Assembly (NCBI RefSeq): GCF_000147715.2
Contig: NC_017934.1
Location: forward strand, 124,001 to 188,000
DNA from: Mesotoga prima MesG1.Ag.4.2
GTDB taxonomy: Bacteria; Thermotogota; Thermotogae; Petrotogales; Kosmotogaceae
Direction of reading: 5' to 3'
Length of the DNA: 64,000 nucleotides
Shown: positions 1 through 64,000 of the stretch, one piece after another
Position numbering within the stretch: the first letter of the stretch is position 1
Layout of the letters: each line of letters starts with the position of its first letter
Notes under the pieces: generated by a model
The model's input: the letters and a program-made list of their open reading frames with translations, nothing else
Told to the model about the DNA's origin: nothing
Database searches by the model: none
Translations under genes and position numbers: made by a program

Positions 1-84
1 TTTGTTCATTTCATTCCTGATTTTATCAGAGGAGTCCTCCTCAACCGATTCTGCATAGCCGGCTTCCCAGAAGATTCTTCACCA

Positions 85-100
85 TTAATCTCTCTTTAAT
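85..100 (+). promoter_or_regulatory. Upstream direct-repeat element of secreted peptide gene 1
   Basis: TTAATCTCTCTTTAAT lies 45 bp before the ATG at 146 and matches 15 of 16 bases at 707-722, which sits 48 bp before the paralogous gene. With flanking bases it reads as two half-sites (CATTAAT, CTTTAAT) spaced 11 bp apart, the spacing typical of OmpR/PhoB-type response-regulator sites. The regulator identity is inference. Confidence 0.4.
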
Positions 101-145
101 CAAGAATGCTCTAACATACTAATATATGAGAAGGGGGGAACCGTA

Positions 146-472
146 ATGAGAAAAGTTCTACTGATTTTACTGTTCGTTTCCATGATATTTGGCTTGACCC
201 TGGCAAATAACGGCAAGGGTCCCGGTGATGGTATTCCTGATGGGCAGGAGCCCGGGGCAGGTTTTGGTTCTCCAGGAACAGGAAAGGGAGAAGGTCCCGG
301 CGCTGGTAAAGTCGACTCTGGAGGCAGCACGACATTGCTGCTGGAAAACCTGGAGGCTGAAACCGCGAGTTCTGAGCCTGTTCTTGTCCGCTCCATGAAT
401 AGATTGGTCGAGATGATCAGAAACATGTTGAGAAATCTTTTTAGAGTGCGTACCGCTCTCTCAGCAAAATAA
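146..472 (+). CDS. Small Gly/Pro-rich exported protein (paralogue 1)
   Basis: This 108-aa protein is of no family I recognise. Residues 1-20 form a classic Sec signal peptide (MRK, a hydrophobic stretch, then LAN). After it comes a low-complexity Gly/Pro segment (about 22-57) with the motif GPGDGIPDG and repeats of the form G-x-G-x-GPGAGK, followed by a predicted amphipathic helix (about 64-104) rich in Leu, Arg and Met. The ATG has a strong site, GGGGGG, 6 bp upstream. The product is probably secreted or periplasmic. The next gene (771-983) shares the signal peptide and the GPGDG-PDG core but lacks the basic helical tail. No lipobox cysteine is present. Confidence 0.75.
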   Translation: MRKVLLILLFVSMIFGLTLANNGKGPGDGIPDGQEPGAGFGSPGTGKGEGPGAGKVDSGGSTTLLLENLEAETASSEPVLVRSMNRLVEMIRNMLRNLFRVRTALSAK

Positions 473-505
473 AAACCAATTACCCCTGTTTACTCCTAGA
501 CTAAA

Positions 506-549
506 CCGCCGCTACCGTATTACCAGGACAGCGGCGGCCTTTTCTTTTA
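506..549 (+). terminator. Rho-independent terminator after secreted peptide gene 1
   Basis: CCGCCGCT and AGCGGCGG form a perfect 8-bp stem around a 16-nt loop, followed by a T-rich run (CCTTTTCTTTT). It lies 34 bp after the stop codon. Confidence 0.85.
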
Positions 550-706
550 TGTGTAGTCACTATAGAGCGCAGGCAAATTAGGGTGCGTCAACCCCCCCGG
601 GAGAGAGAATCCGCTTTAAGATAAGAGTGGAGTCGTTTCAAAATCTGCCTTGTCTTCCTGAAACTTCCGTTATCGAAACGCTCAGACAGTTCAATTATCG
701 AGGTCT

Positions 707-722
707 TTAATCACTCTTTAAT
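707..722 (+). promoter_or_regulatory. Upstream direct-repeat element of secreted peptide gene 2
   Basis: TTAATCACTCTTTAAT, preceded by CT, gives CTTTAAT-CACT-CTTTAAT: two identical heptamers with an 11-bp period. It is placed 48 bp before the start at 771, matching the arrangement at 85-100. Confidence 0.4.
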
Positions 723-770
723 GAGGAAAGCAATAAAATCTAATCATTCAAATACAACGGGGGGATGAAA

Positions 771-983
771 ATGAAACGAATTACCGCAATTGTACTTTTC
801 ATGTTATTTGTCTTTGGAATCGCTCTTTCAATCAATGGCAGCGGTCCGGGCGACGGTGTGCCCGATGGCCCTGATGACGATGCGGGTTATGGAGCACCAG
901 ACGATTCCTGCGAGGGAAACGGTCCCGGTCAAGGGAAACCGGCACTCGATGAAGATGAGATCGTTATTGCAGAGATTTCATAA
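771..983 (+). CDS. Small Gly/Pro-rich exported protein (paralogue 2)
   Basis: This is a 70-aa protein. I prefer the ATG at 771 over the in-frame ATG at 765, because the GGGGG ribosome site ends at 764 and leaves no spacing for 765 but 6 bp for 771. Residues 1-21 form a signal peptide. The mature part is acidic and Gly/Pro-rich, with GPGDGVPDGPDDD, one Cys in DDSCEGN, and GPGQGK. It aligns with the first half of the protein at 146-472 and ends in an acidic tail. Function is unknown; a secreted peptide or Ca-binding-like repeat are guesses only. Confidence 0.7.
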   Translation: MKRITAIVLFMLFVFGIALSINGSGPGDGVPDGPDDDAGYGAPDDSCEGNGPGQGKPALDEDEIVIAEIS

Positions 984-1014
984 AAGGGTACATTTCTCTG
1001 AATTCTGAAGCTTG

Positions 1015-1051
1015 AGGGGAACCGAAGAAAGCCGGTCCCTTTAAACTTTCT
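1015..1051 (+). terminator. Probable terminator after secreted peptide gene 2
   Basis: GGG-A-ACCG pairs with CGGT-CCC (one bulged A), followed by TTTAAACTTTC. It sits 30 bp past the stop codon. The stem is weaker than the one at 506-549. Confidence 0.5.
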
Positions 1052-1473
1052 ATATGAGCATTTTCGATCGACAGTTAATGCCTTCGGAAATTCCATTACT
1101 CTACCTTTGGAAAAGGAAGGAAACAGCCAACAATAAGTCGCAAATCACAGGGCATCCTAATTCTCTAGTCTAAAAGAATTATCTTAGGGCAATTCTTGCA
1201 CTTGTAACTGGAACTGACAACTGTTCTAAGAGCCGTGGTTGGTACGCGGTTGGTGGTTGGTTGGAGCTAAAGGAAGAGAAGACAGCAATCACCCCGCGGA
1301 AGAATATCAACTTGTTTGAACCAACTCAATTTGCCATCCTAATGTGATCTTGATCAGGATCTAATCTTTGATCTTATAGGTGAACAGCTTCTCGCAGCGC
1401 TCAGAGGCTCTCAGGATCGAGATGCTGAAACAAGTTCAGATACTCTAAGTTGTCAAGTATAGAATTAGGAAAA
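1052..1473. other. Non-coding stretch with degenerate repeat
   Basis: I see no gene here. About 1210-1270, read on the minus strand, is a degraded copy of the Cys/Thr-codon-like module (CCAACCACCAACC...CCACGG) found in the REP arrays at 28, 42 and 52 kb. About 1418-1440 carries the small stem-loop motif GCTGAAACAAGTTCAG that recurs throughout the window. Confidence 0.4.
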
Positions 1474-2634
1474 TTATGAGAGTGAAAGGTCAAATGGAAC
1501 GTTATTTTTCAAAAGTTGGTAGACCATTTCAGCTGCAGCTCTTGCAGTTGCTATTAGGGCCACCTTATTTTTCACCCCCCTCTTTTTCATCTTCTCGTAT
1601 TTGTTCCTGTACTTTTCAGTGTTTTTGATCAAGCTTTTAGCTAACTGGTAGAAGGTTCTTCGTAGATGTTTGTTACCCTTCTTAGAAATTGAGAGGCCGC
1701 GAGTCATGTTACCACTCTGCTTAATAACAGGATCAAGGCCTATGTACGATACAAAGGCTTTCCCAGAAGAGAATCTGTCTATGTCGCCTACTTCAGATAC
1801 GATTTCGGCTTCCGTGACTTCAGCAATACCTGGTATGGTTCTTAGGGGATTGTCAGGGAACTTCTCAAGAAACTTCTTTATTTCCTCATTCAGGGCTTCC
1901 ACGTGGTCTTTGAGAAGCTTAATTTCAGCTATGAATGTGCTGGTAATCGTTGAGTAGGTTCCAAAGGTATCTGGCTTGCCTATTGAGTCTTTGAGTGAAT
2001 CGATAACCTCTCTCGCTTTCTTTTCACTCCAGTTTCTGTGAGAGCTGAGCAATTTGACTGCATCTTCCTCGTTGTCAAGTATCTCTTCTCTGGATGGATA
2101 TACACTCAACAGATGCAACAGCACAGGTGAACTAACGGATCTGAAGGTCTTAAGAAGCTCAGGCATATGAATCTTCAATTTGCTCTTCAGTTTCCTTTGA
2201 AGATCAGAACAGTTTGCTACTACAGTGCTTCTCACCCTAACCAAGTCCCTGAATGCTGACATCTCTTCCTCTGGTACTTGAGAAACGCTCAGCAGATCGA
2301 ATATCCTGTACATTGCAACCGCTATGCTTTTTGCATCTTTCTTGTCTGTCTTTGACCTGCTCATAGCCTTCATGAATTTGCTAAGGGTATACGGATCGAG
2401 AAGCTGTACGTCTATCCCTTTGCTCCTAAGAAATCCGTACAAGTTGCTGTGATACGAACCCGTCGCTTCCATTCCGACTTGTTTCTCGTCCTTGTAAGTA
2501 TTTAGCTTCTTTAGAAATTCCCTAAAACCTTCCTTGTCTTGTTTGTACTTCATGCTTTTCATTTTCTTCTTCTCTGGTAAATAGAAACAAGCGTCAAAAC
2601 TTTCACTGGATATGTCCACTCCTACATACAACAT
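1474..2634 (-). CDS. IS110-family transposase
   Basis: This 386-aa DEDD-type transposase/recombinase moves an IS110-class insertion sequence. The N-terminal DEDD domain shows VGVDIS (first Asp), GMEATGSYHSNL (Glu) and the DKKDAKSIA pair of Asp. The C-terminal Transposase_20 domain carries LRTIPGIAEVTEAEIVSEVG and the conserved SGN...SKKGNKHLRR segment with the Ser. The start chosen at 2634 (MLYVGVDIS) follows AAAGGAGG with good spacing; a longer in-frame reading to 2715 has no ribosome site. Length fits intact family members. IS110 elements lack terminal inverted repeats, so the ends are not determined. Short repeats border both sides. Confidence 0.93.
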   Translation of the reverse strand: MLYVGVDISSESFDACFYLPEKKKMKSMKYKQDKEGFREFLKKLNTYKDEKQVGMEATGSYHSNLYGFLRSKGIDVQLLDPYTLSKFMKAMSRSKTDKKDAKSIAVAMYRIFDLLSVSQVPEEEMSAFRDLVRVRSTVVANCSDLQRKLKSKLKIHMPELLKTFRSVSSPVLLHLLSVYPSREEILDNEEDAVKLLSSHRNWSEKKAREVIDSLKDSIGKPDTFGTYSTITSTFIAEIKLLKDHVEALNEEIKKFLEKFPDNPLRTIPGIAEVTEAEIVSEVGDIDRFSSGKAFVSYIGLDPVIKQSGNMTRGLSISKKGNKHLRRTFYQLAKSLIKNTEKYRNKYEKMKKRGVKNKVALIATARAAAEMVYQLLKNNVPFDLSLS

Positions 2635-2839
2635 GAGGGTTCCTCCTTTCACAACCTCGTACAAGGTGCGGTCTTTTCGACCATTACTCTCAATCGTGTT
2701 AAGAAGGATGCCCAATCTGAACTACAGGCTCTAAGCCTACGCATGACGACTGGCTACTCCCTCTACCCTCATTCTATACTCTCTCTCTTTTGACAATACA
2801 CGAGCATGACGAAATGCGAGTTTATCGCGATAGTCTAAG

Positions 2840-3025
2840 GTTGTCATCCCGAACTTGTTTCGGGATCTGGGTTTATGAGAAACCGGGATTAGGGGAAGCG
2901 GATAGGGGTTGGAAAGAGCAAATGAACTGGCTGGCCGTTGAATGGTTGTCCGTTCGCCGAGGGAAAGACTGCGTGTGACTGGAAAGAAGCATCGAGATTC
3001 TGAAACAAGTTCAGAATGACGTGAT
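2840..3025. repeat. REP-like stem-loops of the AAACAAGTTC family
   Basis: About 2846-2868 reads, on the minus strand, as ATCCCGAAACAAGTTCGGGA; about 2994-3016 carries ATTCTGAAACAAGTTCAGAAT on the plus strand. Each is an inverted repeat around AAACAAGTT followed by GAC. The family recurs at about 1420, 4870, 10390, 28265, 28530, 28790, 29112, 37797, 38058 and 42512. Apparent ORFs across these are artefacts. Confidence 0.75.
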
Positions 3026-3044
3026 GTGGTGTTTTTTTTAGCCT

Positions 3045-3180
3045 CTGGCTGGTGAGTAGCCCAGGGGGATTTCACCCCCAGGCTCTCTCAGAACCGGACT
3101 TGAATCTCTCGATTCATCCGGCTCCCATTATCCAGCCATATAGAATATCCCCATTGTCCAGTGTACAAAGGGGATTTCAT
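3045..3180 (-). mobile_element. Group II intron RNA remnant
   Basis: Read on the minus strand, this contains GAGCCGGATGAATCGAGAG, TTCAAGTCCGGTTCTGAGAG, and GGGGGTGAAATCCCCCTGGG followed by CTACTCACC. These match what I recall of the conserved RNA segment before the reverse-transcriptase ORF in bacterial group II introns. The ORF that should follow toward lower coordinates is absent and is replaced by REP-like repeats, so this is a 5' fragment. Recognition is from memory of the consensus. Confidence 0.5.
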
Positions 3181-3263
3181 ACGACCTCATCTTGTCTGTT
3201 GGCTCCTTCCTTGTCTCTGTTCACAGTTCCTCCCTTTCGGTTGTCTGCACAGTGGGTTAAATA

Positions 3264-3281
3264 GGGTCAGACTCCATTTTT
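3264..3281 (+). repeat. Dispersed 18-mer, copy 1
   Basis: GGGTCAGACTCCATTTTT is identical at 9545-9562. Similar GGGTCAGACTCC sequences flank IS200-like/RAYT elements in many bacteria; the link here is inference. Confidence 0.5.
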
Positions 3282-3420
3282 CACAGATACAACTCTGCAT
3301 GATATGACTACAGAATGGATTGTTGAATAGGCCCTGCCTCTCCAATAGGAAACCCTCGGTTCTCACTTTTCCGAGGCAGAAGCAGAATTAAGCGATGTGC
3401 TTCTTTGCAGTTTCCTCTTG

Positions 3421-3804
3421 TTAGGTTGACGCTCCCATTAACAGAGTAATAACTGCAATTACAGAACTGATAACTGAGGCAATTACATAACCTCTCCAGG
3501 TATTACATGCTATTCGATTAGAATAGGCAAACGAATAAGCTTCCTCGTATGCAGCGATTGCCTCTGGATCATCTGTGAGGCTGTTGATGTAAGCGACCCT
3601 GTTTGCCGGGAGGGATTTTGAACCAGTGTTCACAAATATGGCGGACAGTGTACCCAGTATCACAGCTCCAAAGAAGCCAGCATTATCTGCATCTTTGGAT
3701 CCGTGATAATCTCCGAGAGCCATTGCATCGTACATAGTAAAGCCTGCCAGCATACTTCCCGTTAGAAGAGTTACCAGAAGCACTACCGAAAGAGCTTTTT
3801 TCAT
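3421..3804 (-). CDS. Small membrane-associated protein of unknown function
   Basis: This is a 127-aa protein. Residues 1-20 form a signal peptide or anchor (MKKALSVVLLVTLLTGSMLAG), a hydrophobic segment follows at about 43-60 (FFGAVILGTLSAIFV), and a C-terminal TM helix lies at about 106-124 (VIASVISSVIAVITLLMG). The ribosome site AGGAGG precedes the ATG. The middle contains DDPEAIAAYEEAYSFAYSNR, resembling small lipoprotein-like envelope proteins in which a tyrosine-rich helix precedes a TM segment. No family is recognised. Confidence 0.7.
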   Translation of the reverse strand: MKKALSVVLLVTLLTGSMLAGFTMYDAMALGDYHGSKDADNAGFFGAVILGTLSAIFVNTGSKSLPANRVAYINSLTDDPEAIAAYEEAYSFAYSNRIACNTWRGYVIASVISSVIAVITLLMGAST

Positions 3805-3913
3805 TTTGAACCTCCTCTTGTCTTAGAACTTCCCGGCTCTTCTGTGCCATGTTTTGGAGGGTTAGGTAATTAGACGGGATTTTCAGGATTAAACGCCTAG
3901 AAATCAAAACATT

Positions 3914-4387
3914 TTAGTTGATGTGGAAATAGATGTCAGCATCAAATCTGCAGTAGTCGTCATAACCATCCCAATTAGTTTCTACCCATCCATAATCAGT
4001 ATTGTCAATGACGACCCGGTAAGTTCCTCCAGGTGACATTGCACTGGAATAGAATGTGTAATTGCCTGTGTAGACTGTGAAGTGGTCAACAACACTCACC
4101 ACATTCGAATTAACGAAGTTATTGAACTGAGTCTGAGTCATTATCCATACTTCAAACCCATAACTGGGAGCTTTAGAGCAACTGACAACGATCTTGACAT
4201 TATCGCAGTTGTAACCTGGGTAGAGCAAATAGGAATAGGTGTAATAATGCTCCGAAAGAATATAATGCTGCCAGTAATCCTTCAGAACCCATTGCCCAAG
4301 GTCTACAGGAGGAGTAACTATGCATCCTGATAGTATGATACTAACAACGATAAGTACTCCAAAAAGTCCTTTAATCCCTTTACGCAA
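3914..4387 (-). CDS. Small lipoprotein with beta-sandwich domain
   Basis: This 158-aa protein has a lipobox, VSIILSGC, so the lipid-modified Cys is near residue 22. I prefer the TTG start at 4387, because the AGGGGGG site directly abuts the GTG at 4396 but is 8 bp from this TTG. The mature part alternates beta-type segments (DNVKIVVSCSK, YGFEVWIMTQ, HFTVYTGNYTFYS, GTYRVVIDNTDYG), the pattern of pre-peptidase C-terminal or emp24-like beta-sandwich domains. Function unknown. It lies about 110 bp upstream of 3421-3804 on the same strand. Confidence 0.7.
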   Translation of the reverse strand: MRKGIKGLFGVLIVVSIILSGCIVTPPVDLGQWVLKDYWQHYILSEHYYTYSYLLYPGYNCDNVKIVVSCSKAPSYGFEVWIMTQTQFNNFVNSNVVSVVDHFTVYTGNYTFYSSAMSPGGTYRVVIDNTDYGWVETNWDGYDDYCRFDADIYFHIN

Positions 4388-5275
4388 GATTAACACCCCC
4401 CTAGTTCTATTGAAATTCTGAATCTTATGTTAAGCAATTGTTTGATGTCTATCAAATTAAATCATATCACCCTTACTTCAAATTACTAATGTCGTCAATA
4501 TAGTGTCGTTGCATTAAGACTTTAGCAGAGTGGATTTCTGAAATAGAAGGGGCTTCTGCCTTTTCCATATTGAATTCAGTGTAAGAAAGGCTATAGTTTA
4601 ATTTTGAGAAATAGGATTGCAAAATGGCATTATATCAATTGCAGGGCTTTGATTCCAAACGTTCTAGAAGAGGCGTTTTGCTGAAGGAATTTGACCTTAC
4701 TCTCGAAGTGCAGAGGTCATTGATTAGAATGTATGTGGTTGTCTTGGCAAAAGAAGAAAACAAAAACGGCGCCCTCTGCCTGCTCCGCCCACGGGGACAC
4801 CCCATGCAAAAATATTATGACACCATGGTTTACTTGAGTTCAGTTCTAAGTTTATCGTCAGAAGCGGGATGCTGAAACAAGTTCAGATTAAAGGAACGGA
4901 TCAGATTCCTAGTTCTGCAGACGGATCTGCGTAAACTGCATAAGAAGCTTTCTAAATAGGTCTGGAAGGGCTATTATAAAGCTAGTTTGGAAGAAAATGA
5001 TCTGCTATCGATTCGACAATAAGTACAAAGAATTATCAAGCAATACACACATCAGATAAGTTTTTTGGACTAGGGCTAATAGTGTTATTCATTCGATGAA
5101 AGAGCGATCATTCAATCTGCAAAACGACAAAAAGTTGAAGGCGTGAACCAAAGGTATTTTAAGGGGATACCAAACAATGATATTGAACACAATACTCCTG
5201 TGCAAATTAACTGACGAAGCGAGAGATCCTGGTTGACAGAGCGATGATACAATCACATTGAAAGGGGGCGATGGA
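4388..5275. other. Non-coding stretch containing a dispersed repeat
   Basis: No gene is supported. About 4745-4890 is a copy of the repeat at about 9615-9745; both contain CCTGCTCCGCCCACGGGGAC, a T-rich middle, CTTGAGTTCA-TTCTAAGT and a terminal GATGCTGAAAC motif. The rest is AT-rich and featureless to me. Confidence 0.5.
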
Positions 5276-5473
5276 ATGGATACGCGTCAGTTTCTGAGAA
5301 AGGAAATAGAAGCCGTACCCGATGCTCTCTTGGAAGAAATCCTTCGGTTTGTGAAGGCATTGAAAGAAAGGAATCTACCTGCCTTAAGCCGCGAGCTGCT
5401 GGATGCTTCAGAGTCGGCTTTTGCCAGGGATTGGCTAAGGGAAGAAGAGGATAAAGCGTGGAAAAACCTGTAA
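5276..5473 (+). CDS. Antitoxin-like protein of a MazF/PemK-type pair
   Basis: This is a 65-aa acidic, helical protein (MDTRQFLRKEIEAVPDALLEEILRFVKALKE...). The segment EEILRFVKALK is typical of short DUF2281/antitoxin-like proteins. The AAAGGGGG site is 6 bp before the ATG. Its 3' end overlaps the start of a recognisable but broken MazF/PemK toxin reading frame (GTG at 5458) by 16 bp, a usual arrangement for toxin-antitoxin pairs. The call as antitoxin depends mainly on that neighbour. Confidence 0.6.
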   Translation: MDTRQFLRKEIEAVPDALLEEILRFVKALKERNLPALSRELLDASESAFARDWLREEEDKAWKNL

Positions 5474-5613
5474 ATGGTGATGTTGTGGTAATTCCCTTCC
5501 CTTTCTCTGATCTCACCGGAGCAAAAAAGCGACCTGTGTAAGTTATAGTGGATCTGGCAGTGATGATGTCTTAATGTGTCAGATCACAAGACGGTCAACG
5601 TGGTCTTCAGCAG
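5458..5613 (+). pseudogene. MazF/PemK toxin remnant
   Basis: From the GTG at 5458 the reading frame gives VEKPVNGDVVVIPFPFSDL then TGAKKRPV, the canonical N-terminus of PemK/MazF endoribonucleases (GDVV-IPFPFSDLTGAKKRP). A TAA at 5539-5541 interrupts it. After a +1 shift near 5560 the next frame reads SDDVLMCQIT, also typical of the family. Homology then stops, and the convergent ATPase gene ends at 5662. The toxin thus carries a nonsense codon, a frameshift and a 3' truncation, while the antitoxin frame remains open. Confidence 0.75.
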
Positions 5614-5661
5614 CGAACAACGGATCTTCTTCCCTACAAATCGGAGAACAGCTCGCAAACG

Positions 5662-7008
5662 TCATCCAGCTGATTCTTCTAGATCACGCAAGTCTATTAG
5701 CAGAACTTCTTTCGGTATGTTCGCTTTGAAACCGGACTTGCTTATAACAACCGGTACTTTGATCCTCTTGTCAGGGATGTACTGCATCTTCTCTATTAGC
5801 TCTTCTGCTACTTCAGGTCCAACCGGGTCCTTTCTCCATTTGCACTCGAATACCAGGATTCTGTCTCTCGATTCACCAATGAGGTCTATCTCATACGTCT
5901 TGTTCCTGGTGCCAGGAATTTTGCCCCAATGTTTGCCGACTCTCTCGGGCAATAAAGGGATTTTTTCGGCCCTGTAGAGATCGGGGATGAGTGATTTCAC
6001 GATTGATTCAAATGCTCTGCCAATGTATTCTCCAAGATTCTCAATAGTATATGACAGGGCCTGTTCGGAATCGAATTCGACGGTGTTCTGCCTTGAGTAG
6101 ATATACTTCATCCAGAATGAAAGGAAGTTATCTTTAATAGTGTATCTCAGACCGCGTTTCGATTTTGAAAGGAGGTTTTCTACCTTGCCGATAATTCCGT
6201 AGTTGTTTGTGAGCTCAGAAAGGTATTTCATGGCCTTTGTGCGTTCCATACCCGTTCTGTCGACAATCTCCCCGACATCTCTATCAAAGTAACCGACTGC
6301 CTCGAGTATCGAGAAGTAGCCCGGATGCTCCGTTCCAAACTCACCAATGAGAAGATTCTTGCCCTCCTCCCGAAGGGGCGCGAACCTGTCAAAGAAGAGT
6401 TCTCGAATCTTCTTGTCGAAAGAAGCCTTTTCTTCTAGAAGCCACAAATATTGGGGAATACCACCGAGTATCGAATACCACTCTACAGCCTCTTCAAATG
6501 AATAGCCGAAACTTCGTATCATCTCCAAAGCGTCCCTGAAGCGGAACTGTTTCAGCTCAACTTTGTGATCGCATCTTCCGAAGAGCGGCGCCTTCTGGTC
6601 CAGAAAGATTCGCTTCATCATCCCCACATATGATCCACAGAGAATCAGCAGACTTCTACCTGAATTCTCATCCCACACCTTCTGAAGGATCGAAAAGACC
6701 GATTGATCGACTCTCATGAAGTTCTGAAACTCGTCGAAGATCACAACTTCTTGAAGCCGAAACAATGCCCTGAAGAAACCTTCCCAGTTGTCAAAGCTTC
6801 CTTCGAATATCTGTGAAGAGAAGTCTTTCAGCAGAGTCTCCGAGGAGCGAGTATCTACAAAGAAGTATCGCGCATTCGGGTAAACCTTCTTCAAAAGGGC
6901 GGTTTTGCCGATCCTCCTCCGCCCGAAGAGTGCGACCATTTTCTTTGACTTCCTCTTCGTGAGCCCCTCGAAAAAAGCCATTTCATCTTCACGATCAAAA
7001 AATTCCAT
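5662..7008 (-). CDS. AAA ATPase with DUF234-type nuclease-like C-terminus
   Basis: This 448-aa protein belongs to the archaeal-ATPase family (PF01637-like). Near the N-terminus it shows a Walker A motif GRRRIGKTALL (about residues 30-40), followed by a Walker B-like VVIFDEFQNF and a sensor-like LLILCGSYVGMM. A winged-helix part follows (EIVDRTGMERTKAMKYLSEL). The C-terminal DUF234 domain has YEIDLIG...ILVFECKWRK, a PD-(D/E)xK-like nuclease signature. The start at 7008 (MEFFDRED) follows TTGGAGGC. Such genes are common, often mobile-looking and of unknown role. The leader carries a long inverted repeat (7022-7058). Confidence 0.88.
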   Translation of the reverse strand: MEFFDREDEMAFFEGLTKRKSKKMVALFGRRRIGKTALLKKVYPNARYFFVDTRSSETLLKDFSSQIFEGSFDNWEGFFRALFRLQEVVIFDEFQNFMRVDQSVFSILQKVWDENSGRSLLILCGSYVGMMKRIFLDQKAPLFGRCDHKVELKQFRFRDALEMIRSFGYSFEEAVEWYSILGGIPQYLWLLEEKASFDKKIRELFFDRFAPLREEGKNLLIGEFGTEHPGYFSILEAVGYFDRDVGEIVDRTGMERTKAMKYLSELTNNYGIIGKVENLLSKSKRGLRYTIKDNFLSFWMKYIYSRQNTVEFDSEQALSYTIENLGEYIGRAFESIVKSLIPDLYRAEKIPLLPERVGKHWGKIPGTRNKTYEIDLIGESRDRILVFECKWRKDPVGPEVAEELIEKMQYIPDKRIKVPVVISKSGFKANIPKEVLLIDLRDLEESAG

Positions 7009-7021
7009 CTTTGCCTCCAAT

Positions 7022-7058
7022 TTGTATACTGGTCAGTAACTTACTGTATAGTATACAA
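7022..7058 (-). promoter_or_regulatory. 37-bp nested inverted repeat in the ATPase leader
   Basis: TTGTATAC-(4)-CAGTAA-(1)-TTACTG-(4)-GTATACAA forms two nested perfect inverted repeats sharing one centre. It ends directly before the ribosome site of the gene starting at 7008. It could be an operator or an RNA hairpin masking the ribosome site. No bound factor is known. Confidence 0.6.
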
Positions 7059-7289
7059 TTTTCGCAGTAGAATTGACAAGAATTCCCTTGACACACCAAC
7101 TTCATCAACCCAAACTATACCCCTTTCTTCATTGACTAACAGATACTTCCTTTTTCCAGACTCACAGTCTTTGAGAAGACAAATGCAGGATACAGACACC
7201 CATGAGTCATTCGACTCGATGCCGCCCAGGTCCGAGAGGCAACCTGAAGACGTGAGATGCTCATTCACTACTGGATCATGTCTATAGGC

Positions 7290-7640
7290 ATCGGGATATT
7301 AGAGAGACTAATAGAGGAGATATACACCAGAGAAAAGACAGAGAACATCAAAGTCGAATAACCGGAGTAACCGGGTATAACCAGACTCCTTTTTTCCGTA
7401 CAAGACATGATGAATCTCGATAGTGATGGAATCGTAATACCGAGACTCGAGAAGATGTTTGTAGATTTGTTCTCAAGGGAGCCCGCTCTTGAGCCATTTG
7501 GTGGTGCCGAAATGGACAGGGTTTTCAAAAATGTCTTTGATACGTATGCACTAAACGCAGATACCATATTGAGATATGCTGCAAGGAGAGGAAAAAGACA
7601 GGAAATGGTGGAGTATCTAACCTCACAGAAGTTGACATGA
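7290..7640 (+). pseudogene. DUF6577/AbiEi-like protein, C-terminal remnant
   Basis: From 7407 the frame gives MMNLDSDGIVIPRLEKMF, then VDLFSREPALEPFGGAEMDR, and a long tail ending in NADTILRYAARRGKR-QEMVEYL. This is the C-terminal pattern of DUF6577/AbiEi-related antitoxin-like proteins (IP-LEK-LVDL...LLRYA-RRGK). In-frame residues before the ATG (PGITRLLFSVQD) look like part of the same domain, but stop codons occur upstream and no N-terminal winged helix or ribosome site is present. A GGAGG and short ORF after it do not form a recognisable AbiEii partner. Confidence 0.5.
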
Positions 7641-7821
7641 TAATTTAAGGAGGTATTGGATGGGAATAATCGGGACATTATCATCATCTAATACACATCG
7701 TTCGAAAGCTATTTCGAACCCTTCGCCCTCACTAATTATTTGCTTTGCCTCATTTTTTCTTCGCAGATTTATCTGATACAGCTTAATGAATTCTAAAGCT
7801 AAAGTCTAAGGCACATTTTTT

Positions 7822-9306
7822 CTATTTCTCCTGCGAGAAATATATGACTTTATCCATGAGTATTTCCTCATACGCGGCACTTACGGCCAGTTTTGGGTCT
7901 ATGTAAGCTCTGAAGGCTACAAAAAGCTCGTTGTAGGTGATCCTCTCATAATTGGATTCAGGCACTACGGCGTAGTAATCCTCGTTATCCGGGTTAGCTT
8001 TGGCTATCTTCCAAACATAAAAAAGGTCGGCATTCGGGTCGTCTGGAAGGAACCGCTTTGCGCTTCCCTTAAGGCCTAGCTTGCTTTCCTCGCTCATTTG
8101 GCTGTTCACACTCAAGAAACCGAGCATAATCCTCGATTGCAGGGGTAGCAGATCTTTCACGATATCGCCGGTGTAGAGTATAAAGCTCGAGTAGATGGAT
8201 TTCCCGGTAAGGGAGTGTATTGGGCCATAGACGATAGCGAAATCTTCGCCAGACTCAGAGAGCTCAAAGGTGTCGGTACGGAAGTAAACGGTATCCCTGG
8301 TTTCGCCGAATACATCCGTTGTTGTCTGTATGCCGTGATAGCTCTCTTCGAACCACCTGTAGCTCTTCAGCTCGCTGAACTGCAGGCCTTCGTACTCCTT
8401 TAGGATGGCCTCACGCAACCTATCCATCGTCTTGGCCAGTTCGAGTTCGGAGGTATCGCCCGTAGCCCTTACCCTGAGAGGCGGAATCGGGAATGGATCG
8501 CTCTTGAGATCTTCCGGGGGCGTTACTCTGAAGACCCAGCCTCTGAAATTGCTTTGATAAGGTGGCTTCACGAGTATCTCTTTGTAGCCGACGAGCGGTG
8601 GATCGCTGGTATAAAACTCTCTATCGGCTTCATTTTCGAAGAAAGCTGTTCTGAAAAGGAAGGTCAGCTCGTCATCATCATGTTCCAGCCCAAGTCTCAA
8701 CAGGGCTGAAGGAAGTACTTCCGTGTTTACTATTCCAACATCGAAGCCGGCTCTGGCTATTTCTGCTCTCAAAACGGCGTCGGTATTCCTGTCTGGTGTG
8801 TTGATTATTATTGTTGGAGCGTTGAAGTCCGTGCCTTCCGTATCTTCCTCTATTGACTCGCCCGTGTTTATAGTGGAAATATTGATAGTGTCCCCGAGGT
8901 TCCCGAATATCCTGTGAAATGCATCTTTATAGAATCTACCGGCTAAAAAGGTCTGGTAACTGAAATAAACCATAGGTGGCGGCGTCCAGCCGAGATAGAT
9001 AATTGCCTCGTTCTCTTTCAGTTTGTAGGTCCAGGGGTACTTGTTGGGAGTCATCTGACCCGGCCCTTCGGGAATAAGGTAGACGGCGTACGGAGAATCG
9101 GCATTGTTGCAAAAACAGCTGGGCAGTATATAGTTCCCGAACAGGTCGGCCGGATTAAACAGGTACAGGCTACCTTCCTGAACTGTGAAACCCTGGCTCT
9201 CCAGTAGTTTTTTGAAGTGTTCGACGCTTTCCTGTGTGAAGCAGTTATCGCTGGAAAAAAGAACTACGGCCAAGGACAAGATCAAAAGAATTGAGATCTT
9301 TCTCAT
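7822..9306 (-). CDS. Exported protein of unknown function
   Basis: This is a 494-aa protein. Residues 1-24 form a signal peptide (MRKISILLILSLAVVLFSSDNCF). The mature protein has a CFCNN cluster (about residue 65), long stretches with NPADLFGNYILPS, IYLGWTPPPMVYFSYQTFL and repeated aromatic residues, and no membrane anchor. The AAGGAGG site is 7 bp upstream. The gene stands alone, with a featureless leader and repeats beyond. I do not recognise a family; length, secretion and Tyr/Phe/Pro richness suggest an extracytoplasmic binding or enzymatic role, but this is only a guess. Confidence 0.75.
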   Translation of the reverse strand: MRKISILLILSLAVVLFSSDNCFTQESVEHFKKLLESQGFTVQEGSLYLFNPADLFGNYILPSCFCNNADSPYAVYLIPEGPGQMTPNKYPWTYKLKENEAIIYLGWTPPPMVYFSYQTFLAGRFYKDAFHRIFGNLGDTINISTINTGESIEEDTEGTDFNAPTIIINTPDRNTDAVLRAEIARAGFDVGIVNTEVLPSALLRLGLEHDDDELTFLFRTAFFENEADREFYTSDPPLVGYKEILVKPPYQSNFRGWVFRVTPPEDLKSDPFPIPPLRVRATGDTSELELAKTMDRLREAILKEYEGLQFSELKSYRWFEESYHGIQTTTDVFGETRDTVYFRTDTFELSESGEDFAIVYGPIHSLTGKSIYSSFILYTGDIVKDLLPLQSRIMLGFLSVNSQMSEESKLGLKGSAKRFLPDDPNADLFYVWKIAKANPDNEDYYAVVPESNYERITYNELFVAFRAYIDPKLAVSAAYEEILMDKVIYFSQEK

Positions 9307-9479
9307 TTTCCTACCTCCTTGGTTATTGAATTCTATTTCATCCGCTTGTAGAAAGCCCTTTTATTGGACACAAGATTATACAATGCGTTATATGGGTGTC
9401 TAACATTTTAATAGTGTGAATAACATCATAGCCTTTATCATGGAAGGCTTCATTAGACTCGGGTTCAAAAGCAACTCAG

Positions 9480-10515
9480 ATTACTCTATCTGAAATCCCG
9501 GGTAAGGGTTCTTCTGCAAATCCGGAGAAGGACTGAAATTAACAGGGTCAGACTCCATTTTTGACTAAGACGAGAAACGAGAAATCGAAGGCAAAAAACT
9601 GTGAGGGACTTCTTATACACAAAAAGAAAAAAAACGGAGCCCATTTCCTGCTCCGCCCACGGGGACACCCCCATGCGAAGAGATTATATCACTAGGGCTT
9701 GCTTGAGTTCAATTCTAAGTATATCGTTAAAAGCTAGATGCTGAAACGAGCATGACGAAATTAAGAGGGGTCCGGAGTCTGGGGTCTAGAGTCTAGCAAG
9801 AGTGATATCCCGTATAGGAACATTACGGGATGATAGCTCTTCCAAAAAGAGTTGTTGTAAGCATCCAGGAGCCAGTCTGCTAACGCAGGTCAGTTAGGCT
9901 TTGCCTGCCCAGACTCGCCTTCCCGTGGGCGCAGTAAACGTCTCGACAACGAACTATTTCGGTTGCTATTTTCGGAGAACGGGTCCTTGCTCTTGAACGG
10001 TCAACGGATAACGACCATTACAGCGCTCAGCGGGTTTTCCGCTTTTAAGCGTACAGCGGCTCTTAGATGCGAGATCCTGTGCAGGTCCCCCAAAAGAACG
10101 GATTAGGAAATTCGGGTTACTAGGAGCGGGTGTGAAACAGAAGAGCGGGTTACTGGGAACGGGTTAAGAAAACCGGGTTATGAGAATCGGGTTAGGAAGA
10201 ACAAGATGCTTAATTGCATTCAGATAACGGGATGTAACACATTCCTAGGACCCGAGGCAGTCATCCTGACAATGCTCCTGGTCAGGATCCCTGTCTCTCG
10301 CGAAAAATGGGACCTAGGAAATTGTCAGTCCCGATTTTCGCTTACAGCGATCAGCGTCTCTCGGCAAGTGTCCAGCGCTCTCAGAACCGAGATGCTGAAA
10401 CAAGTTCAAATGATAGAGTATGGCGTTGGCATGAGTAACCAGAGATTACAGCCTTTTCTTTCATCGTGTCATTCTGAGATGATCCTGCTCAGAATCTCGC
10501 TCTTCTCATGAAAGA
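9480..10515. repeat. Gene-free mosaic of dispersed repeats
   Basis: Contents in order: the 18-mer GGGTCAGACTCCATTTTT (9545-9562); a copy of the 4.7-4.9 kb repeat (about 9615-9745); a palindrome-rich module AGCCAGTCTGCTAACGCAGG (about 9872-9930) that recurs at about 37022, 40784 and 61638; a 14-bp tandem repeat (about 10112-10203); and a GATGCTGAAACAAGTTC stem-loop (about 10390). No ORF here has a ribosome site or family resemblance. From 10516 to 11057 I see nothing further. Confidence 0.6.
10112..10203 (+). repeat. 14-bp tandem repeat (CGGGTTA family), copy 1
   Basis: Units such as CGGGTTACTGGGAA, CGGGTTAAGAAAAC and CGGGTTATGAGAAT follow head to tail with a 14-bp period and a conserved CGGGTTA core. 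The same unit recurs at 41081-41125 and 51884-51943. Confidence 0.7.
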
Positions 10516-11057
10516 AGCGAACTCTCCACAATGTTCATTCTCGTCTTCTCTCGATTGTTTATAAATCATTAACGTAATGTAATAAGCGGAGTTCTGAAGG
10601 ACCGTTAATTCTATTTTGGTAGATTCAGTTATGATTCACTACGCGAACGCTGTTTCCTTAATTTATTACACTCCAGGAAAAACGATTACAAAACGAGAAA
10701 ATCATTTACGAAAGCCCTTGTTGCTGGAAATATCGTTATGTCAGGTTCGTTTTGGTTCTTGCCGGAATAATCGGGACTGCTTCTTTCCATATTCACAATG
10801 TTCACTCCCATGCTCATCGTCAATTCCGAACCAGCCTTTATGAGTGATTGACTGGAGAAATGTTATAGAAAGATTGGCCAGGCTTATGAATCCAAAAAAA
10901 TCCTCGAGACGGCAGTTTTTACAAGTGAATATTCATTCGTTTAAGATGGAAAAACTGCTATATTGATCATATGAGCGTGTTGCACTACCTGCCGTATATT
11001 TCCTTAGTCTTCACGTGCTTACTTTAAGTGCGAAGCCTCACTAATGGAGGTGAGGTA

Positions 11058-11937
11058 ATGAAGAGAGCGGTATTTCTGACACTCTGGTTATGTTGCAGCG
11101 GCATTTGGGCTGGCAGGAAGTGGGTAATTCGTACTGGTAGTAAAGGGCAGCTTCACAATGGGGGACGAAGTGGGAGACTTATGAACTGGCACAAGGCCTG
11201 CCCACAAGGTAACCCTAACATACAGTTTCTATATGAACAAGTACGAGGTAACTTTCGACGAATTCGACGCATTTTGTGAAGCGACTGGCATAAACAAACC
11301 TGACGACAGAGGCTGGGGAAGGGGAAAGAGACCGGTTATCAACGTCAGCTGGAATGATTCCACAGCCTACTGCAACTGGTTGAGCGAAATGGAGAATCTC
11401 CCGAAGGCATACGATGAAAACGGCAGTTTTCTAGACAAAGACGGGATAATAACTTCAGATCCTTCCAGGGTTGTCGGCTATAGGCTGCCTACAGAGGCCG
11501 AGTGGGAGTATGCTGCACGTGGCGGAAAGTTAAGCAAGGGGTTCAGATATTCGGGAAGCAACAGCGCAGATGAGGTCGCCTGGTACTTATACAATTCTGA
11601 AGATGAGCTTCTTGAAGGCCCGCTTAGCGGCGAAGATGGCTTGAAAGCTATTACGGAAAACAACAGCAGATCTCACGAGGTCGGTACAAAAGCCCCCAAC
11701 GAACTCGGACTCTATGATATGTCTGGAAATGTATGGGAGTTTTGCTCGGACTGGTATGAAGCTTACTCCAGTTCGGAACAGACGAATCCATATAATGATA
11801 GTGGTTCTTTCATGGTGTTTCGTGGTGGCAGTTGGTTTGACATCGAGAATGCCGTTCGAGTCGCTATTCGGAGCGGAAACTCGCGTACTTTCAGATATTA
11901 TTATTTGGGTTTTCGGGTTTGCAGGACAGCCTTCTGA
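11058..11937 (+). pseudogene. SUMF1/formylglycine-generating-type protein, broken
   Basis: The gene begins with a signal peptide (MKRAVFLTLWLCCSG) after TGGAGGTGAGG. A frameshift near 11135 moves the reading into the frame giving KGSFTMGDEVGDL, where TGA at 11182-11184 replaces a Trp codon, and the frame then continues as TGTRPAHKVTLTYSFYMNKY. The rest (234 aa from 11233) is a good FGE-sulfatase/SUMF1 domain: MNKYEVTFDEFDAF, RLPTEAEWEYAARGG, LGLYDMSGNVWEFCSDWY, FRGGSW, LGFRVCR. The active-site cysteines of true formylglycine enzymes are not evident, so the ancestor was probably an extracytoplasmic SUMF1-fold protein of other function. Confidence 0.8.
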
Positions 11938-12270
11938 GTTTGCTCTCCTGAAGATTCTTGAGTTAAGAATAGCTGAGGCAAGTAAACCCAGGGTAGATGC
12001 TGGCGAAACCTGCCCGCTTTTTTGTGGAGATCGAATATTGAACTAGATCTTTCAGATAAGTTTGCTCGATGTTTTATGACCGAGTCTAAGCGAAAACCGG
12101 AGGTTGACACCGGACAGATACTCAAACTATCATATAAGTGAATTCTTGTGAATTAAGGATATACTAGTTCTTCCGGTGCGGATCGTTGCAGTAATATCCT
12201 GAGGTTTTCGTGAAAGATCGCTTGCCTCGATCAAGAAATACGTTGTGATTATCAGGAGTCGTTCAATAAT
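11938..12270. other. Intergenic stretch, nothing recognised
   Basis: This is AT-balanced non-coding sequence. A C-poor leader precedes the phosphoesterase, whose start has only a weak AGGAG-like site at about 12255. No repeat of the main families is present. Confidence 0.4.
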
Positions 12271-12786
12271 ATGAAAGTGTTCTTTATCTCCGATACACAT
12301 TTTGACCACAAGAACATAATCGCCTATACCAGTCGACCCTTTCCCGATGTGGAAACCATGAATCAGAAACTAATAGACCGTTGGAACGAGACAGTCGCGG
12401 AGGGCGATCTTGTGTATTTTCTCGGTGATTTCTGCATGAGACCAAAACAGAATGCCAGGAGATTTCGTAGGCTTCTGAACGGTTCAATCATACTGATAAA
12501 GGGTAATCATGATGGAAAGGCTGCGATTTACCTTGAAGCCGGATTTCTTGAAGTTCACAAGAGGCTTGTCATTGAACATCCCGAACGAAATGATGTCAAG
12601 ATTCTTCTTACTCATAGAGCTCAGCCCAATCCAGGAGCAGATATAGCCCTGAACATCCACGGACACATCCATGACTCTGCATTGTCAGGCGAGAACTATA
12701 CAGGAAGGTACTTCAACGTTTCCGTAGAAAACATTGGATACAGACCTGTTGAGTTAAGAAGATTGCTGGAACTAGCAGGTATCTGA
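12271..12786 (+). CDS. Calcineurin-like metallophosphoesterase
   Basis: This 171-aa cytoplasmic enzyme carries all metallophosphoesterase blocks: DTHFDHKN (residues 8-15), GDFCMRP (about 52), GNHDG (about 76), a His in LLTHRAQ (about 115) and HGHIHD (about 131-136). These bind the two metal ions and the phosphate. The length fits the short bacterial phosphoesterase/YfcE-related subgroup. The substrate cannot be read from sequence. It is a single gene flanked by non-coding DNA. Confidence 0.9.
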   Translation: MKVFFISDTHFDHKNIIAYTSRPFPDVETMNQKLIDRWNETVAEGDLVYFLGDFCMRPKQNARRFRRLLNGSIILIKGNHDGKAAIYLEAGFLEVHKRLVIEHPERNDVKILLTHRAQPNPGADIALNIHGHIHDSALSGENYTGRYFNVSVENIGYRPVELRRLLELAGI

Positions 12787-12925
12787 GGGTTTGGTTAGAT
12801 GCTGGAGCCGAAAAGCCGGCTGCATTGCAAGAAATTCACGGATAGAGCCGAGTCATATTAGTATCTCAAATACTGCTATTTAGTAGGTGATATACTGATT
12901 ACTCCTTGCCGGTTTGTTTATGAAG

Positions 12926-12974
12926 TAAGAAAAAACAGCTGGAGACGGATAGAGCCTGTCCCGCTTCCAGCTGT
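12926..12974 (-). terminator. Terminator of the DUF1905-immunity operon (minus strand)
   Basis: On the minus strand ACAGCTGGA and TCCAGCTGT make a 9-bp stem followed by a run of six T after the stem. It lies about 130 bp past the stop codon at 13101. Confidence 0.7.
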
Positions 12975-13100
12975 GTGTCTTGCAACTTGCATCTTGGAAC
13001 TTGCAACTAGTCTTTCGCTCTAATTCTTCAACGCAGTATTCTTAACGTTTCGGTGATTTTGCGGCGGGACACCGATTTGCCCGCCTAAAACTCAACACGC

Positions 13101-13628
13101 TCAATAGTACCAATCGATGTTTGCAGGATTGGGTTCGTCTACAACCGAAATTTCACAAAGTGCCGCAAGCATGTGTTCACACTCCTGTTCGGCGCGTATC
13201 TCAAGACGTTCCCAGGGGGCCTCTGTTCCCAGTTCATCGTATGCGACCGCCAGAGCGCCATATAGAGCGAGCCCTATGCAGTGCCTTGCAGCATGGATAG
13301 TCGACGCGCTTTGAGCTATCGCTCTCGCCGCAATGTGTGCAACATGATTACTTTCGGCCTCTCTTGCAGCCTCATGGCACCGGAGAATTTTCTTTTTCGC
13401 CTGCTGAAACTGGATTTTACCGTTTAGCCATAGTCTCGCAGAATCCAGCGCGAATTTGGGACGTAGGTCGTCCGGGCAGTACTTCAACCATAGAGGCAGA
13501 ATAATTCGCTCAGAGTAATCGATGGCCCAGTTTGCAAGCGTCGTCTTGCTCTGAGTTTCGATTTGTCTCATGAGCAATTTGATGTACGAAGCATTCAAAT
13601 CGTTGAGCATCTTTCGCAATCTCGGCAT
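13101..13628 (-). CDS. Putative immunity-like protein (Imm-5-like)
   Basis: This 175-aa, all-helical protein resembles the family annotated as putative immunity protein (Imm-5-like). Supporting segments are TTLANWAIDYSERIILPLW, LRPKFALDSARLWLNGKI, KKILRCHEAAREAE, ARAIAQSASTIHAARHCIGL and ALYGALAVAYDELGTEAPWE. No signal peptide. Two small genes precede it on the same strand (DUF1801, frameshifted, 13641-14050; DUF1905, 14060-14347), forming a compact operon that ends at the terminator 12926-12974. No matching toxin is visible in the window, so a true immunity role is unproven. Confidence 0.7.
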   Translation of the reverse strand: MPRLRKMLNDLNASYIKLLMRQIETQSKTTLANWAIDYSERIILPLWLKYCPDDLRPKFALDSARLWLNGKIQFQQAKKKILRCHEAAREAESNHVAHIAARAIAQSASTIHAARHCIGLALYGALAVAYDELGTEAPWERLEIRAEQECEHMLAALCEISVVDEPNPANIDWYY

Positions 13629-13640
13629 ACTCTTCCTCCA

Positions 13641-14050
13641 TTAGTGATGTTCGTTATTTTTATAACACCATTCTGCGATCTCTGCAATAAGCTTAAGAGG
13701 TATCGGCTTGCAGTATTGAAACTGAATCGCGCCCTTGCTTGTACTAAACTCTGTCAACCGGTCGGCAAAATGCGCAACGGCTTTGTCGCCGGGATAGAGG
13801 CCGATGTGATTCTTAAAGGCTGCGAAGTGGATATGTTGTGCTTTTTCCAGTATGTAGGCATTCTCCATGAGATTCTCTCCTCCGCATCTGGCAGCGTTGC
13901 GCGGAGCGTGTCTCTCACTTGATGGAGGAGCGGTCGAACGCTTTCGGGTTGGGCTTCAATGTAGGAGTCAATCGTTTTCAGGGGCTCACCGCACGAATGC
14001 TTCTGATTCTCTTTCTCAAATTCACGGCCACATTTCGGACACTGCCACAT
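13641..14050 (-). pseudogene. Zinc-ribbon DUF1801 protein, frameshifted
   Basis: Frame 1 from 14050 gives MWQCPKCGREFEKENQKHSC (a zinc-ribbon-like CxxC...C), then EPLKTIDSYIEAQPESVRPLL and DAEERISWRMPTYWKKHNI. The domain continues in another frame as IHFAAFKNHIGLYPGDKAV and KGAIQFQYCKPIPLKLIAEI. Together they form a complete DUF1801 (YdhG-type) domain broken by a one-base indel near 13833-13850. It is either a recent pseudogene or a sequencing error. It is located between two intact operon genes. Confidence 0.75.
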
Positions 14051-14059
14051 AGGAACTCA

Positions 14060-14347
14060 CTACTCCCTTTCCCTTACCGTGACTTTAACGCTGTCACCAG
14101 GCTTCTTCCCGATTCTAGACCTTATATCCTTTCTTATGCCGATAACGTAGCAGATGGTACCGTCGGGGTTCTTCATTCCCATATTAACAACGCTTCCATC
14201 GTACGGCTCGCCGTCGAAGGTAACATGGACCTTAACCCTCCCCCTGCCAAACTCCTCCCTGATATCATATGGAAATTCGATATACGCTCCGTCTATGTCG
14301 GGGACCTTACGGATAACGGCATCAAACTCATAGACTCTCGGATTCAT
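14060..14347 (-). CDS. DUF1905 domain protein
   Basis: This is a 95-aa protein. The ATG at 14347 is preferred (AAGGAGG 9 bp upstream) over a TTG two codons earlier. It matches DUF1905: FDAVIRKVPDIDGAYIEFPY, GRGRVKVHVTFDGEPYDGS and a terminal GDSVKVTVRERE, a small beta-barrel fold. It is the first gene of the operon with the DUF1801 and immunity-like genes; DUF1905 and DUF1801 proteins commonly occur together. Molecular function is unknown. Confidence 0.85.
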   Translation of the reverse strand: MNPRVYEFDAVIRKVPDIDGAYIEFPYDIREEFGRGRVKVHVTFDGEPYDGSVVNMGMKNPDGTICYVIGIRKDIRSRIGKKPGDSVKVTVRERE

Positions 14348-14353
14348 AGTCAA

Positions 14354-15274
14354 TAACCTCCTTCAGAAAAGGTCTTCAGTAGTCTCTCCGCGGCGACAAT
14401 AGACAAGAATTCTATTTCAAGACTCTTATCACAGAGCGCCTCCATCGATGTTCGGGTCATGTTTCTGTAATTCTCCGTTCCGATTGCGAGAGACAAGTCT
14501 ACTGGTCAAACCGAGAACAAATCAGACTGAATATGTATTATAGATAATACACGGTCGTTCTTCCGCAGAGAAGAAGTCTTAGACCTCTCTAGAAGTTAAT
14601 GAAATCGCTTTAGCAATAATCATAGTCTCAAGTCTCTACTGTTCCAAAAAGAAATCGGGAATCCAGATTCGATTCCCTAATTACGAGAAGCATAGTTTGA
14701 AGTCCGTTTTGAATGAGCTGATAGTAACCCTGGAATGCGTAAGCGGCAAGAAAATTCCGCTTCAAACCGAACTCTCTCCGATCCATTCAGCTCTGAGCAA
14801 GGATTACATGAACTATTCCAGCGTGACGTAGCATCCCTTTCCTTTCGTACAGCTGCCAATTGCAAATGCAGCCGATTCCGGATTCATTTCCGGCAGGTAG
14901 AAAACAGTTGTGAGTTCCTCAACATCCTGTCCATGCTGTGACCAGAAACTTTCGGCCAGTTTCTTCAGGCTGTCTTCGGAAGGACTGTAACTGAGGACCC
15001 GTACCTCAACGTTTCTGGGGTGCATAGCCTTGCCGAACTCCCTTATCCGAAGGATTTCATAGTCAATCTCCCCGCTTTTCAACCCCTTGTCTCCGATTAG
15101 AATGACTACAGTACGAATGATTTCTTACATCAGTTTACCTGCAGAACAAAAGATCTATTGGCTCGCAGTTAAGCAAGTGTTTCTGACAGTTCTTGAATAA
15201 CGTTTAGATCAAAATATTAAGTGATATGATTAAATAAAATTCATGAAGTTCAGCAAAGCAATGGGAGGTGGAGC
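14354..15274. other. Mostly non-coding; possible broken ORF
   Basis: About 14813-15110 on the minus strand reads VVILIGDKGLKSGEIDYEIL, then RIREFGKAMHPRNVEVRVLS and LAESFWSQHGQDVEELTTV. It looks protein-like but has no start codon with a ribosome site, and TAA lies just upstream, so it is probably an N-terminally truncated gene. Elsewhere I see nothing. Confidence 0.35.
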
Positions 15275-16513
15275 ATGAAAGGATTCGATGAGCTCAGGTA
15301 TATCCGCCCTACTCAAGTTATTTTCATTTTTGCTGTTACCGTTGTTCTAATGCTGCTTCCATATCACATCTTTCAGAATGAAGCTATAGATTACACACAG
15401 AAGATTTACTCAGGAATTTTCGAAACGTCAGTCGAGAATCTAGCATCTGCTCTTAGCGTAGGTTATTTCCAGCGGAGCGCAATGTACGATGCGGTTTCTT
15501 CTGGAGACGAAGAGTTTGTTGAAGAGATGCTCCAAGAAATACAGCAAGATTTTCCGGGAGTAAGGTCTGCCAGACTAATAGAAAGACCGCCCGATGTGCC
15601 GTTAAAAGATCAATACAAGCTGTCTAACATTGATCAAGAGCTCTATCTTTATTTCAACATCTATGACAGCCTTATGGAAAATGAGGTCTCTGACCGGGTC
15701 GTGATTGCGAGAATCGACAAAGATGTATTGCTCTCGGAGATGCACTTGGATGAGAGAGTAAGCTTAACTTCCGGAGGATCAAAGTCTTTTGCGTATGGGC
15801 TTAGGGCTGAAGTAGAAGGATATGACCTCACGAAGTGGCTCATATTCCACTCTCTGACGGCCGGAATACTCGGTGTCTTGTTTATGATGGAAGTGCTGGC
15901 GCTCGGACTTTCCAGATACTACGAGATGCATGGCCTGCAGGAGATCATGTATTTGTGGGAGTTGGAAGACTCATATACGGCTTTTCATTCTAAGAATGTG
16001 TCGAAGATAGCCGGACTTCTCGGAAAGAAACTCGGATTAAGCAGGAAGAAGATCCAGCAAATCGTTAACGGAGCTAAACTTCACGACATAGGAAAGATCG
16101 GGATTTCACAGAAGATATTGAGAAAGAGAGGACCGCTCGATGAGATCGAAAGAGAGGTCATTCAAGGACATCCAGCCCATGGAAAAGAAATCCTTGAGCA
16201 CTTCAAGTATCTTCAGCAGTTTATTCCGTATGTCTACATGCACCACGAGAGGGAAGACGGCTCTGGATATCCTCAGGGTCTGAAGGGAGACCAGATCCCG
16301 CTAGAGGCTAAGATACTGGCTGTGGCAGATGTCTTCGAAGCCCTCACGGCGAACAGGTCTTACAGAGACGCTTACTCCTTTGCCAAGGCCGTTGAAATGA
16401 TGACTGAAATGCCCCTTGATCAGGGTATAGTCTCTGCGCTCATAGAGATCCTTCCCGAGCTTGAGACAGAGCTAAGCGGGAGAAATCCGGAGAAGTGTTG
16501 GGAGAGGACGTGA
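15275..16513 (+). CDS. Membrane-bound HD-GYP phosphodiesterase
   Basis: This 412-aa protein has an N-terminal TM helix (about 14-33), a periplasmic sensor-like region (about 35-185), a second TM (about 190-212) and an HD-GYP domain (about 235-395). The domain shows HSKNVSKIAGLLGKKLGL, the metal pair HDIGKIG, GHPAHGKEIL, HHEREDGSGYPQGLKG and DVFEALTANRSYR. HD-GYP enzymes hydrolyse cyclic di-GMP; the GYP motif is intact here. GGGAGGTGGAG precedes the ATG. It is a single gene. The signal sensed is unknown. Confidence 0.9.
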   Translation: MKGFDELRYIRPTQVIFIFAVTVVLMLLPYHIFQNEAIDYTQKIYSGIFETSVENLASALSVGYFQRSAMYDAVSSGDEEFVEEMLQEIQQDFPGVRSARLIERPPDVPLKDQYKLSNIDQELYLYFNIYDSLMENEVSDRVVIARIDKDVLLSEMHLDERVSLTSGGSKSFAYGLRAEVEGYDLTKWLIFHSLTAGILGVLFMMEVLALGLSRYYEMHGLQEIMYLWELEDSYTAFHSKNVSKIAGLLGKKLGLSRKKIQQIVNGAKLHDIGKIGISQKILRKRGPLDEIEREVIQGHPAHGKEILEHFKYLQQFIPYVYMHHEREDGSGYPQGLKGDQIPLEAKILAVADVFEALTANRSYRDAYSFAKAVEMMTEMPLDQGIVSALIEILPELETELSGRNPEKCWERT

Positions 16514-16662
16514 GTGATATTTTTGGTTCTAGACAGGTTTGATCAAACGAAAAGCAATCCTTTCAAGGGACTGCCGTCTTTGCAAATTTCCTCTGACGCG
16601 ATTGTGTTTACTCATGTGCTAGAATTCAGTAGTAAGACCTCCAAACTATTGGGAGTGGGACT

Positions 16663-17181
16663 TTGAATAATTACACAGTTATTCGTGAAGAACCTGATTC
16701 TGAAAGGAATCTTGAATTGCTACTTGAAGAGACGGAGAGGATTTTCTACTATCAGCTCGAATTAAGTGACAAACTGGACGCAAAAGCAACCAGTTTCATT
16801 CTCTTCTACTCAATACTGTTTGGTGCAGAAGCGATTATCGTTTCTACGTTTTATGAGATGATGAAATCAACGTATTTACTGAGTATGCACTTGCTTGCCT
16901 CGAGTGTAATTCTTTCGTTCTTGGGATTGTTTTTTGCTGTATTGGGTTTACGCCCAAAGGTCTTCGCAATTTCAATGATAAGTAGAGCAGAGATTGACTG
17001 CACTGCAAGTAAATCGTATGACGATCTTTGCAAGCACCTAATTGCTTACTACGTTGATAAAGTGCAACCGAACAAGCTCAGCAATGATAAGAAAGCGAGC
17101 TGCCTATCGATCTCATCTTTACTGGGAGTGCTGAACCTTTCTGTCTTAGCGTCATTTCTTGTAGTAATCATCATAATGTAA
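16663..17181 (+). CDS. Three-TM protein resembling defence effectors
   Basis: This is a 172-aa protein; the TTG start follows GGGAGTGGGA. An N-terminal amphipathic helix (LELLLEETERIFYYQLELSD) leads into DKLDAKATSFILFYSILFG and TM segments at about 45-62, 73-93 and 150-172. A helix followed by closely spaced TM segments beginning with D-KA is typical of 2TM/3TM effectors in CBASS, Pycsar and SLATT-type systems, but no cyclase is adjacent. A 41-aa basic protein gene follows after 27 bp and is probably co-transcribed. I am sure of the topology only; the defence role is inferred from the surrounding island. Confidence 0.65.
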   Translation: MNNYTVIREEPDSERNLELLLEETERIFYYQLELSDKLDAKATSFILFYSILFGAEAIIVSTFYEMMKSTYLLSMHLLASSVILSFLGLFFAVLGLRPKVFAISMISRAEIDCTASKSYDDLCKHLIAYYVDKVQPNKLSNDKKASCLSISSLLGVLNLSVLASFLVVIIIM

Positions 17182-17208
17182 ACTGGGGATAGTTGAGGGA
17201 GGAATGTC

Positions 17209-17334
17209 ATGAGCAAGAAGTCCAAACCCGCAAAACCGAAACCGAATTCTTCGGTTCTTCCACCAAAACCGATTTTTGAAGGAGGACATCAGAAGAAGGA
17301 TTCAGGTGAAAAGGTTGAGGAAAGAAAGAAATAG
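17209..17334 (+). CDS. Small basic Lys/Pro-rich protein
   Basis: This is a 41-aa ORF starting MSKKSKPAKPKPNSSVLPPK and ending EKVEERKK. A strong AGGGAGGAAT site lies 6-7 bp before the ATG, and it begins 27 bp after the three-TM gene. Composition (Lys, Pro, Ser; no hydrophobic core) implies a disordered peptide. It is probably the partner of the membrane protein, but no homologue is recognised. Confidence 0.55.
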   Translation: MSKKSKPAKPKPNSSVLPPKPIFEGGHQKKDSGEKVEERKK

Positions 17335-18020
17335 CGTTACGACGTATTGAAAAAAGAAAAGCAATCTAGTCACACATGAAAGTGTAACCACATCAGTCAT
17401 AACAACTTGTTATTTGCAAAAATCTCTTGAACCACAAAGAAAGCTTCGCGTGAAAACTCAGGCCAGGATTAATGTTTCTGCCAAATTCATTGCAATTCCA
17501 TTTATCAAATCCACAGTCCTTAGAAGCAAATCTGCTATTCTGATCATATATAACACCTCACTATTGGCTCTGCTGCAGTTTAAAATTAAACGGATAATTG
17601 ATTGTAGATAAATTAACATACATAATAGAAACATTAAACCCTGGACATCAGGAAATCCTGACCTCAATTCTCATCATCATAATTATATAACATAATGGCA
17701 TACTATATGTGGTCTTGGCGTTACAGTTATATGTAATTTGAAGTACTGTCTTCGATGTTTATCGGTGAAACCTCATATGTTCGCAATTCGTTGATCCCAT
17801 TCCGACAAGTTGAAGTTCCTTTGTGAACCTAGCACATTCCAAAACACAATCATCACCGTCCCAATAAAACACCTGAAAGCAGTTTCACGAATTATCTTGC
17901 GGTCGCTTGAACAAATACTTCTTTGCTATCCCAAAGGACCTCGTCAGATTGCCATTGTGTCTGGAAACTTAGCTCACAAAGCTCACTAATACGTTATAAG
18001 AGAAGAGTGATGACCAGCTC
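17335..18020. other. Long intergenic stretch, one possible micro-ORF
   Basis: A 29-codon minus-strand ORF at 17458-17547 (MIRIADLLLRTVDLINGIAM, then NLAETLILA) has a GAGGTG site 6 bp before its ATG and would be a hydrophobic-amphipathic peptide. Nothing else is recognised; the sequence is AT-rich. Confidence 0.3.
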
Positions 18021-18281
18021 CTAAGGACGGCTTTCATAGAGTCTGAAGTGATTCACTTCCAAGAAGCTGATTCCGTTTTCTGAGCTGATTCTAACCTTTC
18101 TGCCTTCTACGAGAGTTGTCTTGAGCTCATCGATGTCTTGATCTGTAAAGGAGCGTGACTCGAAAGTGACATACTCCCGAGATACCACATTTCTACCAAG
18201 AATTGTCACATAATAGTCTTTCTTGCCATGGTAATCTCTCCACATAACGCGAATGATCTCGATATCTTGGATTTCCGGCAT
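18021..18281 (-). CDS. Small protein of unknown function
   Basis: This 86-aa protein starts after GAAGGGAGAT. It has a likely all-beta pattern (IEIIRVMWRDYHGKKDYYVTI, NVVSREYVTFESRSFT, KVRISSENGISFLEVNHFRLY). There is no signal peptide and no recognised family. It is transcribed away from the restriction-methylase gene, 250 bp upstream of it. It may be an accessory of the island, but nothing in the sequence shows this. Confidence 0.6.
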   Translation of the reverse strand: MPEIQDIEIIRVMWRDYHGKKDYYVTILGRNVVSREYVTFESRSFTDQDIDELKTTLVEGRKVRISSENGISFLEVNHFRLYESRP

Positions 18282-18533
18282 CCCTATCTCCCTTCAACTG
18301 ATTGCAGCCGCAATAAACTGGAAAACGTATAGTAATTCTACACGACTTAACTTTCAAAACAAAACCTCCGGATAATCTCAGCTTATGTTATCAGGAAGTT
18401 GTGAGACCTCCATTAAGAACCATGGGCATAGTCTCAATAGGGGTTTTCCAGATAATCCACAAACTGCAAACGTCGTATACTATGAAGAATACGCTACAAT
18501 GGAAATAAGTCAACAAGCTAAGGGGGGTTAGTC

Positions 18534-21500
18534 TTGTTTGAAGCTTACTTAAAAGGGATCTTCGAGAAGTTTAGACATGGAGATGCAAGGGAAGAGAGCT
18601 ATTACTCGGTTCTTGAGAGACTTCTAAATGATTATGCTGCCGAGAAAAACATAAAGGCAAGTGTTACTACTCTTCCTAAACAAACGGAGGCAGGGAATCC
18701 CGATTTCAGGATCTGGGACGGAAAGCAGAACATAATCGGATATATTGAGGCTAAAGAGCCTTCCGTAAATTTGGACTCTGTTGAGAACTCTGAGCAGCTG
18801 AAACGCTACAGATCAACCTTTCATTGTCTGATACTAACTAACTTCTTTGAGTTTCGTTTGTTCATAGATGGCGAGAAGAGAATGAGCTCTCTATTTGCCT
18901 ATTCAAATATTATGTTTTCGATGAACAGGGTCCCTCCCGTGCAGGATGAAAGCGGTATTCTTCGACTTCTTGAAGGTTTCTTCGAATCATCAACCCCCAG
19001 GGTATTGAACGCTAAGAGTTTGGCAACAGAGCTGGCCAAGAGGACCCGGTTTCTTAGGGATGAAATAATAAGAGTAGAACTGGAAAGCGAGAATGCCGAT
19101 TCTGAAGATCTTGAGGGATTCTACGAGGCTTTCAAGGACTACTTGATCTCTGATCTGACGATCGAAGGCTTTGCAGATTTATACTCTCAGACAATAACTT
19201 ATGGCCTTTTCGCTGCCAGGACGCGTGCAACCAACGGTTTTAATAGACAGCTTGCATACACATATATTCCCAAAAGCATCGGCATACTTAGTGATGTCTT
19301 TCAATATATCTCTATGGGGAAGATCTCAAGATCTATGGAATGGATGGTTGATGACATTTCGGCCATTCTTGCGACTGCAGATGTAAGAGGCATTCTTGAT
19401 CGGTTTTATCATGAAGGAAAAGGTTCAGACCCGATAATTCACTTCTATGAGACTTTTCTAGCAGAGTACGATCCTAGTACAAGGGAGAAGCGGGGAGTCT
19501 ACTACACACCCGAGCCAGTGGTCTCTTACATAGTAAGATCACTTAATATCATTCTCAAAGAGAAATTTGGAAAAGCAGACGGCTTTGCAAGTGAAGGTGT
19601 AACCGTTCTTGATCCTGCAGCCGGTACCATGACCTTTCTTGCACAGGCTGCTAAACTGGCGGTTGAAGAATATTCTCAAAAGTACGGTGAAGGAATGGTC
19701 CCGGGCCTTATACGAGATCACATATTGAAAGACTTCTATGCCTTTGAACTTATGATGGCACCATATGCGATTGGCCATATGAAGATGTCTTTCTTCCTTG
19801 AGGAGCTTGGCTACAGAATGGAAGATGATGAAAGATTCAAACTTTATCTGACTAATGCTCTTGATATGGAGGAGCACGGCCAAGCAAAGTATGTTGGAAC
19901 AACCTCTCTTGCTCAGGAATCTGAGCTCGCGGGTCAAGTGAAGAAAGAAGAAGATATTCTTGTCATACTCGGGAATCCACCTTACTCCGGTCACTCTTCC
20001 AACAAAGGGAATTGGATTTCTGAAGAAATAAAGAGATACTTCTTTTCTGATGGAAAGCCACTTGGAGAAAGGAATCCAAAGTGGCTTCAAGATGATTATG
20101 TGAAGTTCATCCGATTTGCTCAGTGGAAGATTGAAAGCGCAAAGAAGGGAATAGTGGGGATTGTAACGAATCATTCATATCTGGAAAATGCTACTTTCCG
20201 AGGTATGAGAAAGTCATTAATGAAGACCTTCGATGAAATATTCATTCTAGATCTACACGGCAATAGTAGAAAGAAAGAGAGGGCTTCGGATGGTTCAGAG
20301 GACCAAAATGTTTTCGACATCCAGCAAGGGGTGGCGATAGCGTTTTTTATTAAGAACTCTGACGCAATCACTTCCACAGTTAAGCATGAAGATCTTTGGG
20401 GTAGGCGCCAGACAAAATACGATTGGCTTGAGGGAAACATGATTCTGTCAACTGAATGGAAACAGCTTAGTCCATCATCTCCAAAGTACTTCTTTGTGCC
20501 AGTTGATGAGGAAAAGCTTCGCAGATACAATGATTGGACACGCATTAGTGAAATCTTTCCTACCAGCAGTGTTGGCATTGTGACGGCTAGAGACAAGCTA
20601 ACGATTCATTTCACTCCAAACGAAGTCTGGAATACCGTTAACCTTTTCATAAAGCTAAGTCCAGAAAATGCTAGAACCGCTTTTGAACTTGGTAAAGATG
20701 CACTTGATTGGAAGGTGGAATATGCCAGAAGAGATTTAGTCGAGTCAGGGCCAGACAAATCGAAGGTGGTACCCATTTTGTACAGACCATTTGATGTTCG
20801 TTTCACATACTATACAGGTAGATCTCGAGGTTTCATCTGCAGACCGAGATCCGGGGTGATGGCAAATATGCTGGGGGAGAATCTTGCAATTATTACATGC
20901 AGGGTCAATAGGCAGATGAGTAACAACTACTTCTTTGTAACGGATAAGATAACCGATTTCCATGTACTTGATTCAGCAGGGGATTCGACATCAGTTTTCC
21001 CGCTTTGGATCGGCACGTCACCAGAAACGGGACCTCTGTTTGCCCAAGATATCGAGGAAGGATCAAGGCCAAACCTATCAAACAAACTCTCTGGTTTGCT
21101 ATGCAGAGACTTAAATCCAATAGATGTTGCCAGATACATATATTCGATCTTCAATTCAAATACCTACAGGAAAACGAATGCTCCTTTCTTGAAATCAGAT
21201 TTTCCAAGAATTCCGCTGACATCGTATCGTGAACTCTTCGAGGAAATCGCTTCGTATGGCAGTAGACTTATTGACCTTCACCTAATGAGGTCACCTGATC
21301 TGGAGAACTTAGTGGCTAGATTTCCAGTTGCTGGGAGTAACGAGGTCGAAAAACTCTCATATGAAGAGAAGAACACCCGAATATACATAAACAAAGACCA
21401 GTATTTTGAGGGAATCCCATTGCAGGTATGGAAGTTTATGATCGGAGGCTACCAAGTGTGCAAAAAGTGGCTGAAGGACAGAAAAGGTAGACCGCTTTCA

Positions 21501-21620
21501 AATGCCGAAATACTTCACTATCTCAAGGTCGTGACCGCAATATCAAAGACAATTGAGATACAGAGTGAAATCGATGAGATCTATCCCCTCATAGAGCAGA
21601 ACAGCGTGAAAATCAATTAG
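18534..21620 (+). CDS. Type IIG restriction-modification enzyme (fused nuclease and N6-adenine methylase)
   Basis: This is a 1028-aa protein; TTG start 6 bp after AAGGGGGG. Near the N-terminus NPDFRIWDGKQNIIGYIEAK contains a PD-(D/E)xK nuclease site (D57, E72, K74). The methylase core follows, with motif I DPAAGTMTFLAQAA at about 360 and motif IV GNPPYSG at about 480, the signature of gamma-class N6-adenine methyltransferases. The C-terminal 450 residues (LYRPFDVRFTYYTGRSRGF, RVNRQMSNNYFFVTDKI, IFNSNTYR) match the target-recognition part of type ISP/IIG enzymes. No helicase domain or separate S subunit exists, so it should cut and methylate as one chain. The recognition sequence cannot be read. 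Confidence 0.9.
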   Translation: MFEAYLKGIFEKFRHGDAREESYYSVLERLLNDYAAEKNIKASVTTLPKQTEAGNPDFRIWDGKQNIIGYIEAKEPSVNLDSVENSEQLKRYRSTFHCLILTNFFEFRLFIDGEKRMSSLFAYSNIMFSMNRVPPVQDESGILRLLEGFFESSTPRVLNAKSLATELAKRTRFLRDEIIRVELESENADSEDLEGFYEAFKDYLISDLTIEGFADLYSQTITYGLFAARTRATNGFNRQLAYTYIPKSIGILSDVFQYISMGKISRSMEWMVDDISAILATADVRGILDRFYHEGKGSDPIIHFYETFLAEYDPSTREKRGVYYTPEPVVSYIVRSLNIILKEKFGKADGFASEGVTVLDPAAGTMTFLAQAAKLAVEEYSQKYGEGMVPGLIRDHILKDFYAFELMMAPYAIGHMKMSFFLEELGYRMEDDERFKLYLTNALDMEEHGQAKYVGTTSLAQESELAGQVKKEEDILVILGNPPYSGHSSNKGNWISEEIKRYFFSDGKPLGERNPKWLQDDYVKFIRFAQWKIESAKKGIVGIVTNHSYLENATFRGMRKSLMKTFDEIFILDLHGNSRKKERASDGSEDQNVFDIQQGVAIAFFIKNSDAITSTVKHEDLWGRRQTKYDWLEGNMILSTEWKQLSPSSPKYFFVPVDEEKLRRYNDWTRISEIFPTSSVGIVTARDKLTIHFTPNEVWNTVNLFIKLSPENARTAFELGKDALDWKVEYARRDLVESGPDKSKVVPILYRPFDVRFTYYTGRSRGFICRPRSGVMANMLGENLAIITCRVNRQMSNNYFFVTDKITDFHVLDSAGDSTSVFPLWIGTSPETGPLFAQDIEEGSRPNLSNKLSGLLCRDLNPIDVARYIYSIFNSNTYRKTNAPFLKSDFPRIPLTSYRELFEEIASYGSRLIDLHLMRSPDLENLVARFPVAGSNEVEKLSYEEKNTRIYINKDQYFEGIPLQVWKFMIGGYQVCKKWLKDRKGRPLSNAEILHYLKVVTAISKTIEIQSEIDEIYPLIEQNSVKIN

Positions 21621-21764
21621 AGATATCTATTGACTATATGAGAATAATTTCGCCGAATAGTGTCGCATCATCAGTTTTGAATTCCAATACTTGTAAGCAG
21701 GCAGCAGGCAGGAAATCATGTCTTGAAACTTATCACAATGAATTGTTAAATGTGTTCAAAAGAA

Positions 21765-21793
21765 TTAGTTGCTCAAACGCATAATGATATACT
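21765..21793 (+). promoter_or_regulatory. Promoter of the HTH-ImmA operon
   Basis: TTAGTT, a 17-bp spacer, then TATACT; the start codon lies 44 bp downstream. Confidence 0.45.
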
Positions 21794-21836
21794 ATTTTCA
21801 TTATCAGAAATGTGAAGGCTTGGAGGGTTAGATCCT

Positions 21837-22958
21837 GTGAATTCGACCAGAATGTCCATAAACCACAAGACACTGGCAGAAACTCGAGTGAATCTCGGTT
21901 TCTCATTGGATGCTGCCGCCAAGAAGATTGGTGTGAAGTCTTTGGTGCTTGCCTCTTGGGAGAGCGGCGAGAAGAAACCAACATATATTCAGTTGATGAA
22001 GGCAAGTAGAACTTATGGTTTGCCGAGTGCGTACTTTTTTGGTGATAATGTTTATGCAGAAGAACAACCGCCTGATTTTAGGAGTTTTCCTGATATTCTG
22101 CAAAGACAGATTCCGGAGATTAGATTGGAGATCCGCTACGCTCGGGAAAGAAGAGAGACTGCTATTGAGCTGCTAAGCGAGCTCGATGAGGACATTCCAT
22201 ATTTGGAGATTCCAGCGTTGAAGAATAGTGAATCACTAACAAAAGTTATTAGAGATGTCTTAGGCATTCAAGTTGACACACAAATGAAGTGGTCTAATCC
22301 TTATGAAGCGCTTAATAAGTGGTGTCTCTCATTTGAAAAGGCAGGTATAATTGTATTTCAGTTCAGTGGAATAGATGTTGATACAATGAGGGGATTCTGT
22401 CTGAACGAGCGCCCTCTTCCTGTTATTGGTTTGAATATCAAAGACTCACCTCATGCAAGAATCTTCACGTTATTTCACGAGTTGAGGCATCTCGTTTTCA
22501 GAGAAGGAGGGATCTGCGATCTTCACGATAGTGGTCATGAAAAACTCTGCAATGAGTTTGCTGGAGAGTTTTTAGTCCCTGATCAAGATCTTCTTAGGAT
22601 TCGAGCAGTACGAACTCACACCGGAGTAACTTGGGAAACTTCTGAGCTCAATGAACTTTCAAGGATTTTCTCCGTTAGCCAAGAGGTGATTCTGAGAAGA
22701 TTGTTGTCTTTGGGTTTGACAACAAAGAGTTTCTACCAGCAGTTTAGGGTAGCTTCAGTTGAGAAATCGCGCAGACCATCATCAAGAGGTTACATGTCAT
22801 ATACCGTTAGGCTGTTGAAGGAGAACGGTGCTTTCTTCACAAACCTGCTAGTCAGTTCTTATGATGCAGGAGTGATCTCTTCTGTTGATGTTTCAAGCAG
22901 TATTAGGGGTGCAAAAGTAGAGTATTTGGAAAAGCTGAGGAAGATGATTCGTGAGTAA
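21837..22958 (+). CDS. XRE HTH regulator with ImmA/IrrE metallopeptidase domain
   Basis: This is a 373-aa protein. The GTG start lies 9 bp after GGAGGG; an internal ATG at 21852 is too far. Residues about 5-60 form an XRE-type helix-turn-helix (LAETRVNLGFSLDAAAKKIG, LASWESGEKKPTYIQL). The ImmA/IrrE peptidase domain has FHELRHLVF, the HExxH zinc site, at about 216, and a downstream CNEFAGEFLVP with the third ligand Glu. Proteins of this build regulate toxin pairs or mobile elements by cleaving repressors. The next gene (DUF4411 PIN) overlaps by 8 bp, the standard operon for this family. Confidence 0.88.
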   Translation: MNSTRMSINHKTLAETRVNLGFSLDAAAKKIGVKSLVLASWESGEKKPTYIQLMKASRTYGLPSAYFFGDNVYAEEQPPDFRSFPDILQRQIPEIRLEIRYARERRETAIELLSELDEDIPYLEIPALKNSESLTKVIRDVLGIQVDTQMKWSNPYEALNKWCLSFEKAGIIVFQFSGIDVDTMRGFCLNERPLPVIGLNIKDSPHARIFTLFHELRHLVFREGGICDLHDSGHEKLCNEFAGEFLVPDQDLLRIRAVRTHTGVTWETSELNELSRIFSVSQEVILRRLLSLGLTTKSFYQQFRVASVEKSRRPSSRGYMSYTVRLLKENGAFFTNLLVSSYDAGVISSVDVSSSIRGAKVEYLEKLRKMIRE

Positions 22959-23439
22959 AGAAAATGCGAACTCGCAGGTTTATGTAATAGACACATCTTC
23001 AATTCTGGACTGGTTGAAAAGATACTACTCCAGTGACGTGTTCCCTGCACTGTGGGACAAAGTTCATGATCTTATTGCAGAAGAGAGATTGATTGCTCCC
23101 TATGAGGTCTACAAAGAAATTCAGGTCGGTGGAGATGAAATTGCGAAATGGGCTAGTAAGCACGAAGAAATGTTCATTGAACCATCAAACTCTGAGCAGT
23201 CCTTTGTTGGAGATATGATTAGTAATTCGAAAGTAACTACACCAAAGAAAACAAAGTCTGGACTTTGGGCTGATCCATGGGTCGTAGCGATGGCTAAAGA
23301 GAAAGAAGCGATTGTAATAACTGGAGAGCAGGCGCGCAATGTGTTTCCTGCTTCAAGAATACCTGACGTATGCAAGCTGTACAAAATTAGATGCGGGACC
23401 TTTCTCGAGCTTATGAGGCTAGAAAAGTGGGTGTTCTAG
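22951..23439 (+). CDS. DUF4411 PIN-domain protein, probable toxin
   Basis: This is a 162-aa protein; the GTG start overlaps the previous gene's stop. The PIN-like fold shows YVIDTSSILDWLKRYY (first Asp), PYEVYKEIQVGGDEIAKWA, ADPWVVAMAKEKEAIVITGE (acidic residues) and IPDVCKLYKIRCGTFLELM. It matches DUF4411, PIN nucleases usually encoded beside HTH-ImmA proteins. Expected activity is metal-dependent RNA cleavage held in check by the partner. The stop shares the tetranucleotide CTAG with the convergent gene's stop. Confidence 0.85.
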   Translation: MSKENANSQVYVIDTSSILDWLKRYYSSDVFPALWDKVHDLIAEERLIAPYEVYKEIQVGGDEIAKWASKHEEMFIEPSNSEQSFVGDMISNSKVTTPKKTKSGLWADPWVVAMAKEKEAIVITGEQARNVFPASRIPDVCKLYKIRCGTFLELMRLEKWVF

Positions 23440-24185
23440 GGTCGGTTCTGCTTTTGTTTTTGCCTTTCGAGCTTAGTTCTTGAGGTCTCTCCACTTGTTT
23501 TTTGAGATATCTTAGTTCCAAAAAACGCTTCCAATAGTCGCTCCATTGATCTTAGATAAGACCCATATTGTTCGTTTTTCGAATCCTCTTGCCATCGAGA
23601 TTCTGCGAAACCCTGCATTGTTTGATCTCTTAAGACCATGAGTTCATGATATATCTGATCCAATCTCTCGCTGATAATTGCCAAAGCCCTTTCATTGCGG
23701 GTCCCCATCCGCATCTCCTTCAGTAGTTCCGCATTCATTATCGGGTTCTCAATCAACCCGTCGTTTTCGCCGTTCTCTATCCCTAGAATCACTTTACGCA
23801 AACCATTCTTCAATTCTTCTGTGGAACTTGGATGCCCTATGTCATAGAATATCGTCCTCTGGTTGCCTACATCAAAGGGAAGAACCTGATCTCTAGAAAT
23901 CATCTGTATAACAGGCTTCCTGTAAGCATGTCTTACTGCTAGCTCATACATTACATTAGGGTTATGATCTGTAAGATCAGCAATCACTAGATCATCATGT
24001 ATGAGATGATGAACAATGTCATTCGTTATCATTCCCGGAGAAGCTATTTGGTCGGCCCTTTGTACTGTATATCTTTCAAGAACTGGTTTAAGAACATAGT
24101 CAAGAATTTCGTCCGAGCGCCTTCTCAAATCTGAGTTTTCTGGACCGATTGGACATACAAAGAAACACTTCTTTTTTTCTTGCAT
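23436..24185 (-). CDS. TIR/nucleoside deoxyribosyltransferase-like protein
   Basis: This protein has about 249 aa. The start at 24185 (ATG) is 10 bp from AAAGGAG; a TTG at 24191 is closer, so the exact start is uncertain. The N-terminal half is a Rossmann-like domain: KKCFFVCPIGPENSDLRRRS, VLKPVLERYTVQRADQIASP and DDLVIADLTDHNPNVMYELA, then RHAYRKPVIQM. This is the pattern of TIR-like and nucleoside 2-deoxyribosyltransferase-like proteins that cleave N-glycosidic bonds, many acting in antiphage systems. The C-terminal half is helical, with a Lys/Gln-rich tail. A defence role is inferred from the neighbours. Confidence 0.65.
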   Translation of the reverse strand: MQEKKKCFFVCPIGPENSDLRRRSDEILDYVLKPVLERYTVQRADQIASPGMITNDIVHHLIHDDLVIADLTDHNPNVMYELAVRHAYRKPVIQMISRDQVLPFDVGNQRTIFYDIGHPSSTEELKNGLRKVILGIENGENDGLIENPIMNAELLKEMRMGTRNERALAIISERLDQIYHELMVLRDQTMQGFAESRWQEDSKNEQYGSYLRSMERLLEAFFGTKISQKTSGETSRTKLERQKQKQNRP

Positions 24186-24595
24186 CAGCAATCAGCTCCT
24201 TTAGCATTCACTTCCTGTGGTTTTCCCTCATATCCTCTACATCTAGGCAAGCAGTAAGAATGCCGTTCCTGAACCGAAGATCAAAGAAGGAGACTGATAG
24301 TAGCTGCCGTTCCCCAAGGATTTCGTAGAATCAGAGTGATCTAAAGTGCTATTGAGAGTTAGGCTGGCTGAATCATTTTGAACACTCGCTGACGAAGTCT
24401 CTCAAAGAAACCTGAACAAAGCATTGTGATGCAAGCTTTTATGTATCTCCAAGTGCTCTATCTCGTCCCCTTGTCTCCGAAAGAAATGCCATCACGAATC
24501 AGAAAACTTTCTTTTCAAACCAACAACTACCCCGATAATAGCACATTCGGAGTCTGATCTTTCCTTATTTGTCTTAATTGGCTTTTATTAATGGT
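24186..24595. other. Intergenic stretch, nothing recognised
   Basis: 410 bp separate the TIR-like gene from the LexA remnant. I see no ORF with a ribosome site and no member of the main repeat families. Confidence 0.4.
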
Positions 24596-24772
24596 CTAAG
24601 AGGTAAGAATCACCGTGTCAGATCTCTTGTGGAAGTATTTGATGACGCCTTCCTGGCCATTTATTCTAACAACTACCATCTGCCCGTTTCTTGCGACCGG
24701 CTGTTTTCGCACGAAAACTACGTCACCGTCAAGCAGTTTAGGGAAAACGCTGAAGCCTTCCCTAAAATAAAG
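24596..24772 (-). pseudogene. LexA/S24-type repressor, C-terminal remnant
   Basis: The minus strand reads EGFSVFPKLLDGDVVFVRKQ, then PVARNGQMVVVRINGQEGVI and KYFHKRSDTVILTS before a TAG. This is the C-terminal half of a LexA-type peptidase: GD-V-VRKQ, NGQ-VVV, and I-GQEGVIKYF with the catalytic Lys in VIK. The segment with the catalytic Ser, the cleavage site and the HTH are missing; TGA lies just upstream. It is a decayed gene beside the defence island. Confidence 0.7.
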
Positions 24773-24961
24773 TCAATACCTTCTTTGATAGTGGAAGCTG
24801 AGTTATGCCAACAACATATCGACTTGGGTTCCGCTTGATTGGGAAGGAATTAATTTCATGCCTTTGCACAGATTAGAAATATAAAAATGGAGGTATCCAT
24901 TTCTGAAACCAATGAACCAGAAACAGCTCATCTGATTAACTTGTTTCTCGTTCTCCAGTGT

Positions 24962-24999
24962 AAGGAAAATAATGATAAAGCCCCGGTTGTCCCGGGGCT
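24962..24999 (-). terminator. Terminator of the tRNA operon
   Basis: On the minus strand AGCCCCGG and CCGGGGCT pair around a short loop, followed by TTTATCATTATTTT. It lies 40 bp after the last tRNA. Confidence 0.8.
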
Positions 25000-25039
25000 G
25001 TCAATTTCGGTTCGTACCCTATGAGTGTACACAAATGCT

Positions 25040-25116
25040 TGGTGGCGGCGGTCAGAATCGAACTGACGACTCTGCGGGTATGAACCGCATGCTCTAGCCA
25101 GCTGAGCTACACCGCC
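25040..25116 (-). tRNA. tRNA-Met (CAT), elongator type
   Basis: 77 nt with encoded CCA. The acceptor GGCGGTG pairs with CGCCGCC; the D arm has GCTCAGCTGGCTAGAGC; the anticodon loop is TTCATAC in stem GCGG/CCGC; the T arm is GTCAGTTCGATTCTGAC. CAT could also be read as the precursor of tRNA-Ile2 (lysidine type), which sequence alone cannot exclude. It is last in the three-tRNA operon. Confidence 0.88.
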
Positions 25117-25122
25117 TAATAA

Positions 25123-25199
<77 letters not shown>

Positions 25200-25258
25200 C
25201 CGAGTATCTATCTGCTCACAATATTCTATATATTAATGACCTGCTTTCTTTGCTTCCA

Positions 25259-25347
25259 TGGTGCCGGGGATGGGAATCGAACCCACACGGAGCCCTCGCT
25301 CCAACGGATTTTAAGTCCGTTGCGTCTGCCAGTTCCGCCACCCCGGC
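25259..25347 (-). tRNA. tRNA-Leu (TAA)
   Basis: 89 nt with encoded CCA and the long variable arm of class II tRNAs (GGAGCGAGGGCTCC). Anticodon TAA in the loop ACTTAAAAT. Acceptor GCCGGGG/CCCCGGC. It is first in the operon, 12 bp from a strong -10 box. Confidence 0.93.
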
Positions 25348-25358
25348 AACCGTACACT

Positions 25359-25387
25359 ATGATAACACCGGCACATTTCCTTGTCAA
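25359..25387 (-). promoter_or_regulatory. Strong promoter of the tRNA operon
   Basis: On the minus strand TTGACA (25382-25387), a 17-bp spacer, TATCAT (25359-25364). The -35 box is perfect. It fits between the end of the nuclease gene and tRNA-Leu. Confidence 0.8.
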
Positions 25388-25393
25388 CCGGAG

Positions 25394-26725
25394 CTAGAGC
25401 TCGACTGTCTGAAGATTCGATGGTATCTGAATCTCAAACTCATACTGGAGTTCTTCGGCAAGGTTTTCCAGCGCGGCTTCATCACCGTGGACGTAGATCA
25501 GTTTCTCCGGCTGAAGTCTTCTGGGAAGATCCAGCAGCTCCTGGTAGTCTGCGTGACCGGAGAAATTGAATATATCTATGTTCTTTGTGCCGATCTCGAT
25601 CGAATCGTCTCCCATTTGAATTCGCTCATCGCCGTTCTTATTTGCCTGTAGGATTTTGTATCCGTCGGATTCGGGACTCTGGTAACCCATGAAGAAGATC
25701 GCGTCTTTGCTGTTTGGCAGCATCTGTTTCGCGAATATATACGATAGTGTATCCTCGACAAGCATTCCGGCAGAGAAGACAAATAGAGCGGGCTCTCTCG
25801 AGAAGAGGAGCCTCTCGATGCTCTTTGGAGCCACAGTAACGTTATTCTGAAAGCTCTTGATAAACCACTTCCTGTCCTTTTCACTTATACTCTCGTAGTT
25901 GCTCATGTAAAGACTGCTGAGGGAGGCCACCATACCATTCGTGTATATCGGGACTGAGGGGATCTTTTTCTTTTCCATGAGCATGAGGAGCATATAGATT
26001 GCTTCCTGGCCCCTACCAAGAGCGAACACAGGCATGAGGATACGGCCACCGTTTTCCAGAACGCGTTTCACGGATTTGCTCAGGCGCTCTATTTCGCTGT
26101 ATCTTGTCAGAAGCTGATTTTCTTTCGCGCCGTATGTTCCCTCGGATATTAGTGTCTCGACCTTTTTGGGAAGCTGGGCAGGTGGGATGGTGAGCTGCTG
26201 AGAAAGCGAAATATCTCCTGAATACAGTATCCGCCTTCCTCTGTGTTCAAGAAAGATCGAGGCGGCGCCCATAACGTGGCCTGCAGGGTACAGGGCAACA
26301 TCTACCACATCGTCTATTGAGTATCTCTGAAAGTACTCCATGGGATATATTCTTCTCTTCAGCTCGTTCACTTCGCCGTGGTTGTAGAGTATCGGCTCGA
26401 CCCCGTCCTTGGCGTTTTTCTTCTTCATGACTTCGACTGAGTTCTGGAGAATTCTGAGTGCCAGACCTTTGTTTTCCTGTGCCATGAGGATCGGAGCATT
26501 TGGCCATCTTTGAGAAATATAAGGTAGAGAAGAGAGATGGTCGTAGTGGGAGTGAGAGATCATTATCACATCTAGATCGTTTATCTTGTCAATTTCCGGT
26601 AGCGACTCGTAACCTTCCTTTACTGGGTGTCTTCCTGCATCAATTAGGATATTCTTACCGTCCAGACTAAGGAGATAGGAGTTTGCGCCTATCTCGCGGC
26701 CGCCACCTAGCGGCGTAAGTGTCAT
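25394..26725 (-). CDS. Beta-CASP metallo-beta-lactamase-fold ribonuclease
   Basis: This is a 443-aa protein. The N-terminal metallo-beta-lactamase part has GGGREIGANSYLL, the zinc motif HSHYDHLS (about 58-65), AGHVMGAAS and YSGDIS. The beta-CASP insert has TYGAKENQLLTRYSEIERL and PVFALGRGQEAIYMLL, followed by FSAGMLVEDTLSYIF and the C-terminal NFSGHADYQELL and KLIYVHGDEAAL. This is the CPSF73-like RNA-processing nuclease family (not RNase J, which is longer and starts differently). Cytoplasmic. The AGGAGG site precedes the ATG. The gene runs toward the tRNA operon and may read into it. Confidence 0.9.
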   Translation of the reverse strand: MTLTPLGGGREIGANSYLLSLDGKNILIDAGRHPVKEGYESLPEIDKINDLDVIMISHSHYDHLSSLPYISQRWPNAPILMAQENKGLALRILQNSVEVMKKKNAKDGVEPILYNHGEVNELKRRIYPMEYFQRYSIDDVVDVALYPAGHVMGAASIFLEHRGRRILYSGDISLSQQLTIPPAQLPKKVETLISEGTYGAKENQLLTRYSEIERLSKSVKRVLENGGRILMPVFALGRGQEAIYMLLMLMEKKKIPSVPIYTNGMVASLSSLYMSNYESISEKDRKWFIKSFQNNVTVAPKSIERLLFSREPALFVFSAGMLVEDTLSYIFAKQMLPNSKDAIFFMGYQSPESDGYKILQANKNGDERIQMGDDSIEIGTKNIDIFNFSGHADYQELLDLPRRLQPEKLIYVHGDEAALENLAEELQYEFEIQIPSNLQTVEL

Positions 26726-26822
26726 TAAATTTCCTCCTTGTTATTATAATTCTAACAAAAATCAGAGGAATTAACTTTAACTCTGTTCTGATACAATTGC
26801 TTTGTCGAAAAGGGGTGATCTA

Positions 26823-28193
26823 ATGGAGCAAGATTGGACTATAGTTCTCGATATTGCTTATCTATCTATACTTATGGGCGTTGCCTCCGTTTTGAAGAGA
26901 ATCATCACTCCTCTCAGTAAGATTCTTATTCCAAACGCTGTCATTGCCGGATTCCTTGGGATTCTGTTTGGTCCGGAAGTGCTGAAGGTAATTCCCTTCT
27001 CTTACGATAGGTTGGGAAACCTCGTCTACCATCTCATGGCGATAGGCTTCATTGCCATCGCGTTGAAAAAGACACGGCGGTCAAGCACAAAGTCATCCGT
27101 CAACACTGGCTTCCTGATCAGCATGTCTTACGCTCTCCAGGGCATGGTAGGTTTCGTTGTTGGTATTGCGCTTGTTGGACTGTTCTTCAAGGATCTCTTC
27201 CCGCCCTTCGGGCTGCTCCTTGCCCTCGGTTTTGCCCAGGGGCCTGGTCAGGCCTATTCTCTCGGAAGTCAGTGGGAGGCTCTTGGCTTTACAGGTGGAG
27301 GAGCCGTTGGTCTCAGTGTCTCTACGCTGGGATTTCTCTGGGCCGCCTTTGGCGGAATAGTGATGCTTAACGCAATGGTCTATAGAAAGCGACAGATCGG
27401 GATCCAGATTGAAAAACCGACCCTTAAGAAGAGAATCGAGGCGACTATAAGGGACTTCGAATTTTCGGATATAGACGGCTTTACGATTCAGATTTTGGCT
27501 GTTGGAATAGTGTATCTAGTCACCTACCTTTTCCTGAAATGGTTCACGGGTTTGATTGGTGGATTGGGAACCTTCGGTGAAACATTCGCGCAGGTTCTCT
27601 GGGGTTTCCATTTCGTGATAGGCGTTCTTTTTGCAATGGCGTTCAGAGCGATATATGAAAAAGTCAGGAAATCAGAAAAGTATGAAATTGAATACATGAA
27701 CGACTTCCTCCTTCAACGGATCGGCGGAGGTGTCTTCGACTTCATGGTTGCGGCCTCGATCGCCGGAATTTCCTTCACGGTGATTCAGGAGTACATATGG
27801 CCGATAATTATCCTCACAACCATAGGAGGCTTCTTCACCGCAGGCTACACAATCTGGTTCGGCAAAAGAATCTACGAAAAGGCCCCGCTGGAGCACATCG
27901 TAACCTTTTTTGGAATGCACACAGGGACACTCTCTACGGGAATGGCCTTGTTGAGAGAAGTCGATCCCACATTCGAAAGTGGAACAGCAGAAGACATGGT
28001 CTTCGGAAGCGGGTTGGCATTGTTCCTCGGGATTCCGATGCTCATACTGCTCAATATTCCAATACTGGGTTACAGAATGGAGCAGCCAATATACTATTTG
28101 TACTTCATTCTGGGACTTGCCGCTTATATAGGGGCTATGTACTTCTTCTGGTTCAGAAAGGCGAAGATAAGAGGCAAAGAAAAGAAGAGTTAG
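26823..28193 (+). CDS. Sodium/glutamate symporter-like membrane protein
   Basis: This is a 456-aa integral membrane protein with about 10-11 hydrophobic segments. The ATG at 26823 follows AAAAGGGG; a TTG seven codons earlier lies before that site. Segments include ITPLSKILIPNAVIAGFLGILFGPEVL and LLLALGFAQGPGQAYSLGSQWEALGFTGGGAVGLS; the Gly/Pro/Gln-rich re-entrant-like loop GFAQGPGQA recalls GltS (ESS family). Probably imports an acidic amino or organic acid with Na+. Substrate unproven. It is a single gene ahead of a repeat array. Confidence 0.65.
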   Translation: MEQDWTIVLDIAYLSILMGVASVLKRIITPLSKILIPNAVIAGFLGILFGPEVLKVIPFSYDRLGNLVYHLMAIGFIAIALKKTRRSSTKSSVNTGFLISMSYALQGMVGFVVGIALVGLFFKDLFPPFGLLLALGFAQGPGQAYSLGSQWEALGFTGGGAVGLSVSTLGFLWAAFGGIVMLNAMVYRKRQIGIQIEKPTLKKRIEATIRDFEFSDIDGFTIQILAVGIVYLVTYLFLKWFTGLIGGLGTFGETFAQVLWGFHFVIGVLFAMAFRAIYEKVRKSEKYEIEYMNDFLLQRIGGGVFDFMVAASIAGISFTVIQEYIWPIIILTTIGGFFTAGYTIWFGKRIYEKAPLEHIVTFFGMHTGTLSTGMALLREVDPTFESGTAEDMVFGSGLALFLGIPMLILLNIPILGYRMEQPIYYLYFILGLAAYIGAMYFFWFRKAKIRGKEKKS

Positions 28194-28260
28194 CCGAGCA
28201 AGGACCGCTGAGAAGCGCCGTTCTTCGCCAACGGTTCTCCGTTCTCTGAAATTGACAAAA

Positions 28261-29134
28261 GCGGATCCCGAAACAAGTTTGGGATGACAGTCCTTTGCGT
28301 CATTCTGGCATGCTTCTGGCCAGAATTTGGTTCGTTAAACTATTGAAGAGGACGATCTCTACCCTTGGGAAGATTGATCATTATTGATAGCGGGCGTGCC
28401 GCCGCACGCCCCTACATCCGTTTGGATCGAATTTATTCGCACACTGCAACTCACAACTTGGAACTGATCCTTTGTTCTTTCCAACCCCCTAGCCGCTACC
28501 ACGGACCACGGTTTCTCATAAGCCCGGATCCCAAAACAAGTTCGGGATGACAGTCCTTCCCGTCATTCTGGCATGCTTCTGGCCAGAATTCGGTTCGTTC
28601 AACTATTGAAGAGGACGATCTCTATCCTTGGGAAGACTGATCCTTAATAGCGGGCGTGCCGCCGCACGCCCCTACATCCGTTTGAATCGAATTTATTCGC
28701 ACATGCAACTCACAAGTTGGAACTGATCCTTTGTTCTTTCCAACCCCCTAGCCGCTACCACCGACCACGTCTTCAAAAACCAGATCCCGAAACAAGTTCG
28801 GGATGACAGTCCTTCCCGTCATTCTGGCATGCTTCTGGCCAGAATTCGGTTCGTTCAACTATTGAAGAGGACGATCTCTATCCTTGGGAAGATTGATCAT
28901 TATTGATAGCGGGCGTGCCGCCGCACGCCCCTACATCCGTTTGGATCGAATTTATTCGCACATGCAACTCACAACTTGGAACTGATCCTTTGTTCTTTCC
29001 AACCCCCTAGCCGCTACCACCGACCATGGTTTCTCAAAAACTGCATAGTCATCGAAGCCGATAGCGTTTTTGACACCACTACCCCCGACCACGGTTTCTC
29101 ATAAGCCCGGATCCCGAAACAAGTTCGGGATGAC
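28261..29134 (+). repeat. Tandem composite REP array, three units of about 260 bp
   Basis: Units repeat with periods of about 263 and 255 bp. Each contains: the last ~14 codons of the RAYT gene (TIEEDDLYPWED and stop); the palindrome GGGCGTGCCGCCGCACGCCC (about 28391, 28651, 28910); a spacer; ACCACCGACCACG; a stem-loop ATCCCGAAACAAGTTCGGGA; and TTCTGGCATGCTTCTGGCC. Downstream (29135-29430) is non-repetitive leader. No gene. Confidence 0.9.
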
Positions 29135-29437
29135 AATGTTAGGCAATTACGAAATTGTCAAATTCCGTCTGGAGTAGCACTGATAATCATTGGTGGGCAA
29201 TGACTTCTGTTTACCAAACCCAGAGCCAAGACGCTGGACTTGCGCTCCCCTTTTTGTTCTTGCAACTAATCCTCTGTTTTTCTCTCGGTTGAGTTCAGAC
29301 CTTTGAGGCTCATTTTAATTTAGCGATTCTATCAGTTTCTTATTGCATTTTCAGAGAGAATTCTTATTAGAAATGAGTTTCTTGCTTCTATTCGACCTAG
29401 AATGGTTTTAATCGGTCAACATCGATTCTAGTTCGAA

Positions 29438-29467
29438 TTGGTTTTTAGAGCTTGTAGATTATAGAAT
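29438..29467 (+). promoter_or_regulatory. Sugar-operon promoter
   Basis: TTGGTT, an 18-bp spacer, TAGAAT (within TATAGAAT). It is located 58 bp before the binding-protein gene and just upstream of the palindromic operator. Confidence 0.45.
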
Positions 29468-29484
29468 TAAATGGTTACATAAGT

Positions 29485-29502
29485 AAGTTACATATGTAAC
29501 TT
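29485..29502 (+). promoter_or_regulatory. Palindromic operator of the sugar operon
   Basis: AAGTTACATATGTAACTT is a perfect 18-bp palindrome, preceded by a further GTTACATA half-site at 29474-29481. It lies where a repressor would block transcription downstream of the promoter. The SorC-type regulator encoded fourth in the operon is the obvious candidate ligand-sensing factor; this is inference. Confidence 0.65.
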
Positions 29503-29525
29503 AATACAAAAAGGGAGGTTATTAC

Positions 29526-30767
29526 ATGCGAAAATCTACGCTACTGGTATTCATGATGCTGGTTGTACTGGCTTTCACAGGAGTATCCCAGGTAATCAAT
29601 ATCTGGATTGGCGGACAAGTTGCTGAGCTCGATGAGACCTGGGAAATGATTGTGGGGAAGTTCGAAGAGGAAACAGGGCTTAAGGTAGAGGTTCAACTGT
29701 TCGGCTTTGACATTTACTACGACAAACTTCTAACGGCACTACAGGCAGGTCAGGGCCCTGATCTTGCGTTCGCCGACCTAGGTGGATGGGTTCCAACATT
29801 TGCAGAGAAGGGCTGGTTAGAACCAATGGGCGCTCTTCTTGACTCCTGGGACGGAACTGAGCAAATCTGGCCGAATCTGTGGCCGACGGTTCTGCACAAC
29901 GGCGAAAGATACGGTCTTCCGTGGTATACAGATTGCCGACTTCTTCTTTACAATCAGACGATGTTCGATCAGGCCGGACTTGACAGGAACGATCCACCGG
30001 CAACATGGGAAGAACTGGTCTATCAGGCTATGAAGCTTACAGATGCCAGCAAAAGAGTGTTCGGTTACGGAGTCAGCGGTACCAAGACTGAGCACACAAC
30101 GCTCGCTTACATAATCTTCCTTTACGGCGCTGGTGGTCAGCTTTTGACGGATGACTACTCGGCAGCGGCCTTTAACACTCCTGAGGGCCTCAGAGCTCTC
30201 AAGTTCTATACCGATCTAGCGCTGACTTATGCCGTAAGCCCCAACGCAGTTACGTATAACGAAGATGACTACAGAAACATGATGGCTCAGAACAGAGTTG
30301 CAATGGCGGTTGGCGGACCTTGGTCTTTCCCGCTCATTGAGACAGCAAATCCCGATATAGTTGGGAACTACAGCGTTTCTCTTCATCCTTATGGAGCAAC
30401 ACCCGCAAGTGTTCTCGGCGGTTGGGCACTGGTTATCCCATCTGCAAGTAAAAACAAGGATAATGCATGGGAACTCGCGAAGTACCTGACAAGCTATGAA
30501 ACCTGGATGACCTGGATCGAAGCTAAAGGCGGGCCAATGCCTTCCAGACAGGACGTTTGTTTTGATTCACCAGTTCTTCAGGACCCAAAGTGGAAGGTCA
30601 TTTTTGAGACTTTCCCACACGCAGTCTCAAGACCTCCAATTCCCGAATATCCTCAGGTTTCTGAGCAGATTCAAATCATGATTCAGGACGTTCTTCTTGG
30701 AAAAGTAACACCTGAAGAAGCAATTAAAACTGCTGAGGCAAATGTAAACGCTATACTGGCTAAGTGA
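29526..30767 (+). CDS. Sugar ABC transporter substrate-binding protein
   Basis: This is a 413-aa member of solute-binding family 1. A signal peptide of about 21 residues ends in GVSQ without a lipobox Cys. It shows the family pattern INIWIGGQ..., WEMIVGKFEEETGLKVEVQL, LLTALQAGQGPDLAFADLG, YGLPWYTDCRLLLYNQTMFD, GVSGTKTEHT and GGWALVIPSASKNKDNAWELAKYL. It captures an oligo- or monosaccharide in the periplasm for the two permeases that follow. A hairpin after the gene probably raises its mRNA level relative to the downstream genes. Confidence 0.93.
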   Translation: MRKSTLLVFMMLVVLAFTGVSQVINIWIGGQVAELDETWEMIVGKFEEETGLKVEVQLFGFDIYYDKLLTALQAGQGPDLAFADLGGWVPTFAEKGWLEPMGALLDSWDGTEQIWPNLWPTVLHNGERYGLPWYTDCRLLLYNQTMFDQAGLDRNDPPATWEELVYQAMKLTDASKRVFGYGVSGTKTEHTTLAYIIFLYGAGGQLLTDDYSAAAFNTPEGLRALKFYTDLALTYAVSPNAVTYNEDDYRNMMAQNRVAMAVGGPWSFPLIETANPDIVGNYSVSLHPYGATPASVLGGWALVIPSASKNKDNAWELAKYLTSYETWMTWIEAKGGPMPSRQDVCFDSPVLQDPKWKVIFETFPHAVSRPPIPEYPQVSEQIQIMIQDVLLGKVTPEEAIKTAEANVNAILAK

Positions 30768-30780
30768 TAAACTTTCCATG

Positions 30781-30807
30781 GGGCGGGCAAGAGCCCGCCC
30801 TTTCATT
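30781..30807 (+). terminator. Intra-operon hairpin after the binding-protein gene
   Basis: GGGCGGGC-AAGA-GCCCGCCC, an 8-bp perfect stem with a tetraloop, then TTTCATT. The short T run suggests partial termination or 3'-end protection rather than full stop, as often seen after binding-protein genes. Confidence 0.75.
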
Positions 30808-30834
30808 ACTCCCTGATGAAAGGGTTGAAAACAG

Positions 30835-31701
30835 ATGAGTAAACTTGCAAGAGAAGAGAAGACAGCCTTCAAAATGGTACTGCCCTATCTTTTGATAATA
30901 GTCTTGCTCTTCGTTTATCTTATAGGCTCTAATATCTACAGCAGTTTCACAACGGAAGAGGGTGCCTTCACACTTCAGAACTACTCCAGTGTGTTCACCG
31001 ATCCTGTTGTCGGTAGATCAATGATTAACACCGTTGTCTGGGTAATAGGAAGCGTACTTGGACAGTTGCTTCTCGGCTTGCTCGTCGCTCTGCTTCTAAA
31101 TGAATCGACAAAAGGGCAGATAATATTCAGGAGCATCATTCTCATACTTCCCTGGGCAACGCTGGACATTGTTGCCGGAGTGATGTGGAAGTGGATGTAC
31201 AACGATATGTATGGAGTGCTCAATGATGTTCTGGTCAAAATGAACATAATAAATGATTACATACCCTGGCTCGCTACTGAAAATATGGCTATGATCTCGG
31301 TAATAATTGCAAACATATGGAAAGGCTTTTGCCTTTCTGGAATGTTTTTCCTGGCAGGGCTTCAGACAATACCACCCGATCTTTATGAAGCTGCAGAAAT
31401 CGACGGCGCCAACTCTATCAGAAGATTCTGGAGGATAACTATTCCCCAGCTCAAGCCGGTCATTATGACAACACTTATGCTTACTGTGATCTGGACGATC
31501 AACTACTTCCCGCTGATCTACATCATGACGGGAGGCGGACCGGGATACGGTACAGAGACTGTAGTTACCTATATCTACAAACTTGGATTCAGGTTCCTGG
31601 AGTTCAATAAAGCAGCCGCACTTTCAAATATTCTATTCGTTGCAATATTCGCTATCGCATTTGTCTTCCTGAGAAGCATTGCAAAGGAGGAAGCGAGATG
31701 A
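30835..31701 (+). CDS. Sugar ABC transporter permease 1
   Basis: This is a 288-aa MalF-type inner-membrane permease with six TM segments. The EAA loop is present as YEAAEIDGANSIRRFWRITIP at about residue 183. The N-terminus KMVLPYLLIIVLLFVYLIGSNIYSSF is typical for the family. Its stop overlaps the start of the second permease by 4 bp. No ATPase gene is in the operon; Thermotogota usually supply a shared MsmK-like ATPase from elsewhere. Confidence 0.93.
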   Translation: MSKLAREEKTAFKMVLPYLLIIVLLFVYLIGSNIYSSFTTEEGAFTLQNYSSVFTDPVVGRSMINTVVWVIGSVLGQLLLGLLVALLLNESTKGQIIFRSIILILPWATLDIVAGVMWKWMYNDMYGVLNDVLVKMNIINDYIPWLATENMAMISVIIANIWKGFCLSGMFFLAGLQTIPPDLYEAAEIDGANSIRRFWRITIPQLKPVIMTTLMLTVIWTINYFPLIYIMTGGGPGYGTETVVTYIYKLGFRFLEFNKAAALSNILFVAIFAIAFVFLRSIAKEEAR

Positions 31702-32534
31702 AGAGAAGCACAAAGAAAAAGGTCAAGAAGTCAATTACCTATTCTTTGCTAATATTCCTATCAGTGGTGATAGCCTTCCCCTTTGTGTGGCTTATCCTGA
31801 CTGCGATAAAAACCTATCCGGATATCTATGCCTATCCAATAAAATATTTCATTTTCGAACCAACGAGAGAGCACTTTGACAAGATAGCCGACATGAATTT
31901 CTGGTCTTACTTCAAGAACAGTGTAATCGTAGGAACTGGGACAATGTTCTTCTCCATACTTATTGGATTGTTCCCCGCCTATGCGTTTGCCAGATATGAG
32001 TTCAGATTCAAGAGGCCTCTTCTTACAGGAGTTATGGTATTTCAGATGCTTCCTGTCGTAGTGTTCCTTCTACCGATTTTTAAGACGCTCAACAATATTG
32101 GAATTCTCAATACATATTTTGGCTTGATCCTATCTTACTTGCCATTCACAACGCCAATTTCTATTATGTTCATGAGAACCTTCTTCTTATCAATACCGAA
32201 ATCGCTGGAAGAAGCTGCGCGAATAGACGGCTGTACCTTTGGCCAGGCGTTCAGAAAGGTTATTCTGCCAATCACGCTTCCAGGGATAGCAGCCGTAGGC
32301 GTCTACGCCTTCTTGTTTTCATGGAGTGAACTCATGTACTCGATGTCTATTCTGACATCAAAGGCAAAACAGACAATCCCGACGTTCCTTCAGCTTTTCG
32401 TGGGTCAGTATCAGACTAGGTGGGGTCCGCTCTTTGCTGGATCGATACTGGCGACGATTCCGCCGCTCATAATATTCATGATCTTGCAGAAGTTCTTTAT
32501 AGCGGGACTGGTAAGCGGATCTGTGAAGGAGTAA
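31698..32534 (+). CDS. Sugar ABC transporter permease 2
   Basis: This is a 278-aa MalG-type permease. The EAA motif is LEEAARIDGCTFGQAFRKVI. TM segments begin at about residue 14 (SLLIFLSVVIAFPFVWLILTAIK). Translationally coupled to permease 1 through the overlap ATGA. It completes the membrane pore for the binding protein at 29526-30767. Confidence 0.93.
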   Translation: MKRSTKKKVKKSITYSLLIFLSVVIAFPFVWLILTAIKTYPDIYAYPIKYFIFEPTREHFDKIADMNFWSYFKNSVIVGTGTMFFSILIGLFPAYAFARYEFRFKRPLLTGVMVFQMLPVVVFLLPIFKTLNNIGILNTYFGLILSYLPFTTPISIMFMRTFFLSIPKSLEEAARIDGCTFGQAFRKVILPITLPGIAAVGVYAFLFSWSELMYSMSILTSKAKQTIPTFLQLFVGQYQTRWGPLFAGSILATIPPLIIFMILQKFFIAGLVSGSVKE

Positions 32535-32537
32535 GAG

Positions 32538-33506
32538 ATGATTAGCGATGAACTGCTTTTCGAGGTTGCGACCGATTACTACGTGAAAGGAATGCTCCAG
32601 AAGGATATTGCTAATAAGTACGGCGTTTCCAGAGTACAGATTAGCAAATATCTCAAAATGGCGCAAGAAAGAGGAATCGTTCATATTGAAGTTGAGCAGC
32701 CATCGGTAAAGACATCCATTAGAAGGGAATACGAGGATTTCTTCAGGGAGAGATATGGTCTGAAGAAGATGTTCATCGCAAGAGGTGCGAGGAACGAAAA
32801 GACTGTCCTGAAGGCTTTGTCTAGAGAGGTTCATAAATATCTGAGAACTTTGCCTGAAAAGCCTATGAATATCGGGCTTGGATGGGGCAACACAATCTTT
32901 ACCGTAGCGGAATCGATTGAGAGACTTGAAAGACCGGACTGGCAACTTATACCTTTATCAGGGGGTACCGCAAGACTCGCCGACAAAAGGTTTAACATCA
33001 ACCACATTGTCCAGAATTTCGCCACTCGGCTATCGGGAAAAGCCGTTCCAATGTATTTGCCCTTCATATTCGAAAACGCCCGCCAGCTGGAGAATACAAA
33101 GCAATCCCTTGAGTACATGAACATCCAGAAACTCTGGAACTCACTGGATATTATCATCTGTAGTGTCGGATACTCCATCGCGCGATCACCCCTATTCAGA
33201 GAGAATTTGCTCGAAGTGAGCTATGCGGACGAGCTCGAGAAGAACAATGTGGTAGGAGACGTATTGACCCATTACTTCGATATAAACGGCAAAAGATTTG
33301 AGAAGAGCATCCTCGACAAGTGTATTAACCTTAGCTTCGAGCAATATATGAATGCAGGCGAAAGAGTCATTGTAGCTGCTGGCCACCACAAAGTGGATGG
33401 TCTGGTGGGAATGCTTAGAGGTGGCTTTGCGGATGTTCTTATAACAGATGAGTTCACAGCAAAGTTTGTGAAAGAATACATAGTTTACGATGAAGGAGGA
33501 CAATAA
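32538..33506 (+). CDS. SorC-family transcriptional regulator
   Basis: This is a 322-aa protein. The N-terminal helix-turn-helix (about 12-50) reads VATDYYVKGMLQKDIANKYG and VSRVQISKYLKMAQERGIV; the rest is the SorC sugar-phosphate-binding domain (NIGLGWGNTIFTVAESIE, LIPLSGGT, GYSIARSPLFRENLL). SorC proteins bind phosphorylated sugars as tetramers. Gene position inside the operon suggests autoregulation through the palindrome at 29485-29502. It follows permease 2 by 3 bp. Confidence 0.9.
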   Translation: MISDELLFEVATDYYVKGMLQKDIANKYGVSRVQISKYLKMAQERGIVHIEVEQPSVKTSIRREYEDFFRERYGLKKMFIARGARNEKTVLKALSREVHKYLRTLPEKPMNIGLGWGNTIFTVAESIERLERPDWQLIPLSGGTARLADKRFNINHIVQNFATRLSGKAVPMYLPFIFENARQLENTKQSLEYMNIQKLWNSLDIIICSVGYSIARSPLFRENLLEVSYADELEKNNVVGDVLTHYFDINGKRFEKSILDKCINLSFEQYMNAGERVIVAAGHHKVDGLVGMLRGGFADVLITDEFTAKFVKEYIVYDEGGQ

Positions 33507-34446
33507 CATCGATACTTGTATCCTTAATTTAAATCCTTGTTATGATCACTGGGTTATTCTCAAGAATCCTACAAAGATCCCGAACGTGGTGCGCGGAGAC
33601 AAAGTAGTAACACTCGTGGACGGTAAGGGACTCAACATTGCGAGAGTACTATCCAAGGTTCTCGGGCACAGTGAGTATTTCTGCATAAACATACTTGGCG
33701 GGCAGGTTGGAACGATAATTGAAAAAGAGTGTGATCGTCTGGGAATAGTGACAGAAAACTTCTGGATAGAAGACTCAAACAGAATTAACACTGCCCTTGT
33801 TTACGAGTACGAAAACAAAATGCTTATGATAAATGAACCTGGACCTCTCATGAAGCCGGGCGAAATAGAGAGTTTTATGGAGTTCTTCAAAGGTCATGTT
33901 AGACCGGGTATGAACCTTGTAATTTCCGGGAGTGCCCCGAGAGGGTTCGAGAACGGCTCACTTCTTCAACTTGTGAGAATTGCCAGAGAGGCCGGTTGCA
34001 GTCTTAAAGTGGACATTGCCGGTTCCTGGCTGTCTAAGATCGTGACGGTTTCACCGGAACTCTTAAAAATCAACGCGGATGAGCTGAAGGTAGCCTTTGG
34101 AATCAATAAAGACGATTTCAAGTCGATGGATGATTTCAGAAGGGAATATTCGATAAGGGATCTCATAATCACGAATGGAAAAATGGGCAGTGTGTGGCTC
34201 TCGGAAAGCGAAAAGCTCCACGCGAGATCGATGAAAGTCTTTTCTGACTTTTCAGTTGGATCGGGAGACTCTTTCTTTGCCGGGCTCATATACGGTCAAG
34301 AGGCGAAGATGTCGAAGAGAGAGGCGCTGAAGATCGCGACCGCTTGTGGCGCCGCGAATACCATGCACTATGGAGCCGCGATTTTCGAATACTCTGATGT
34401 AGAAAAGGTAATCGGCGACGTAGTTGTTACGGAAGTGGTATTATGA
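33490..34446 (+). CDS. PfkB-family sugar kinase (1-phosphofructokinase-like)
   Basis: This is a 318-aa ribokinase-fold kinase. Motif 1 is GDKVVTLVDGKGLNIARVL (usual GKG-NVA); motif 2 is FSVGSGDSFFAGLIYG with the catalytic Asp. Closest in pattern to 1-phosphofructokinase/tagatose-6-phosphate kinase, which would make a ketose 1,6-bisphosphate for the aldolase at the operon end. The start is unusual: the ATG at 33490 precedes the only ribosome site (AAGGAGG, 33493-33499), and family alignment expects a start near the ATC at 33508. It overlaps the regulator gene. Confidence 0.88.
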   Translation: MKEDNNIDTCILNLNPCYDHWVILKNPTKIPNVVRGDKVVTLVDGKGLNIARVLSKVLGHSEYFCINILGGQVGTIIEKECDRLGIVTENFWIEDSNRINTALVYEYENKMLMINEPGPLMKPGEIESFMEFFKGHVRPGMNLVISGSAPRGFENGSLLQLVRIAREAGCSLKVDIAGSWLSKIVTVSPELLKINADELKVAFGINKDDFKSMDDFRREYSIRDLIITNGKMGSVWLSESEKLHARSMKVFSDFSVGSGDSFFAGLIYGQEAKMSKREALKIATACGAANTMHYGAAIFEYSDVEKVIGDVVVTEVVL

Positions 34447-35900
34447 ATGTCTTTCTCGGGATAGACATTGGAACGACGAACATCAAGTGCCTGGTTCTTG
34501 GAGAAGATGGGAGGATCCTTGAAGTGATACATTCGTTGACTCCGAAGAATAAAGAGAGAGGAGTCGAGTTTCTAGATCTAGAACTCACCAGGTCATACGT
34601 CGAGAGTATAATCGGAAAGGTCGGTGCCCTTCATTCTCTTGCTGCCATAGCTTTTTCCAGCTTTGGAGAGACGGTTATCCCTGTTAGGCAGAGAAAAGCA
34701 CTGTCAAAACCTGTGATGTGGTATGACAGATCGACTTATCCCTTATGGGAAAGTCATAGAGAATCGGTTGACAATCTCGCTCCTTACAGAATAACGGGGG
34801 TGGAAAATAGTTACACCTTCTCGCTCTACAAGATACTCCTTCAGAAGGAACTCTTCAGGCCAGAAGGTGTGGAGAACTGGCTACCAGTGTCTTCATATCT
34901 TGCTTACTCGCTGGGAGGTGTACCTGCCTGGGATATGAGCCAGGCATGCAGATCCTTCATGGTCAACATACACTCTCGCAGATGGAACTCGCAACTGATA
35001 AAGTACATCGGCGAAAGCGAAGAAACGATGGGCGAACTCAGATACACTGGTGAACCAGTTGGTCACACTAAATCGGGAATTCCTCTTATTAGCGCAGGCC
35101 ACGATCATATCACAGGGCTTTACGCGGCACGGGCATTTGCGCGTGGAAAGGAATTTCTCTTTGATTCAATGGGTTCGGCCTCCGTAATTGCCGCCGTTGT
35201 TTCCGGTACCGCCGAATCTCTGGATTTTGCCGGCCCATTTATGCCGGGGGGAACGGTAGGAATAGCATACGAGGATCATCAGTACTACATCGAAAGCAAT
35301 GTTAGATATTACGGAAAACTACTCCAATCCCTAATGGACCTAACCCAGACCGATGCCACGAAGGAAGGATACGAGAGACTAAATAATGAAATTGAGAAAC
35401 TTGGCCAGCTGAACTCAAGACCGCTCTTCCTTGTGAATGGCGATCTCGTTGTTGGGGAAGGTTTGCAGGGAATAACACTTCTTGAAATGCCTATTCCTTT
35501 GAACAAGGAGCAACTGATGCAATCTGCTTACATATACCTTTCCTCGATCAGCAAGCGAATCGTGGATAACATTGAGAAGATTACAAGAAAAGAGCTACCA
35601 ATCATCAGCGGAGGAGGAGGAAGCCTCAATAGCCTGCTGATGAAATACAAGGCTTCATTGCTCGGAAAAGAGATCTGGGTTTTGCCTACAAGCGAATTGA
35701 CCGCTCTGGGTGGAGCTTTTGCAGCGGCTCATGGCGTTGGAGCCGATGAGGTTATTGAAAAATGCGTAAACCTTCTTGAACCGGAAGAGATTCACCCGGA
35801 CGAGCATCTAGTTGAGCCGCTGAAAGAGATCTATGAGAAGAACGCGAAAGAATATCTGGCAATAGAAAGAAACAAAAAGTTAGACATTCAGGAGGGATAA
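34443..35900 (+). CDS. FGGY-family carbohydrate kinase
   Basis: This is a 485-aa kinase of the xylulokinase/gluconokinase superfamily. The N-terminal ATP motif is FLGIDIGTTNIKCLVL; mid-protein VMWYDRST and GHDHITGLYAARAF (catalytic Asp region); C-terminal domain IISGGGGSLNSLLMKYKASLL and LGGAFAAAHGVG. It overlaps the PfkB gene by 4 bp. In this operon it likely phosphorylates the imported sugar or its ketose first, before PfkB and the class II aldolase. The exact sugar is not readable. Confidence 0.92.
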   Translation: MNVFLGIDIGTTNIKCLVLGEDGRILEVIHSLTPKNKERGVEFLDLELTRSYVESIIGKVGALHSLAAIAFSSFGETVIPVRQRKALSKPVMWYDRSTYPLWESHRESVDNLAPYRITGVENSYTFSLYKILLQKELFRPEGVENWLPVSSYLAYSLGGVPAWDMSQACRSFMVNIHSRRWNSQLIKYIGESEETMGELRYTGEPVGHTKSGIPLISAGHDHITGLYAARAFARGKEFLFDSMGSASVIAAVVSGTAESLDFAGPFMPGGTVGIAYEDHQYYIESNVRYYGKLLQSLMDLTQTDATKEGYERLNNEIEKLGQLNSRPLFLVNGDLVVGEGLQGITLLEMPIPLNKEQLMQSAYIYLSSISKRIVDNIEKITRKELPIISGGGGSLNSLLMKYKASLLGKEIWVLPTSELTALGGAFAAAHGVGADEVIEKCVNLLEPEEIHPDEHLVEPLKEIYEKNAKEYLAIERNKKLDIQEG

Positions 35901-35901
35901 A

Positions 35902-36747
35902 ATGCCGTTAGTACCGCTTACAGAAGTTCTCAAGGATGCACAAGCAAAGAAATACGCTGTGCCTGGTTTCAACTTTCATCTATACGAAGACCTCGTTGCG
36001 ATTGTAGAAGCAGCGCAGGAAGCGAGATCACCAGTAATACTCATGGCTGCTGGAACCTGTATGAAACACTGGGGGCCGACGCTTGCAGCGGCTCTTATTA
36101 AAGAAGTGGCGGACAGTGTCGATATACCGGTTGTTGCCCATCTCGATCACGCTAGTAGTCTTGAGCTGATATTCAAGTCCATCCACGCAGGGTTCACTTC
36201 AGTTATGTACGACGGCTCCATGTTACCCGTTGAAGAAAACATTGCCAACAGCAAGATCGTAGTCAAGGTTGCAAGAGCTTTCGATGTATCAGTTGAAGCT
36301 GAACTGGGAAGAGTTGCAAAGGGTGAAGAAGGGGAATCGGCCGTTGAAATACTTACCGATCCTTCGGATGTAGTAATGTTCTGCGAGGCAACCGACGTCG
36401 ACGCGCTTGCCGTGGCTGTGGGCACTGTGCACGGAATGCAGAAGCAGGAAGCCAAGATTCATCTAGATCTGGTCGACGCGATATCCGAAGTCTCACCTGT
36501 ACCACTTGTGCTGCATGGTTCCAGCGGCGTATCCGACAACGACCTTAGGTACATTGCCACAACTGGTTTCTCCAAGATAAATATCGGGACAAGACTGAAG
36601 ACCGTCTTTACTGAAGGTATAAGAGAGGTTCTACAGAATGATCCAGATCTAAATGATCAGCTGAAACTACTCAAACTGGCCGTGCCGAGAGTCAAGGACA
36701 CAGTAAAAGAGAAAATAGAACTCCTCGGAAGCGGCAACAGAGCCTAG
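35902..36747 (+). CDS. Class II ketose-bisphosphate aldolase
   Basis: This is a 281-aa zinc aldolase. Residues expected for the family: VAHLDHASSLELI (catalytic Asp and zinc His), MYDGSMLPVEENI, VEAELGRVAKGEEG, AVGTVHGM (zinc His), VLHGSSGVSD (zinc His) and SKINIGTRLK (phosphate loop). It cleaves ketose bisphosphates to glycerone phosphate and glyceraldehyde 3-phosphate. Last gene of the operon; the start follows the FGGY stop by 1 bp, with AGGAGG overlapping the previous stop. Whether it prefers fructose or tagatose bisphosphate is unclear. Confidence 0.93.
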   Translation: MPLVPLTEVLKDAQAKKYAVPGFNFHLYEDLVAIVEAAQEARSPVILMAAGTCMKHWGPTLAAALIKEVADSVDIPVVAHLDHASSLELIFKSIHAGFTSVMYDGSMLPVEENIANSKIVVKVARAFDVSVEAELGRVAKGEEGESAVEILTDPSDVVMFCEATDVDALAVAVGTVHGMQKQEAKIHLDLVDAISEVSPVPLVLHGSSGVSDNDLRYIATTGFSKINIGTRLKTVFTEGIREVLQNDPDLNDQLKLLKLAVPRVKDTVKEKIELLGSGNRA

Positions 36748-38673
36748 TTATCGCCTGATCTAAATCAGTGCTACGTTGAGAAGTGGGTTTGGTATGGGTC
36801 TAGCAAGACTGCAATCCCGTGCAGATGCCCTGAACAGAACCCCTTGGACAGGAGCCCCCAAACAGGAACCCTGAACAATAGCATTTCAGGGCAGGCTTCA
36901 CAGGATGACAAGTAAGAGGCAGAATTGAGCGACTTAGGATGACAGTCTTCTCTTGTTTCGCGTTATTCTGCCTCTTCTAGGACCTGACAAATTCCCGCGA
37001 AAATGGGACCTTAGGAACATTTGGGAGCCAGTCTGCTAACGCAGGCCAGTCAGGCTCCGCCTGGCCAGTCTCGGCTTCGGCGAAGCCAGTTCCGCTTCGC
37101 GGGAGAAGAGCCGCTGTGCGCTTAAAATCAAGAACCCGCTGACACCTGGAAGAAACGCTTCGCACTGGACTCTGGCTAGAAGACGCTGAGCGCTGTGAAA
37201 CGAATAGGGGACTGACGAGCTCCTGACGTCTGTCCCCGTCTACTGCAATAGAAGGTAGTAAGACTTCGCAAGGAAAGAGCCACTGTGCGCTTAAGAACAA
37301 AAAACCGCTGGCCGCAGTAAAGAAACATCCCTCAAGATCGTGGACCCGTCCTTCGAAAGAGCCGCTGTGCGCTTAAGAACAAAAACCCGCTGGCCGCTGT
37401 AAAGAAACGTCCCTCGTCCCTTCGTACAGGATCGTGGACCCGTCCTTCGATTGGATCGGAGAGCAGATCCAGTATGGAGTCCTTGATGATTGTTCATTGG
37501 CATTGATAATCGGTAATGGTTCAGAGCCGCTTCAGTTTGCCAAACCCTAGACCCAATACCCTAGACCCGCAATCAATTCCGTCATTCTGAACTTGATTCA
37601 GAATCTCGATGCTCACTTCTTGAATGTCAGTAACGAGCCTACTTCATCGCCCTTAAGAAGAAGGTTTTCTTTCATCTTCTTACAACTTGCATCTTAGAAC
37701 TTGCAACCGTTTTTTTCTGAGAACGGAGAATCCATTTTTTGTTCTTCGAACCTCTGACAACTGACCTCTAACCCCGGTTTCTTTCGAAGCCAGATCCCGA
37801 AACAAGTTTGGGATGACAGTGTTAGGCAATTACGAAAACGTCACATCGCGTCATTCTGAACTTGATTCAGAATCTCGATGCTCTCTTGTTGAATGTCAGT
37901 AACGAGCTTACTTCATCGCCCTCAAGAAGAAGCTTTTTTTCTTCTTCTTGCATCTTGGAACTTGCAACCGTTCCTTTCTGAGAACGGAGAATCCATTTTT
38001 TTGTTCTTCGAACCTCTGACTACTGACCTCTAACCTCGGTTTCTTTCGAAGCTTAGATCCCGAAACAAGTTCGGGATGACAGCTCTTCAGGTCATTCTGG
38101 CATGCTTCTGGCCAGAATCTCGATTCATAACCCGAGACCCTGTACTCATGACTTTTTACCTTGCACTTTTCGTCATGAACTCGTTTTAACATCCCAGAGG
38201 GCTTTCTGAAAACGTCACATCCCGTCATTCTGAACTTGATTCAGAATCTCGATGCTCTCTTGTTGAATGTCAGTAACGAGCTTACTTCATTGCCATTAGA
38301 AAAAGGTCTTCTTTCTTCTTCTTGCAACTTGCATCTTAGAACTTGCAACCGTTTTTTTCTGAGAACGGTGAACCGTCCAACGATAATCCAGCTTCCGTTG
38401 CTCTTCCAACCTCTGACAACTGACCTCTAACCTCGGTCTTCCCCTTCAAAGCCCAGATCCTGAACAGGAGCACTTCAGGATGACCAAAAGAGCTGGTTCT
38501 GATCAGATTGCTTTAATATGCTTCTTGAGGATTGGTCTCGTTCTTGTTCTTTGCACCTGACCAACCACCAACCACCTACAACAAACAACGCCACATTACA
38601 CAAACTGTCTTCGGTTTCTAGCTGTGTTTTTCTTCTCTTTTCGGCAACGGACAAGACTCAACTTTATAAAAGC
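36748..38673. repeat. Gene-free repeat region
   Basis: No gene. About 37022-37140 is the AGCCAGTCTGCTAACGCAGG module (also at 9872, 40784, 61638), with palindromes such as GCTTCGGCGAAGC. About 37255-37450 holds two near-identical copies of a GCCGCTGTGCGCTTAAGAAC unit. About 37579-38450 is an array of three units, each starting CGTCATTCTGAACTTGATTC, then CAGTAACGAGCTTACTTCAT, ending in a GATCC(C/T)GAA-type stem-loop. None has a ribosome site or protein similarity. Confidence 0.8.
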
Positions 38674-39837
38674 TCACTTCGCCAGTTCGTAGATCTTTTT
38701 TACATCGTCCTTGTAAAGCTTCACGAACTGACCTAGAGGACCGTCTTCAGTTGCCTTCTTGGCCATCTCGTCAAACCTGTCGTCGGGAATTCCTGCGTCT
38801 GTTAGGGTAACGGGAATGCCGAGGCTCGCGAAGAATTCCTTCAGCCCTTTGATTCCCTCAAGAGCGGCCTTTTCGGGATTGCGGAAGTCCGGTTCGACAT
38901 CCCAAACTCTGTAAGCGAACTGAGCGAAACGCTCGATATCATGTTTGTAAACATATGTCATCCACGGAGCCCACATAATTGCAAGGCCTCCGCCATGAGC
39001 TATGTCATATATTGCGCTGAGTTCATGCTCCATGCCGTGGGTAGCCCAGTCTCCGATCCTTCCAGTGCTTAGCAAGTCGTTATGTGCTATTGTCCCTGCC
39101 CACATTATCTCGGCTCTAGCATCGTAATTTTCAGGCTCTTTGAGAGCTATTGGAGTGTTCCTGATCATCGTTCTAAGCGTGGCTTCGCAGAGTCTGTCCG
39201 TGAAATCTACGTTCTTGACATTTGTGAAGTACCTTTCCATTACATGGGACATTATATCCACCGCCCCGACTGCCGTCTGGTAATTTGGCAGCGTAAATGT
39301 CAGCTCGGGATTCATTATGGCGAATTTTGCCCTCATGTTTACGCTGTTGGTGGATCTCTTGTACCAGCCGTCTTCGTTTGTGATGACCGAGCCGCCACTA
39401 GATTCGCTTCCGGCCGCCGGTATAGTCAGAACTACACCCAACGGCAGCATCTCTTCCACTTTCTTTCCTTTTGAGTAGAAGTCCCAGACATCGCCTTCGT
39501 AGGGGACGCCTATTCCTATCGCCTTTGCAGAGTCGATGACACTTCCCCCGCCCACAGCGAGGATTGCGTCTATCCCGTTCTTTCGGCAGAGTTCAATTCC
39601 TTCCTTTACAAGTGAGAGTCTAGGGTTCGGCTTGACTCCGCCTAGCTCAAAGATCTCCACTCCTGCTTTTTTTAGGCTCTCTACTACACGATCATATATG
39701 CCGGTCTTCTTTATGCTGCCTCCACCGTAGTGAAAGAGGACTTTCTTGCCCAGCTTCGAAATCTCTTCTCCGACCTTCTTCTCGGTGTTTCTTCCGAAGA
39801 TTATCTTTGTTGCGTTGTGAAATGTGAAATCTAACAT
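38674..39837 (-). CDS. Iron-containing alcohol dehydrogenase (butanol-dehydrogenase type)
   Basis: This is a 387-aa group III alcohol dehydrogenase. Nucleotide-binding GGGSVIDSAKAIGIGV at about 95-110; metal ligands in GAVDIMSHVMERYF (Asp, His) and THGMEHELSAIYDIAHGGGL (two His). The length and pattern fit BdhA/YqhD-like NAD(P)H-dependent aldehyde reductases of fermenters. The GAGGAG site precedes the ATG. It lies 4 bp downstream of the Nudix gene on the same strand and is probably co-transcribed with it. It would reduce an aldehyde from sugar fermentation. Confidence 0.93.
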   Translation of the reverse strand: MLDFTFHNATKIIFGRNTEKKVGEEISKLGKKVLFHYGGGSIKKTGIYDRVVESLKKAGVEIFELGGVKPNPRLSLVKEGIELCRKNGIDAILAVGGGSVIDSAKAIGIGVPYEGDVWDFYSKGKKVEEMLPLGVVLTIPAAGSESSGGSVITNEDGWYKRSTNSVNMRAKFAIMNPELTFTLPNYQTAVGAVDIMSHVMERYFTNVKNVDFTDRLCEATLRTMIRNTPIALKEPENYDARAEIMWAGTIAHNDLLSTGRIGDWATHGMEHELSAIYDIAHGGGLAIMWAPWMTYVYKHDIERFAQFAYRVWDVEPDFRNPEKAALEGIKGLKEFFASLGIPVTLTDAGIPDDRFDEMAKKATEDGPLGQFVKLYKDDVKKIYELAK

Positions 39838-39841
39838 CTAA

Positions 39842-40399
39842 TCACTCCTCTCTTATATGTATTACTTCATGATCATTAAGATAGTCCGATTTTCCGCTGC
39901 CACGATTCTCTATGATCTCGATAATTCTTTCAATAGATGCTTCAATTATCCTTGCCGTTGCTCCCCAGACCACGAAGCCGGGGAAACGGTATCTGATTGT
40001 TCTCTTCCCGTTCGGCATTATGATAGGTTCGGGAGCATTCATGATCAGAGACTTAACGGAAAGAAAGACAATGTCCTCCACTTCATTCTTGTTGATCCTG
40101 AACTTCAGATCGTCAATAAATCCAAGGAATGATGTGATTACCTTGCCAGAGGTGACGGTTGTGCTGACATTCAGCGGGTAGATCTCGTCAAGCGAAGAGG
40201 GAAGAGCACCGATCTCTTCCTTCATTTCCCTTACGGCGCATTCAAGAAGCGTCTCGTTCTCTTCTCTGTGTCCCCCCGGGAAACTGATCTGCCCAGGATG
40301 ACTTATCCTGGTCGACCTCCTTGTAAGAAGCAAATGGTAATCTCCGCAGATCTTCACAATAGGTACGAACACTGCCGTTCTTTGATTTTCCGAATACAA
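39842..40399 (-). CDS. Nudix hydrolase, coenzyme A pyrophosphatase type
   Basis: This is a 185-aa protein; TTG start after GAGGTGGGG. The Nudix box is GGHREENETLLECAVREMKEE followed by IG, containing all G-x5-E-x7-RE-x-x-EE residues. The preceding LLTRRSTRISHPGQISFPGG matches the NuCoA motif of enzymes that split CoA or acyl-CoA into 3',5'-ADP and phosphopantetheine. Divergent from the thioredoxin gene, with about 60 bp between. Confidence 0.9.
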   Translation of the reverse strand: MYSENQRTAVFVPIVKICGDYHLLLTRRSTRISHPGQISFPGGHREENETLLECAVREMKEEIGALPSSLDEIYPLNVSTTVTSGKVITSFLGFIDDLKFRINKNEVEDIVFLSVKSLIMNAPEPIIMPNGKRTIRYRFPGFVVWGATARIIEASIERIIEIIENRGSGKSDYLNDHEVIHIREE

Positions 40400-40461
40400 G
40401 ACCCCACCTCGCGCATATTCTACTATTATTATCCATTATAATGCTTTTAGGAGGCGATGAA

Positions 40462-40773
40462 GTGAAGGAGATTACACTGAGAGAGTTGAGAGAGGTTACC
40501 GGACTGGTTCTGGTAGATTTCTTCAGTCCCGGTTGCGGTGTCTGCACAGCCATAGAGACGAAACTGGTGGCAGTCGAGAAGGATTTCCCTTCATGGAAGT
40601 TCTTCAAGATAAACACTGTCGAGAATCCCGCCGTTGCTTCTGAATACTCGGTATTCACTGTCCCAACGATTGTAGTGCAAACGGACGGAAGAGAGCAGAA
40701 AAGGTGGAGCAGGTACTTCTCTCTGGAAGACGTAATCGAATTTCTCCACGAAATAGACGAAACAGAGGGATAG
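40462..40773 (+). CDS. Thioredoxin-fold protein
   Basis: This is a 103-aa protein. The GTG at 40462 (VKEITLREL) is chosen because AGGAGG lies at 40450-40455; the upstream in-frame ATG at 40441 precedes that site. Active site FFSPGCGVC (CxxC with Gly-Val, unlike the usual CGPC), then the cis-Pro segment FTVPTIVVQ. Full thioredoxin length with the beta-alpha-beta pattern. It could reduce disulfides in the cytoplasm; the partner is unknown. A TATAAT at 40437-40442 is probably too close to be its -10. Confidence 0.88.
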   Translation: MKEITLRELREVTGLVLVDFFSPGCGVCTAIETKLVAVEKDFPSWKFFKINTVENPAVASEYSVFTVPTIVVQTDGREQKRWSRYFSLEDVIEFLHEIDETEG

Positions 40774-40777
40774 CGTT

Positions 40778-41125
40778 TGAAAGCCAGTCTGCTGACGCAG
40801 GCCACTCACAGTTCGCCTGGCCAGTCTCGCCTTTGGCAAGGCCAGTTCCGATTCGCGGGAGAAGAACCGCTGTGCGCTTAAAATCAAGAACCCGCTGACA
40901 GCTGGAAAAAGGCTTCGCGCTGGACTCTGACTAGAAGACGCTGAGCGCTGTGAAGAGCCGTCCTTGGATAAGATTAAGCGAGAAAATGTAATGTCGAGAC
41001 GCTCGCTCCGCTCGCGAGAAGACGAGAGTTATAATCATTGACCTTCAACGGTCCACCGTTATCCGACAAAAGCGTAAAGAGTGGGTTAGCAAGAACGGGT
41101 TATCAAAATCGAGTTATGAAAACCG
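40778..41125 (+). repeat. Dispersed module plus 14-bp tandem repeat (copy 2)
   Basis: About 40778-40900 is the palindrome-rich module with AGCCAGTCTGCTGACGCAGG. About 41020-41062 contains AGAAGACGAGAGTTATAATC and an ACGGTC/GACCGT inverted repeat shared with 51818-51865 and 61725-61760. About 41081-41125 shows the 14-bp tandem unit (GGGTTAGCAAGAAC, GGGTTATCAAAATC). Confidence 0.75.
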
Positions 41126-41229
41126 AATAGGATTGATTGGCGCAAAGGCAGATTTGCTTCGGGAAGACGCAGTGAGGGACTTACAATAGACTGCTACCAG
41201 ATGGCAATTCCAGACGATTATGCAGTTCT

Positions 41230-41258
41230 TTCTGTAGGGGCGAACGGCTGTTCGCCCA
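41230..41258 (+). repeat. Left-type REP palindrome, isolated copy
   Basis: GGGCGAACGGCTGTTCGCCC preceded by TTCTGTAG, with the same upstream flank (GACGATTATGCAGTTCTTT) as the RAYT element copies at 52-62 kb. Confidence 0.8.
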
Positions 41259-41520
41259 AATGAGTACTGATAAGGGAACAAGAGCAGCAGTTTCACAGAT
41301 TATCACCCAGATCCTGTACAGAAGCACGAGGATGACAAGAAGTAAGGGGTCGGTATGAGTGACTTAGGATGACGGCCATTCTATTTTCACGTCACTTTAA
41401 TTCTTATTGTTTTTCTGAGCGATTAGCCTACAGCGTTTCAAACAAGCGGTTCTTCCAGAGATAGGGGTCTTCATCTTGATCGTGCAGCAGTATTATAGAA
41501 TAGTGTGTCGATTTCTTTCT

Positions 41521-41836
41521 GTAGGGGCGAACGGCTGTTCGCGCGCGATAGCTTGACAATATGTACGCATCGCCGGCAATGTTTGTTGGGAGCAATGGTT
41601 GATGGCAGAGTAATCTTGAGTAGCATTGGCAGAATCGTTTATGAACATGTCATCCGCAGTGAGAAAGAACTGAATCGAATTCGTGATTACATTGAGAATA
41701 ACCCCTTGAGATTGCAGATAGACAGAGAGAATCCCGACAGAAAGACAAGTCAGGTTCGTTTAACTATTGAAGAGGATGATCTCTATCCTTGGGAAGATTG
41801 ATCCTTAATAGCGGGCGTGCCGCCGCGCGCCCCTAC
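41521..41836 (+). mobile_element. RAYT deletion derivative A (non-autonomous REP element)
   Basis: This 316-bp unit is bounded by the left palindrome (GGGCGAACGGCTGTTCGC form, mutated to GCGCGC at its end) and the right palindrome (41811-41836). The coding part keeps CTHRRQCLLGAMVDGRVILSS, then joins IGRIV directly to YEHVIRSEKELNRIRDYIEN and ends TIEEDDLYPWED. The 5' end and the central block with the PNHLHG histidine motif are deleted, so it cannot encode transposase. Both deletion junctions are the same as at 52237-52551. Confidence 0.85.
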
Positions 41837-41930
41837 ATCCGTTTGGATCGAATTTATTCTCACATGCAACTTACAACTTGGAACTGCTCTTCTCAACGTA
41901 CGAGTTATCTCAAAAGCGAAAATCGGCTCT

Positions 41931-42037
41931 TTCCCCGCGAAGCGGGCACTGCGTCCTGGTGCGATCTTTGCCAGCACTGCGACCTGGGATGTTCTTCCCA
42001 GCCTTGCGTCCGCCGATGATTTTCGGCGCCTTGCGTC
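41931..42037 (-). repeat. Hairpin array with decamer spacers, copy 1
   Basis: Read on the minus strand, decamers of the form GACGCAAGGC/GTCGCAGTGC alternate with four different short hairpins (e.g. CGCCGAAA...TCGGCG, TGGGAAGAACATCCCA, CCCGCTTCGCGGG). A second copy is at 42342-42448 and a third, in the opposite orientation, at 51661-51764. Confidence 0.75.
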
Positions 42038-42341
42038 TTATTCCGTTCTTTCCAACCACCTACCCGCTACCACCGACCACGTCTTCAAAAGCCCAGATCC
42101 CGGATGAAGTCCGGGATGACAGCCCTTCGCGTCATTCTGGCATACTTCTGGCCAGATTTGGCTCGTTCAACTATTGAAGAGGATGATCTCTATCCTTGGG
42201 AAGACTGATCATTATTGATAGCGGGCGTGCCGCCGCACGCCCCTACATCCGTTTGGATCGAATTTATTCTCACATGCAACTCACAACTTGGAACTGCTCT
42301 TCTCAACGCACGAGTTATCTCAAAAGCGAAAATCGGCTCTT

Positions 42342-42448
42342 TCCCCGCGAAACTGGCACTGCGTCCTGGTGCGATCTTTGCCAGCATTGCGACCTGGGAT
42401 GTTCTTCCCAGCCTTGCATCCGCCGATGCTTTTCGGCGCCTTGCGTCT
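42342..42448 (-). repeat. Hairpin array with decamer spacers, copy 2
   Basis: Near-identical to 41931-42037; one outer stem is altered (CCGCGAAACTGG), so that hairpin is lost while the decamers persist. Confidence 0.75.
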
Positions 42449-43062
42449 TATTCCGTTCTTTCCAACCCCCTACCTGCCATCCCCGACCACGGTTCCCTTC
42501 AGAAGAGCAGATCCCGAAACAAGTTCGGGATGACAATCCTTCAGTTCATTCTGGCATGATTCTGGCCAGAATCCGGTTCGTTCAACTATTGAAGAGGATG
42601 ATCTCTATCCTTGGGAAGATTGATCCTTAATAGCGGGCGTGCCGCCGCACGCCCCTACATCCGCTTGGGTCGAAATTATTTGCAATGCAACTCACAATTT
42701 GGAACTTGTAACCGTTCTTTTCTGAGAACGGAGAACCTTTCAAAGGTAAACCTGTTTCTTTTGCTCTTACGAACCCGCTACCTGATGCCATCGACTACGG
42801 TTTCTCAAAAGCCCAGATCCCGGATGAAGTCCGGGATGACAGCCCTTCGCGTCATTCTGGCATACTTCTGGCCAGATTTGGCTCGTTCAACTACTGAAGA
42901 GGATGATCTCTATCCTTGGGAAGACTGATCCTTAATAGCGGGCGTGCCGCCGCACGCCCCTACATCCGTTTGGGTCGAATTTATTCTCACATGCAACTCA
43001 CAACTTGGAACTGATTCTTTGTCCTTTCCAACCCCCTAACTGCTACCACCGACCACGTCTTT

Positions 43063-43119
43063 GCGGTGTATACTTTTGATTGATAGTGGCTTCAAAGCTT
43101 CAGGAGGGGGTGCACCACT
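43063..43119 (+). promoter_or_regulatory. Conserved leader of block A
   Basis: CGGTGTATACTTTTGATTG, then TAGTGGCTTCA and GCTTCAGGAGGGGGTGCA, is conserved before block B (53117-53177). TATACT is a possible -10; the matching -35 would fall inside the neighbouring REP repeat. The AGGAGGGGG ribosome site is 8-9 bp from the start. Confidence 0.5.
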
Positions 43120-45276
43120 TTGAGGATCGGAATTGCCGGACTCGGAACAGTCGGGTCATGTGTCTACGCGATTCTTTCGGATAAGGGAGACGAGATCGAA
43201 AAGAGGTCGGGGAGAAGATGCGTCGTCTCCAAGGTCATTACGAGAACTCACAGCAAGTACGAGAAGCTGGGAATTCCTTCCGATCTGATCGCGGAGGATT
43301 TCGAGGATCTTATTATAAACAGCGATATAGTTGTTGAGACGATTGGCGGGACTGAAGCCGCCAGAAAGCTGGTAAAGCAGTCTCTCGAGCTGAATAGAAC
43401 GGTCGTGACGGCCAACAAGATGCTTATTTCGGAATTCGGCAACGAATTCATGAACAGTTCTCCGATCAAGAGCCTATTCTTCGAAGCGGCCGTCGGTGGG
43501 GGTATTCCTATCATCTCTCTTCTGGAGGACTATCTCATCTTCCATGGAATCAAACGCATTCGGGGTATTCTGAATGGGACAACGAATTTCATACTTTCCG
43601 AGATGCAGAAGGGAATTGACTACGCTTCGGCTCTGAAGATTGCTCAGGAAAAGGGTTATGCGGAAGCCGATCCATCGAGCGATGTGAAAGGCTTCGATGC
43701 TGCTTATAAGCTGTCGGTGCTCACCGGCGTCAAAACAGGCGTCTTCCCCGGTATTTCCACGATTGAAACAAAGGGCATCGAAGGAATAGAGAAAAGCGAT
43801 CTTGAGAGAGCAGCGACCGCAGGGAAAAAGCTCAAATTGATCGGGACAATCGACTTCGAAAGGGAGAGGGCTTCAGTTCAGCCGCAGGAAGTTGAAAGAG
43901 ACGATCCACTGTGGAGCGTAGACGGTGTCGAGAACGCCATAGAAGTTGAAACGGATCTTTCTGGAAGATTTCTTCTCAGGGGCGAGGGCGCGGGAGCCCA
44001 GCCGACCGCAACGGCTATCATCTCTGACATTCTGAGGGCGTCGAGATATGCGGAGAAGCAGAGCAATTCCGTTGTGATTATGAAATTTGGCGGGACTTCA
44101 GTTGACACGCCGGAGAAGATAAAGGATGTGGCGCAGCGGGTCCAGCGAAAGGTTCTGAGCGGCGTCAAACCCGTTCTCGTTGTATCGGCAATGGGTTTTG
44201 AAACAGATACGCTTCACGAACTTGCCCGAGAGATTTCAGACAAGCCAAACGGAAGAGAGATGGACATGCTTCTGGCGACAGGCGAGCAGAAGTCGATAGC
44301 CCTTGTAGCGATGGCGATCCAAGAGCTTGGAATGAAATCGATCTCCCTTTCCGGTAATCAGGCGAGGATACAGACAGATTCGAACTTCTCGAACGCGAGA
44401 ATCGTCGGGATAGATGCCGACCTTATAAACAGATATCTGAAGAACGGCTACGTTCCGGTTGTTGCAGGCTTCCAGGGGTCCACATTCTCCGGAGAGATCA
44501 CGACACTCGGCAGGGGAGGATCGGATCTGACCGCCGTCGTTCTTGCAAAGGCGCTGGGATCGCAGCTGTGCGAAATATATAAGGATGTGGACGGCGTCTA
44601 TTCGGCCGACCCGAGGATAGTTCCCAATGCAAGGCCGATAAAAGAGATATCTTGGGAAGAGATGATAGAGCTTTCGAAGCAGGGTGCTCAGGTTCTTCAA
44701 AGCAGAGCATCGGAATTCGTAAGGAAGTATGATATAAAGGTGCTTGTGAAAAACGCGCACACCAATGCTAGAGGCACGCTTATATGGAGGGGATCAAAAG
44801 TGGAACAGCCTATTGTGAGAGCAGTAACTTCGGATCAGGACATCGTGAAAGTCGTTCTGCAAGAGGTACCTGACAGACCGGGAATAGCGGCGAGAGTTCT
44901 GAAGACCCTTGCCGAGCAGAATGTCAACATCGACATGATAATACAGAGTATGAGAAGCGGGGATTACAACACGATGGCCTTCACTATCCAGGCAAGCGAT
45001 CTCGACAAGCTGAAGCAAGACGTACTTAAGTCGAGGAGCGAAGCCAGAGAAATCACCGTCGAAGGCGCCATCGCAAAACTCTCTATCGTCGGAGTAAATC
45101 TTACTGCCACTCCCGCTATCGCGGCGACGCTCTTCGAGACCCTTGCTAACGAGGGCATCAACATAGACATGATCAGCGCAAGCAACAGCAGGATTTCCGT
45201 CGTAATAGACAACAAGAAAGTGAGTCTTGCCGTTAACGCCATTCACAGCGCCTTCAGTCTGGAGGAGATCATATGA
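43120..45276 (+). CDS. Bifunctional homoserine dehydrogenase-aspartate kinase, copy A
   Basis: This is a 718-aa fusion. Homoserine dehydrogenase comes first: NAD(P) motif GLGTVGS (7-13), ANKMLIS, GGGIPII and RIRGILNGTTNFILSEM. Aspartate kinase follows from about 318: VVIMKFGGTSVDTPEKI, TLGRGGSDLTAVVLAKAL and EIYKDVDGVYSADPRI. It ends with two ACT domains (about 575 and 655) that normally bind threonine or lysine. The order is the reverse of E. coli ThrA and, as I recall, equals Thermotoga. It catalyses the first and third steps from aspartate to threonine. The start is TTG here but ATG in copy B. It overlaps thrC by 4 bp. Confidence 0.94.
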   Translation: MRIGIAGLGTVGSCVYAILSDKGDEIEKRSGRRCVVSKVITRTHSKYEKLGIPSDLIAEDFEDLIINSDIVVETIGGTEAARKLVKQSLELNRTVVTANKMLISEFGNEFMNSSPIKSLFFEAAVGGGIPIISLLEDYLIFHGIKRIRGILNGTTNFILSEMQKGIDYASALKIAQEKGYAEADPSSDVKGFDAAYKLSVLTGVKTGVFPGISTIETKGIEGIEKSDLERAATAGKKLKLIGTIDFERERASVQPQEVERDDPLWSVDGVENAIEVETDLSGRFLLRGEGAGAQPTATAIISDILRASRYAEKQSNSVVIMKFGGTSVDTPEKIKDVAQRVQRKVLSGVKPVLVVSAMGFETDTLHELAREISDKPNGREMDMLLATGEQKSIALVAMAIQELGMKSISLSGNQARIQTDSNFSNARIVGIDADLINRYLKNGYVPVVAGFQGSTFSGEITTLGRGGSDLTAVVLAKALGSQLCEIYKDVDGVYSADPRIVPNARPIKEISWEEMIELSKQGAQVLQSRASEFVRKYDIKVLVKNAHTNARGTLIWRGSKVEQPIVRAVTSDQDIVKVVLQEVPDRPGIAARVLKTLAEQNVNIDMIIQSMRSGDYNTMAFTIQASDLDKLKQDVLKSRSEAREITVEGAIAKLSIVGVNLTATPAIAATLFETLANEGINIDMISASNSRISVVIDNKKVSLAVNAIHSAFSLEEII

Positions 45277-46319
45277 AGGGAGTCATAGAGAGTTATGAGA
45301 AGTTCCTGCCTATAACACCGAAGACTCCAAAAATAACGCTTCTAGAAGGGAACACTCCCTTGATCTACCTTGAGAACATAAGCAAACAGTACGGGGTGAA
45401 AGTCTATGTGAAGTATGAGGGCGCAAATCCGACGGGCTCCTTCAAAGACAGGGGGATGGTCCTTGCAATTGCAAAAGCGATCGAAGAAGGCTCAAGAGCG
45501 GTTATCTGCGCCTCGACAGGGAACACCTCTGCCTCTGCGGCGGCGTACTCCGCCCGGACCGGCCTGAAATCGATAATTCTAATTCCCGAGGGTAAGATCG
45601 CGATAGGGAAGCTAGCGCAGGCAATGATCTACGGGGCAAAGGTAATCCAGATAGACGGGAATTTCGATAACTGCCTTGAACTGGCCAAGAAGATCTCTGA
45701 GAACTATCCCGTCACGCTCGTGAACAGTCTAAATCCTTACAGACTAGAAGGTCAGAAAACGGCCGCCTTCGAGATCATAGATGTTTTGGGACGTGCCCCG
45801 GACTATCACTTCATCCCGGTGGGAAACGCGGGCAACATTTCCGCCTACTGGATGGGCTACAGGGAGTATCGTGAGAAGGGACTGTCGGAATCCCAGCCCA
45901 GAATGATGGGCTTTCAGGCAGAGGGAGCGGCCCCTATCGTATACGATAGAGTTTTCGAGCATCCCGAGACCATCGCGACCGCTATTAGAATCGGTAATCC
46001 CGCAAGCTGGAAAAAGGCAGTTGCTGCAAGAGACGAGTCGGGAGGCGTTATCGAGGCACTGACAGACGAAGAGATCCTTCACGCTCAGAAACTCCTGGCC
46101 AGCGCGGAGGGCGTCTTCTGCGAACCAGCCTCTGCGGCTTCCTTCGGCGGATTTCTCAGGAAGGCGCGAGAGGGTCTTTTTGAAGCAAGTGATATTGCCG
46201 TCTGCACACTTACCGGAAACGGACTTAAGGATCCCGATGCAGTCTTGAAGTCTGTAGACAGGCCTCTTGTGGTTGAGAATGATCTCGAGGTAGTTCTGAA
46301 AGAGGCGGGCTTGAAGTGA
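45273..46319 (+). CDS. thrC: Threonine synthase, copy A
   Basis: This 348-aa PLP enzyme converts O-phosphohomoserine to threonine. The PLP lysine is K58 in NPTGSFKDRGM; the phosphate loop is ASTGNTSASAAAYSARTGL and HFIPVGNAGNISAYWMGY; the C-terminal motif is CTLTGNGLKDPD. It is the short bacterial class. The ATG overlaps the hom-ask stop (ATGA) and the end overlaps thrB (GTGA), so the three genes are translationally coupled. Copy B (55331-56377) is about 90% identical by eye. Confidence 0.94.
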   Translation: MKGVIESYEKFLPITPKTPKITLLEGNTPLIYLENISKQYGVKVYVKYEGANPTGSFKDRGMVLAIAKAIEEGSRAVICASTGNTSASAAAYSARTGLKSIILIPEGKIAIGKLAQAMIYGAKVIQIDGNFDNCLELAKKISENYPVTLVNSLNPYRLEGQKTAAFEIIDVLGRAPDYHFIPVGNAGNISAYWMGYREYREKGLSESQPRMMGFQAEGAAPIVYDRVFEHPETIATAIRIGNPASWKKAVAARDESGGVIEALTDEEILHAQKLLASAEGVFCEPASAASFGGFLRKAREGLFEASDIAVCTLTGNGLKDPDAVLKSVDRPLVVENDLEVVLKEAGLK

Positions 46320-47164
46320 GACTGAAGGCGCCTGCCACGACGGCAAATATGGGGAGCGGATTCGACGTCGTCGGAATGGCGTTGAAGCTTCATAATACAG
46401 TTCAGTTCGAAAAGGCGAACCGCTTTAAGGTGCATTCTATCGGCAGGTATGGTCTGGAGATAGGGGATGCCGCGGAGACCTTCGGAAATGCTATAGAGAG
46501 ATTTGAGAAGCTCACCGGAAAAAAAGTTCCGGCCCTTCAGATTATTCAGGAGTGCGAGATACCGCCGGCCCGCGGGCTTGGCTCGAGCGCCGCTGCGATC
46601 GCCTCCGCGCTGTTCATCTCGAACATAATGACCGGAGGAAGGATTCCCACTGATGCGCTTCTCGAAATCGGAACGGAGATCGAAGGCCATCCCGATAACA
46701 TCGTCCCGTGTATGGTTGGCGGCCTCACCGTATCCTATTATGACGGTTCGAGGCTAGACTACGAGAAGTTCGAAATGCCCGATCACAGATTGACCTTTCT
46801 TGTGCCTGAGTTCAAGCTTTCTACAGAGGCAATGAGAAAGGCGCTTCCCGATTCGATTCCCTTCAAAGATGCTCTGGGGAACATAAAGAATGTCTCTCAG
46901 TTCATTTCCAAAGCCTCCAGGGGCGATTTCGCGGGAGCATTGAAATACACAAAAGACTTTATCCACCAGTCTTACAGGATAGACAGCGATCCCAGAATGA
47001 AGGAACTTGTCGATAGGACAGAAGAAAGGAATCCGGGTTACTGGTTTGTCAGCGGTTCGGGATCGTCCATCTGTTGCGATCTCGAAGATACCGGAGGCCT
47101 CCCGTATCTCGAGGCCGTAATTAGAACTTCACCGGCGAACGAACCCTTCATAGTCGAAATGTAA
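46316..47164 (+). CDS. thrB: Homoserine kinase, copy A
   Basis: This 282-aa GHMP kinase makes O-phosphohomoserine for ThrC. N-terminal APATTANMGSGFDVVGMAL; ATP-binding motif PPARGLGSSAAAIASALF at 83-100; EGHPDNIVPCMVGG; C-terminal VSGSGSSICCDLED. GTG start coupled to thrC. It is the least conserved pair of the duplication (roughly 80% identity with copy B). The stop is 24 bp from the convergent AsnB-like gene, with no clear terminator. Confidence 0.93.
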   Translation: MRLKAPATTANMGSGFDVVGMALKLHNTVQFEKANRFKVHSIGRYGLEIGDAAETFGNAIERFEKLTGKKVPALQIIQECEIPPARGLGSSAAAIASALFISNIMTGGRIPTDALLEIGTEIEGHPDNIVPCMVGGLTVSYYDGSRLDYEKFEMPDHRLTFLVPEFKLSTEAMRKALPDSIPFKDALGNIKNVSQFISKASRGDFAGALKYTKDFIHQSYRIDSDPRMKELVDRTEERNPGYWFVSGSGSSICCDLEDTGGLPYLEAVIRTSPANEPFIVEM

Positions 47165-47187
47165 GATAGTTAAAGACGTGAGCCGGG

Positions 47188-48612
47188 TCAACTTCTGTAA
47201 ACAGTGTCCGCGGCTCCTCTGCAGGGGAACTGCTCGTCGAATATCCGGTAGTACAGAAGCTCCTCTTTGGACCTGATTCCGTTGTTTTGCCTTTCGCGTT
47301 CGAATTCTGAGTCGCTTATAGCCTCCTCGGCGTACTCCTTCATGATATGAGACGATCCCGACCCGACGCTGAACTTGCTCTTTTTCCGCCAGACTACGCT
47401 TTCAGGAAGATCGTTTTCGAAGGCCTTGCGAAGAATCCATTTCTCAGTCTTTTCAGGCCCGTGGATCTTCCAGTCCACTGGAATCGAGAAGGCAAGATCA
47501 ACTACATTTGGGTCCATGAAGGGAACATCGAATTCGATCCCGAAAGCAAGAGCCATCCTGTCGTTTCGCTGGAAGCCCGAAAGATAGCCGTTTTTCGTTA
47601 TTCTCAAGGACTCTTCATCCACGGATTCTGCAGAGGGAAGCTCCTTCATATACTCGTAGCCGGCGAAGAGCTCATCGGCTCCTTCTCCCATCAGGACGAA
47701 AGAACTGTCTTCCTCTGCGGCCATCTTCGATACTATATAATTCGGTATCGCACTCCTCACAAGGGGAGGATCGAACGACTCGAGATGGTAAATTACGTCC
47801 GGAAGGACTTCGAGCATCTCTTTGAAATCGTAAGTGTATTCCCTGTGATCCGTGCCTAAATACCGGGAGACCTCCTTGGCGAACGCCGGATCTTTCCCCT
47901 CTTCGCTTCCTACGGTAAACGTCTTCAAAGAACCGTTCAGTTTGCTTGCAACGGCAGCTATACAGCTACTGTCCAGCCCTCCGCTGAGGAATACTATCGG
48001 CTCGGATTTGACCGCCGTCATTCTGTTGTCGACAGCCCTTTCGAGAGAAGTCCTGAGACGTTTCGCCGCCTCTTCTTCACTTTTTACTTGTCTTTCGGTC
48101 AACAGGTCTTCAAGTGAGGAGTACTCACTGAAGCCTTCGTTAGAAGAGAAAAAGTGGCCGGGCGGAAAGACCTGTACATGACTGCAGAAGGGAGTAAGGG
48201 CCTTCAGTTCCGAAGCGAAGGCGATTCCACCGTTACAGCGCCCGTAGTAAAGAGGCTTCAGGCCCAGAGGATCCCGGGCGACAAAGGTTTCGTCATCTGT
48301 ATCTATAGCGAAAGCGAAAGAACCATCCAGCTCGTTTAAAAATCCCGAACGGTTTTCCTTGTAAAGCTCGAGAATCCTTCGCGGCCAGACCTCCCCGGGG
48401 AAGTTTCTGAGGATACCGTCGAAGACAACGCTTTCCCTCGTGCCTTCGAAAACTATCATGTTTTCGTCAAAGGCATTGCTTACCACCGCTCCCATGCTCG
48501 CCTCTCCCTGGGTTTTTAGAACTCTCGTTTTGCTTCCCCTGTGTCTCAAGTAAGAAAGAGAGCCTTCTATCATTTTTCTCTCAGGTTTAAGGGTGACAAC
48601 AATTCCACTCAT
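47188..48612 (-). CDS. AsnB-like amidoligase without glutaminase nucleophile, copy A
   Basis: This 474-aa protein has the AsnB architecture: an Ntn-type N-domain and an ATP-pyrophosphatase C-domain. The C-domain is intact: FLSGGLDSSCIAA at 208-220, MGEGADELFAGYEY, and WRKKSKFSVGSGSS with the conserved Lys. The N-domain starts MSGIVV, so Cys2, the glutaminase nucleophile, is Ser, and the glutamine-binding NGEIYN is DGILRN (65-70). Glutamine hydrolysis should be impossible. Beta-lactam and carbapenam synthetases share this state. It may use ammonia or an internal amine. Start supported by GGAGG. Convergent with thrB, divergent from the opine-dehydrogenase gene. Confidence 0.88.
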   Translation of the reverse strand: MSGIVVTLKPERKMIEGSLSYLRHRGSKTRVLKTQGEASMGAVVSNAFDENMIVFEGTRESVVFDGILRNFPGEVWPRRILELYKENRSGFLNELDGSFAFAIDTDDETFVARDPLGLKPLYYGRCNGGIAFASELKALTPFCSHVQVFPPGHFFSSNEGFSEYSSLEDLLTERQVKSEEEAAKRLRTSLERAVDNRMTAVKSEPIVFLSGGLDSSCIAAVASKLNGSLKTFTVGSEEGKDPAFAKEVSRYLGTDHREYTYDFKEMLEVLPDVIYHLESFDPPLVRSAIPNYIVSKMAAEEDSSFVLMGEGADELFAGYEYMKELPSAESVDEESLRITKNGYLSGFQRNDRMALAFGIEFDVPFMDPNVVDLAFSIPVDWKIHGPEKTEKWILRKAFENDLPESVVWRKKSKFSVGSGSSHIMKEYAEEAISDSEFERERQNNGIRSKEELLYYRIFDEQFPCRGAADTVYRS

Positions 48613-48770
48613 TTAGAATACCTCCATTCCTAGTGCCCGTGCATGTTTCAGAATCCCAGTACTTAGAATCATCGTGTCGCTCAATAACTATTATAACATG
48701 GTGAAAATTGTTGAAATTTATCTCCAGAGCCATGTGCAGTCATTCCCCATGAATAGCGTGACACTCCCCC

Positions 48771-48804
48771 TTCACTTAGTTCACAAAAAAGTCTCCTGTA
48801 TAAT
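48771..48804 (+). promoter_or_regulatory. Promoter and conserved element of the opine-dehydrogenase operon A
   Basis: TTCACTTAGTTCACA (48771-48785) contains a direct TTCAC repeat and TTAGTT, then 17 bp to TATAAT (48799-48804). The same element is kept at 58836-58869 although the surrounding intergenic DNA has diverged. A minus-strand TATAAT within AACTATTATAACATGGTG (about 48688-48705), also conserved in copy B, may serve the AsnB-like gene. Confidence 0.65.
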
Positions 48805-48894
48805 GAAAATACAAGTAAGATAAAGCAAGGGAATTCTTGTTCTCTGTTATTTCCCATATTTTTATTTCTGGATGGGGGTCTAAGGAGGTGTTGT

Positions 48895-49974
48895 ATGAAG
48901 ATAGCTGTTATTGGTGCGGGAAATGGTGGACAGGCCCTTTCTGCCGTTCTAGCCATGAGGGGCCACGATGTCTCGCTATACAACAGAAGTCAGAAACGAA
49001 TCTCACCATTACTCTTAGAAAGAAAGATAAGAGTCGAAGGCGAGTCAGAGGGCAAAGCAAAGCTTAGATACGTTGGTACAGATATGAAGAAGGCGATAGA
49101 GGGTGCCGAAGCTATCATGGTTGTTGTGCCGGCCTTTGCTCATGCAAAAATCGCCGAAAAACTGGCCGAATGTATCGGCGAAGGTCAGATAGTTGTTTTG
49201 AACCCAGGGCGAACGGGCGGAGCGCTGGAATTCGACAAGATCTTCAGAGAAAAGGGAGTTAGAGAAAAGGCCGTGATCGCCGAGGCTCAGACCTTCGTCT
49301 TTGCTTCAAGAATTTCGGGCCCTGGAATGGTGAGAATATTCAGGATTAAGAATGCCGTTCCTATTTCAGTGCTTCCCTCAAAGGATAACGAGTCCGTATT
49401 TCCAATCATCAGCGAGATCATGCCCGAGTTCACGCTGGCAAAAAACGTTCTCTACACTAGCTTCAACAATATTGGCGCAGTCTTTCATCCCGGCGCGATT
49501 CTCATGAACGCCGGCTGGATTGAGACGAAGCATGGAGACTTCCAATTCTATCTTGAGGGGATTAGCCCATCGGTTGCGAGAGTTCTGGAGGCTCTGGACG
49601 AAGAGCGCTGCGAAGTAACAAGGAAACTTGGCGTGGAAGCCATGGGTGCGAAGGAGTGGCTTGATTACGCCTATGACGTAAAGGGTGAAGATCTCTATGC
49701 GGCCATCCATAGCAACGAAGGCTACAGGGGAATCATGGCGCCTATAAGTATTGAGAACAGGTACATTATGGAAGACGTGCCTATGAGTCTGGTTCCAATG
49801 AGCTGCTTTGGAAGAGAACTTGGAGTGGATACGAGAGTCATGGATTCGATAATAAGCATAGCCGGGGCAGTAATGGGGAGAGACTTCTGGAAGGAAGGAA
49901 GAAATCTTGTGAGCCTCGGCGTCGACGAAATGTCCGTAGAAGAATTGACCAGGTATGTCGAGGAAGGGACCTGA
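48895..49974 (+). CDS. Octopine/nopaline dehydrogenase-family enzyme, copy A
   Basis: This is a 359-aa protein. The N-terminal Rossmann fold has GAGNGGQALSAVLAMRGHDVS (7-27). The C-terminal octopine-DH domain has TSFNNIGAVFHPGAILMNAG with the catalytic His near 198, and EGYRGIMAPISIENRYIMED. Relatives reductively join an amino acid's amine to a 2-oxo acid, or run in reverse; others reduce ketopantoate-like substrates. Substrate unknown. AGGAGG precedes the ATG. The B12 protein gene begins 1 bp after its stop, so they are one operon. Confidence 0.87.
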   Translation: MKIAVIGAGNGGQALSAVLAMRGHDVSLYNRSQKRISPLLLERKIRVEGESEGKAKLRYVGTDMKKAIEGAEAIMVVVPAFAHAKIAEKLAECIGEGQIVVLNPGRTGGALEFDKIFREKGVREKAVIAEAQTFVFASRISGPGMVRIFRIKNAVPISVLPSKDNESVFPIISEIMPEFTLAKNVLYTSFNNIGAVFHPGAILMNAGWIETKHGDFQFYLEGISPSVARVLEALDEERCEVTRKLGVEAMGAKEWLDYAYDVKGEDLYAAIHSNEGYRGIMAPISIENRYIMEDVPMSLVPMSCFGRELGVDTRVMDSIISIAGAVMGRDFWKEGRNLVSLGVDEMSVEELTRYVEEGT

Positions 49975-49975
49975 T

Positions 49976-51595
49976 ATGAAGATACTAGCAGGGGCCATTG
50001 GAAGCGATATTCACACAGCGGGAATTCTTAACTTCTTGAACTTGGCGCGTAATGAAGGCTATGAAACGATCTACATTGGAAGCGTGATAGGCATTGACAA
50101 ACTGCTAGACAGCATAGAAGAGGCCTCGCCGGACATAGTGGCCGTAAGCTACAGGCTGGGAAAAGAGTCCTGCGAGCAGCTCCTCCGAGAACTGAAAGTC
50201 TCGCTGGAAAACAGAGGAATAGAAAAGAGACTGATCTTCGGTGGAACGGTCGAGACGGCCGAGGTGGCTGAAAAGAGCGGTCTCTTCGAGAAGGTCTTTG
50301 ACGGCAGCGAGATGCCGGAGGAAGTCGTGATGTTTCTCAGGGGCAAGACGGACGAAAAGGGAGAGGTCGACTATCCTCAGACACTTCTCGAAAGAATCGC
50401 CTCCAAAAAGCCATATCCGTTGATAAGACATCACATAGGGCTTGAGACGGTCGATGCAACAGAGGAAGCCGTCAGAAAGCTTGCTGAATCGGGCTTGCTG
50501 GATATCATCTCACTGGCTCCGGACCAGAACTGCCAGCAGTGGTTCTTTCAACAGGAGAATATGATCTCCTCGGAAGACGGGGCGGGGGGCGCGCCTTTCA
50601 GAAAACGAGAGGATTTTGAAAGGATGTATGCTGCCAGCAGGACCGGTAACTATCCATTGATGAGGTGTTATTCTGGAACGAGAGACCTCCTGAAATTCTC
50701 CCTTCTCTTAAAAGAAACCTTGAACAACGCGTGGGCCGCGATACCCATTACCTGGTACTCTCAGCTTGATGGGAGATCAGATCGTGAACTTCTGGAGGCA
50801 ATAAGAGACAATCAGGCCGCAATCGCCTGGAATGGTGGAAAGGGAATCCCGGTTGAGATAAACGAGGCCCATCAGTGGGCGCTCAGATACTGCCACGCTG
50901 CCGTAGAGGTTGCTACTGCCTATCTTGCAGCGATGGCTGCCAAGCGACTCGGTGTGCAGGTCTACGTGGCTCAGTACATGTTCAACACGCCCCCGGGGAT
51001 CTCACCGAAGATGGATTTGGCGAAGGCGCTGGCGAAGAAGGAACTTATAGAGTCTCTTGAGGGTGACGATTTCACCGTTGTCACGATGGTAAGACCCGGG
51101 CTCATGTCGCTTCCGGCAGACCCCGATATGGCGAGGGGCCAGCTTGTTTCATCTGTCTACACTGCCATGAATATTGACCCGGACATAGTTCACGTGGTTG
51201 CATATTGCGAGGCGACGAGAAGAGCAACCGACGTCGAAATCATCGAAAGTGTGAAGATGGCGAAACAGGCGATAAATGAAGCGATCAAGGGCCTTCCTGA
51301 CTTCAGACAGGACAAGGAGATTCATGAACACAAACAGTATTTGAAGAGTGAATGTAAAGTGATAATTGAGGCCATTGAAAAAATAAAGACGGGTGAGCTC
51401 ACCTCGCCCGAGACAATATACACGGCCGTAAAGACGGGAATTCTTGATGCGCCTGGACTCAGCAAAATGTCGGTCGCAAAAGGCGCCGTCAGGGCCGCGA
51501 TAATCGACGGCCAGTCCTGCGCGGTCGACGAGGAAGGAAAGAAGATAGACGAAAACGATAGACTTACCGCTTTGTCAGGTGCAAATAAGGATTGA
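49976..51595 (+). CDS. Fused glutamate-mutase-like B12 protein, copy A
   Basis: This is a 539-aa protein. Residues 1-125 form a B12-binding domain very like glutamate mutase S: GAIGSDIHTAG with the D-x-H-x-x-G motif (His13 as lower ligand), AVSYRLG in place of S-x-L, and LIFGGTVE. The remainder resembles the GlmE TIM barrel, best seen at the end: SECKVIIEAIEKIKTGEL and KTGILDAPGLSKMSVAKGAVR. S and E parts are thus one chain with the B12 part first. The region aligned to the GlmE arginine claw reads LAPDQNCQQW rather than TRQNRY, so the substrate probably differs from glutamate. The ATG at 49976 is chosen over one at 49955 inside the previous gene. Confidence 0.82.
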   Translation: MKILAGAIGSDIHTAGILNFLNLARNEGYETIYIGSVIGIDKLLDSIEEASPDIVAVSYRLGKESCEQLLRELKVSLENRGIEKRLIFGGTVETAEVAEKSGLFEKVFDGSEMPEEVVMFLRGKTDEKGEVDYPQTLLERIASKKPYPLIRHHIGLETVDATEEAVRKLAESGLLDIISLAPDQNCQQWFFQQENMISSEDGAGGAPFRKREDFERMYAASRTGNYPLMRCYSGTRDLLKFSLLLKETLNNAWAAIPITWYSQLDGRSDRELLEAIRDNQAAIAWNGGKGIPVEINEAHQWALRYCHAAVEVATAYLAAMAAKRLGVQVYVAQYMFNTPPGISPKMDLAKALAKKELIESLEGDDFTVVTMVRPGLMSLPADPDMARGQLVSSVYTAMNIDPDIVHVVAYCEATRRATDVEIIESVKMAKQAINEAIKGLPDFRQDKEIHEHKQYLKSECKVIIEAIEKIKTGELTSPETIYTAVKTGILDAPGLSKMSVAKGAVRAAIIDGQSCAVDEEGKKIDENDRLTALSGANKD

Positions 51596-52053
51596 AATGC
51601 GCCGAAGATCGTCGGCGGAAGTGAGGCCCGCTTTGCGGGGAAGTGGTGTTACTCTAATCAGACGCAAGGCGCCGAAAAGTATCGGCGGTCGCAATGCCGG
51701 CGAAGAACATGCCGGGACGCAAGGCTGGGCAAGAACAGCCCAGGTCGCAATGCTGCCTTCGGCAGGAGGCGATTTGAAGCCAGTTCCGCTTTGCGGGAGA
51801 AGAGCCACTGTTCGCTTGCTAGAAGACGAGAGTTATAATCATTGACCGTCAACGGTCTACCGTCCTCTGACAAAGCGTAAAGAGCGGGTTATAAGAAGCG
51901 GGTTAGCAAGAACGGGTTATCAAAACCGGGTTGTGAAAACTCGAAAAAAGGTTTTGATTTGTGCAAAGGCACATTTGCTTTGGGAAGACGCAGTGAGGGA
52001 CTTATGATAAACTGCTACCAGATGACAATTCCGGACGATTATTCAGTTCTTTT
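51596..52053. repeat. Repeat region between the two gene blocks, part 1
   Basis: 51661-51764 is the third hairpin array (GACGCAAGGC/GTCGCAATGC decamers between hairpins). 51775-51865 is the shared module with AGAAGACGAGAGTTATAATC. 51884-51943 is the 14-bp tandem array (GCGGGTTATAAGAA, GCGGGTTAGCAAGA, ACGGGTTATCAAAA, CCGGGTTGTGAAAA). No gene. Confidence 0.85.
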
Positions 52054-52236
52054 GTAGGGGCGAACGGCTGTTCGCCCGAAAGAGAACCGTGCAAAAGGAG
52101 GGACCTCACATGCGGAGAACCGGGTCTGGGTTTTTCGGTTCTAGCTGAATAGACGGTGACATACGGTTAGGAACTCGTCAGTCCACTATTCGAAATGCTA
52201 CGGGATGATAATTCCAGACGATTATGCAGTTCTTTT
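52054..52236 (+). repeat. 183-bp module between two left palindromes, copy 1
   Basis: It starts with GGGCGAACGGCTGTTCGCCC and runs to the next identical palindrome. It contains GGTTCTAGC, GAATAGACGGTGACATACGG and GAACTCGTCAGTCCACTATT. An almost identical module is at 61838-62020, in both cases directly upstream of a RAYT element. Confidence 0.8.
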
Positions 52237-52551
52237 GTAGGGGCGAACGGCTGTTCGCCCGCGATAGCTTGACAAAATGTTCGCATCGCGGCAATGTTTG
52301 TTGGGAGCCATGGTTGATGGCAGAGTAATCTTGAGTAGCATTGGCAAAATCGTTTATGAACATGTCATCCGCAATGAGAAAGAACTGAATCGAATTCGTG
52401 AGTACATTGAGAATAACCCCTTGAGATGGCAGATAGACAGAGAGAATCCCGACAGAAAGACAAGTCAGGTTCTTTCAACAATTGAAGAGGACGATCTCTA
52501 TCCTTGGGAAGATTGATCCTTAATAGCGGGCGTGCCGCCGCACGCCCCTAC
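52237..52551 (+). mobile_element. RAYT deletion derivative B (non-autonomous REP element)
   Basis: This 315-bp unit has the same two deletions as 41521-41836: the 5' junction GCCCGCGATAG|CTTGACAA and the internal junction joining IGKIV to YEHVIRNEKELNRIREYIEN. Intact palindromes lie at both ends (52241-52260; 52526-52551). The coding remnant lacks the histidine motif and cannot be an active transposase. Confidence 0.88.
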
Positions 52552-53116
52552 ATCCGTTTGGATCGAAATTATTTGCAATGCAACTCACAACTTGGAACTT
52601 GCAACCGTTATTTTCTGAGAACGGAGAACCTTTCAACGGTCAACCAGTTTCTCTTGTTCTTACGAACCGCTACCCGCTACCACCGGCCACGGTTTTTCAT
52701 AAGCCCAAATCCTGAACAGGAGCACTTCAGGATGACTTGATGAGTTGGTTCTGATCAGATTGCTTCAATTTGCCTTCTTCTGCGTTTCTTCTTTTTACAA
52801 CTGACAACTGCAACTTGGAACTAATTTTTTGCTTTTTCCAACCACCAACCCGCTACCCCCAACCCCGGTTTCTCGAAGCCCAGATCCTGAAGAGGAGCAC
52901 TTCAGGATGACTTGATGAGTTGGTTCCTTGGGAAGACTGATCCTTAATAGCGGGCGTGCAGCCGCACGCCCCTACATCCGTTTGGATCGAATTCATTCGC
53001 ACATGCAACTCACAACTGGAACTTGCAACCGTTATTTTCTGAGAACGGAGAACCTTTCAACTGTCAACCAGTTTTTCTTGTTCTTACGAACCACTAACCG
53101 CTACCCCCGACAACGT
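52552..53116 (+). repeat. Repeat region between the two gene blocks, part 2
   Basis: Two composite units follow with a second right-type palindrome at 52950-52975 (one mismatch, GTGCAGCCGC), preceded by a shortened RAYT tail (CCTTGGGAAGACTGATC). Stem-loops of the form GATCCTGAA-AGGAGCACTTCAGGA occur at about 52708 and 52884. No gene. Confidence 0.8.
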
Positions 53117-53177
53117 CTTTACGGTGTATACTTTTGATTGTTAGTGGCTTCATTGCTTCAGGAGGGGGTGCAACAAT
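53117..53177 (+). promoter_or_regulatory. Conserved leader of block B
   Basis: CGTCTTTACGGTGTATACTT, TAGTGGCTTCATTGCTTCAG and GAGGGGGTGCAACAAT match the leader of block A at about 90%. The start is ATG here. Confidence 0.5.
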
Positions 53178-55334
53178 ATGAGAATCGGGATTGCCGGACT
53201 TGGCACTGTCGGGTCCTGTGTCTATGCAATTCTTAAAGACAAGGGAGATGAGATCGAGAAGAGATCTGGGAGAAAGTGTATCGTCTCCAAGGTAATTACG
53301 AGAACTCACAGCAAGTACGACAAGCTGGGAATTCCATCCGATCTAGTCGCGGAGGATTTCGAGGATCTTATTATCAACAGCGATATAGTTGTAGAAACGA
53401 TTGGCGGGAGCGAAGCCGCAAGAAAGCTTGTAAAGCAGTCTCTCGAGCTGAATAGAACGGTCGTGACGGCCAACAAAATGCTGATTTCGGAATTCGGTAA
53501 CGAATTCACAAACAGCTCTCCGATAAAGAGCCTATTCTTCGAAGCGGCCGTCGGCGGGGGTATTCCTATCATCTCTCTTCTCGAGGACTATCTCATCTTT
53601 CATGGGATCAAACGTATTCGGGGTATTCTGAATGGCACAACGAATTTCATACTTTCCGAGATGCAGAAGGGAATGGACTACGCTTCGGCTCTGAAGATTG
53701 CTCAGGAAAAGGGTTATGCGGAAGCCGATCCAACGAGCGATGTGAAGGGCTACGATGCCGCTTATAAGCTGTCGGTGCTCACCGGCGTCAAAACGGGCGT
53801 CTTCCCCGGTATTTCCACGATTGAAACAAAGGGCATCGAAGGAATAGATAAAAGCGATCTTGAGAGAGCAGCAACCGCAGGGAAAAAGCTCAAATTGATC
53901 GGGACAATTGATTTCGAAAGAGAGGTAGCTTCAGTTCAGCCGCAGGAGATTGAAAGGAATGATCCTCTTTGGAGCGTAGATGGGGTTGAAAACGCCATAG
54001 AGGTCGAGACGGATCTCTCGGGAAGATTTATTCTCAGGGGAGAGGGGGCGGGAGCTCAACCAACTGCAACGGCGATCATTTCAGACATTCTCAGGGCATC
54101 GAGATACGCAGAGAAGCAGAGTAACTCAGTTGTGATAATGAAATTTGGTGGAACCTCAGTCGACTCGGCAGAGAAAATAAAGGATGTTGCGGAGAGGGTA
54201 CAGAAAAAGGTCCTTAGTGGTGTCAAGCCTGTGATAGTTGTGTCGGCTATGGGTGTTGAGACAGACAAACTTCATGAACTCGCGAAAGAGATATCCAGCA
54301 AACCGAACGGTAGAGAGATGGACATGCTTCTGGCAACAGGAGAGCAGAAGTCTATTGCCCTTGTTGCAATGGCGATTCAGGTGCTCGGGATGAAATCGAT
54401 TTCACTTTCGGGCAATCAGGCGAGAATTCAGACCGATTCGAATTTTTCGAATGCAAGAATCGTCGGAATAGACGCCGATCTTATAAACAGATACCTATCA
54501 AACGGGTACGTTCCAGTTGTGGCCGGCTTCCAGGGATCCACCTACACCGGCGAGATTACGACTCTTGGCAGAGGAGGCTCGGATCTTACGGCCGTTGTGT
54601 TGGCCAAAGCGCTGGGATCACAACTCTGCGAGATTTACAAGGATGTAGACGGTGTCTATTCGGCCGATCCTAGGATAGTTCAGAAGGCCAGACCGATCAA
54701 AGAGATTTCATGGGAAGAGATGATAGAGCTTTCAAAGCAGGGTGCTCAGGTGCTTCAAAGCAGAGCATCTGAATTTGCCAGAAAGTACGATATTAAAGTG
54801 CTTGTGAAAAACGCACACTCAAATGCTAGAGGCACGCTAATATGGAGGGGATCGAAAGTGGAACAGCCTATTGTTAGAGCAGTAACTTCTGATGACGAGA
54901 TTGTGAAAGTAGTTCTGCAAGAAGTTCCTGATAGACCGGGAATAGCTGCGAGAGTTCTGAAAACTCTTGCAGAGCAGAACGTGAATATTGACATGATAAT
55001 ACAGAGCATGAGGAGCGGGGAGTTTAACACAATGGCCTTCACTATACACGGGAGCGATCTCTCAAAGCTGAAACAGGATATCCTTAAGACAAGAAGCGAG
55101 GCCAAAGAAATAACTGTGGAAAGTTCAATCGCAAAGCTTTCTATTGTCGGAGTCAACTTGACTGCTACTCCGGCAATCGCTGCGACTCTCTTTGAGACTC
55201 TTGCCAATGAAGGAATCAATATCGATATGATCAGCGCCAGCAACAGCAGAATATCGGTTGTTATCGACAGCAATATGGTTCATCTGGCGGTAAACGCTAT
55301 CCACAGTGCTTTCAGCTTGGAGGAGATTGTATGA
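53178..55334 (+). CDS. Bifunctional homoserine dehydrogenase-aspartate kinase, copy B
   Basis: 718 aa, same length and domain order as copy A and about 92% identical by eye. All catalytic motifs are kept: GLGTVGS, NGTTNFILSEMQKG, KFGGTSVDSAEKI, TTLGRGGSDLTAV, and both ACT domains. Nucleotide identity with copy A is very high from about 53290 to 53935 and clearly lower afterwards, suggesting gene conversion. Synonymous sites are more AT-rich than in copy A. Coupled to thrC by ATGA overlap. Confidence 0.94.
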   Translation: MRIGIAGLGTVGSCVYAILKDKGDEIEKRSGRKCIVSKVITRTHSKYDKLGIPSDLVAEDFEDLIINSDIVVETIGGSEAARKLVKQSLELNRTVVTANKMLISEFGNEFTNSSPIKSLFFEAAVGGGIPIISLLEDYLIFHGIKRIRGILNGTTNFILSEMQKGMDYASALKIAQEKGYAEADPTSDVKGYDAAYKLSVLTGVKTGVFPGISTIETKGIEGIDKSDLERAATAGKKLKLIGTIDFEREVASVQPQEIERNDPLWSVDGVENAIEVETDLSGRFILRGEGAGAQPTATAIISDILRASRYAEKQSNSVVIMKFGGTSVDSAEKIKDVAERVQKKVLSGVKPVIVVSAMGVETDKLHELAKEISSKPNGREMDMLLATGEQKSIALVAMAIQVLGMKSISLSGNQARIQTDSNFSNARIVGIDADLINRYLSNGYVPVVAGFQGSTYTGEITTLGRGGSDLTAVVLAKALGSQLCEIYKDVDGVYSADPRIVQKARPIKEISWEEMIELSKQGAQVLQSRASEFARKYDIKVLVKNAHSNARGTLIWRGSKVEQPIVRAVTSDDEIVKVVLQEVPDRPGIAARVLKTLAEQNVNIDMIIQSMRSGEFNTMAFTIHGSDLSKLKQDILKTRSEAKEITVESSIAKLSIVGVNLTATPAIAATLFETLANEGINIDMISASNSRISVVIDSNMVHLAVNAIHSAFSLEEIV

Positions 55335-56377
55335 GAGGTGTAATAGAGACCTATGAGAAGTACCTGCCTGTAACGCAGAAGACCCCGAGAGTCTCACTCC
55401 TTGAAGGTGATACTCCTCTAATACATCTGGAAAAGGCGAGCAAGAAGTTCGGTTTAAATGTTTATGCTAAGTACGAAGGAGCTAATCCTACTGGATCATT
55501 CAAAGACAGGGGAATGGTCCTCGCGATAGCCAAAGCGATAGAAGAGGGCTCAAAGGCTGTTATTTGTGCCTCCACTGGAAACACTTCGGCCTCTGCAGCC
55601 GCTTACTCTGCAAGGACCGGTTTGAAGTCGATAATCTTGATTCCGGAGGGAAAGATCGCTCTAGGCAAGCTTGCTCAGGCGATGATCTATGGCGCAAAGG
55701 TAATTCAGATAGATGGGAATTTCGATGAGTGCCTTGAACTAGCGAAGAGTATATCGGAGAATTACCCCGTTACTCTCGTTAACAGTCTCAACCCTTACAG
55801 GCTTGAGGGGCAGAAAACGGCTGCCTTCGAAATAGTAGACGTTCTGGGAAGGGCTCCCGATTATCACTTCATACCGGTAGGAAATGCCGGTAATATTACT
55901 GCCTACTGGATGGGGTATCGAGAGTATCACGAAAGTGGTCTTTCAGACGGCCTGCCCAAGATGATGGGCTTCCAGGCCGAAGGGGCAGCACCGATAGTAT
56001 ATGACAGAGTCTTCGATAACCCCGAGACGATAGCTACCGCGATAAGAATTGGTAACCCTGCGAGTTGGAAGAAAGCAGTTGCTGCAAGAGACGAATCGGA
56101 AGGAGTGATCGAGGCTTTGACCGACGAAGAAATCCTCGAGGCGCAGAGACTTCTTGCGGCTTCTGAAGGTGTCTTCTGTGAGCCGGCTTCTGCAGCTTCT
56201 TTCGGCGGGTTTCTGAGAAAAGCCGAAGAGGGTCTGTTCTGTTCAAGTGATCTCGTTGTCTGTACCCTGACAGGTAATGGACTTAAAGATCCCGACGCCG
56301 TTCTCAAGTCCGTAGATAAGCCCATCGTAGTAGAGAACAGTCTGGATGCTGTCCTGAAAGAGGCGGGCCTGAAATGA
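55331..56377 (+). CDS. thrC: Threonine synthase, copy B
   Basis: 348 aa, no length change from copy A. PLP lysine in NPTGSFKDRGM; STGNTSASAAAYSARTGLKS; HFIPVGNAGNITAYWMGY. Differences are spread and mostly conservative (KKFGLNVYAKY versus KQYGVKVYVKY), with no loss of catalytic residues, so both copies appear functional. The end overlaps thrB by ATGA. Confidence 0.94.
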   Translation: MRGVIETYEKYLPVTQKTPRVSLLEGDTPLIHLEKASKKFGLNVYAKYEGANPTGSFKDRGMVLAIAKAIEEGSKAVICASTGNTSASAAAYSARTGLKSIILIPEGKIALGKLAQAMIYGAKVIQIDGNFDECLELAKSISENYPVTLVNSLNPYRLEGQKTAAFEIVDVLGRAPDYHFIPVGNAGNITAYWMGYREYHESGLSDGLPKMMGFQAEGAAPIVYDRVFDNPETIATAIRIGNPASWKKAVAARDESEGVIEALTDEEILEAQRLLAASEGVFCEPASAASFGGFLRKAEEGLFCSSDLVVCTLTGNGLKDPDAVLKSVDKPIVVENSLDAVLKEAGLK

Positions 56378-57222
56378 GGCTGAGGGCACCGGCCACAACG
56401 GCAAATATGGGAAGCGGATTCGATGTTGTCGGTATGGCTTTGAAGCTCCATAATGTCGTGCAATTTGAGAAGGCAGATAGGTTGAAAGTCTTGTGCATAG
56501 GAAGATATGGTCAGGAGATCGAGAACTCCGAAGGACTATTCGAAAAGGCGATAAAGGGATTCGAGAAAGTTACTGGCAAAGCCGTTCCTGGCGTTCAGAT
56601 AATCCAGGAGTGCAATATTCCACCGGCACGCGGCCTGGGTTCAAGTGCCGCAGCGATAGCCTCAGCTCTGTTTATTGCAAACATCGTGACCGGCGGGAGT
56701 ATTCCCATGAAGACACTTCTCCAGATTGGAACGGAGATTGAAGGTCATCCCGACAACATCGTTCCCTGTATGCTTGGAGGGCTTGTGGTTTCCTACTATG
56801 ACGGCGAAAAACTTGATTATGAGAAATTCGAAATGACTGATCAAAGGCTGACATTTCTTGTGCCCGAATTCAAGCTTTCCACCGGTGAGATGAGAAAGGC
56901 GCTTCCTGAATCGGTTCCCTTCAGGGACGCGATAAGCAACCTGAAGAATGTTTCTCAGTTCATTTCGAAAATCGCCAAAGGCAATCTGATCGAAGCCTTC
57001 AGATATACTCACGACAGTATCCACCAGATCTACAGAATAAACAGCGACCCCAGAATGAAAGAGCTGATTAGCTGCATTGAAGGAAGGAACACGAATTACT
57101 GGTTTGTGAGCGGTTCTGGCTCGTCGGTCTGCTGCGATCTCGAAGATGTCGCAGGGCTTCCTTACCTGGAAGCCGTAATAAGAACGTCTCCCGCGAACGA
57201 GCCATTCATTATCGAATTATGA
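56374..57222 (+). CDS. thrB: Homoserine kinase, copy B
   Basis: 282 aa, ATG start (copy A uses GTG). GHMP motif PPARGLGSSAAAIASALFIA; GHPDNIVPCMLGG; VSGSGSSVCCDLED. It is the most diverged pair in the duplication, with changes concentrated in the segment after GRYG (QEIENSEGLFEKAIKG versus LEIGDAAETFGNAIER) and in the C-terminal helix. All catalytic motifs are kept. Confidence 0.93.
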   Translation: MRLRAPATTANMGSGFDVVGMALKLHNVVQFEKADRLKVLCIGRYGQEIENSEGLFEKAIKGFEKVTGKAVPGVQIIQECNIPPARGLGSSAAAIASALFIANIVTGGSIPMKTLLQIGTEIEGHPDNIVPCMLGGLVVSYYDGEKLDYEKFEMTDQRLTFLVPEFKLSTGEMRKALPESVPFRDAISNLKNVSQFISKIAKGNLIEAFRYTHDSIHQIYRINSDPRMKELISCIEGRNTNYWFVSGSGSSVCCDLEDVAGLPYLEAVIRTSPANEPFIIEL

Positions 57223-57246
57223 GCTTTCCAAAAACAACTGCAATAA

Positions 57247-58674
57247 TCAGCTTCTGTAAACTGTTTTCGCGGCGCATCCGGAAGGGAACAAGTCGTCGAA
57301 GATTCGGTAATAAAGAAGTTCTTCCTTCGACCTAATTCCTTTCTCTCGCCTTTCAGTCTCGAATTCGGAATCGCTTATTTTCTCTTCAGCATATTCCTTC
57401 ATTAGGTGCGATGAGCCTGAGCCGACGCTGAACTTACTCTTTTTTCGCCATACGACACTTTTGGGAAGTTCGCTCTCGAATGCCTTCCTGAGAATCCACT
57501 TCTCGGTCTTCTCAGGCCCGTGGATTTTCCAATCGACGGGAATTGAGAATGCGAGATTCACAACTGAAGGGTCCATGAACGGAACGTCGAACTCGATCCC
57601 AAATGCTAGGGACATCCTGTCATTGCGCTGAAAGCCCGAACGATAACCGTTTCTCGTTATCCGCAAAGATTCTTCATCTATAGATTCTGAAGATGGTAGT
57701 TCTTTCATATACTCGTAACCGGCAAAGAGTTCGTCTGCGCCTTCTCCCATGAAGACGAAGGAACTACCTTCTTCTGCAGCCATTTTCGCCACAATGTAGT
57801 TTGGAATTGCACTCCTTACTAAGGGAGGATCGAACGACTCAAGGTGGTAGATGACTTCCGGTAGAGTCCTAAGCATCTCTTTGAAATCATAAGTATATTC
57901 ACTGTGGTCTGTCCCGAGATACTCGGAGACTTCCCTGGCGAATTTTGGGTCTTTTCCATCCCCGCTTCCAACGGTGAATGTTCTAAGCGATCCATTAAGA
58001 GAACTCGCCACAGCCGCTATACAGCTGCTATCGAGCCCACCGCTAAGAAATACGATAGGGTCTGAGTTGATCGAAGAGATTCTATTCTCGATGGCCTCTC
58101 CAAGAGATGTTCGAAGCAGCTCCGTTGCTTCATACTCATTTCTCATGACGGGTTCCTCCGTAAGCAGGTCTTCAAGAGAAGAATATCTCTCAAAGCCCAC
58201 GAGAGAGGAATAATAATGACCCGGCGGGAAGATTTTTACTTCGTTGCAGAAGGGCGCCAGAGCCTTCATTTCTGATGTGCATACTATGTATCCATTGATA
58301 TAGCCGTAGTACAAAGGCTTTAGACCCAGAGGGTCACGCGCGATAAGAGTCTCTTTGTCTGTATAAATTGCAAAGGCGAATGAACCGTCCAGCTCCTTCA
58401 GAAACCCCCTGCCACTTTCCTTATACAATTTCATTATCTTCTCTGGCCAAGCTGTGTCCGGATGATTCCTGAGAAAACCGTCGAAGACAACGTACTCGCC
58501 ATCTCCTTCGAAAATGCTCATTTTGCTGTCGAAGGCCCGGCTGACAACTGCGCCCATGCCTATCTTCTGTCCTGTTTCCAGAACTGTTGTTCTGCTCCCT
58601 CTATGTCCAAGGAGAGACAGTGAGGACTTTGCCATTTCTCTTGTGCCTCCATAGAAGACAGCAATTCCGCTCAT
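57247..58674 (-). CDS. AsnB-like amidoligase without glutaminase nucleophile, copy B
   Basis: 475 aa from the ATG at 58674 (MSGIAVFYGG), which has GGAGG 8 bp upstream; five more in-frame codons upstream lack a site. As in copy A, residue 2 is Ser and the glutamine motif reads DGFLRN. The ATP-PPase motifs FLSGGLDSSCIAAVAS, MGEGADELFAGYEYMKELPS and RKKSKFSVGSGSSHLMKEYA are intact. The Cys-to-Ser change in two diverged copies shows it is a fixed family property, not an error. Confidence 0.88.
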   Translation of the reverse strand: MSGIAVFYGGTREMAKSSLSLLGHRGSRTTVLETGQKIGMGAVVSRAFDSKMSIFEGDGEYVVFDGFLRNHPDTAWPEKIMKLYKESGRGFLKELDGSFAFAIYTDKETLIARDPLGLKPLYYGYINGYIVCTSEMKALAPFCNEVKIFPPGHYYSSLVGFERYSSLEDLLTEEPVMRNEYEATELLRTSLGEAIENRISSINSDPIVFLSGGLDSSCIAAVASSLNGSLRTFTVGSGDGKDPKFAREVSEYLGTDHSEYTYDFKEMLRTLPEVIYHLESFDPPLVRSAIPNYIVAKMAAEEGSSFVFMGEGADELFAGYEYMKELPSSESIDEESLRITRNGYRSGFQRNDRMSLAFGIEFDVPFMDPSVVNLAFSIPVDWKIHGPEKTEKWILRKAFESELPKSVVWRKKSKFSVGSGSSHLMKEYAEEKISDSEFETERREKGIRSKEELLYYRIFDDLFPSGCAAKTVYRS

Positions 58675-58835
58675 TCTGAATACCTCCATCCTTTTTCATC
58701 GTGAAGTCGGATTTGAACCAATTTGATTAAATCCTCAGATTCCTCATTAAACTATTATAACATGGTGCCAAATCTCCAAACTTAACTTCTGCAGCCAATT
58801 TTGTGCATTCGTTGCATATCGCGCGAGACATCGCC

Positions 58836-58869
58836 TTCACTTAGTTCACAAAGAAGATTCTTGTATAAT
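58836..58869 (+). promoter_or_regulatory. Promoter and conserved element of the opine-dehydrogenase operon B
   Basis: TTCACTTAGTTCACA (58836-58850), then TATAAT (58864-58869), at the same spacing as in copy A. A minus-strand TATAAT in AACTATTATAACATGGTG (about 58749-58766) is also conserved. Confidence 0.65.
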
Positions 58870-58958
58870 CGGAATACGAACTGAAGTTTCAGCTTTAAAA
58901 CTAGTTTCTTCCGTGTTATTTTTTTCTTTTCTAGACAGGGGATTGAGGAGGTGGTTCT

Positions 58959-60038
58959 ATGAAGATAGCAGTAGTCGGTGCAGGCAATGGTGGGCAGGCT
59001 CTTTCGGCAGTTCTTGCGATGAGAGGGCACGATGTCTCGCTTTATAACAGGAGCCAGAAGAGGATCTCACCTATAATGACTGACCGCAAGATCAGGGTTG
59101 AAGGCGAGTCGAGCGGCAAAGCTAAATTGAGATACGTAGGAACGGATATGAAGAAGGCAGTAGATGGTGTGGAGGCAATCATGGTGGTTGTGCCTGCCTT
59201 TGCTCATGCTCAGATTGCCGCCGAACTGGCCGATTGCGTCACGGAAGGGCAAATCATAGTTCTTAATCCGGGCCGCACAGGAGGGGCGCTGGAGTTTGAC
59301 AAGATATTCAGGGAGAAGGGAGCTAGAGAGAAAGTGGTAATTGCCGAGGCCCAAACCTTCGTCTTCGCTTCACGTATTTCCGGCCCAGGGATGGTAAGAA
59401 TATTCAGAATCAAGAATGCAGTTCCTGTTTCCGTGCTTCCTTCAAAGGACAACGAGGCAATTCTACCGATAATCAACGAGATAATGCCAGAGTTCACACT
59501 TGCAAAGAACGTGCTGTACACTAGCTTCAACAATATTGGTGCCGTCTTTCATCCCGGCGCAATATTGATGAACGCGGGTTGGATAGAGACGAAGCACGGA
59601 GATTTCCAGTTCTACCTCGAAGGTATAAGCCCCTCTGTTGCAAGAGTTTTGGAGGAGCTCGACAAAGAACGTTGCGAAGTCACGAGCAAACTGGGCGTCG
59701 TCGCAATGGGTGCCAGAGAGTGGCTTGATTACGCGTATGACGTCAAAGGTGACGATCTCTATACGGCCATTCACAGCAATGAGGGCTACCGAGGGATCAT
59801 GGCCCCGATAAGCATAGAGAACAGATACATAATGGAAGATGTTCCTATGAGCCTGGTTCCTATGAGCTGCTTTGGAAGGAAACTTGGAGTGGAGACAAGA
59901 ATAATCGATTCGGTAATAAACATAGCCGGAGCAGTAATTGGAAGGGACTTCTGGAAAGAAGGTCGAACACTGGAGAACCTCGGTATAGACAGACTATCTG
60001 TAGAAGATCTACTCAAGTACGTCGAGGAAGGGAGCTAA
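58959..60038 (+). CDS. Octopine/nopaline dehydrogenase-family enzyme, copy B
   Basis: 359 aa, about 90% identical to copy A. The GAGNGGQALSAVLAMRGHD Rossmann motif and NNIGAVFHPGAILMNAGWIE catalytic segment are unchanged. Start preceded by GAGGAGGTGG. It is followed after 1 bp by the B12 protein gene, as in block A. Confidence 0.87.
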   Translation: MKIAVVGAGNGGQALSAVLAMRGHDVSLYNRSQKRISPIMTDRKIRVEGESSGKAKLRYVGTDMKKAVDGVEAIMVVVPAFAHAQIAAELADCVTEGQIIVLNPGRTGGALEFDKIFREKGAREKVVIAEAQTFVFASRISGPGMVRIFRIKNAVPVSVLPSKDNEAILPIINEIMPEFTLAKNVLYTSFNNIGAVFHPGAILMNAGWIETKHGDFQFYLEGISPSVARVLEELDKERCEVTSKLGVVAMGAREWLDYAYDVKGDDLYTAIHSNEGYRGIMAPISIENRYIMEDVPMSLVPMSCFGRKLGVETRIIDSVINIAGAVIGRDFWKEGRTLENLGIDRLSVEDLLKYVEEGS

Positions 60039-60039
60039 G

Positions 60040-61638
60040 ATGAAGATCTTAGCGGGAGCCATCGGAAGCGACATACATACAGCAGGCATTCTCAATTTCC
60101 TTAATCTCGCCGGTAAAGAAGGCTACGAGACTATTTACATTGGAAGCGTGATAGGTATAGACAAACTGTTGGATAGCATAGAAGAGGCTTCTCCGGACAT
60201 CGTTGCGGTGAGCTACAGGCTGGGAAAAGAGTCTTGCGAAGGTCTTCTCAGGGAGCTTAAGATGTCGCTGGAGAACAGGGGTATTGAGAAAAGATTGATT
60301 TTCGGCGGAACGGTTGAGACCGCGGAAATAGCAGAGAGGAGCGGCCTTTTCGAGAAGGTCTTCGATGGTAGCGAAATGCCGGAAGAAGTCGTTATGTTCC
60401 TCAGGGGCAGGACCGATGCAAAAGGAGAGGTTGATTACCCTCAGACACTTCTCGAAAGGATAACTGCTAAGAAGCCCTATCCGTTGATAAGGCATCATAT
60501 AGGCTTGGAGACCGTTGAAGCAACGGAAGGGGCAGTAAGGAATCTCGCTGAATCCGGCTTACTAGACATTATCTCGTTAGCGCCGGATCAGAACTGCCAG
60601 CAATGGTTCTTCCAGCAGGAGAACATGATCTCTTCTGAAGACGGTGCCGGTGGTGCCCCCTTCAGAACAAGAGAGGATTTTGAAAGAATGTATAAGGCTA
60701 GCCGGATAGGTAACTATCCCTTGATGCGCTGTTACTCAGGAACGAGAGATCTTCTCAAATTCTCGCTTCTTTTCAGAGAAACAATAAACAACGCTTGGGC
60801 TGCCGTTCCTCTGACCTGGTACTCGCAGCTTGACGGCAGGTCGGATCGTGAATTGCTCGAAGCGATAAGAGACAATCAGGGAGCGATCGCGTGGAACGGA
60901 GGAAGTGGAATCCCGGTAGAGATAAACGAGGCTCATCAGTGGGCGTTAAGATACTGCCATGCTTCGATAGAAGTGACTACAGCGTATCTAGCAGCCCTCT
61001 CCGCCAAACGGCTCGGCGTAAAAGTGTACGTTGCACAATACATGTTTAACACGCCGCCGGGAATCTCTCCAAGAATGGATCTGGCAAAGGCGCTTGCAAA
61101 AAAAGAGTTGATCGAATCCTTAAAGGATGAGAACTTCACACCGGTTACGATGGTAAGGCCAGGATTGATGTCTCTTCCAGCCGACCCGGATATGGCTAGG
61201 GGCCAGCTCGTTTCATCTGTGTACACTGCCATGAAAATTGACCCGGAGATCGTTCATGTCGTTGCATACTGCGAGGCGACAAGAAGAGCCTCCGATATGG
61301 AAATAATAGAAAGCGTCAAGATGGCTAAACAGGCAATAAACGAGGCAATCAAAGGACTTCCCGACTTCAAGCAGGATAAAGTGATTCAAGATCACAAGGA
61401 ATACCTAAAGAGTGAATCTGCTACGATAATAGAGGCAATGGAGAAGATCAAAACAGGTGAACTTACATCGTCCGAGACTATTTACGCGGCTATCAAACTG
61501 GGCATCCTCGATGCTCCGGGTTTGAGCAAGATGTCAGTCGCCAAAGGCGCAGTTCGAACGGCCATTATCGATGGGCAGTCCTGCGCAGTCGACGAGGAAG
61601 GGAAACGGATAGATGAGAAGGAAAGACTCTCACTGTAA
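60040..61638 (+). CDS. Fused glutamate-mutase-like B12 protein, copy B
   Basis: 532 aa, about 92% identical to copy A but seven residues shorter at the C-terminus (ends KERLSL). GAIGSDIHTAGILNFLNLAG with the His13 cobalamin ligand, VAVSYRLGKES, FGGTVETAEI; LAPDQNCQQWFFQQENMISS; HQWALRYCHASIEVTTAYLA; KLGILDAPGLSKMSVAKGAV. Retention of every B12 and barrel motif argues for activity. The sequence after the stop is the AGCCAGTCTGCTAACG repeat module. Confidence 0.82.
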   Translation: MKILAGAIGSDIHTAGILNFLNLAGKEGYETIYIGSVIGIDKLLDSIEEASPDIVAVSYRLGKESCEGLLRELKMSLENRGIEKRLIFGGTVETAEIAERSGLFEKVFDGSEMPEEVVMFLRGRTDAKGEVDYPQTLLERITAKKPYPLIRHHIGLETVEATEGAVRNLAESGLLDIISLAPDQNCQQWFFQQENMISSEDGAGGAPFRTREDFERMYKASRIGNYPLMRCYSGTRDLLKFSLLFRETINNAWAAVPLTWYSQLDGRSDRELLEAIRDNQGAIAWNGGSGIPVEINEAHQWALRYCHASIEVTTAYLAALSAKRLGVKVYVAQYMFNTPPGISPRMDLAKALAKKELIESLKDENFTPVTMVRPGLMSLPADPDMARGQLVSSVYTAMKIDPEIVHVVAYCEATRRASDMEIIESVKMAKQAINEAIKGLPDFKQDKVIQDHKEYLKSESATIIEAMEKIKTGELTSSETIYAAIKLGILDAPGLSKMSVAKGAVRTAIIDGQSCAVDEEGKRIDEKERLSL

Positions 61639-62020
61639 GCCAGTCTGCTAACGTGGGCCAGTTCCGACTACTTCGGGCAGAAAAGAGGGTGAATCGAGAA
61701 AGAGCATGTCGAGACGCTCGCGAGAAGACGAGAGTTATAATCACTGACTGTCAACCGTCAGCATCGGGAAGATGCAGTGAGGGACTTACGATAAACCGCT
61801 ACCAGATGAAAGTCCTAGACGATTGTGCAGTACTTTTGTAGGGGCGAACGGCTGTTCGCCCGAAAGAGAACCGTGCAAAAGGAGGGACCTCACATACGGA
61901 GAACCGGGTCTGGGGTTGTCGGTTCTAGCGGAATAGACGGTGACATACGGTTGGGAACTCGTCAGTCCACTATTCGAAATGCTACGAGATAACAATGTCA
62001 GACGATTATGCGAATCTTTT
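61639..62020. repeat. Repeat region after block B
   Basis: It contains a short copy of the AGCCAGTCTGCTAACG module, AGAAGACGAGAGTTATAATC, and from 61838 the 183-bp module between two left-type palindromes (as at 52054-52236). No gene. Confidence 0.8.
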
Positions 62021-62702
62021 GTAGGGGCGAACGGCCGTTCGCCCGTAAGAGCAAAAAGATCTCGGAGGGTTGCGTTTTGGAACACAATGAAAGTCTTGTC
62101 AAAAGGCGGTCAATTAGACTGAAGGAGTATGATTATTCTCGAACCGGAGCATACTTCTTGACAATATGTACGCATCGTAGGCAATGTTTGTTGGGATCCA
62201 TGGTTGATAGCAGAGTAATCTTGAGTAGCATTGGCAAAATCGTTGTTGAAGAGTGGCTAAGATCTGCAGAAGTCAGAAAGGAAATCGAACTAGATGCGTT
62301 TGTGATAATGCCAAATCACCTGCATGGGATTGTAGCGATACATGGAGGCGAAAGGGAAATTGTCAGCAACTGTTTGGAAGCAGAAAGAAGAACTATAAAA
62401 CCAAAGACGATTGGTTCTTTCGTCTCAGGCTTCAAAGCAGCTGCAACGGTTCGAGTGAACGAACTGCGCGGCACACCCGGGAAATCTATTTGGCAACGAA
62501 ACTACTATGAACATGTCATCCGCAATGAGAAAGAACTGAATCGAATTCGTGAGTACATTGAGAATAACCCCTTGAGATGGCAGATAGACAGAGAGAATCC
62601 CTACAGAAAGACAAGTCAGGTTCTTTCAACTATTGAAGAGGACGATCTCTATCCTTGGGAAGACTGATCCTTAATAGCGGGCGTGCCGCCGCACGCCCCT
62701 AC
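62021..62702 (+). mobile_element. Complete RAYT/REP element
   Basis: This 682-bp unit: left palindrome GGGCGAACGGCCGTTCGCCC (62025-62044), the transposase gene, right palindrome GGGCGTGCCGCCGCACGCCC (62679-62698). The two palindromes, each flanked by GTAGG or its complement CCTAC on the outer side, are inverted relative to each other (GTAGGGGCG at the left end, CGCCCCTAC at the right end). It is the likely parent of the deletion derivatives at 41.5 and 52.2 kb and of the REP arrays. Confidence 0.88.
62077..62667 (+). CDS. REP-associated tyrosine transposase (RAYT)
   Basis: This is a 196-aa IS200/Y1-like HUH nuclease. The TTG at 62077 follows CGGAGGGT; the longer frame back to 62008 runs through the palindrome. 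Motifs: YDYSRTGAYFLTICTHRRQC, the histidine motif IMPNHLHGIV, SFVSGFKAAATVRVNELRGT and the catalytic-Tyr region IWQRNYYEHVIRNEKELNRI, ending YIENNPLRW...YPWED. RAYTs bind and cleave REP hairpins as dimers and are thought to spread them. The gene is complete, so it may still be active on the many palindromes in this genome. Confidence 0.92.
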   Translation: MEHNESLVKRRSIRLKEYDYSRTGAYFLTICTHRRQCLLGSMVDSRVILSSIGKIVVEEWLRSAEVRKEIELDAFVIMPNHLHGIVAIHGGEREIVSNCLEAERRTIKPKTIGSFVSGFKAAATVRVNELRGTPGKSIWQRNYYEHVIRNEKELNRIREYIENNPLRWQIDRENPYRKTSQVLSTIEEDDLYPWED

Positions 62703-62852
62703 ATCCGTTTGGGTCGGATTTATTCGCACATACAACTCACAACTTGGAACTTGCAACCGTTCTTTTCTGAGAACGGAGAACCTTTCAACGGTCTGGTGTT
62801 TCTCTTGCTCTTACGAACCCGCTACCTGCTACCACCGACCACGGTTTCTCAA
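62703..62852 (+). repeat. REP downstream module
   Basis: The same sequence follows right palindromes elsewhere (GGAACTTGCAACCGTTCTTT, ACCACCGACCACGGTTTCTC). It ends at AAAAACGTT where the truncated HD-GYP reading frame begins. Confidence 0.75.
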
Positions 62853-64000
62853 AAACGTTCATGATGCTGGTAGATGATTTCCGATATGGGAACTTTGAAA
62901 TCAACTTCCGTGAAGAGATTTCTGCCAACCAGAGGATGTTCCTTGATCATTGCGAACTCAAGCCTGTTAAGTTTTCCCGGCTTATTCAGAATCTCCGACG
63001 GAACCTTTATCTTTCCGACGTCGTGGATGATCGAAGCGAAACGAAGCGCATCCAGTCTCTCTTCATCGAGAGACAGTCTCTCGGCTATCGCCATTGCCAG
63101 TGCGGTTACCCTTGCCTGGTGACCCGCGGTGTAAGGATCCCGCAGATTCATAGTCACTTCAAGCGCGTTAATGACGGTAAGAGTAATCTTTTTCAGTTCT
63201 CCCACGGTTCTTTGAAGCTTCCTCTCGGCAACCTTTCGATCCGTCACGTCGTGGATAATCGAAAGTATTCGATCATGTCCGTCTATTTCCACTCTCTTGC
63301 TGAATGCCTCTACGTCTCTCACAGAAACGTCTGCAAGTCTATGTTTGAAATCGAACTTTATCTTTTCCCTATTGAAAGCCTTCTTCATTTCTTCGGCAAG
63401 TGTTTCCGCAGGAAGAGTATTCACATCTTCAATGCGTTTCGATAGAAGAGTCTCCTTATCCCAGCCGTAGAAATTCAGAGCTGCATCGTTAGCATTCACG
63501 AATCTTCGAGTTTCTGGATCGAGAACGATCATAACAGCTAAATTCTCGTTGAACAGATTTCTCAGACTCTTCTTGCTTTTCTGAAGCTCTCCCTTCGCAG
63601 TCTTTAGATAATCCTCTCTTTCGATTCTCTTTAGAGCATATGCGATTTCGCTTGAAATCCATTTCAGAAGCTGAAACTCTTCACTGTCCATTGCCAAATG
63701 CTCCAAAGTATTAACGCAGAGGACCCCATAGGTCTTCTCTTCTGTTTCCAGTTTGAATGAGAACCTATGCTCGTTCTCCAATTTCGATGACTTAAGTGGG
63801 CAGTCGTGTTCTTTACAGGCAGAATCGATTGAGAGTAGTTTGTCGCTCTTCAGAAAATCGCGGGCGCAAGCAGGTAAATGTTCGGTCGGAGAATAATCGT
63901 ATGAATGATTAACTATCTGACTGCTAGAATCCACATAATAAATGATCTCATCGCTAAAGAAGATCTTCGCATCGTGATAACTGAGTGTTTCCAGGAGACT
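62849..64000 (-). CDS. GAF-PAS-HD-GYP protein, truncated by repeat and by window edge
   Basis: The reading frame is open to the window end, so the N-terminus lies beyond it. Visible parts: a GAF-like region (KTYGVLCVNTLEHLAMDSEE), a PAS domain (NLFNENLAVMIVLDPETRRF, FVNANDAALNFYGWDKETLL) and an HD-GYP domain (TAGHQARVTALAMAIAERL, IIHDVGKIKVPSEIL, KEHPLVGRNLF, IIYQHHERF, stop). A complete domain would continue HHER-DGSGYP and about 60 more residues. The frame ends at the junction with the REP module. The GYP motif is lost, so phosphodiesterase activity is doubtful. Confidence 0.85.
   Translation of the reverse strand, partial: SLLETLSYHDAKIFFSDEIIYYVDSSSQIVNHSYDYSPTEHLPACARDFLKSDKLLSIDSACKEHDCPLKSSKLENEHRFSFKLETEEKTYGVLCVNTLEHLAMDSEEFQLLKWISSEIAYALKRIEREDYLKTAKGELQKSKKSLRNLFNENLAVMIVLDPETRRFVNANDAALNFYGWDKETLLSKRIEDVNTLPAETLAEEMKKAFNREKIKFDFKHRLADVSVRDVEAFSKRVEIDGHDRILSIIHDVTDRKVAERKLQRTVGELKKITLTVINALEVTMNLRDPYTAGHQARVTALAMAIAERLSLDEERLDALRFASIIHDVGKIKVPSEILNKPGKLNRLEFAMIKEHPLVGRNLFTEVDFKVPISEIIYQHHERF

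Follow-up and report, generated by a model that had tools for sequence, protein, structure and literature searches.

A predicted ammonia-dependent amide synthetase of the AsnB fold is linked to an opine dehydrogenase homologue and a B12-dependent mutase-like protein in a conserved gene module

The window analysed here, a stretch of 64,000 nucleotides from Mesotoga prima, encodes two homologues of asparagine synthetase B (termed AsnBx) with serine instead of the nucleophilic Cys2, raising the question of which reaction they catalyse and which nitrogen donor they use. The genes concerned are (positions in the window, strand):

43120–47164, plus: threonine operon copy 1, adjoining AsnBx (homoserine dehydrogenase-aspartate kinase fusion, threonine synthase, homoserine kinase)
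47188–48612, minus: AsnBx copy 1, predicted AsnB-fold amide synthetase (474 aa, beginning MSGIVV)
48895–49974, plus: ODH copy 1, octopine/nopaline dehydrogenase family, divergently oriented to AsnBx
49955–51595, plus: B12MutE copy 1, B12-binding domain fused to a glutamate-mutase-E-like barrel (20-base overlap with the ODH gene)
53178–57222, plus: threonine operon copy 2, adjoining AsnBx copy 2
57247–58671, minus: AsnBx copy 2, 75% identical to copy 1 (beginning MSGIAV)
58959–60038, plus: ODH copy 2 (87% identical to copy 1)
60040–61638, plus: B12MutE copy 2 (89% identical to copy 1)

The initial annotation had described the Ser-for-Cys2 exchange as fixed in both copies with the ATP motifs intact, and the open reading frames bear this out: serine occupies position 2 in each, and SGGLDSS and GEGADELFAGY are preserved (the frame of copy 2 has an alternative start five codons further out, to 58689, beginning MEVFR). 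The reported degeneration of the glutamine site was likewise confirmed and extends beyond the replacement of NGEIYN by DGILRN or DGFLRN, since RHRGPD is changed to RHRGSK or GHRGSR, and RLSI and the glutamine-binding motif SDxE are both gone. The RxK synthetase motif, including its lysine, is kept as in AsnB. Copy 1 is thus composed of a glutaminase-dead N-terminal domain (residues ~1–165) and an intact synthetase domain (~180–470). The loss of these motifs marks the glutaminase as dead at the level of the predicted protein, with its fold retained. All other species of the genus that bear the gene show the identical motif state, which argues that AsnBx is neither a chance product nor a broken gene. 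The two copies differ at 25% of their residues, with a dN of 0.18 and third codon positions near saturation, indicating strong constraint on proteins under selection. Relative to Cys-bearing members of the family, the N-terminal domain of Cys-less members has evolved faster than the synthetase domain (N/C-domain identity ratio 0.72, compared with 0.98 in Cys members). A whole-genome search for further AsnB relatives returned none but one short weak match.

The fold model of AsnBx (pLDDT 93.8) spans both domains of E. coli AsnB, which is also its nearest structure (1ct9, TM 0.89–0.90). Comparison with the structures of AsnB, beta-lactam synthetase (BLS) and carbapenam synthetase (CarA), proposed earlier as a check on a lactam-forming role, placed AsnB nearest by fold (TM 0.90, compared with 0.80 and 0.76 for 1jgt and 1q15) as well as by sequence (224 bits, compared with 97 for BLS and 60 for CarA). 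The catalytic tyrosine of BLS, contained in GYGAD of 1jgt, is replaced by glutamate in GEGAD of AsnBx; this residue, E310, is the equivalent of Glu348 in AsnB and is invariant across 41 aligned relatives, in which the ATP and adenylate motifs are also invariant or nearly so. AsnBx therefore has in common with E. coli AsnB the whole fold, the ATP-pyrophosphatase motifs, GEGxDE and the RxK lysine, but it differs in the missing nucleophile and glutamine site, in shifted pocket residues and in its location in a module with ODH and B12MutE. With BLS and CarA it shares the AsnB fold and a dead glutaminase domain, whereas their catalytic tyrosine is absent, the AsnB-type glutamate is kept and the gene setting is different. 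Against the asparagine synthetase model TIGR01536 (cut-off 267.1), copy 1 scored 268.5 and copy 2 257.0, and both copies were well below the cut-off of PRK09431. The amidotransferase for N-acetylglutaminylglutamine amide (NAGGN), work on which is cited in PMC13060819, is likewise AsnB-like and produces an amide osmolyte; AsnBx scored only 144 and 134 bits against TIGR03104 (curated cut-off 570) and has other partner genes.

A genome scan identified 80 loci related to AsnBx, and named relatives of the window cluster are Kosmotogaceae MAGs (Thermotogota). Position 2 is occupied by Cys, Ser, Ala, Gly or Pro among these relatives; the occurrence of Ala, Gly or Pro rules out Ser2 as a substitute nucleophile. 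Cys-bearing relatives retain all glutamine motifs, and Cys2-intact, apparently glutamine-using members are present in the same operon type in other phyla. On a synthetase-domain tree, rooted on a single long-branched outgroup, the Cys state changed at least three times, and one clade of 61 rows (support 95) unites most Cys-less members. With this root, the tree suggests that the family consisted ancestrally of glutamine users and that the function was lost later.

ODH, B12MutE and AsnBx form a conserved module. The three genes are linked in both window copies and at 18 loci elsewhere, distributed over at least eight phyla (Thermotogota, Bipolaricaulota, Chloroflexota, Raymondbacteria, Armatimonadota, Bacillota, Aminicenantes and KSB1); they often abut or overlap, and their order varies among the 18 loci. 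In 50 other genomes, which include many incomplete MAGs, the synthetase gene is unlinked; 20 of these carry B12MutE elsewhere, and none was found in the other 30. ODH adjoined the unlinked B12MutE gene in all 12 cases fetched, and the ODH-B12MutE pair occurs without AsnBx in many relatives within the Thermotogota. Given that each part is found without the other in many genomes, AsnBx may serve more than one purpose. In two genera of the same family, the AsnBx slot directly after ODH-B12MutE is taken by a divergent ATP-grasp ligase:

L144, 10679–11716, plus: Ddl-like ATP-grasp ligase, after ODH-B12MutE
L145, 6504–7439, minus: Ddl-like ATP-grasp ligase, after ODH-B12MutE

A ligase of this kind in the same slot suggests that the third step of the pathway comprises carboxylate activation and amide formation.

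The nearest solved relative of ODH is N-(1-D-carboxyethyl)-L-norvaline dehydrogenase (CENDH, 1bg6), which was matched over its full length (364 bits, profile search). His198, Arg289 and Asp294 are conserved and match aligned positions of 1bg6, which we take to be the catalytic ones in opine dehydrogenases. The best match to the B12MutE model was glutamate mutase E (E 3e-17, TM 0.59; 1cb7, 6h9e), followed by ornithine and lysine aminomutases. B12MutE differs from all of these in having its B12 domain, which contains DxHxxG in the window copies, fused at the N-terminus. A profile of its barrel gave no detectable match among PDB sequences, and the glutamate-binding arginines of glutamate mutase could not be mapped onto it. 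Searches for a riboswitch upstream of the module (Rfam), for known defence systems (PADLOC) and for B12MutE on plasmids gave no match, and promoter-like sequences in the AsnBx-ODH gap were no more frequent than expected by chance. A literature search that covered few subscription papers turned up no description of the module.

Measured against AsnB of E. coli and of humans, the module-bearing members of the family show Thr322 replaced by Leu and Met329 by Asn throughout, and His361 replaced by Lys or Arg in most cases; the proteins of this genus additionally carry Asp for Arg400 (E. coli AsnB numbering; the sequence used for it agrees with the aligned stretch of 1ct9). These positions presumably lie near the aspartate pocket of AsnB, and the changes argue that the substrate of AsnBx is probably not plain aspartate. 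The cell has another means of making asparagine, namely an archaeal-type, AsnRS-related asparagine synthetase (AS-AR) of 312 residues (genome contig C1, 499918–500856; L157, 419–1357, minus strand), which scored 370 bits against a curated cut-off of 309 and matches the Pyrococcus enzyme 3p8t. A search of 41 genomes, that of the window among them, detected AS-AR in 36, together with AsnBx or, in many cases, without it. It is nearly universal in this bacterial order. AsnBx is thereby ruled out as the sole asparagine synthetase of the cell; the asparagine supply does not depend on it, leaving it free for other work, and it may still provide a second route.

That AsnBx is an ordinary asparagine synthetase, using ammonia after loss of its glutaminase and placed among aspartate-family genes, is unlikely on balance. 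In its favour, AsnB is the nearest relative of AsnBx, the threonine genes adjoin it, AsnRS is present and requires free asparagine, the genome search revealed no bacterial AsnA or other AsnB, and copy 1 lies just above the TIGR01536 cut-off. The threonine operon, however, is linked to AsnBx in only part of the species of this genus and stands outside the wider module. The linkage conserved across phyla is that with ODH and B12MutE; the independent AS-AR gene, the altered pocket and the lower scores (copy 2 against TIGR01536, both copies against PRK09431) point in the same direction. The view of the initial annotation that the enzyme may serve something other than asparagine synthesis is supported by the separate AS-AR gene and the association with an opine dehydrogenase homologue, while the lactam closure it had proposed as a possibility is not supported. 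Closure of a lactam or ligation of an organic amine in the manner of BLS and CarA appears improbable, even though these enzymes have also lost the Cys nucleophile, the neighbouring ODH could provide a secondary amine and the Ddl-like ligase found in the same slot would join an amine. Glutamate stands in place of the BLS/CarA tyrosine in all relatives aligned, the scores against both enzymes are far lower than that against AsnB, and the annotated module neighbours include no beta-lactam pathway gene. Cys2-intact members in the same type of operon further show that loss of Cys2 from an AsnB homologue is by itself no signal of lactam formation, which corrects a tempting rule.

Least probable, and very unlikely, is a dead N-terminal domain in combination with a separate glutaminase subunit feeding ammonia to AsnBx: glutamine-using NAD synthetases composed of two subunits are known (PMC3376133), but annotation of the module operons revealed no glutaminase gene. 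The ability to use free ammonia has precedents among amide synthetases, such as the single-domain NAD synthetase, for which free ammonia is the physiological donor (PMC3376133). The glutaminase of NAD synthetases is unrelated, and their single-domain form is probably ancestral, whereas the glutaminase of AsnBx appears to have been lost. An AS-like nitrile synthetase also takes ammonia (PMC13060819).

The reading that we favour, with reasonable though far from full confidence, is that AsnBx acts as an ammonia-dependent carboxylate amide synthetase of the AsnB fold, in a module with B12MutE and ODH, where it would finish a product of opine-like or branched amino-acid type that may be a compatible solute. 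Its assignment as an amide synthetase rather than a lactam former is well supported. Joint loss of the Ntn nucleophile and of the motifs for glutamine binding, with those for ATP and adenylate kept, counts for ammonia-type chemistry, and the Cys-intact members of the same module imply that all members most likely share one chemistry, amidation with ammonia that is taken either from glutamine or free. Most likely, AsnBx would adenylate a small amino-acid-like substrate at a carboxylate and release the product with free ammonia. In the proposed sequence, the isomerisation of a glutamate-type skeleton would fall to B12MutE, ODH would couple an amino acid with a 2-oxo acid by reduction to give a secondary-amine (opine) product, and AsnBx would turn one carboxylate into a carboxamide, yielding a neutral, solute-like compound. 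We infer free ammonia as the nitrogen donor, together with the order of steps, the substrate, the product and an osmotic or nitrogen-balance role of the module; an amidated opine or branched amino-acid solute is our guess at the product. Linkage to the threonine operon in this genus counts against this reading, as it would also suit asparagine synthesis, and so does the separate occurrence of AsnBx and of the ODH-B12MutE pair in many genomes. More tentatively, and with somewhat less than even confidence, ODH and B12MutE together with AsnBx or the ATP-grasp ligase may constitute an undescribed pathway, present in at least eight phyla, for solutes of a new class, amidated opines or branched amino acids, formed through B12-dependent carbon-skeleton rearrangement. 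The role of AsnBx as an amide former, in glutamine- and ammonia-using versions, narrows the chemistry of this widespread module of B12 mutase, opine dehydrogenase and amide synthetase and makes a metabolomics test direct.

The gene surroundings fit a solute or nitrogen role of the AsnBx family, although only circumstantially. A local ODH gene is present at 19 loci, namely the 18 of the module and L078; genes from a set of ion-transport and other neighbouring families were found near 10 of them and near 6 of the 61 others, four of these six having a regulator alone. The excess comes mainly from Chloroflexota and Bipolaricaulota, and the set of families was chosen from those loci, which makes the difference a lead rather than a test. 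Ion antiporters and channels adjoin some family members, and ammonium transporter and glutamine synthetase genes adjoin others. In another family of the same order (L009, L010), Cys-less AsnBx genes lie beside genes for OpuAC betaine-binding proteins, two copies of which flank the gene in L010. Genes for MttB-type methyltransferases and corrinoid proteins were observed beside family members at L056, L078, L088, L106 and L107, and a Chloroflexota contig (L071) carries tandem AsnB-family genes (7361–9076 and 9917–11479) beside a GlnR-like regulator.

The tandem arrangement in the window has the look of a cluster that was recently transferred to a place next to a resident one. Cluster copy 2 (10 kb, 51813–62051) shares 98.9% identity with the only copy present in a related genome (G009), to which the other flanking DNA is only 83–93% identical; for cluster copy 1, the identity to another relative is 90%. 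Both copies are flanked by members of a short dispersed repeat family (41513–43055, 52230–53115, 62506–62854 and 28256–29041), and a gene resembling REP-associated tyrosine transposases lies at the end of copy 2 (62008–62667, plus strand; 72 bits, cut-off 80). An Rfam match to a group II intron is located at positions 3051–3126 of the window (minus strand).

Follow-up and report, generated by a model that had tools for sequence, protein, structure and literature searches.

A putative single-chain adenosylcobalamin-dependent mutase strictly paired with an opine dehydrogenase in Mesotoga and other Thermotogota

The window analysed here, a 64,000-nucleotide stretch of the Mesotoga prima genome, carries the gene for a single-chain protein related to the adenosylcobalamin (AdoCbl)-dependent mutases, which we call Mut, preceded immediately by the gene for an opine dehydrogenase (OpDH). 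Both follow a set of threonine biosynthetic genes and a divergently transcribed gene for an asparagine-synthetase-like protein (Table 1). The mut reading frame is intact. A longer reading frame could start at an ATG at position 49955, but the second copy of the gene does without such a start and begins at the equivalent MKILAG; a purine-rich, Shine-Dalgarno-like stretch for mut is found within the 3' end of the OpDH reading frame.

Table 1. Genes and domains of the two block copies in the window (coordinates in window numbering)
Feature	Position	Strand	Basis
Homoserine dehydrogenase-aspartokinase fusion (ThrA-like)	43120..45276	+	Pfam, NCBIfam
Threonine synthase (ThrC)	45273..46319	+	TIGR00260
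Homoserine kinase (ThrB)	46316..47164	+	TIGR00191
Asparagine-synthetase-like protein, divergently transcribed; MSGI for MCGI	47188..48612	-	ORF, Pfam, NCBIfam, alignment
OpDH, opine dehydrogenase partner, 359 aa, 1 nt upstream of Mut; R106/G194, His198-Asp294	48895..49974	+	Pfam, AF2, VIA-align, conservation
Mut, single-chain AdoCbl mutase (predicted), 539 aa	49976..51595	+	ORF, Pfam, family alignment, AF2, VIA-align
Mut, N-terminal B12-binding Rossmann domain, residues 1-125	49976..50350	+	Pfam PF02310, family counts, AF2 secondary structure
Mut, TIM-barrel catalytic domain, residues 132-531	50369..51568	+	VIA-align to 1cb7_B GlmE, Pfam PF06368
Second copy of thr genes (+) and AsnB-like gene (-)	53178..58689		ORFs, DNA comparison
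Second OpDH copy, 87% identical	58959..60038	+	sequence comparison
Second Mut copy, 532 aa, 89% identical	60040..61638	+	sequence comparison

The entire thr-AsnB-OpDH-Mut block is present twice (43120-51595 and 53178-61638), in 8.6-kb copies that share 78% DNA identity. Another Mesotoga species (G029) has a locus 99.2% identical to copy 2, and copy 1 is 90% identical to a contig of a Kosmotogaceae metagenome-assembled genome (L035). Judged by these sequences, the two copies can be considered a xenologous pair and not the outcome of a recent duplication. Since copy 2 is so much closer to the locus of the other Mesotoga species than to its neighbour, it looks as if it had been acquired horizontally beside a resident copy 1. 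REP-like repeat pairs (GTAGGGGCGAACGGCTGTTCGC, none expected by chance) stand before, between and after the block copies; together with an IS200-like Y1 transposase gene (RAYT-like) they occupy positions 41234-41542, 52054-52258, 61838-62042 and 62008-62667, with the transposase gene at the right edge overlapping the last REP-like pair.

The first-pass annotation had described Mut as a one-chain, glutamate-mutase-like enzyme with its B12 domain first, and the reading frame, the order of the Pfam domains and the AlphaFold2 (AF2) fold all bear this out. B12-binding (residues 2-103, E 2.5e-9) and Met_asp_mut_E (PF06368; residues 309-508, E 1.1e-8) both score above their gathering scores and are the sole Pfam families above cutoff. 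The motif GAIGSDIHTAG was correctly read and lies at residues 6-16, with His13 and Gly16 in its G-S-D-I-H-T-A-G part; S-Y-R-L lies at residues 58-61, of which R60 and L61 are invariant. A single chain of about 540 aa is found in 51/51 aligned family members. Measured against the NCBIfam equivalogs, Mut remains far below the cutoffs for MutE (22 vs 390 bits) and MutS (24-31 vs 110-136 bits), and the same is true of its matches to OraE and KamE; the B12 domain scores best against OraE. No characterised fused mutase scored highly in our Pfam/NCBIfam, profile and fold searches.

An AF2 model built from 51 family members (pLDDT 93, pTM 0.89) places the barrel of Mut closest to glutamate mutase GlmE among solved folds (VIA-align: Z 33.4 over 373 residues, rmsd 2.8, 18% identity), followed by lysine 5,6-aminomutase (Z 31.4), ornithine aminomutase (Z 28.6) and methylmalonyl-CoA mutase (MCM; about 22). 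Foldseek and VIA-align thus match Mut to GlmE, KamD, OraE and MCM, and the superfamily fold is present in both domains. Because the model matches GlmE across the whole barrel, residues 132-531, the relation between the two is not a matter of chance; the likeness to GlmE seen earlier consequently stands, whereas its restriction to the C-terminal third does not. With GlmES of Clostridium cochlearium (PDB 1cb7, 6h9e), Mut has in common the TIM barrel, the B12 Rossmann domain, the His and Gly of the DxHxxG motif and the equivalent of Glu330. It differs in being one chain with the B12 domain first, whereas E and S are separate subunits in GlmES, in the replacement of R66 and R100 at the aligned positions, and in its partner, which is an opine dehydrogenase in place of methylaspartate ammonia-lyase. 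The B12-first order has a precedent in the fused isobutyryl-CoA mutase IcmF, whose chain aligns from residue 27 onward with residue 1 of the Mut model, and which likewise continues from an N-terminal B12 domain into a mutase barrel; IcmF is, however, much larger, has an intervening G domain, acts on acyl-CoA and matches the Mut barrel with a Z of about 19-20 only.

Conservation was assessed in the 51 family members, to which three divergent paralogues of about 30% identity were added. The family has 61 invariant columns, many of them in the barrel and upheld across phyla; H13, G16, R60, L61, R140, R151, H153, Q184, Q187, R230, Y232, G234, T235, D265, R267, E294, H299, R304, H406 and E412 are invariant in the paralogues as well. 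The DxHxxG motif is complete in the Mut protein of the window. Across the family its His and Gly are present in 51/51 members and its Asp in 17/51, with Cys at the Asp position in the other 34/51. In OraE the PLP-binding lysine follows the Co-binding His by 11 residues; at this site the family has Ala in 50/51 members and Cys in 1/51.

In GlmE, R66, R149 and E171 hold the glycyl part of the substrate, and R100 and Y177 the acrylate part (PMC10947579). We related these positions to Mut, with the GlmE of locus L128 as the reference (the GlmL and methylaspartate ammonia-lyase genes beside it were named from sequence), by a global profile alignment that is weak and sequence-based, without superposition on the GlmE coordinates; local similarity covers residues 379-527 alone (355-527 with the paralogues), and the remaining equivalences come from the global alignment. 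On this alignment, R66 is replaced by His153 and R100 by Gln187, both invariant (51/51), and R149 falls, depending on the register, on Tyr232 or on Arg230 two residues before it, so that two of the three arginines of the R66/R100/R149 claw are missing from their aligned positions. The sequence DQNCQQ, which the first-pass annotation had noticed in place of the claw segment, indeed aligns (residues 183-188) with D96-Q101 of GlmE. Neither the profile alignment nor family conservation reveals a Glu in Mut near the E171 region, and E330 corresponds, on the same weak alignment, to the invariant E412; in GlmE, Glu330 contacts the adenosyl ribose. Matching of strand-end landmarks puts the basic residues R151, R230 and H406, on three strands, two residues ahead of the corresponding GlmE position, where they would lie one layer deeper in the barrel. 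Collectively, the substrate site of Mut is predicted to differ from that of GlmE.

OpDH belongs to PF02317 (E 6e-51) and possesses the GxGxxG motif. Its predicted structure (pLDDT 96) superimposes on N-(1-D-carboxylethyl)-L-norvaline dehydrogenase of Arthrobacter (1bg6) with Z 48.9 over 347 residues, rmsd 1.8 and 38% identity. Among the OpDH partners of Mut, H198 is present in 50/50 and D294 in 46/50, the other four having Glu, and the active-site Trp, W255, in 50/50; hence the fold, the nucleotide-binding motif, the His-Asp dyad and the Trp of the opine dehydrogenases are all in place, and fold and dyad are those of the Arthrobacter 1C enzyme. Telek et al. have described six hot-spring opine dehydrogenases (mODHs), about 40% identical to the Arthrobacter enzyme, which favour L-aspartate, also take glutamate, and use pyruvate as the partner; swapping two residues, Arg for A111 and Gly for N198, exchanged the preference between aspartate and phenylalanine (PMC10787698). 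OpDH has the same Arg/Gly pair, the comparison with the mODHs being made at those two positions alone: A111 aligns with R106 and N198 with G194. R106 is found in 50/50 partners and G194 in 48/50; none of 11 homologues from the same phylum that are not partners of Mut combines the two. Given its 1bg6-like fold, the dyad and an Arg/Gly signature tested in homologues, OpDH is most likely an opine dehydrogenase that joins acidic amino acids and pyruvate, and an acidic substrate or product of Mut consequently remains likely. For the Arthrobacter 1C enzyme and the mODHs, in contrast, no mutase partner has been described.

Mut and OpDH are found together with great strictness. In 103 Thermotogota genomes, searched separately for each protein, both occur in the identical 65 genomes and both are absent from the other 38 (Fisher 4e-29, with genomes taken as independent of ancestry). 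The two genes lie together on one strand in 65/65 cases, separated in G056 by a single ligase gene. Mut-negative genomes inside Mut-positive genera (G024, G060, G004, G008) lack both genes, indicating that Mut and OpDH were lost jointly. In a second phylum, which its gene content suggests to be Chloroflexota, Mut is present in 15/301 genomes; an OpDH clade with at least 60% identity to a partner from the same phylum occurs in 14 of the 301, all of them (14/14) Mut-positive, and in the fifteenth Mut genome a divergent OpDH homologue overlaps the mut gene. Other phyla contributed Mut in 4 of about 95 sampled genomes, a scan of genome contigs with a single Mut protein gave matches in Thermotogota alone, and a search for plasmid-borne relatives returned none. 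The constant neighbour at 54 Mut loci is the opine dehydrogenase. This pairing shows a functional coupling of the two proteins and is silent on the order of their steps; as Mut stands beside OpDH in every genome examined, they probably act in a joint, hitherto undescribed pathway. Our literature search retrieved no paper containing both "glutamate mutase" and "opine dehydrogenase".

The divergent Mut of the fifteenth genome (L106:4233-8027), a neighbour of the OpDH homologue, forms a 1264-aa fusion with a MutL/GlmL-type reactivase (PF13941, E 5e-80). A second Mut subfamily of about 634 aa, 30% identical (L061:6925-8829; L068, 633 aa), has an insertion in or after the B12 domain and again has OpDH and ATP-grasp genes beside it, to which L061 adds a fused aminotransferase-GNAT gene. 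The thr operon can be rejected as a general context of Mut, as thr genes adjoin the pair in some Mesotoga alone; elsewhere OpDH and Mut stand by themselves, or with a ligase or an AsnB homologue. The same M. prima genome encodes an ornithine degradation operon with 2,4-diaminopentanoate dehydrogenase, OrtB and OraE (L127; G000:C1:1312000-1331000). A PF06368 search of 198 relatives detected canonical GlmE in G179 alone, outside Thermotogota. The Mut-positive genome G085 (L181-L240) possesses a free-standing GlmL/MutL gene (39% to GlmL; at about 232 kb), near neither Mut nor OraE, whose product could serve either mutase.

The ligase is an ATP-grasp, D-Ala-D-Ala-ligase-like protein found beside the Mut-OpDH pair in 23/54 loci; it has a Dala_Dala_lig_C domain and scores below the NCBIfam Ddl cutoff (161 vs 243 bits). 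Counted at E 1e-56 or better, a cutoff set so as to exclude a second group of paralogues, it is present in 54/65 Mut-positive and 3/38 Mut-negative Thermotogota genomes. Mesotoga has it away from the pair, and some Mut-positive genera lack it. It adjoins a dihydropyrimidinase-like hydantoinase in L114, L115, L116, L118 and L124, all from one Thermotogota family, with an APS-kinase-like protein in between in three of them, and a carbon-nitrogen hydrolase in Mesotoga L108. The pair has an AsnB homologue as its neighbour in Kosmotogaceae and in the second phylum. The Kosmotogaceae proteins, including both in the window (the second at 57247-58689 (-)), have Ser for the N-terminal glutaminase Cys (MSGI/MSAI) and resemble glutaminase-less amide synthetases, whereas MCGI is intact in the second phylum. 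Since amide formation through an activated carboxylate is common to the ligase and the AsnB homologue, this context suggests a biosynthetic role. A supply of beta-alanine as the purpose of the module is weakened, since the Mut-positive G085 encodes PanD (38% identity, E 2e-17).

The fold, the domain order, the altered claw, the strict pairing and the specificity signature lend themselves to the following view: Mut is probably a PLP-independent AdoCbl carbon-skeleton mutase whose step immediately precedes or follows that of an acidic-amino-acid opine dehydrogenase. By its motif, the N-terminal domain would bind AdoCbl base-off/His-on through His13. By analogy with GlmE, binding of the substrate in the barrel would set off homolysis of the Co-C bond, the 5'-deoxyadenosyl radical would abstract a substrate hydrogen, and a PLP-independent 1,2-shift would follow as in glutamate mutase. 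OpDH, to judge from its fold, dyad and signature, would join an aspartate-type amino acid and pyruvate with NAD(P)H, or split the opine, so that the metabolite shared by both enzymes would be an acidic amino acid or a tricarboxylic opine. Synteny suggests that the ATP-grasp ligase then forms an amide in many lineages, and the AsnB homologue in Kosmotogaceae and the second phylum. The reactivase fusion in one divergent Mut counts for the mutase reading.

More tentatively, Mut might be a B12-dependent opine mutase, a possibility that we put forward without favouring it: the opine that OpDH makes from pyruvate and an acidic amino acid, such as aspartate, would be rearranged by Mut. As the CH3-CH(COO-)-N unit of an opine is isosteric with CH3-CH(COO-)-C of 3-methylaspartate, glutamate-mutase chemistry could turn the N-(1-carboxyethyl) group on the amino acid into N-(2-carboxyethyl) via an acrylate fragment and recombination; the third carboxylate would be held by the additional basic residues that are invariant in the barrel. 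In favour of an opine as the substrate of Mut are the strictness of the pairing, the three carboxylates of an aspartate opine and the large number of invariant basic residues; precedent speaks for an amino acid, and we know of no enzyme class of opine mutases.

Such an amino acid could be glutamate, with Mut as a one-chain glutamate mutase whose product, 3-methylaspartate, is captured by OpDH. GlmE is the closest fold, the OpDH signature fits an aspartate-like amino acid, and an engineered single-chain GlmES is active. Nevertheless, we consider this unlikely: the weak profile alignment puts Gln at R100 and His at R66 and leaves no Glu near E171, the MutE score is far below its cutoff, and no methylaspartate ammonia-lyase was recognised at the Mut loci, while it flanks the true GlmE in L128. 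The earlier proposal that the substrate is probably not glutamate is accordingly plausible at most, being favoured by the altered site and opposed by the acidic signature of OpDH. Still less likely is an analogue of PylB that would turn lysine or ornithine into a branched diamino acid for a ligase and a dehydrogenase. Mutase, ATP-grasp ligase and NAD(P) dehydrogenase do mirror the logic of PylB, PylC and PylD (PMC8318568), and loss of the distal claw arginine, on the weak profile alignment, fits a non-carboxylate side chain; PylB is, however, a radical SAM enzyme, which Mut by its Pfam domains is not, the signature of the adjacent OpDH points to acidic and not basic amino acids, the many invariant barrel arginines suggest an anionic ligand, and some Mut-positive genera lack the ligase. 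We regard a PLP- and AdoCbl-dependent aminomutase as highly improbable and reject this identity: lysine 5,6- and ornithine aminomutase are the second and third best folds (barrel Z 28-31), with a related B12 domain, C-terminal or separate in those enzymes, that in Mut scores best against OraE, but Mut lacks the PLP lysine, and a true OraE operon exists elsewhere in the genome. Equally improbable is that Mut binds cobalamin but catalyses no mutase reaction and, for example, regulates the neighbouring dehydrogenase; the loss of the Asp of the B12 motif in most members would fit such a role, but the invariant barrel columns and the MutL fusion oppose it.

Only a small number of AdoCbl radical mutases is known, each with a defined substrate. 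The Mut subfamily, present in 65/103 Thermotogota genomes and scattered through other phyla, has an invariant active site unlike that of GlmE. Since the substrate class of its obligate partner OpDH can be predicted, a short list of compounds can serve to search for a new radical reaction. At the same time, the pairing would provide a biological role for the aspartate-type opine dehydrogenases of hot springs, which have so far been characterised as biocatalysts alone.
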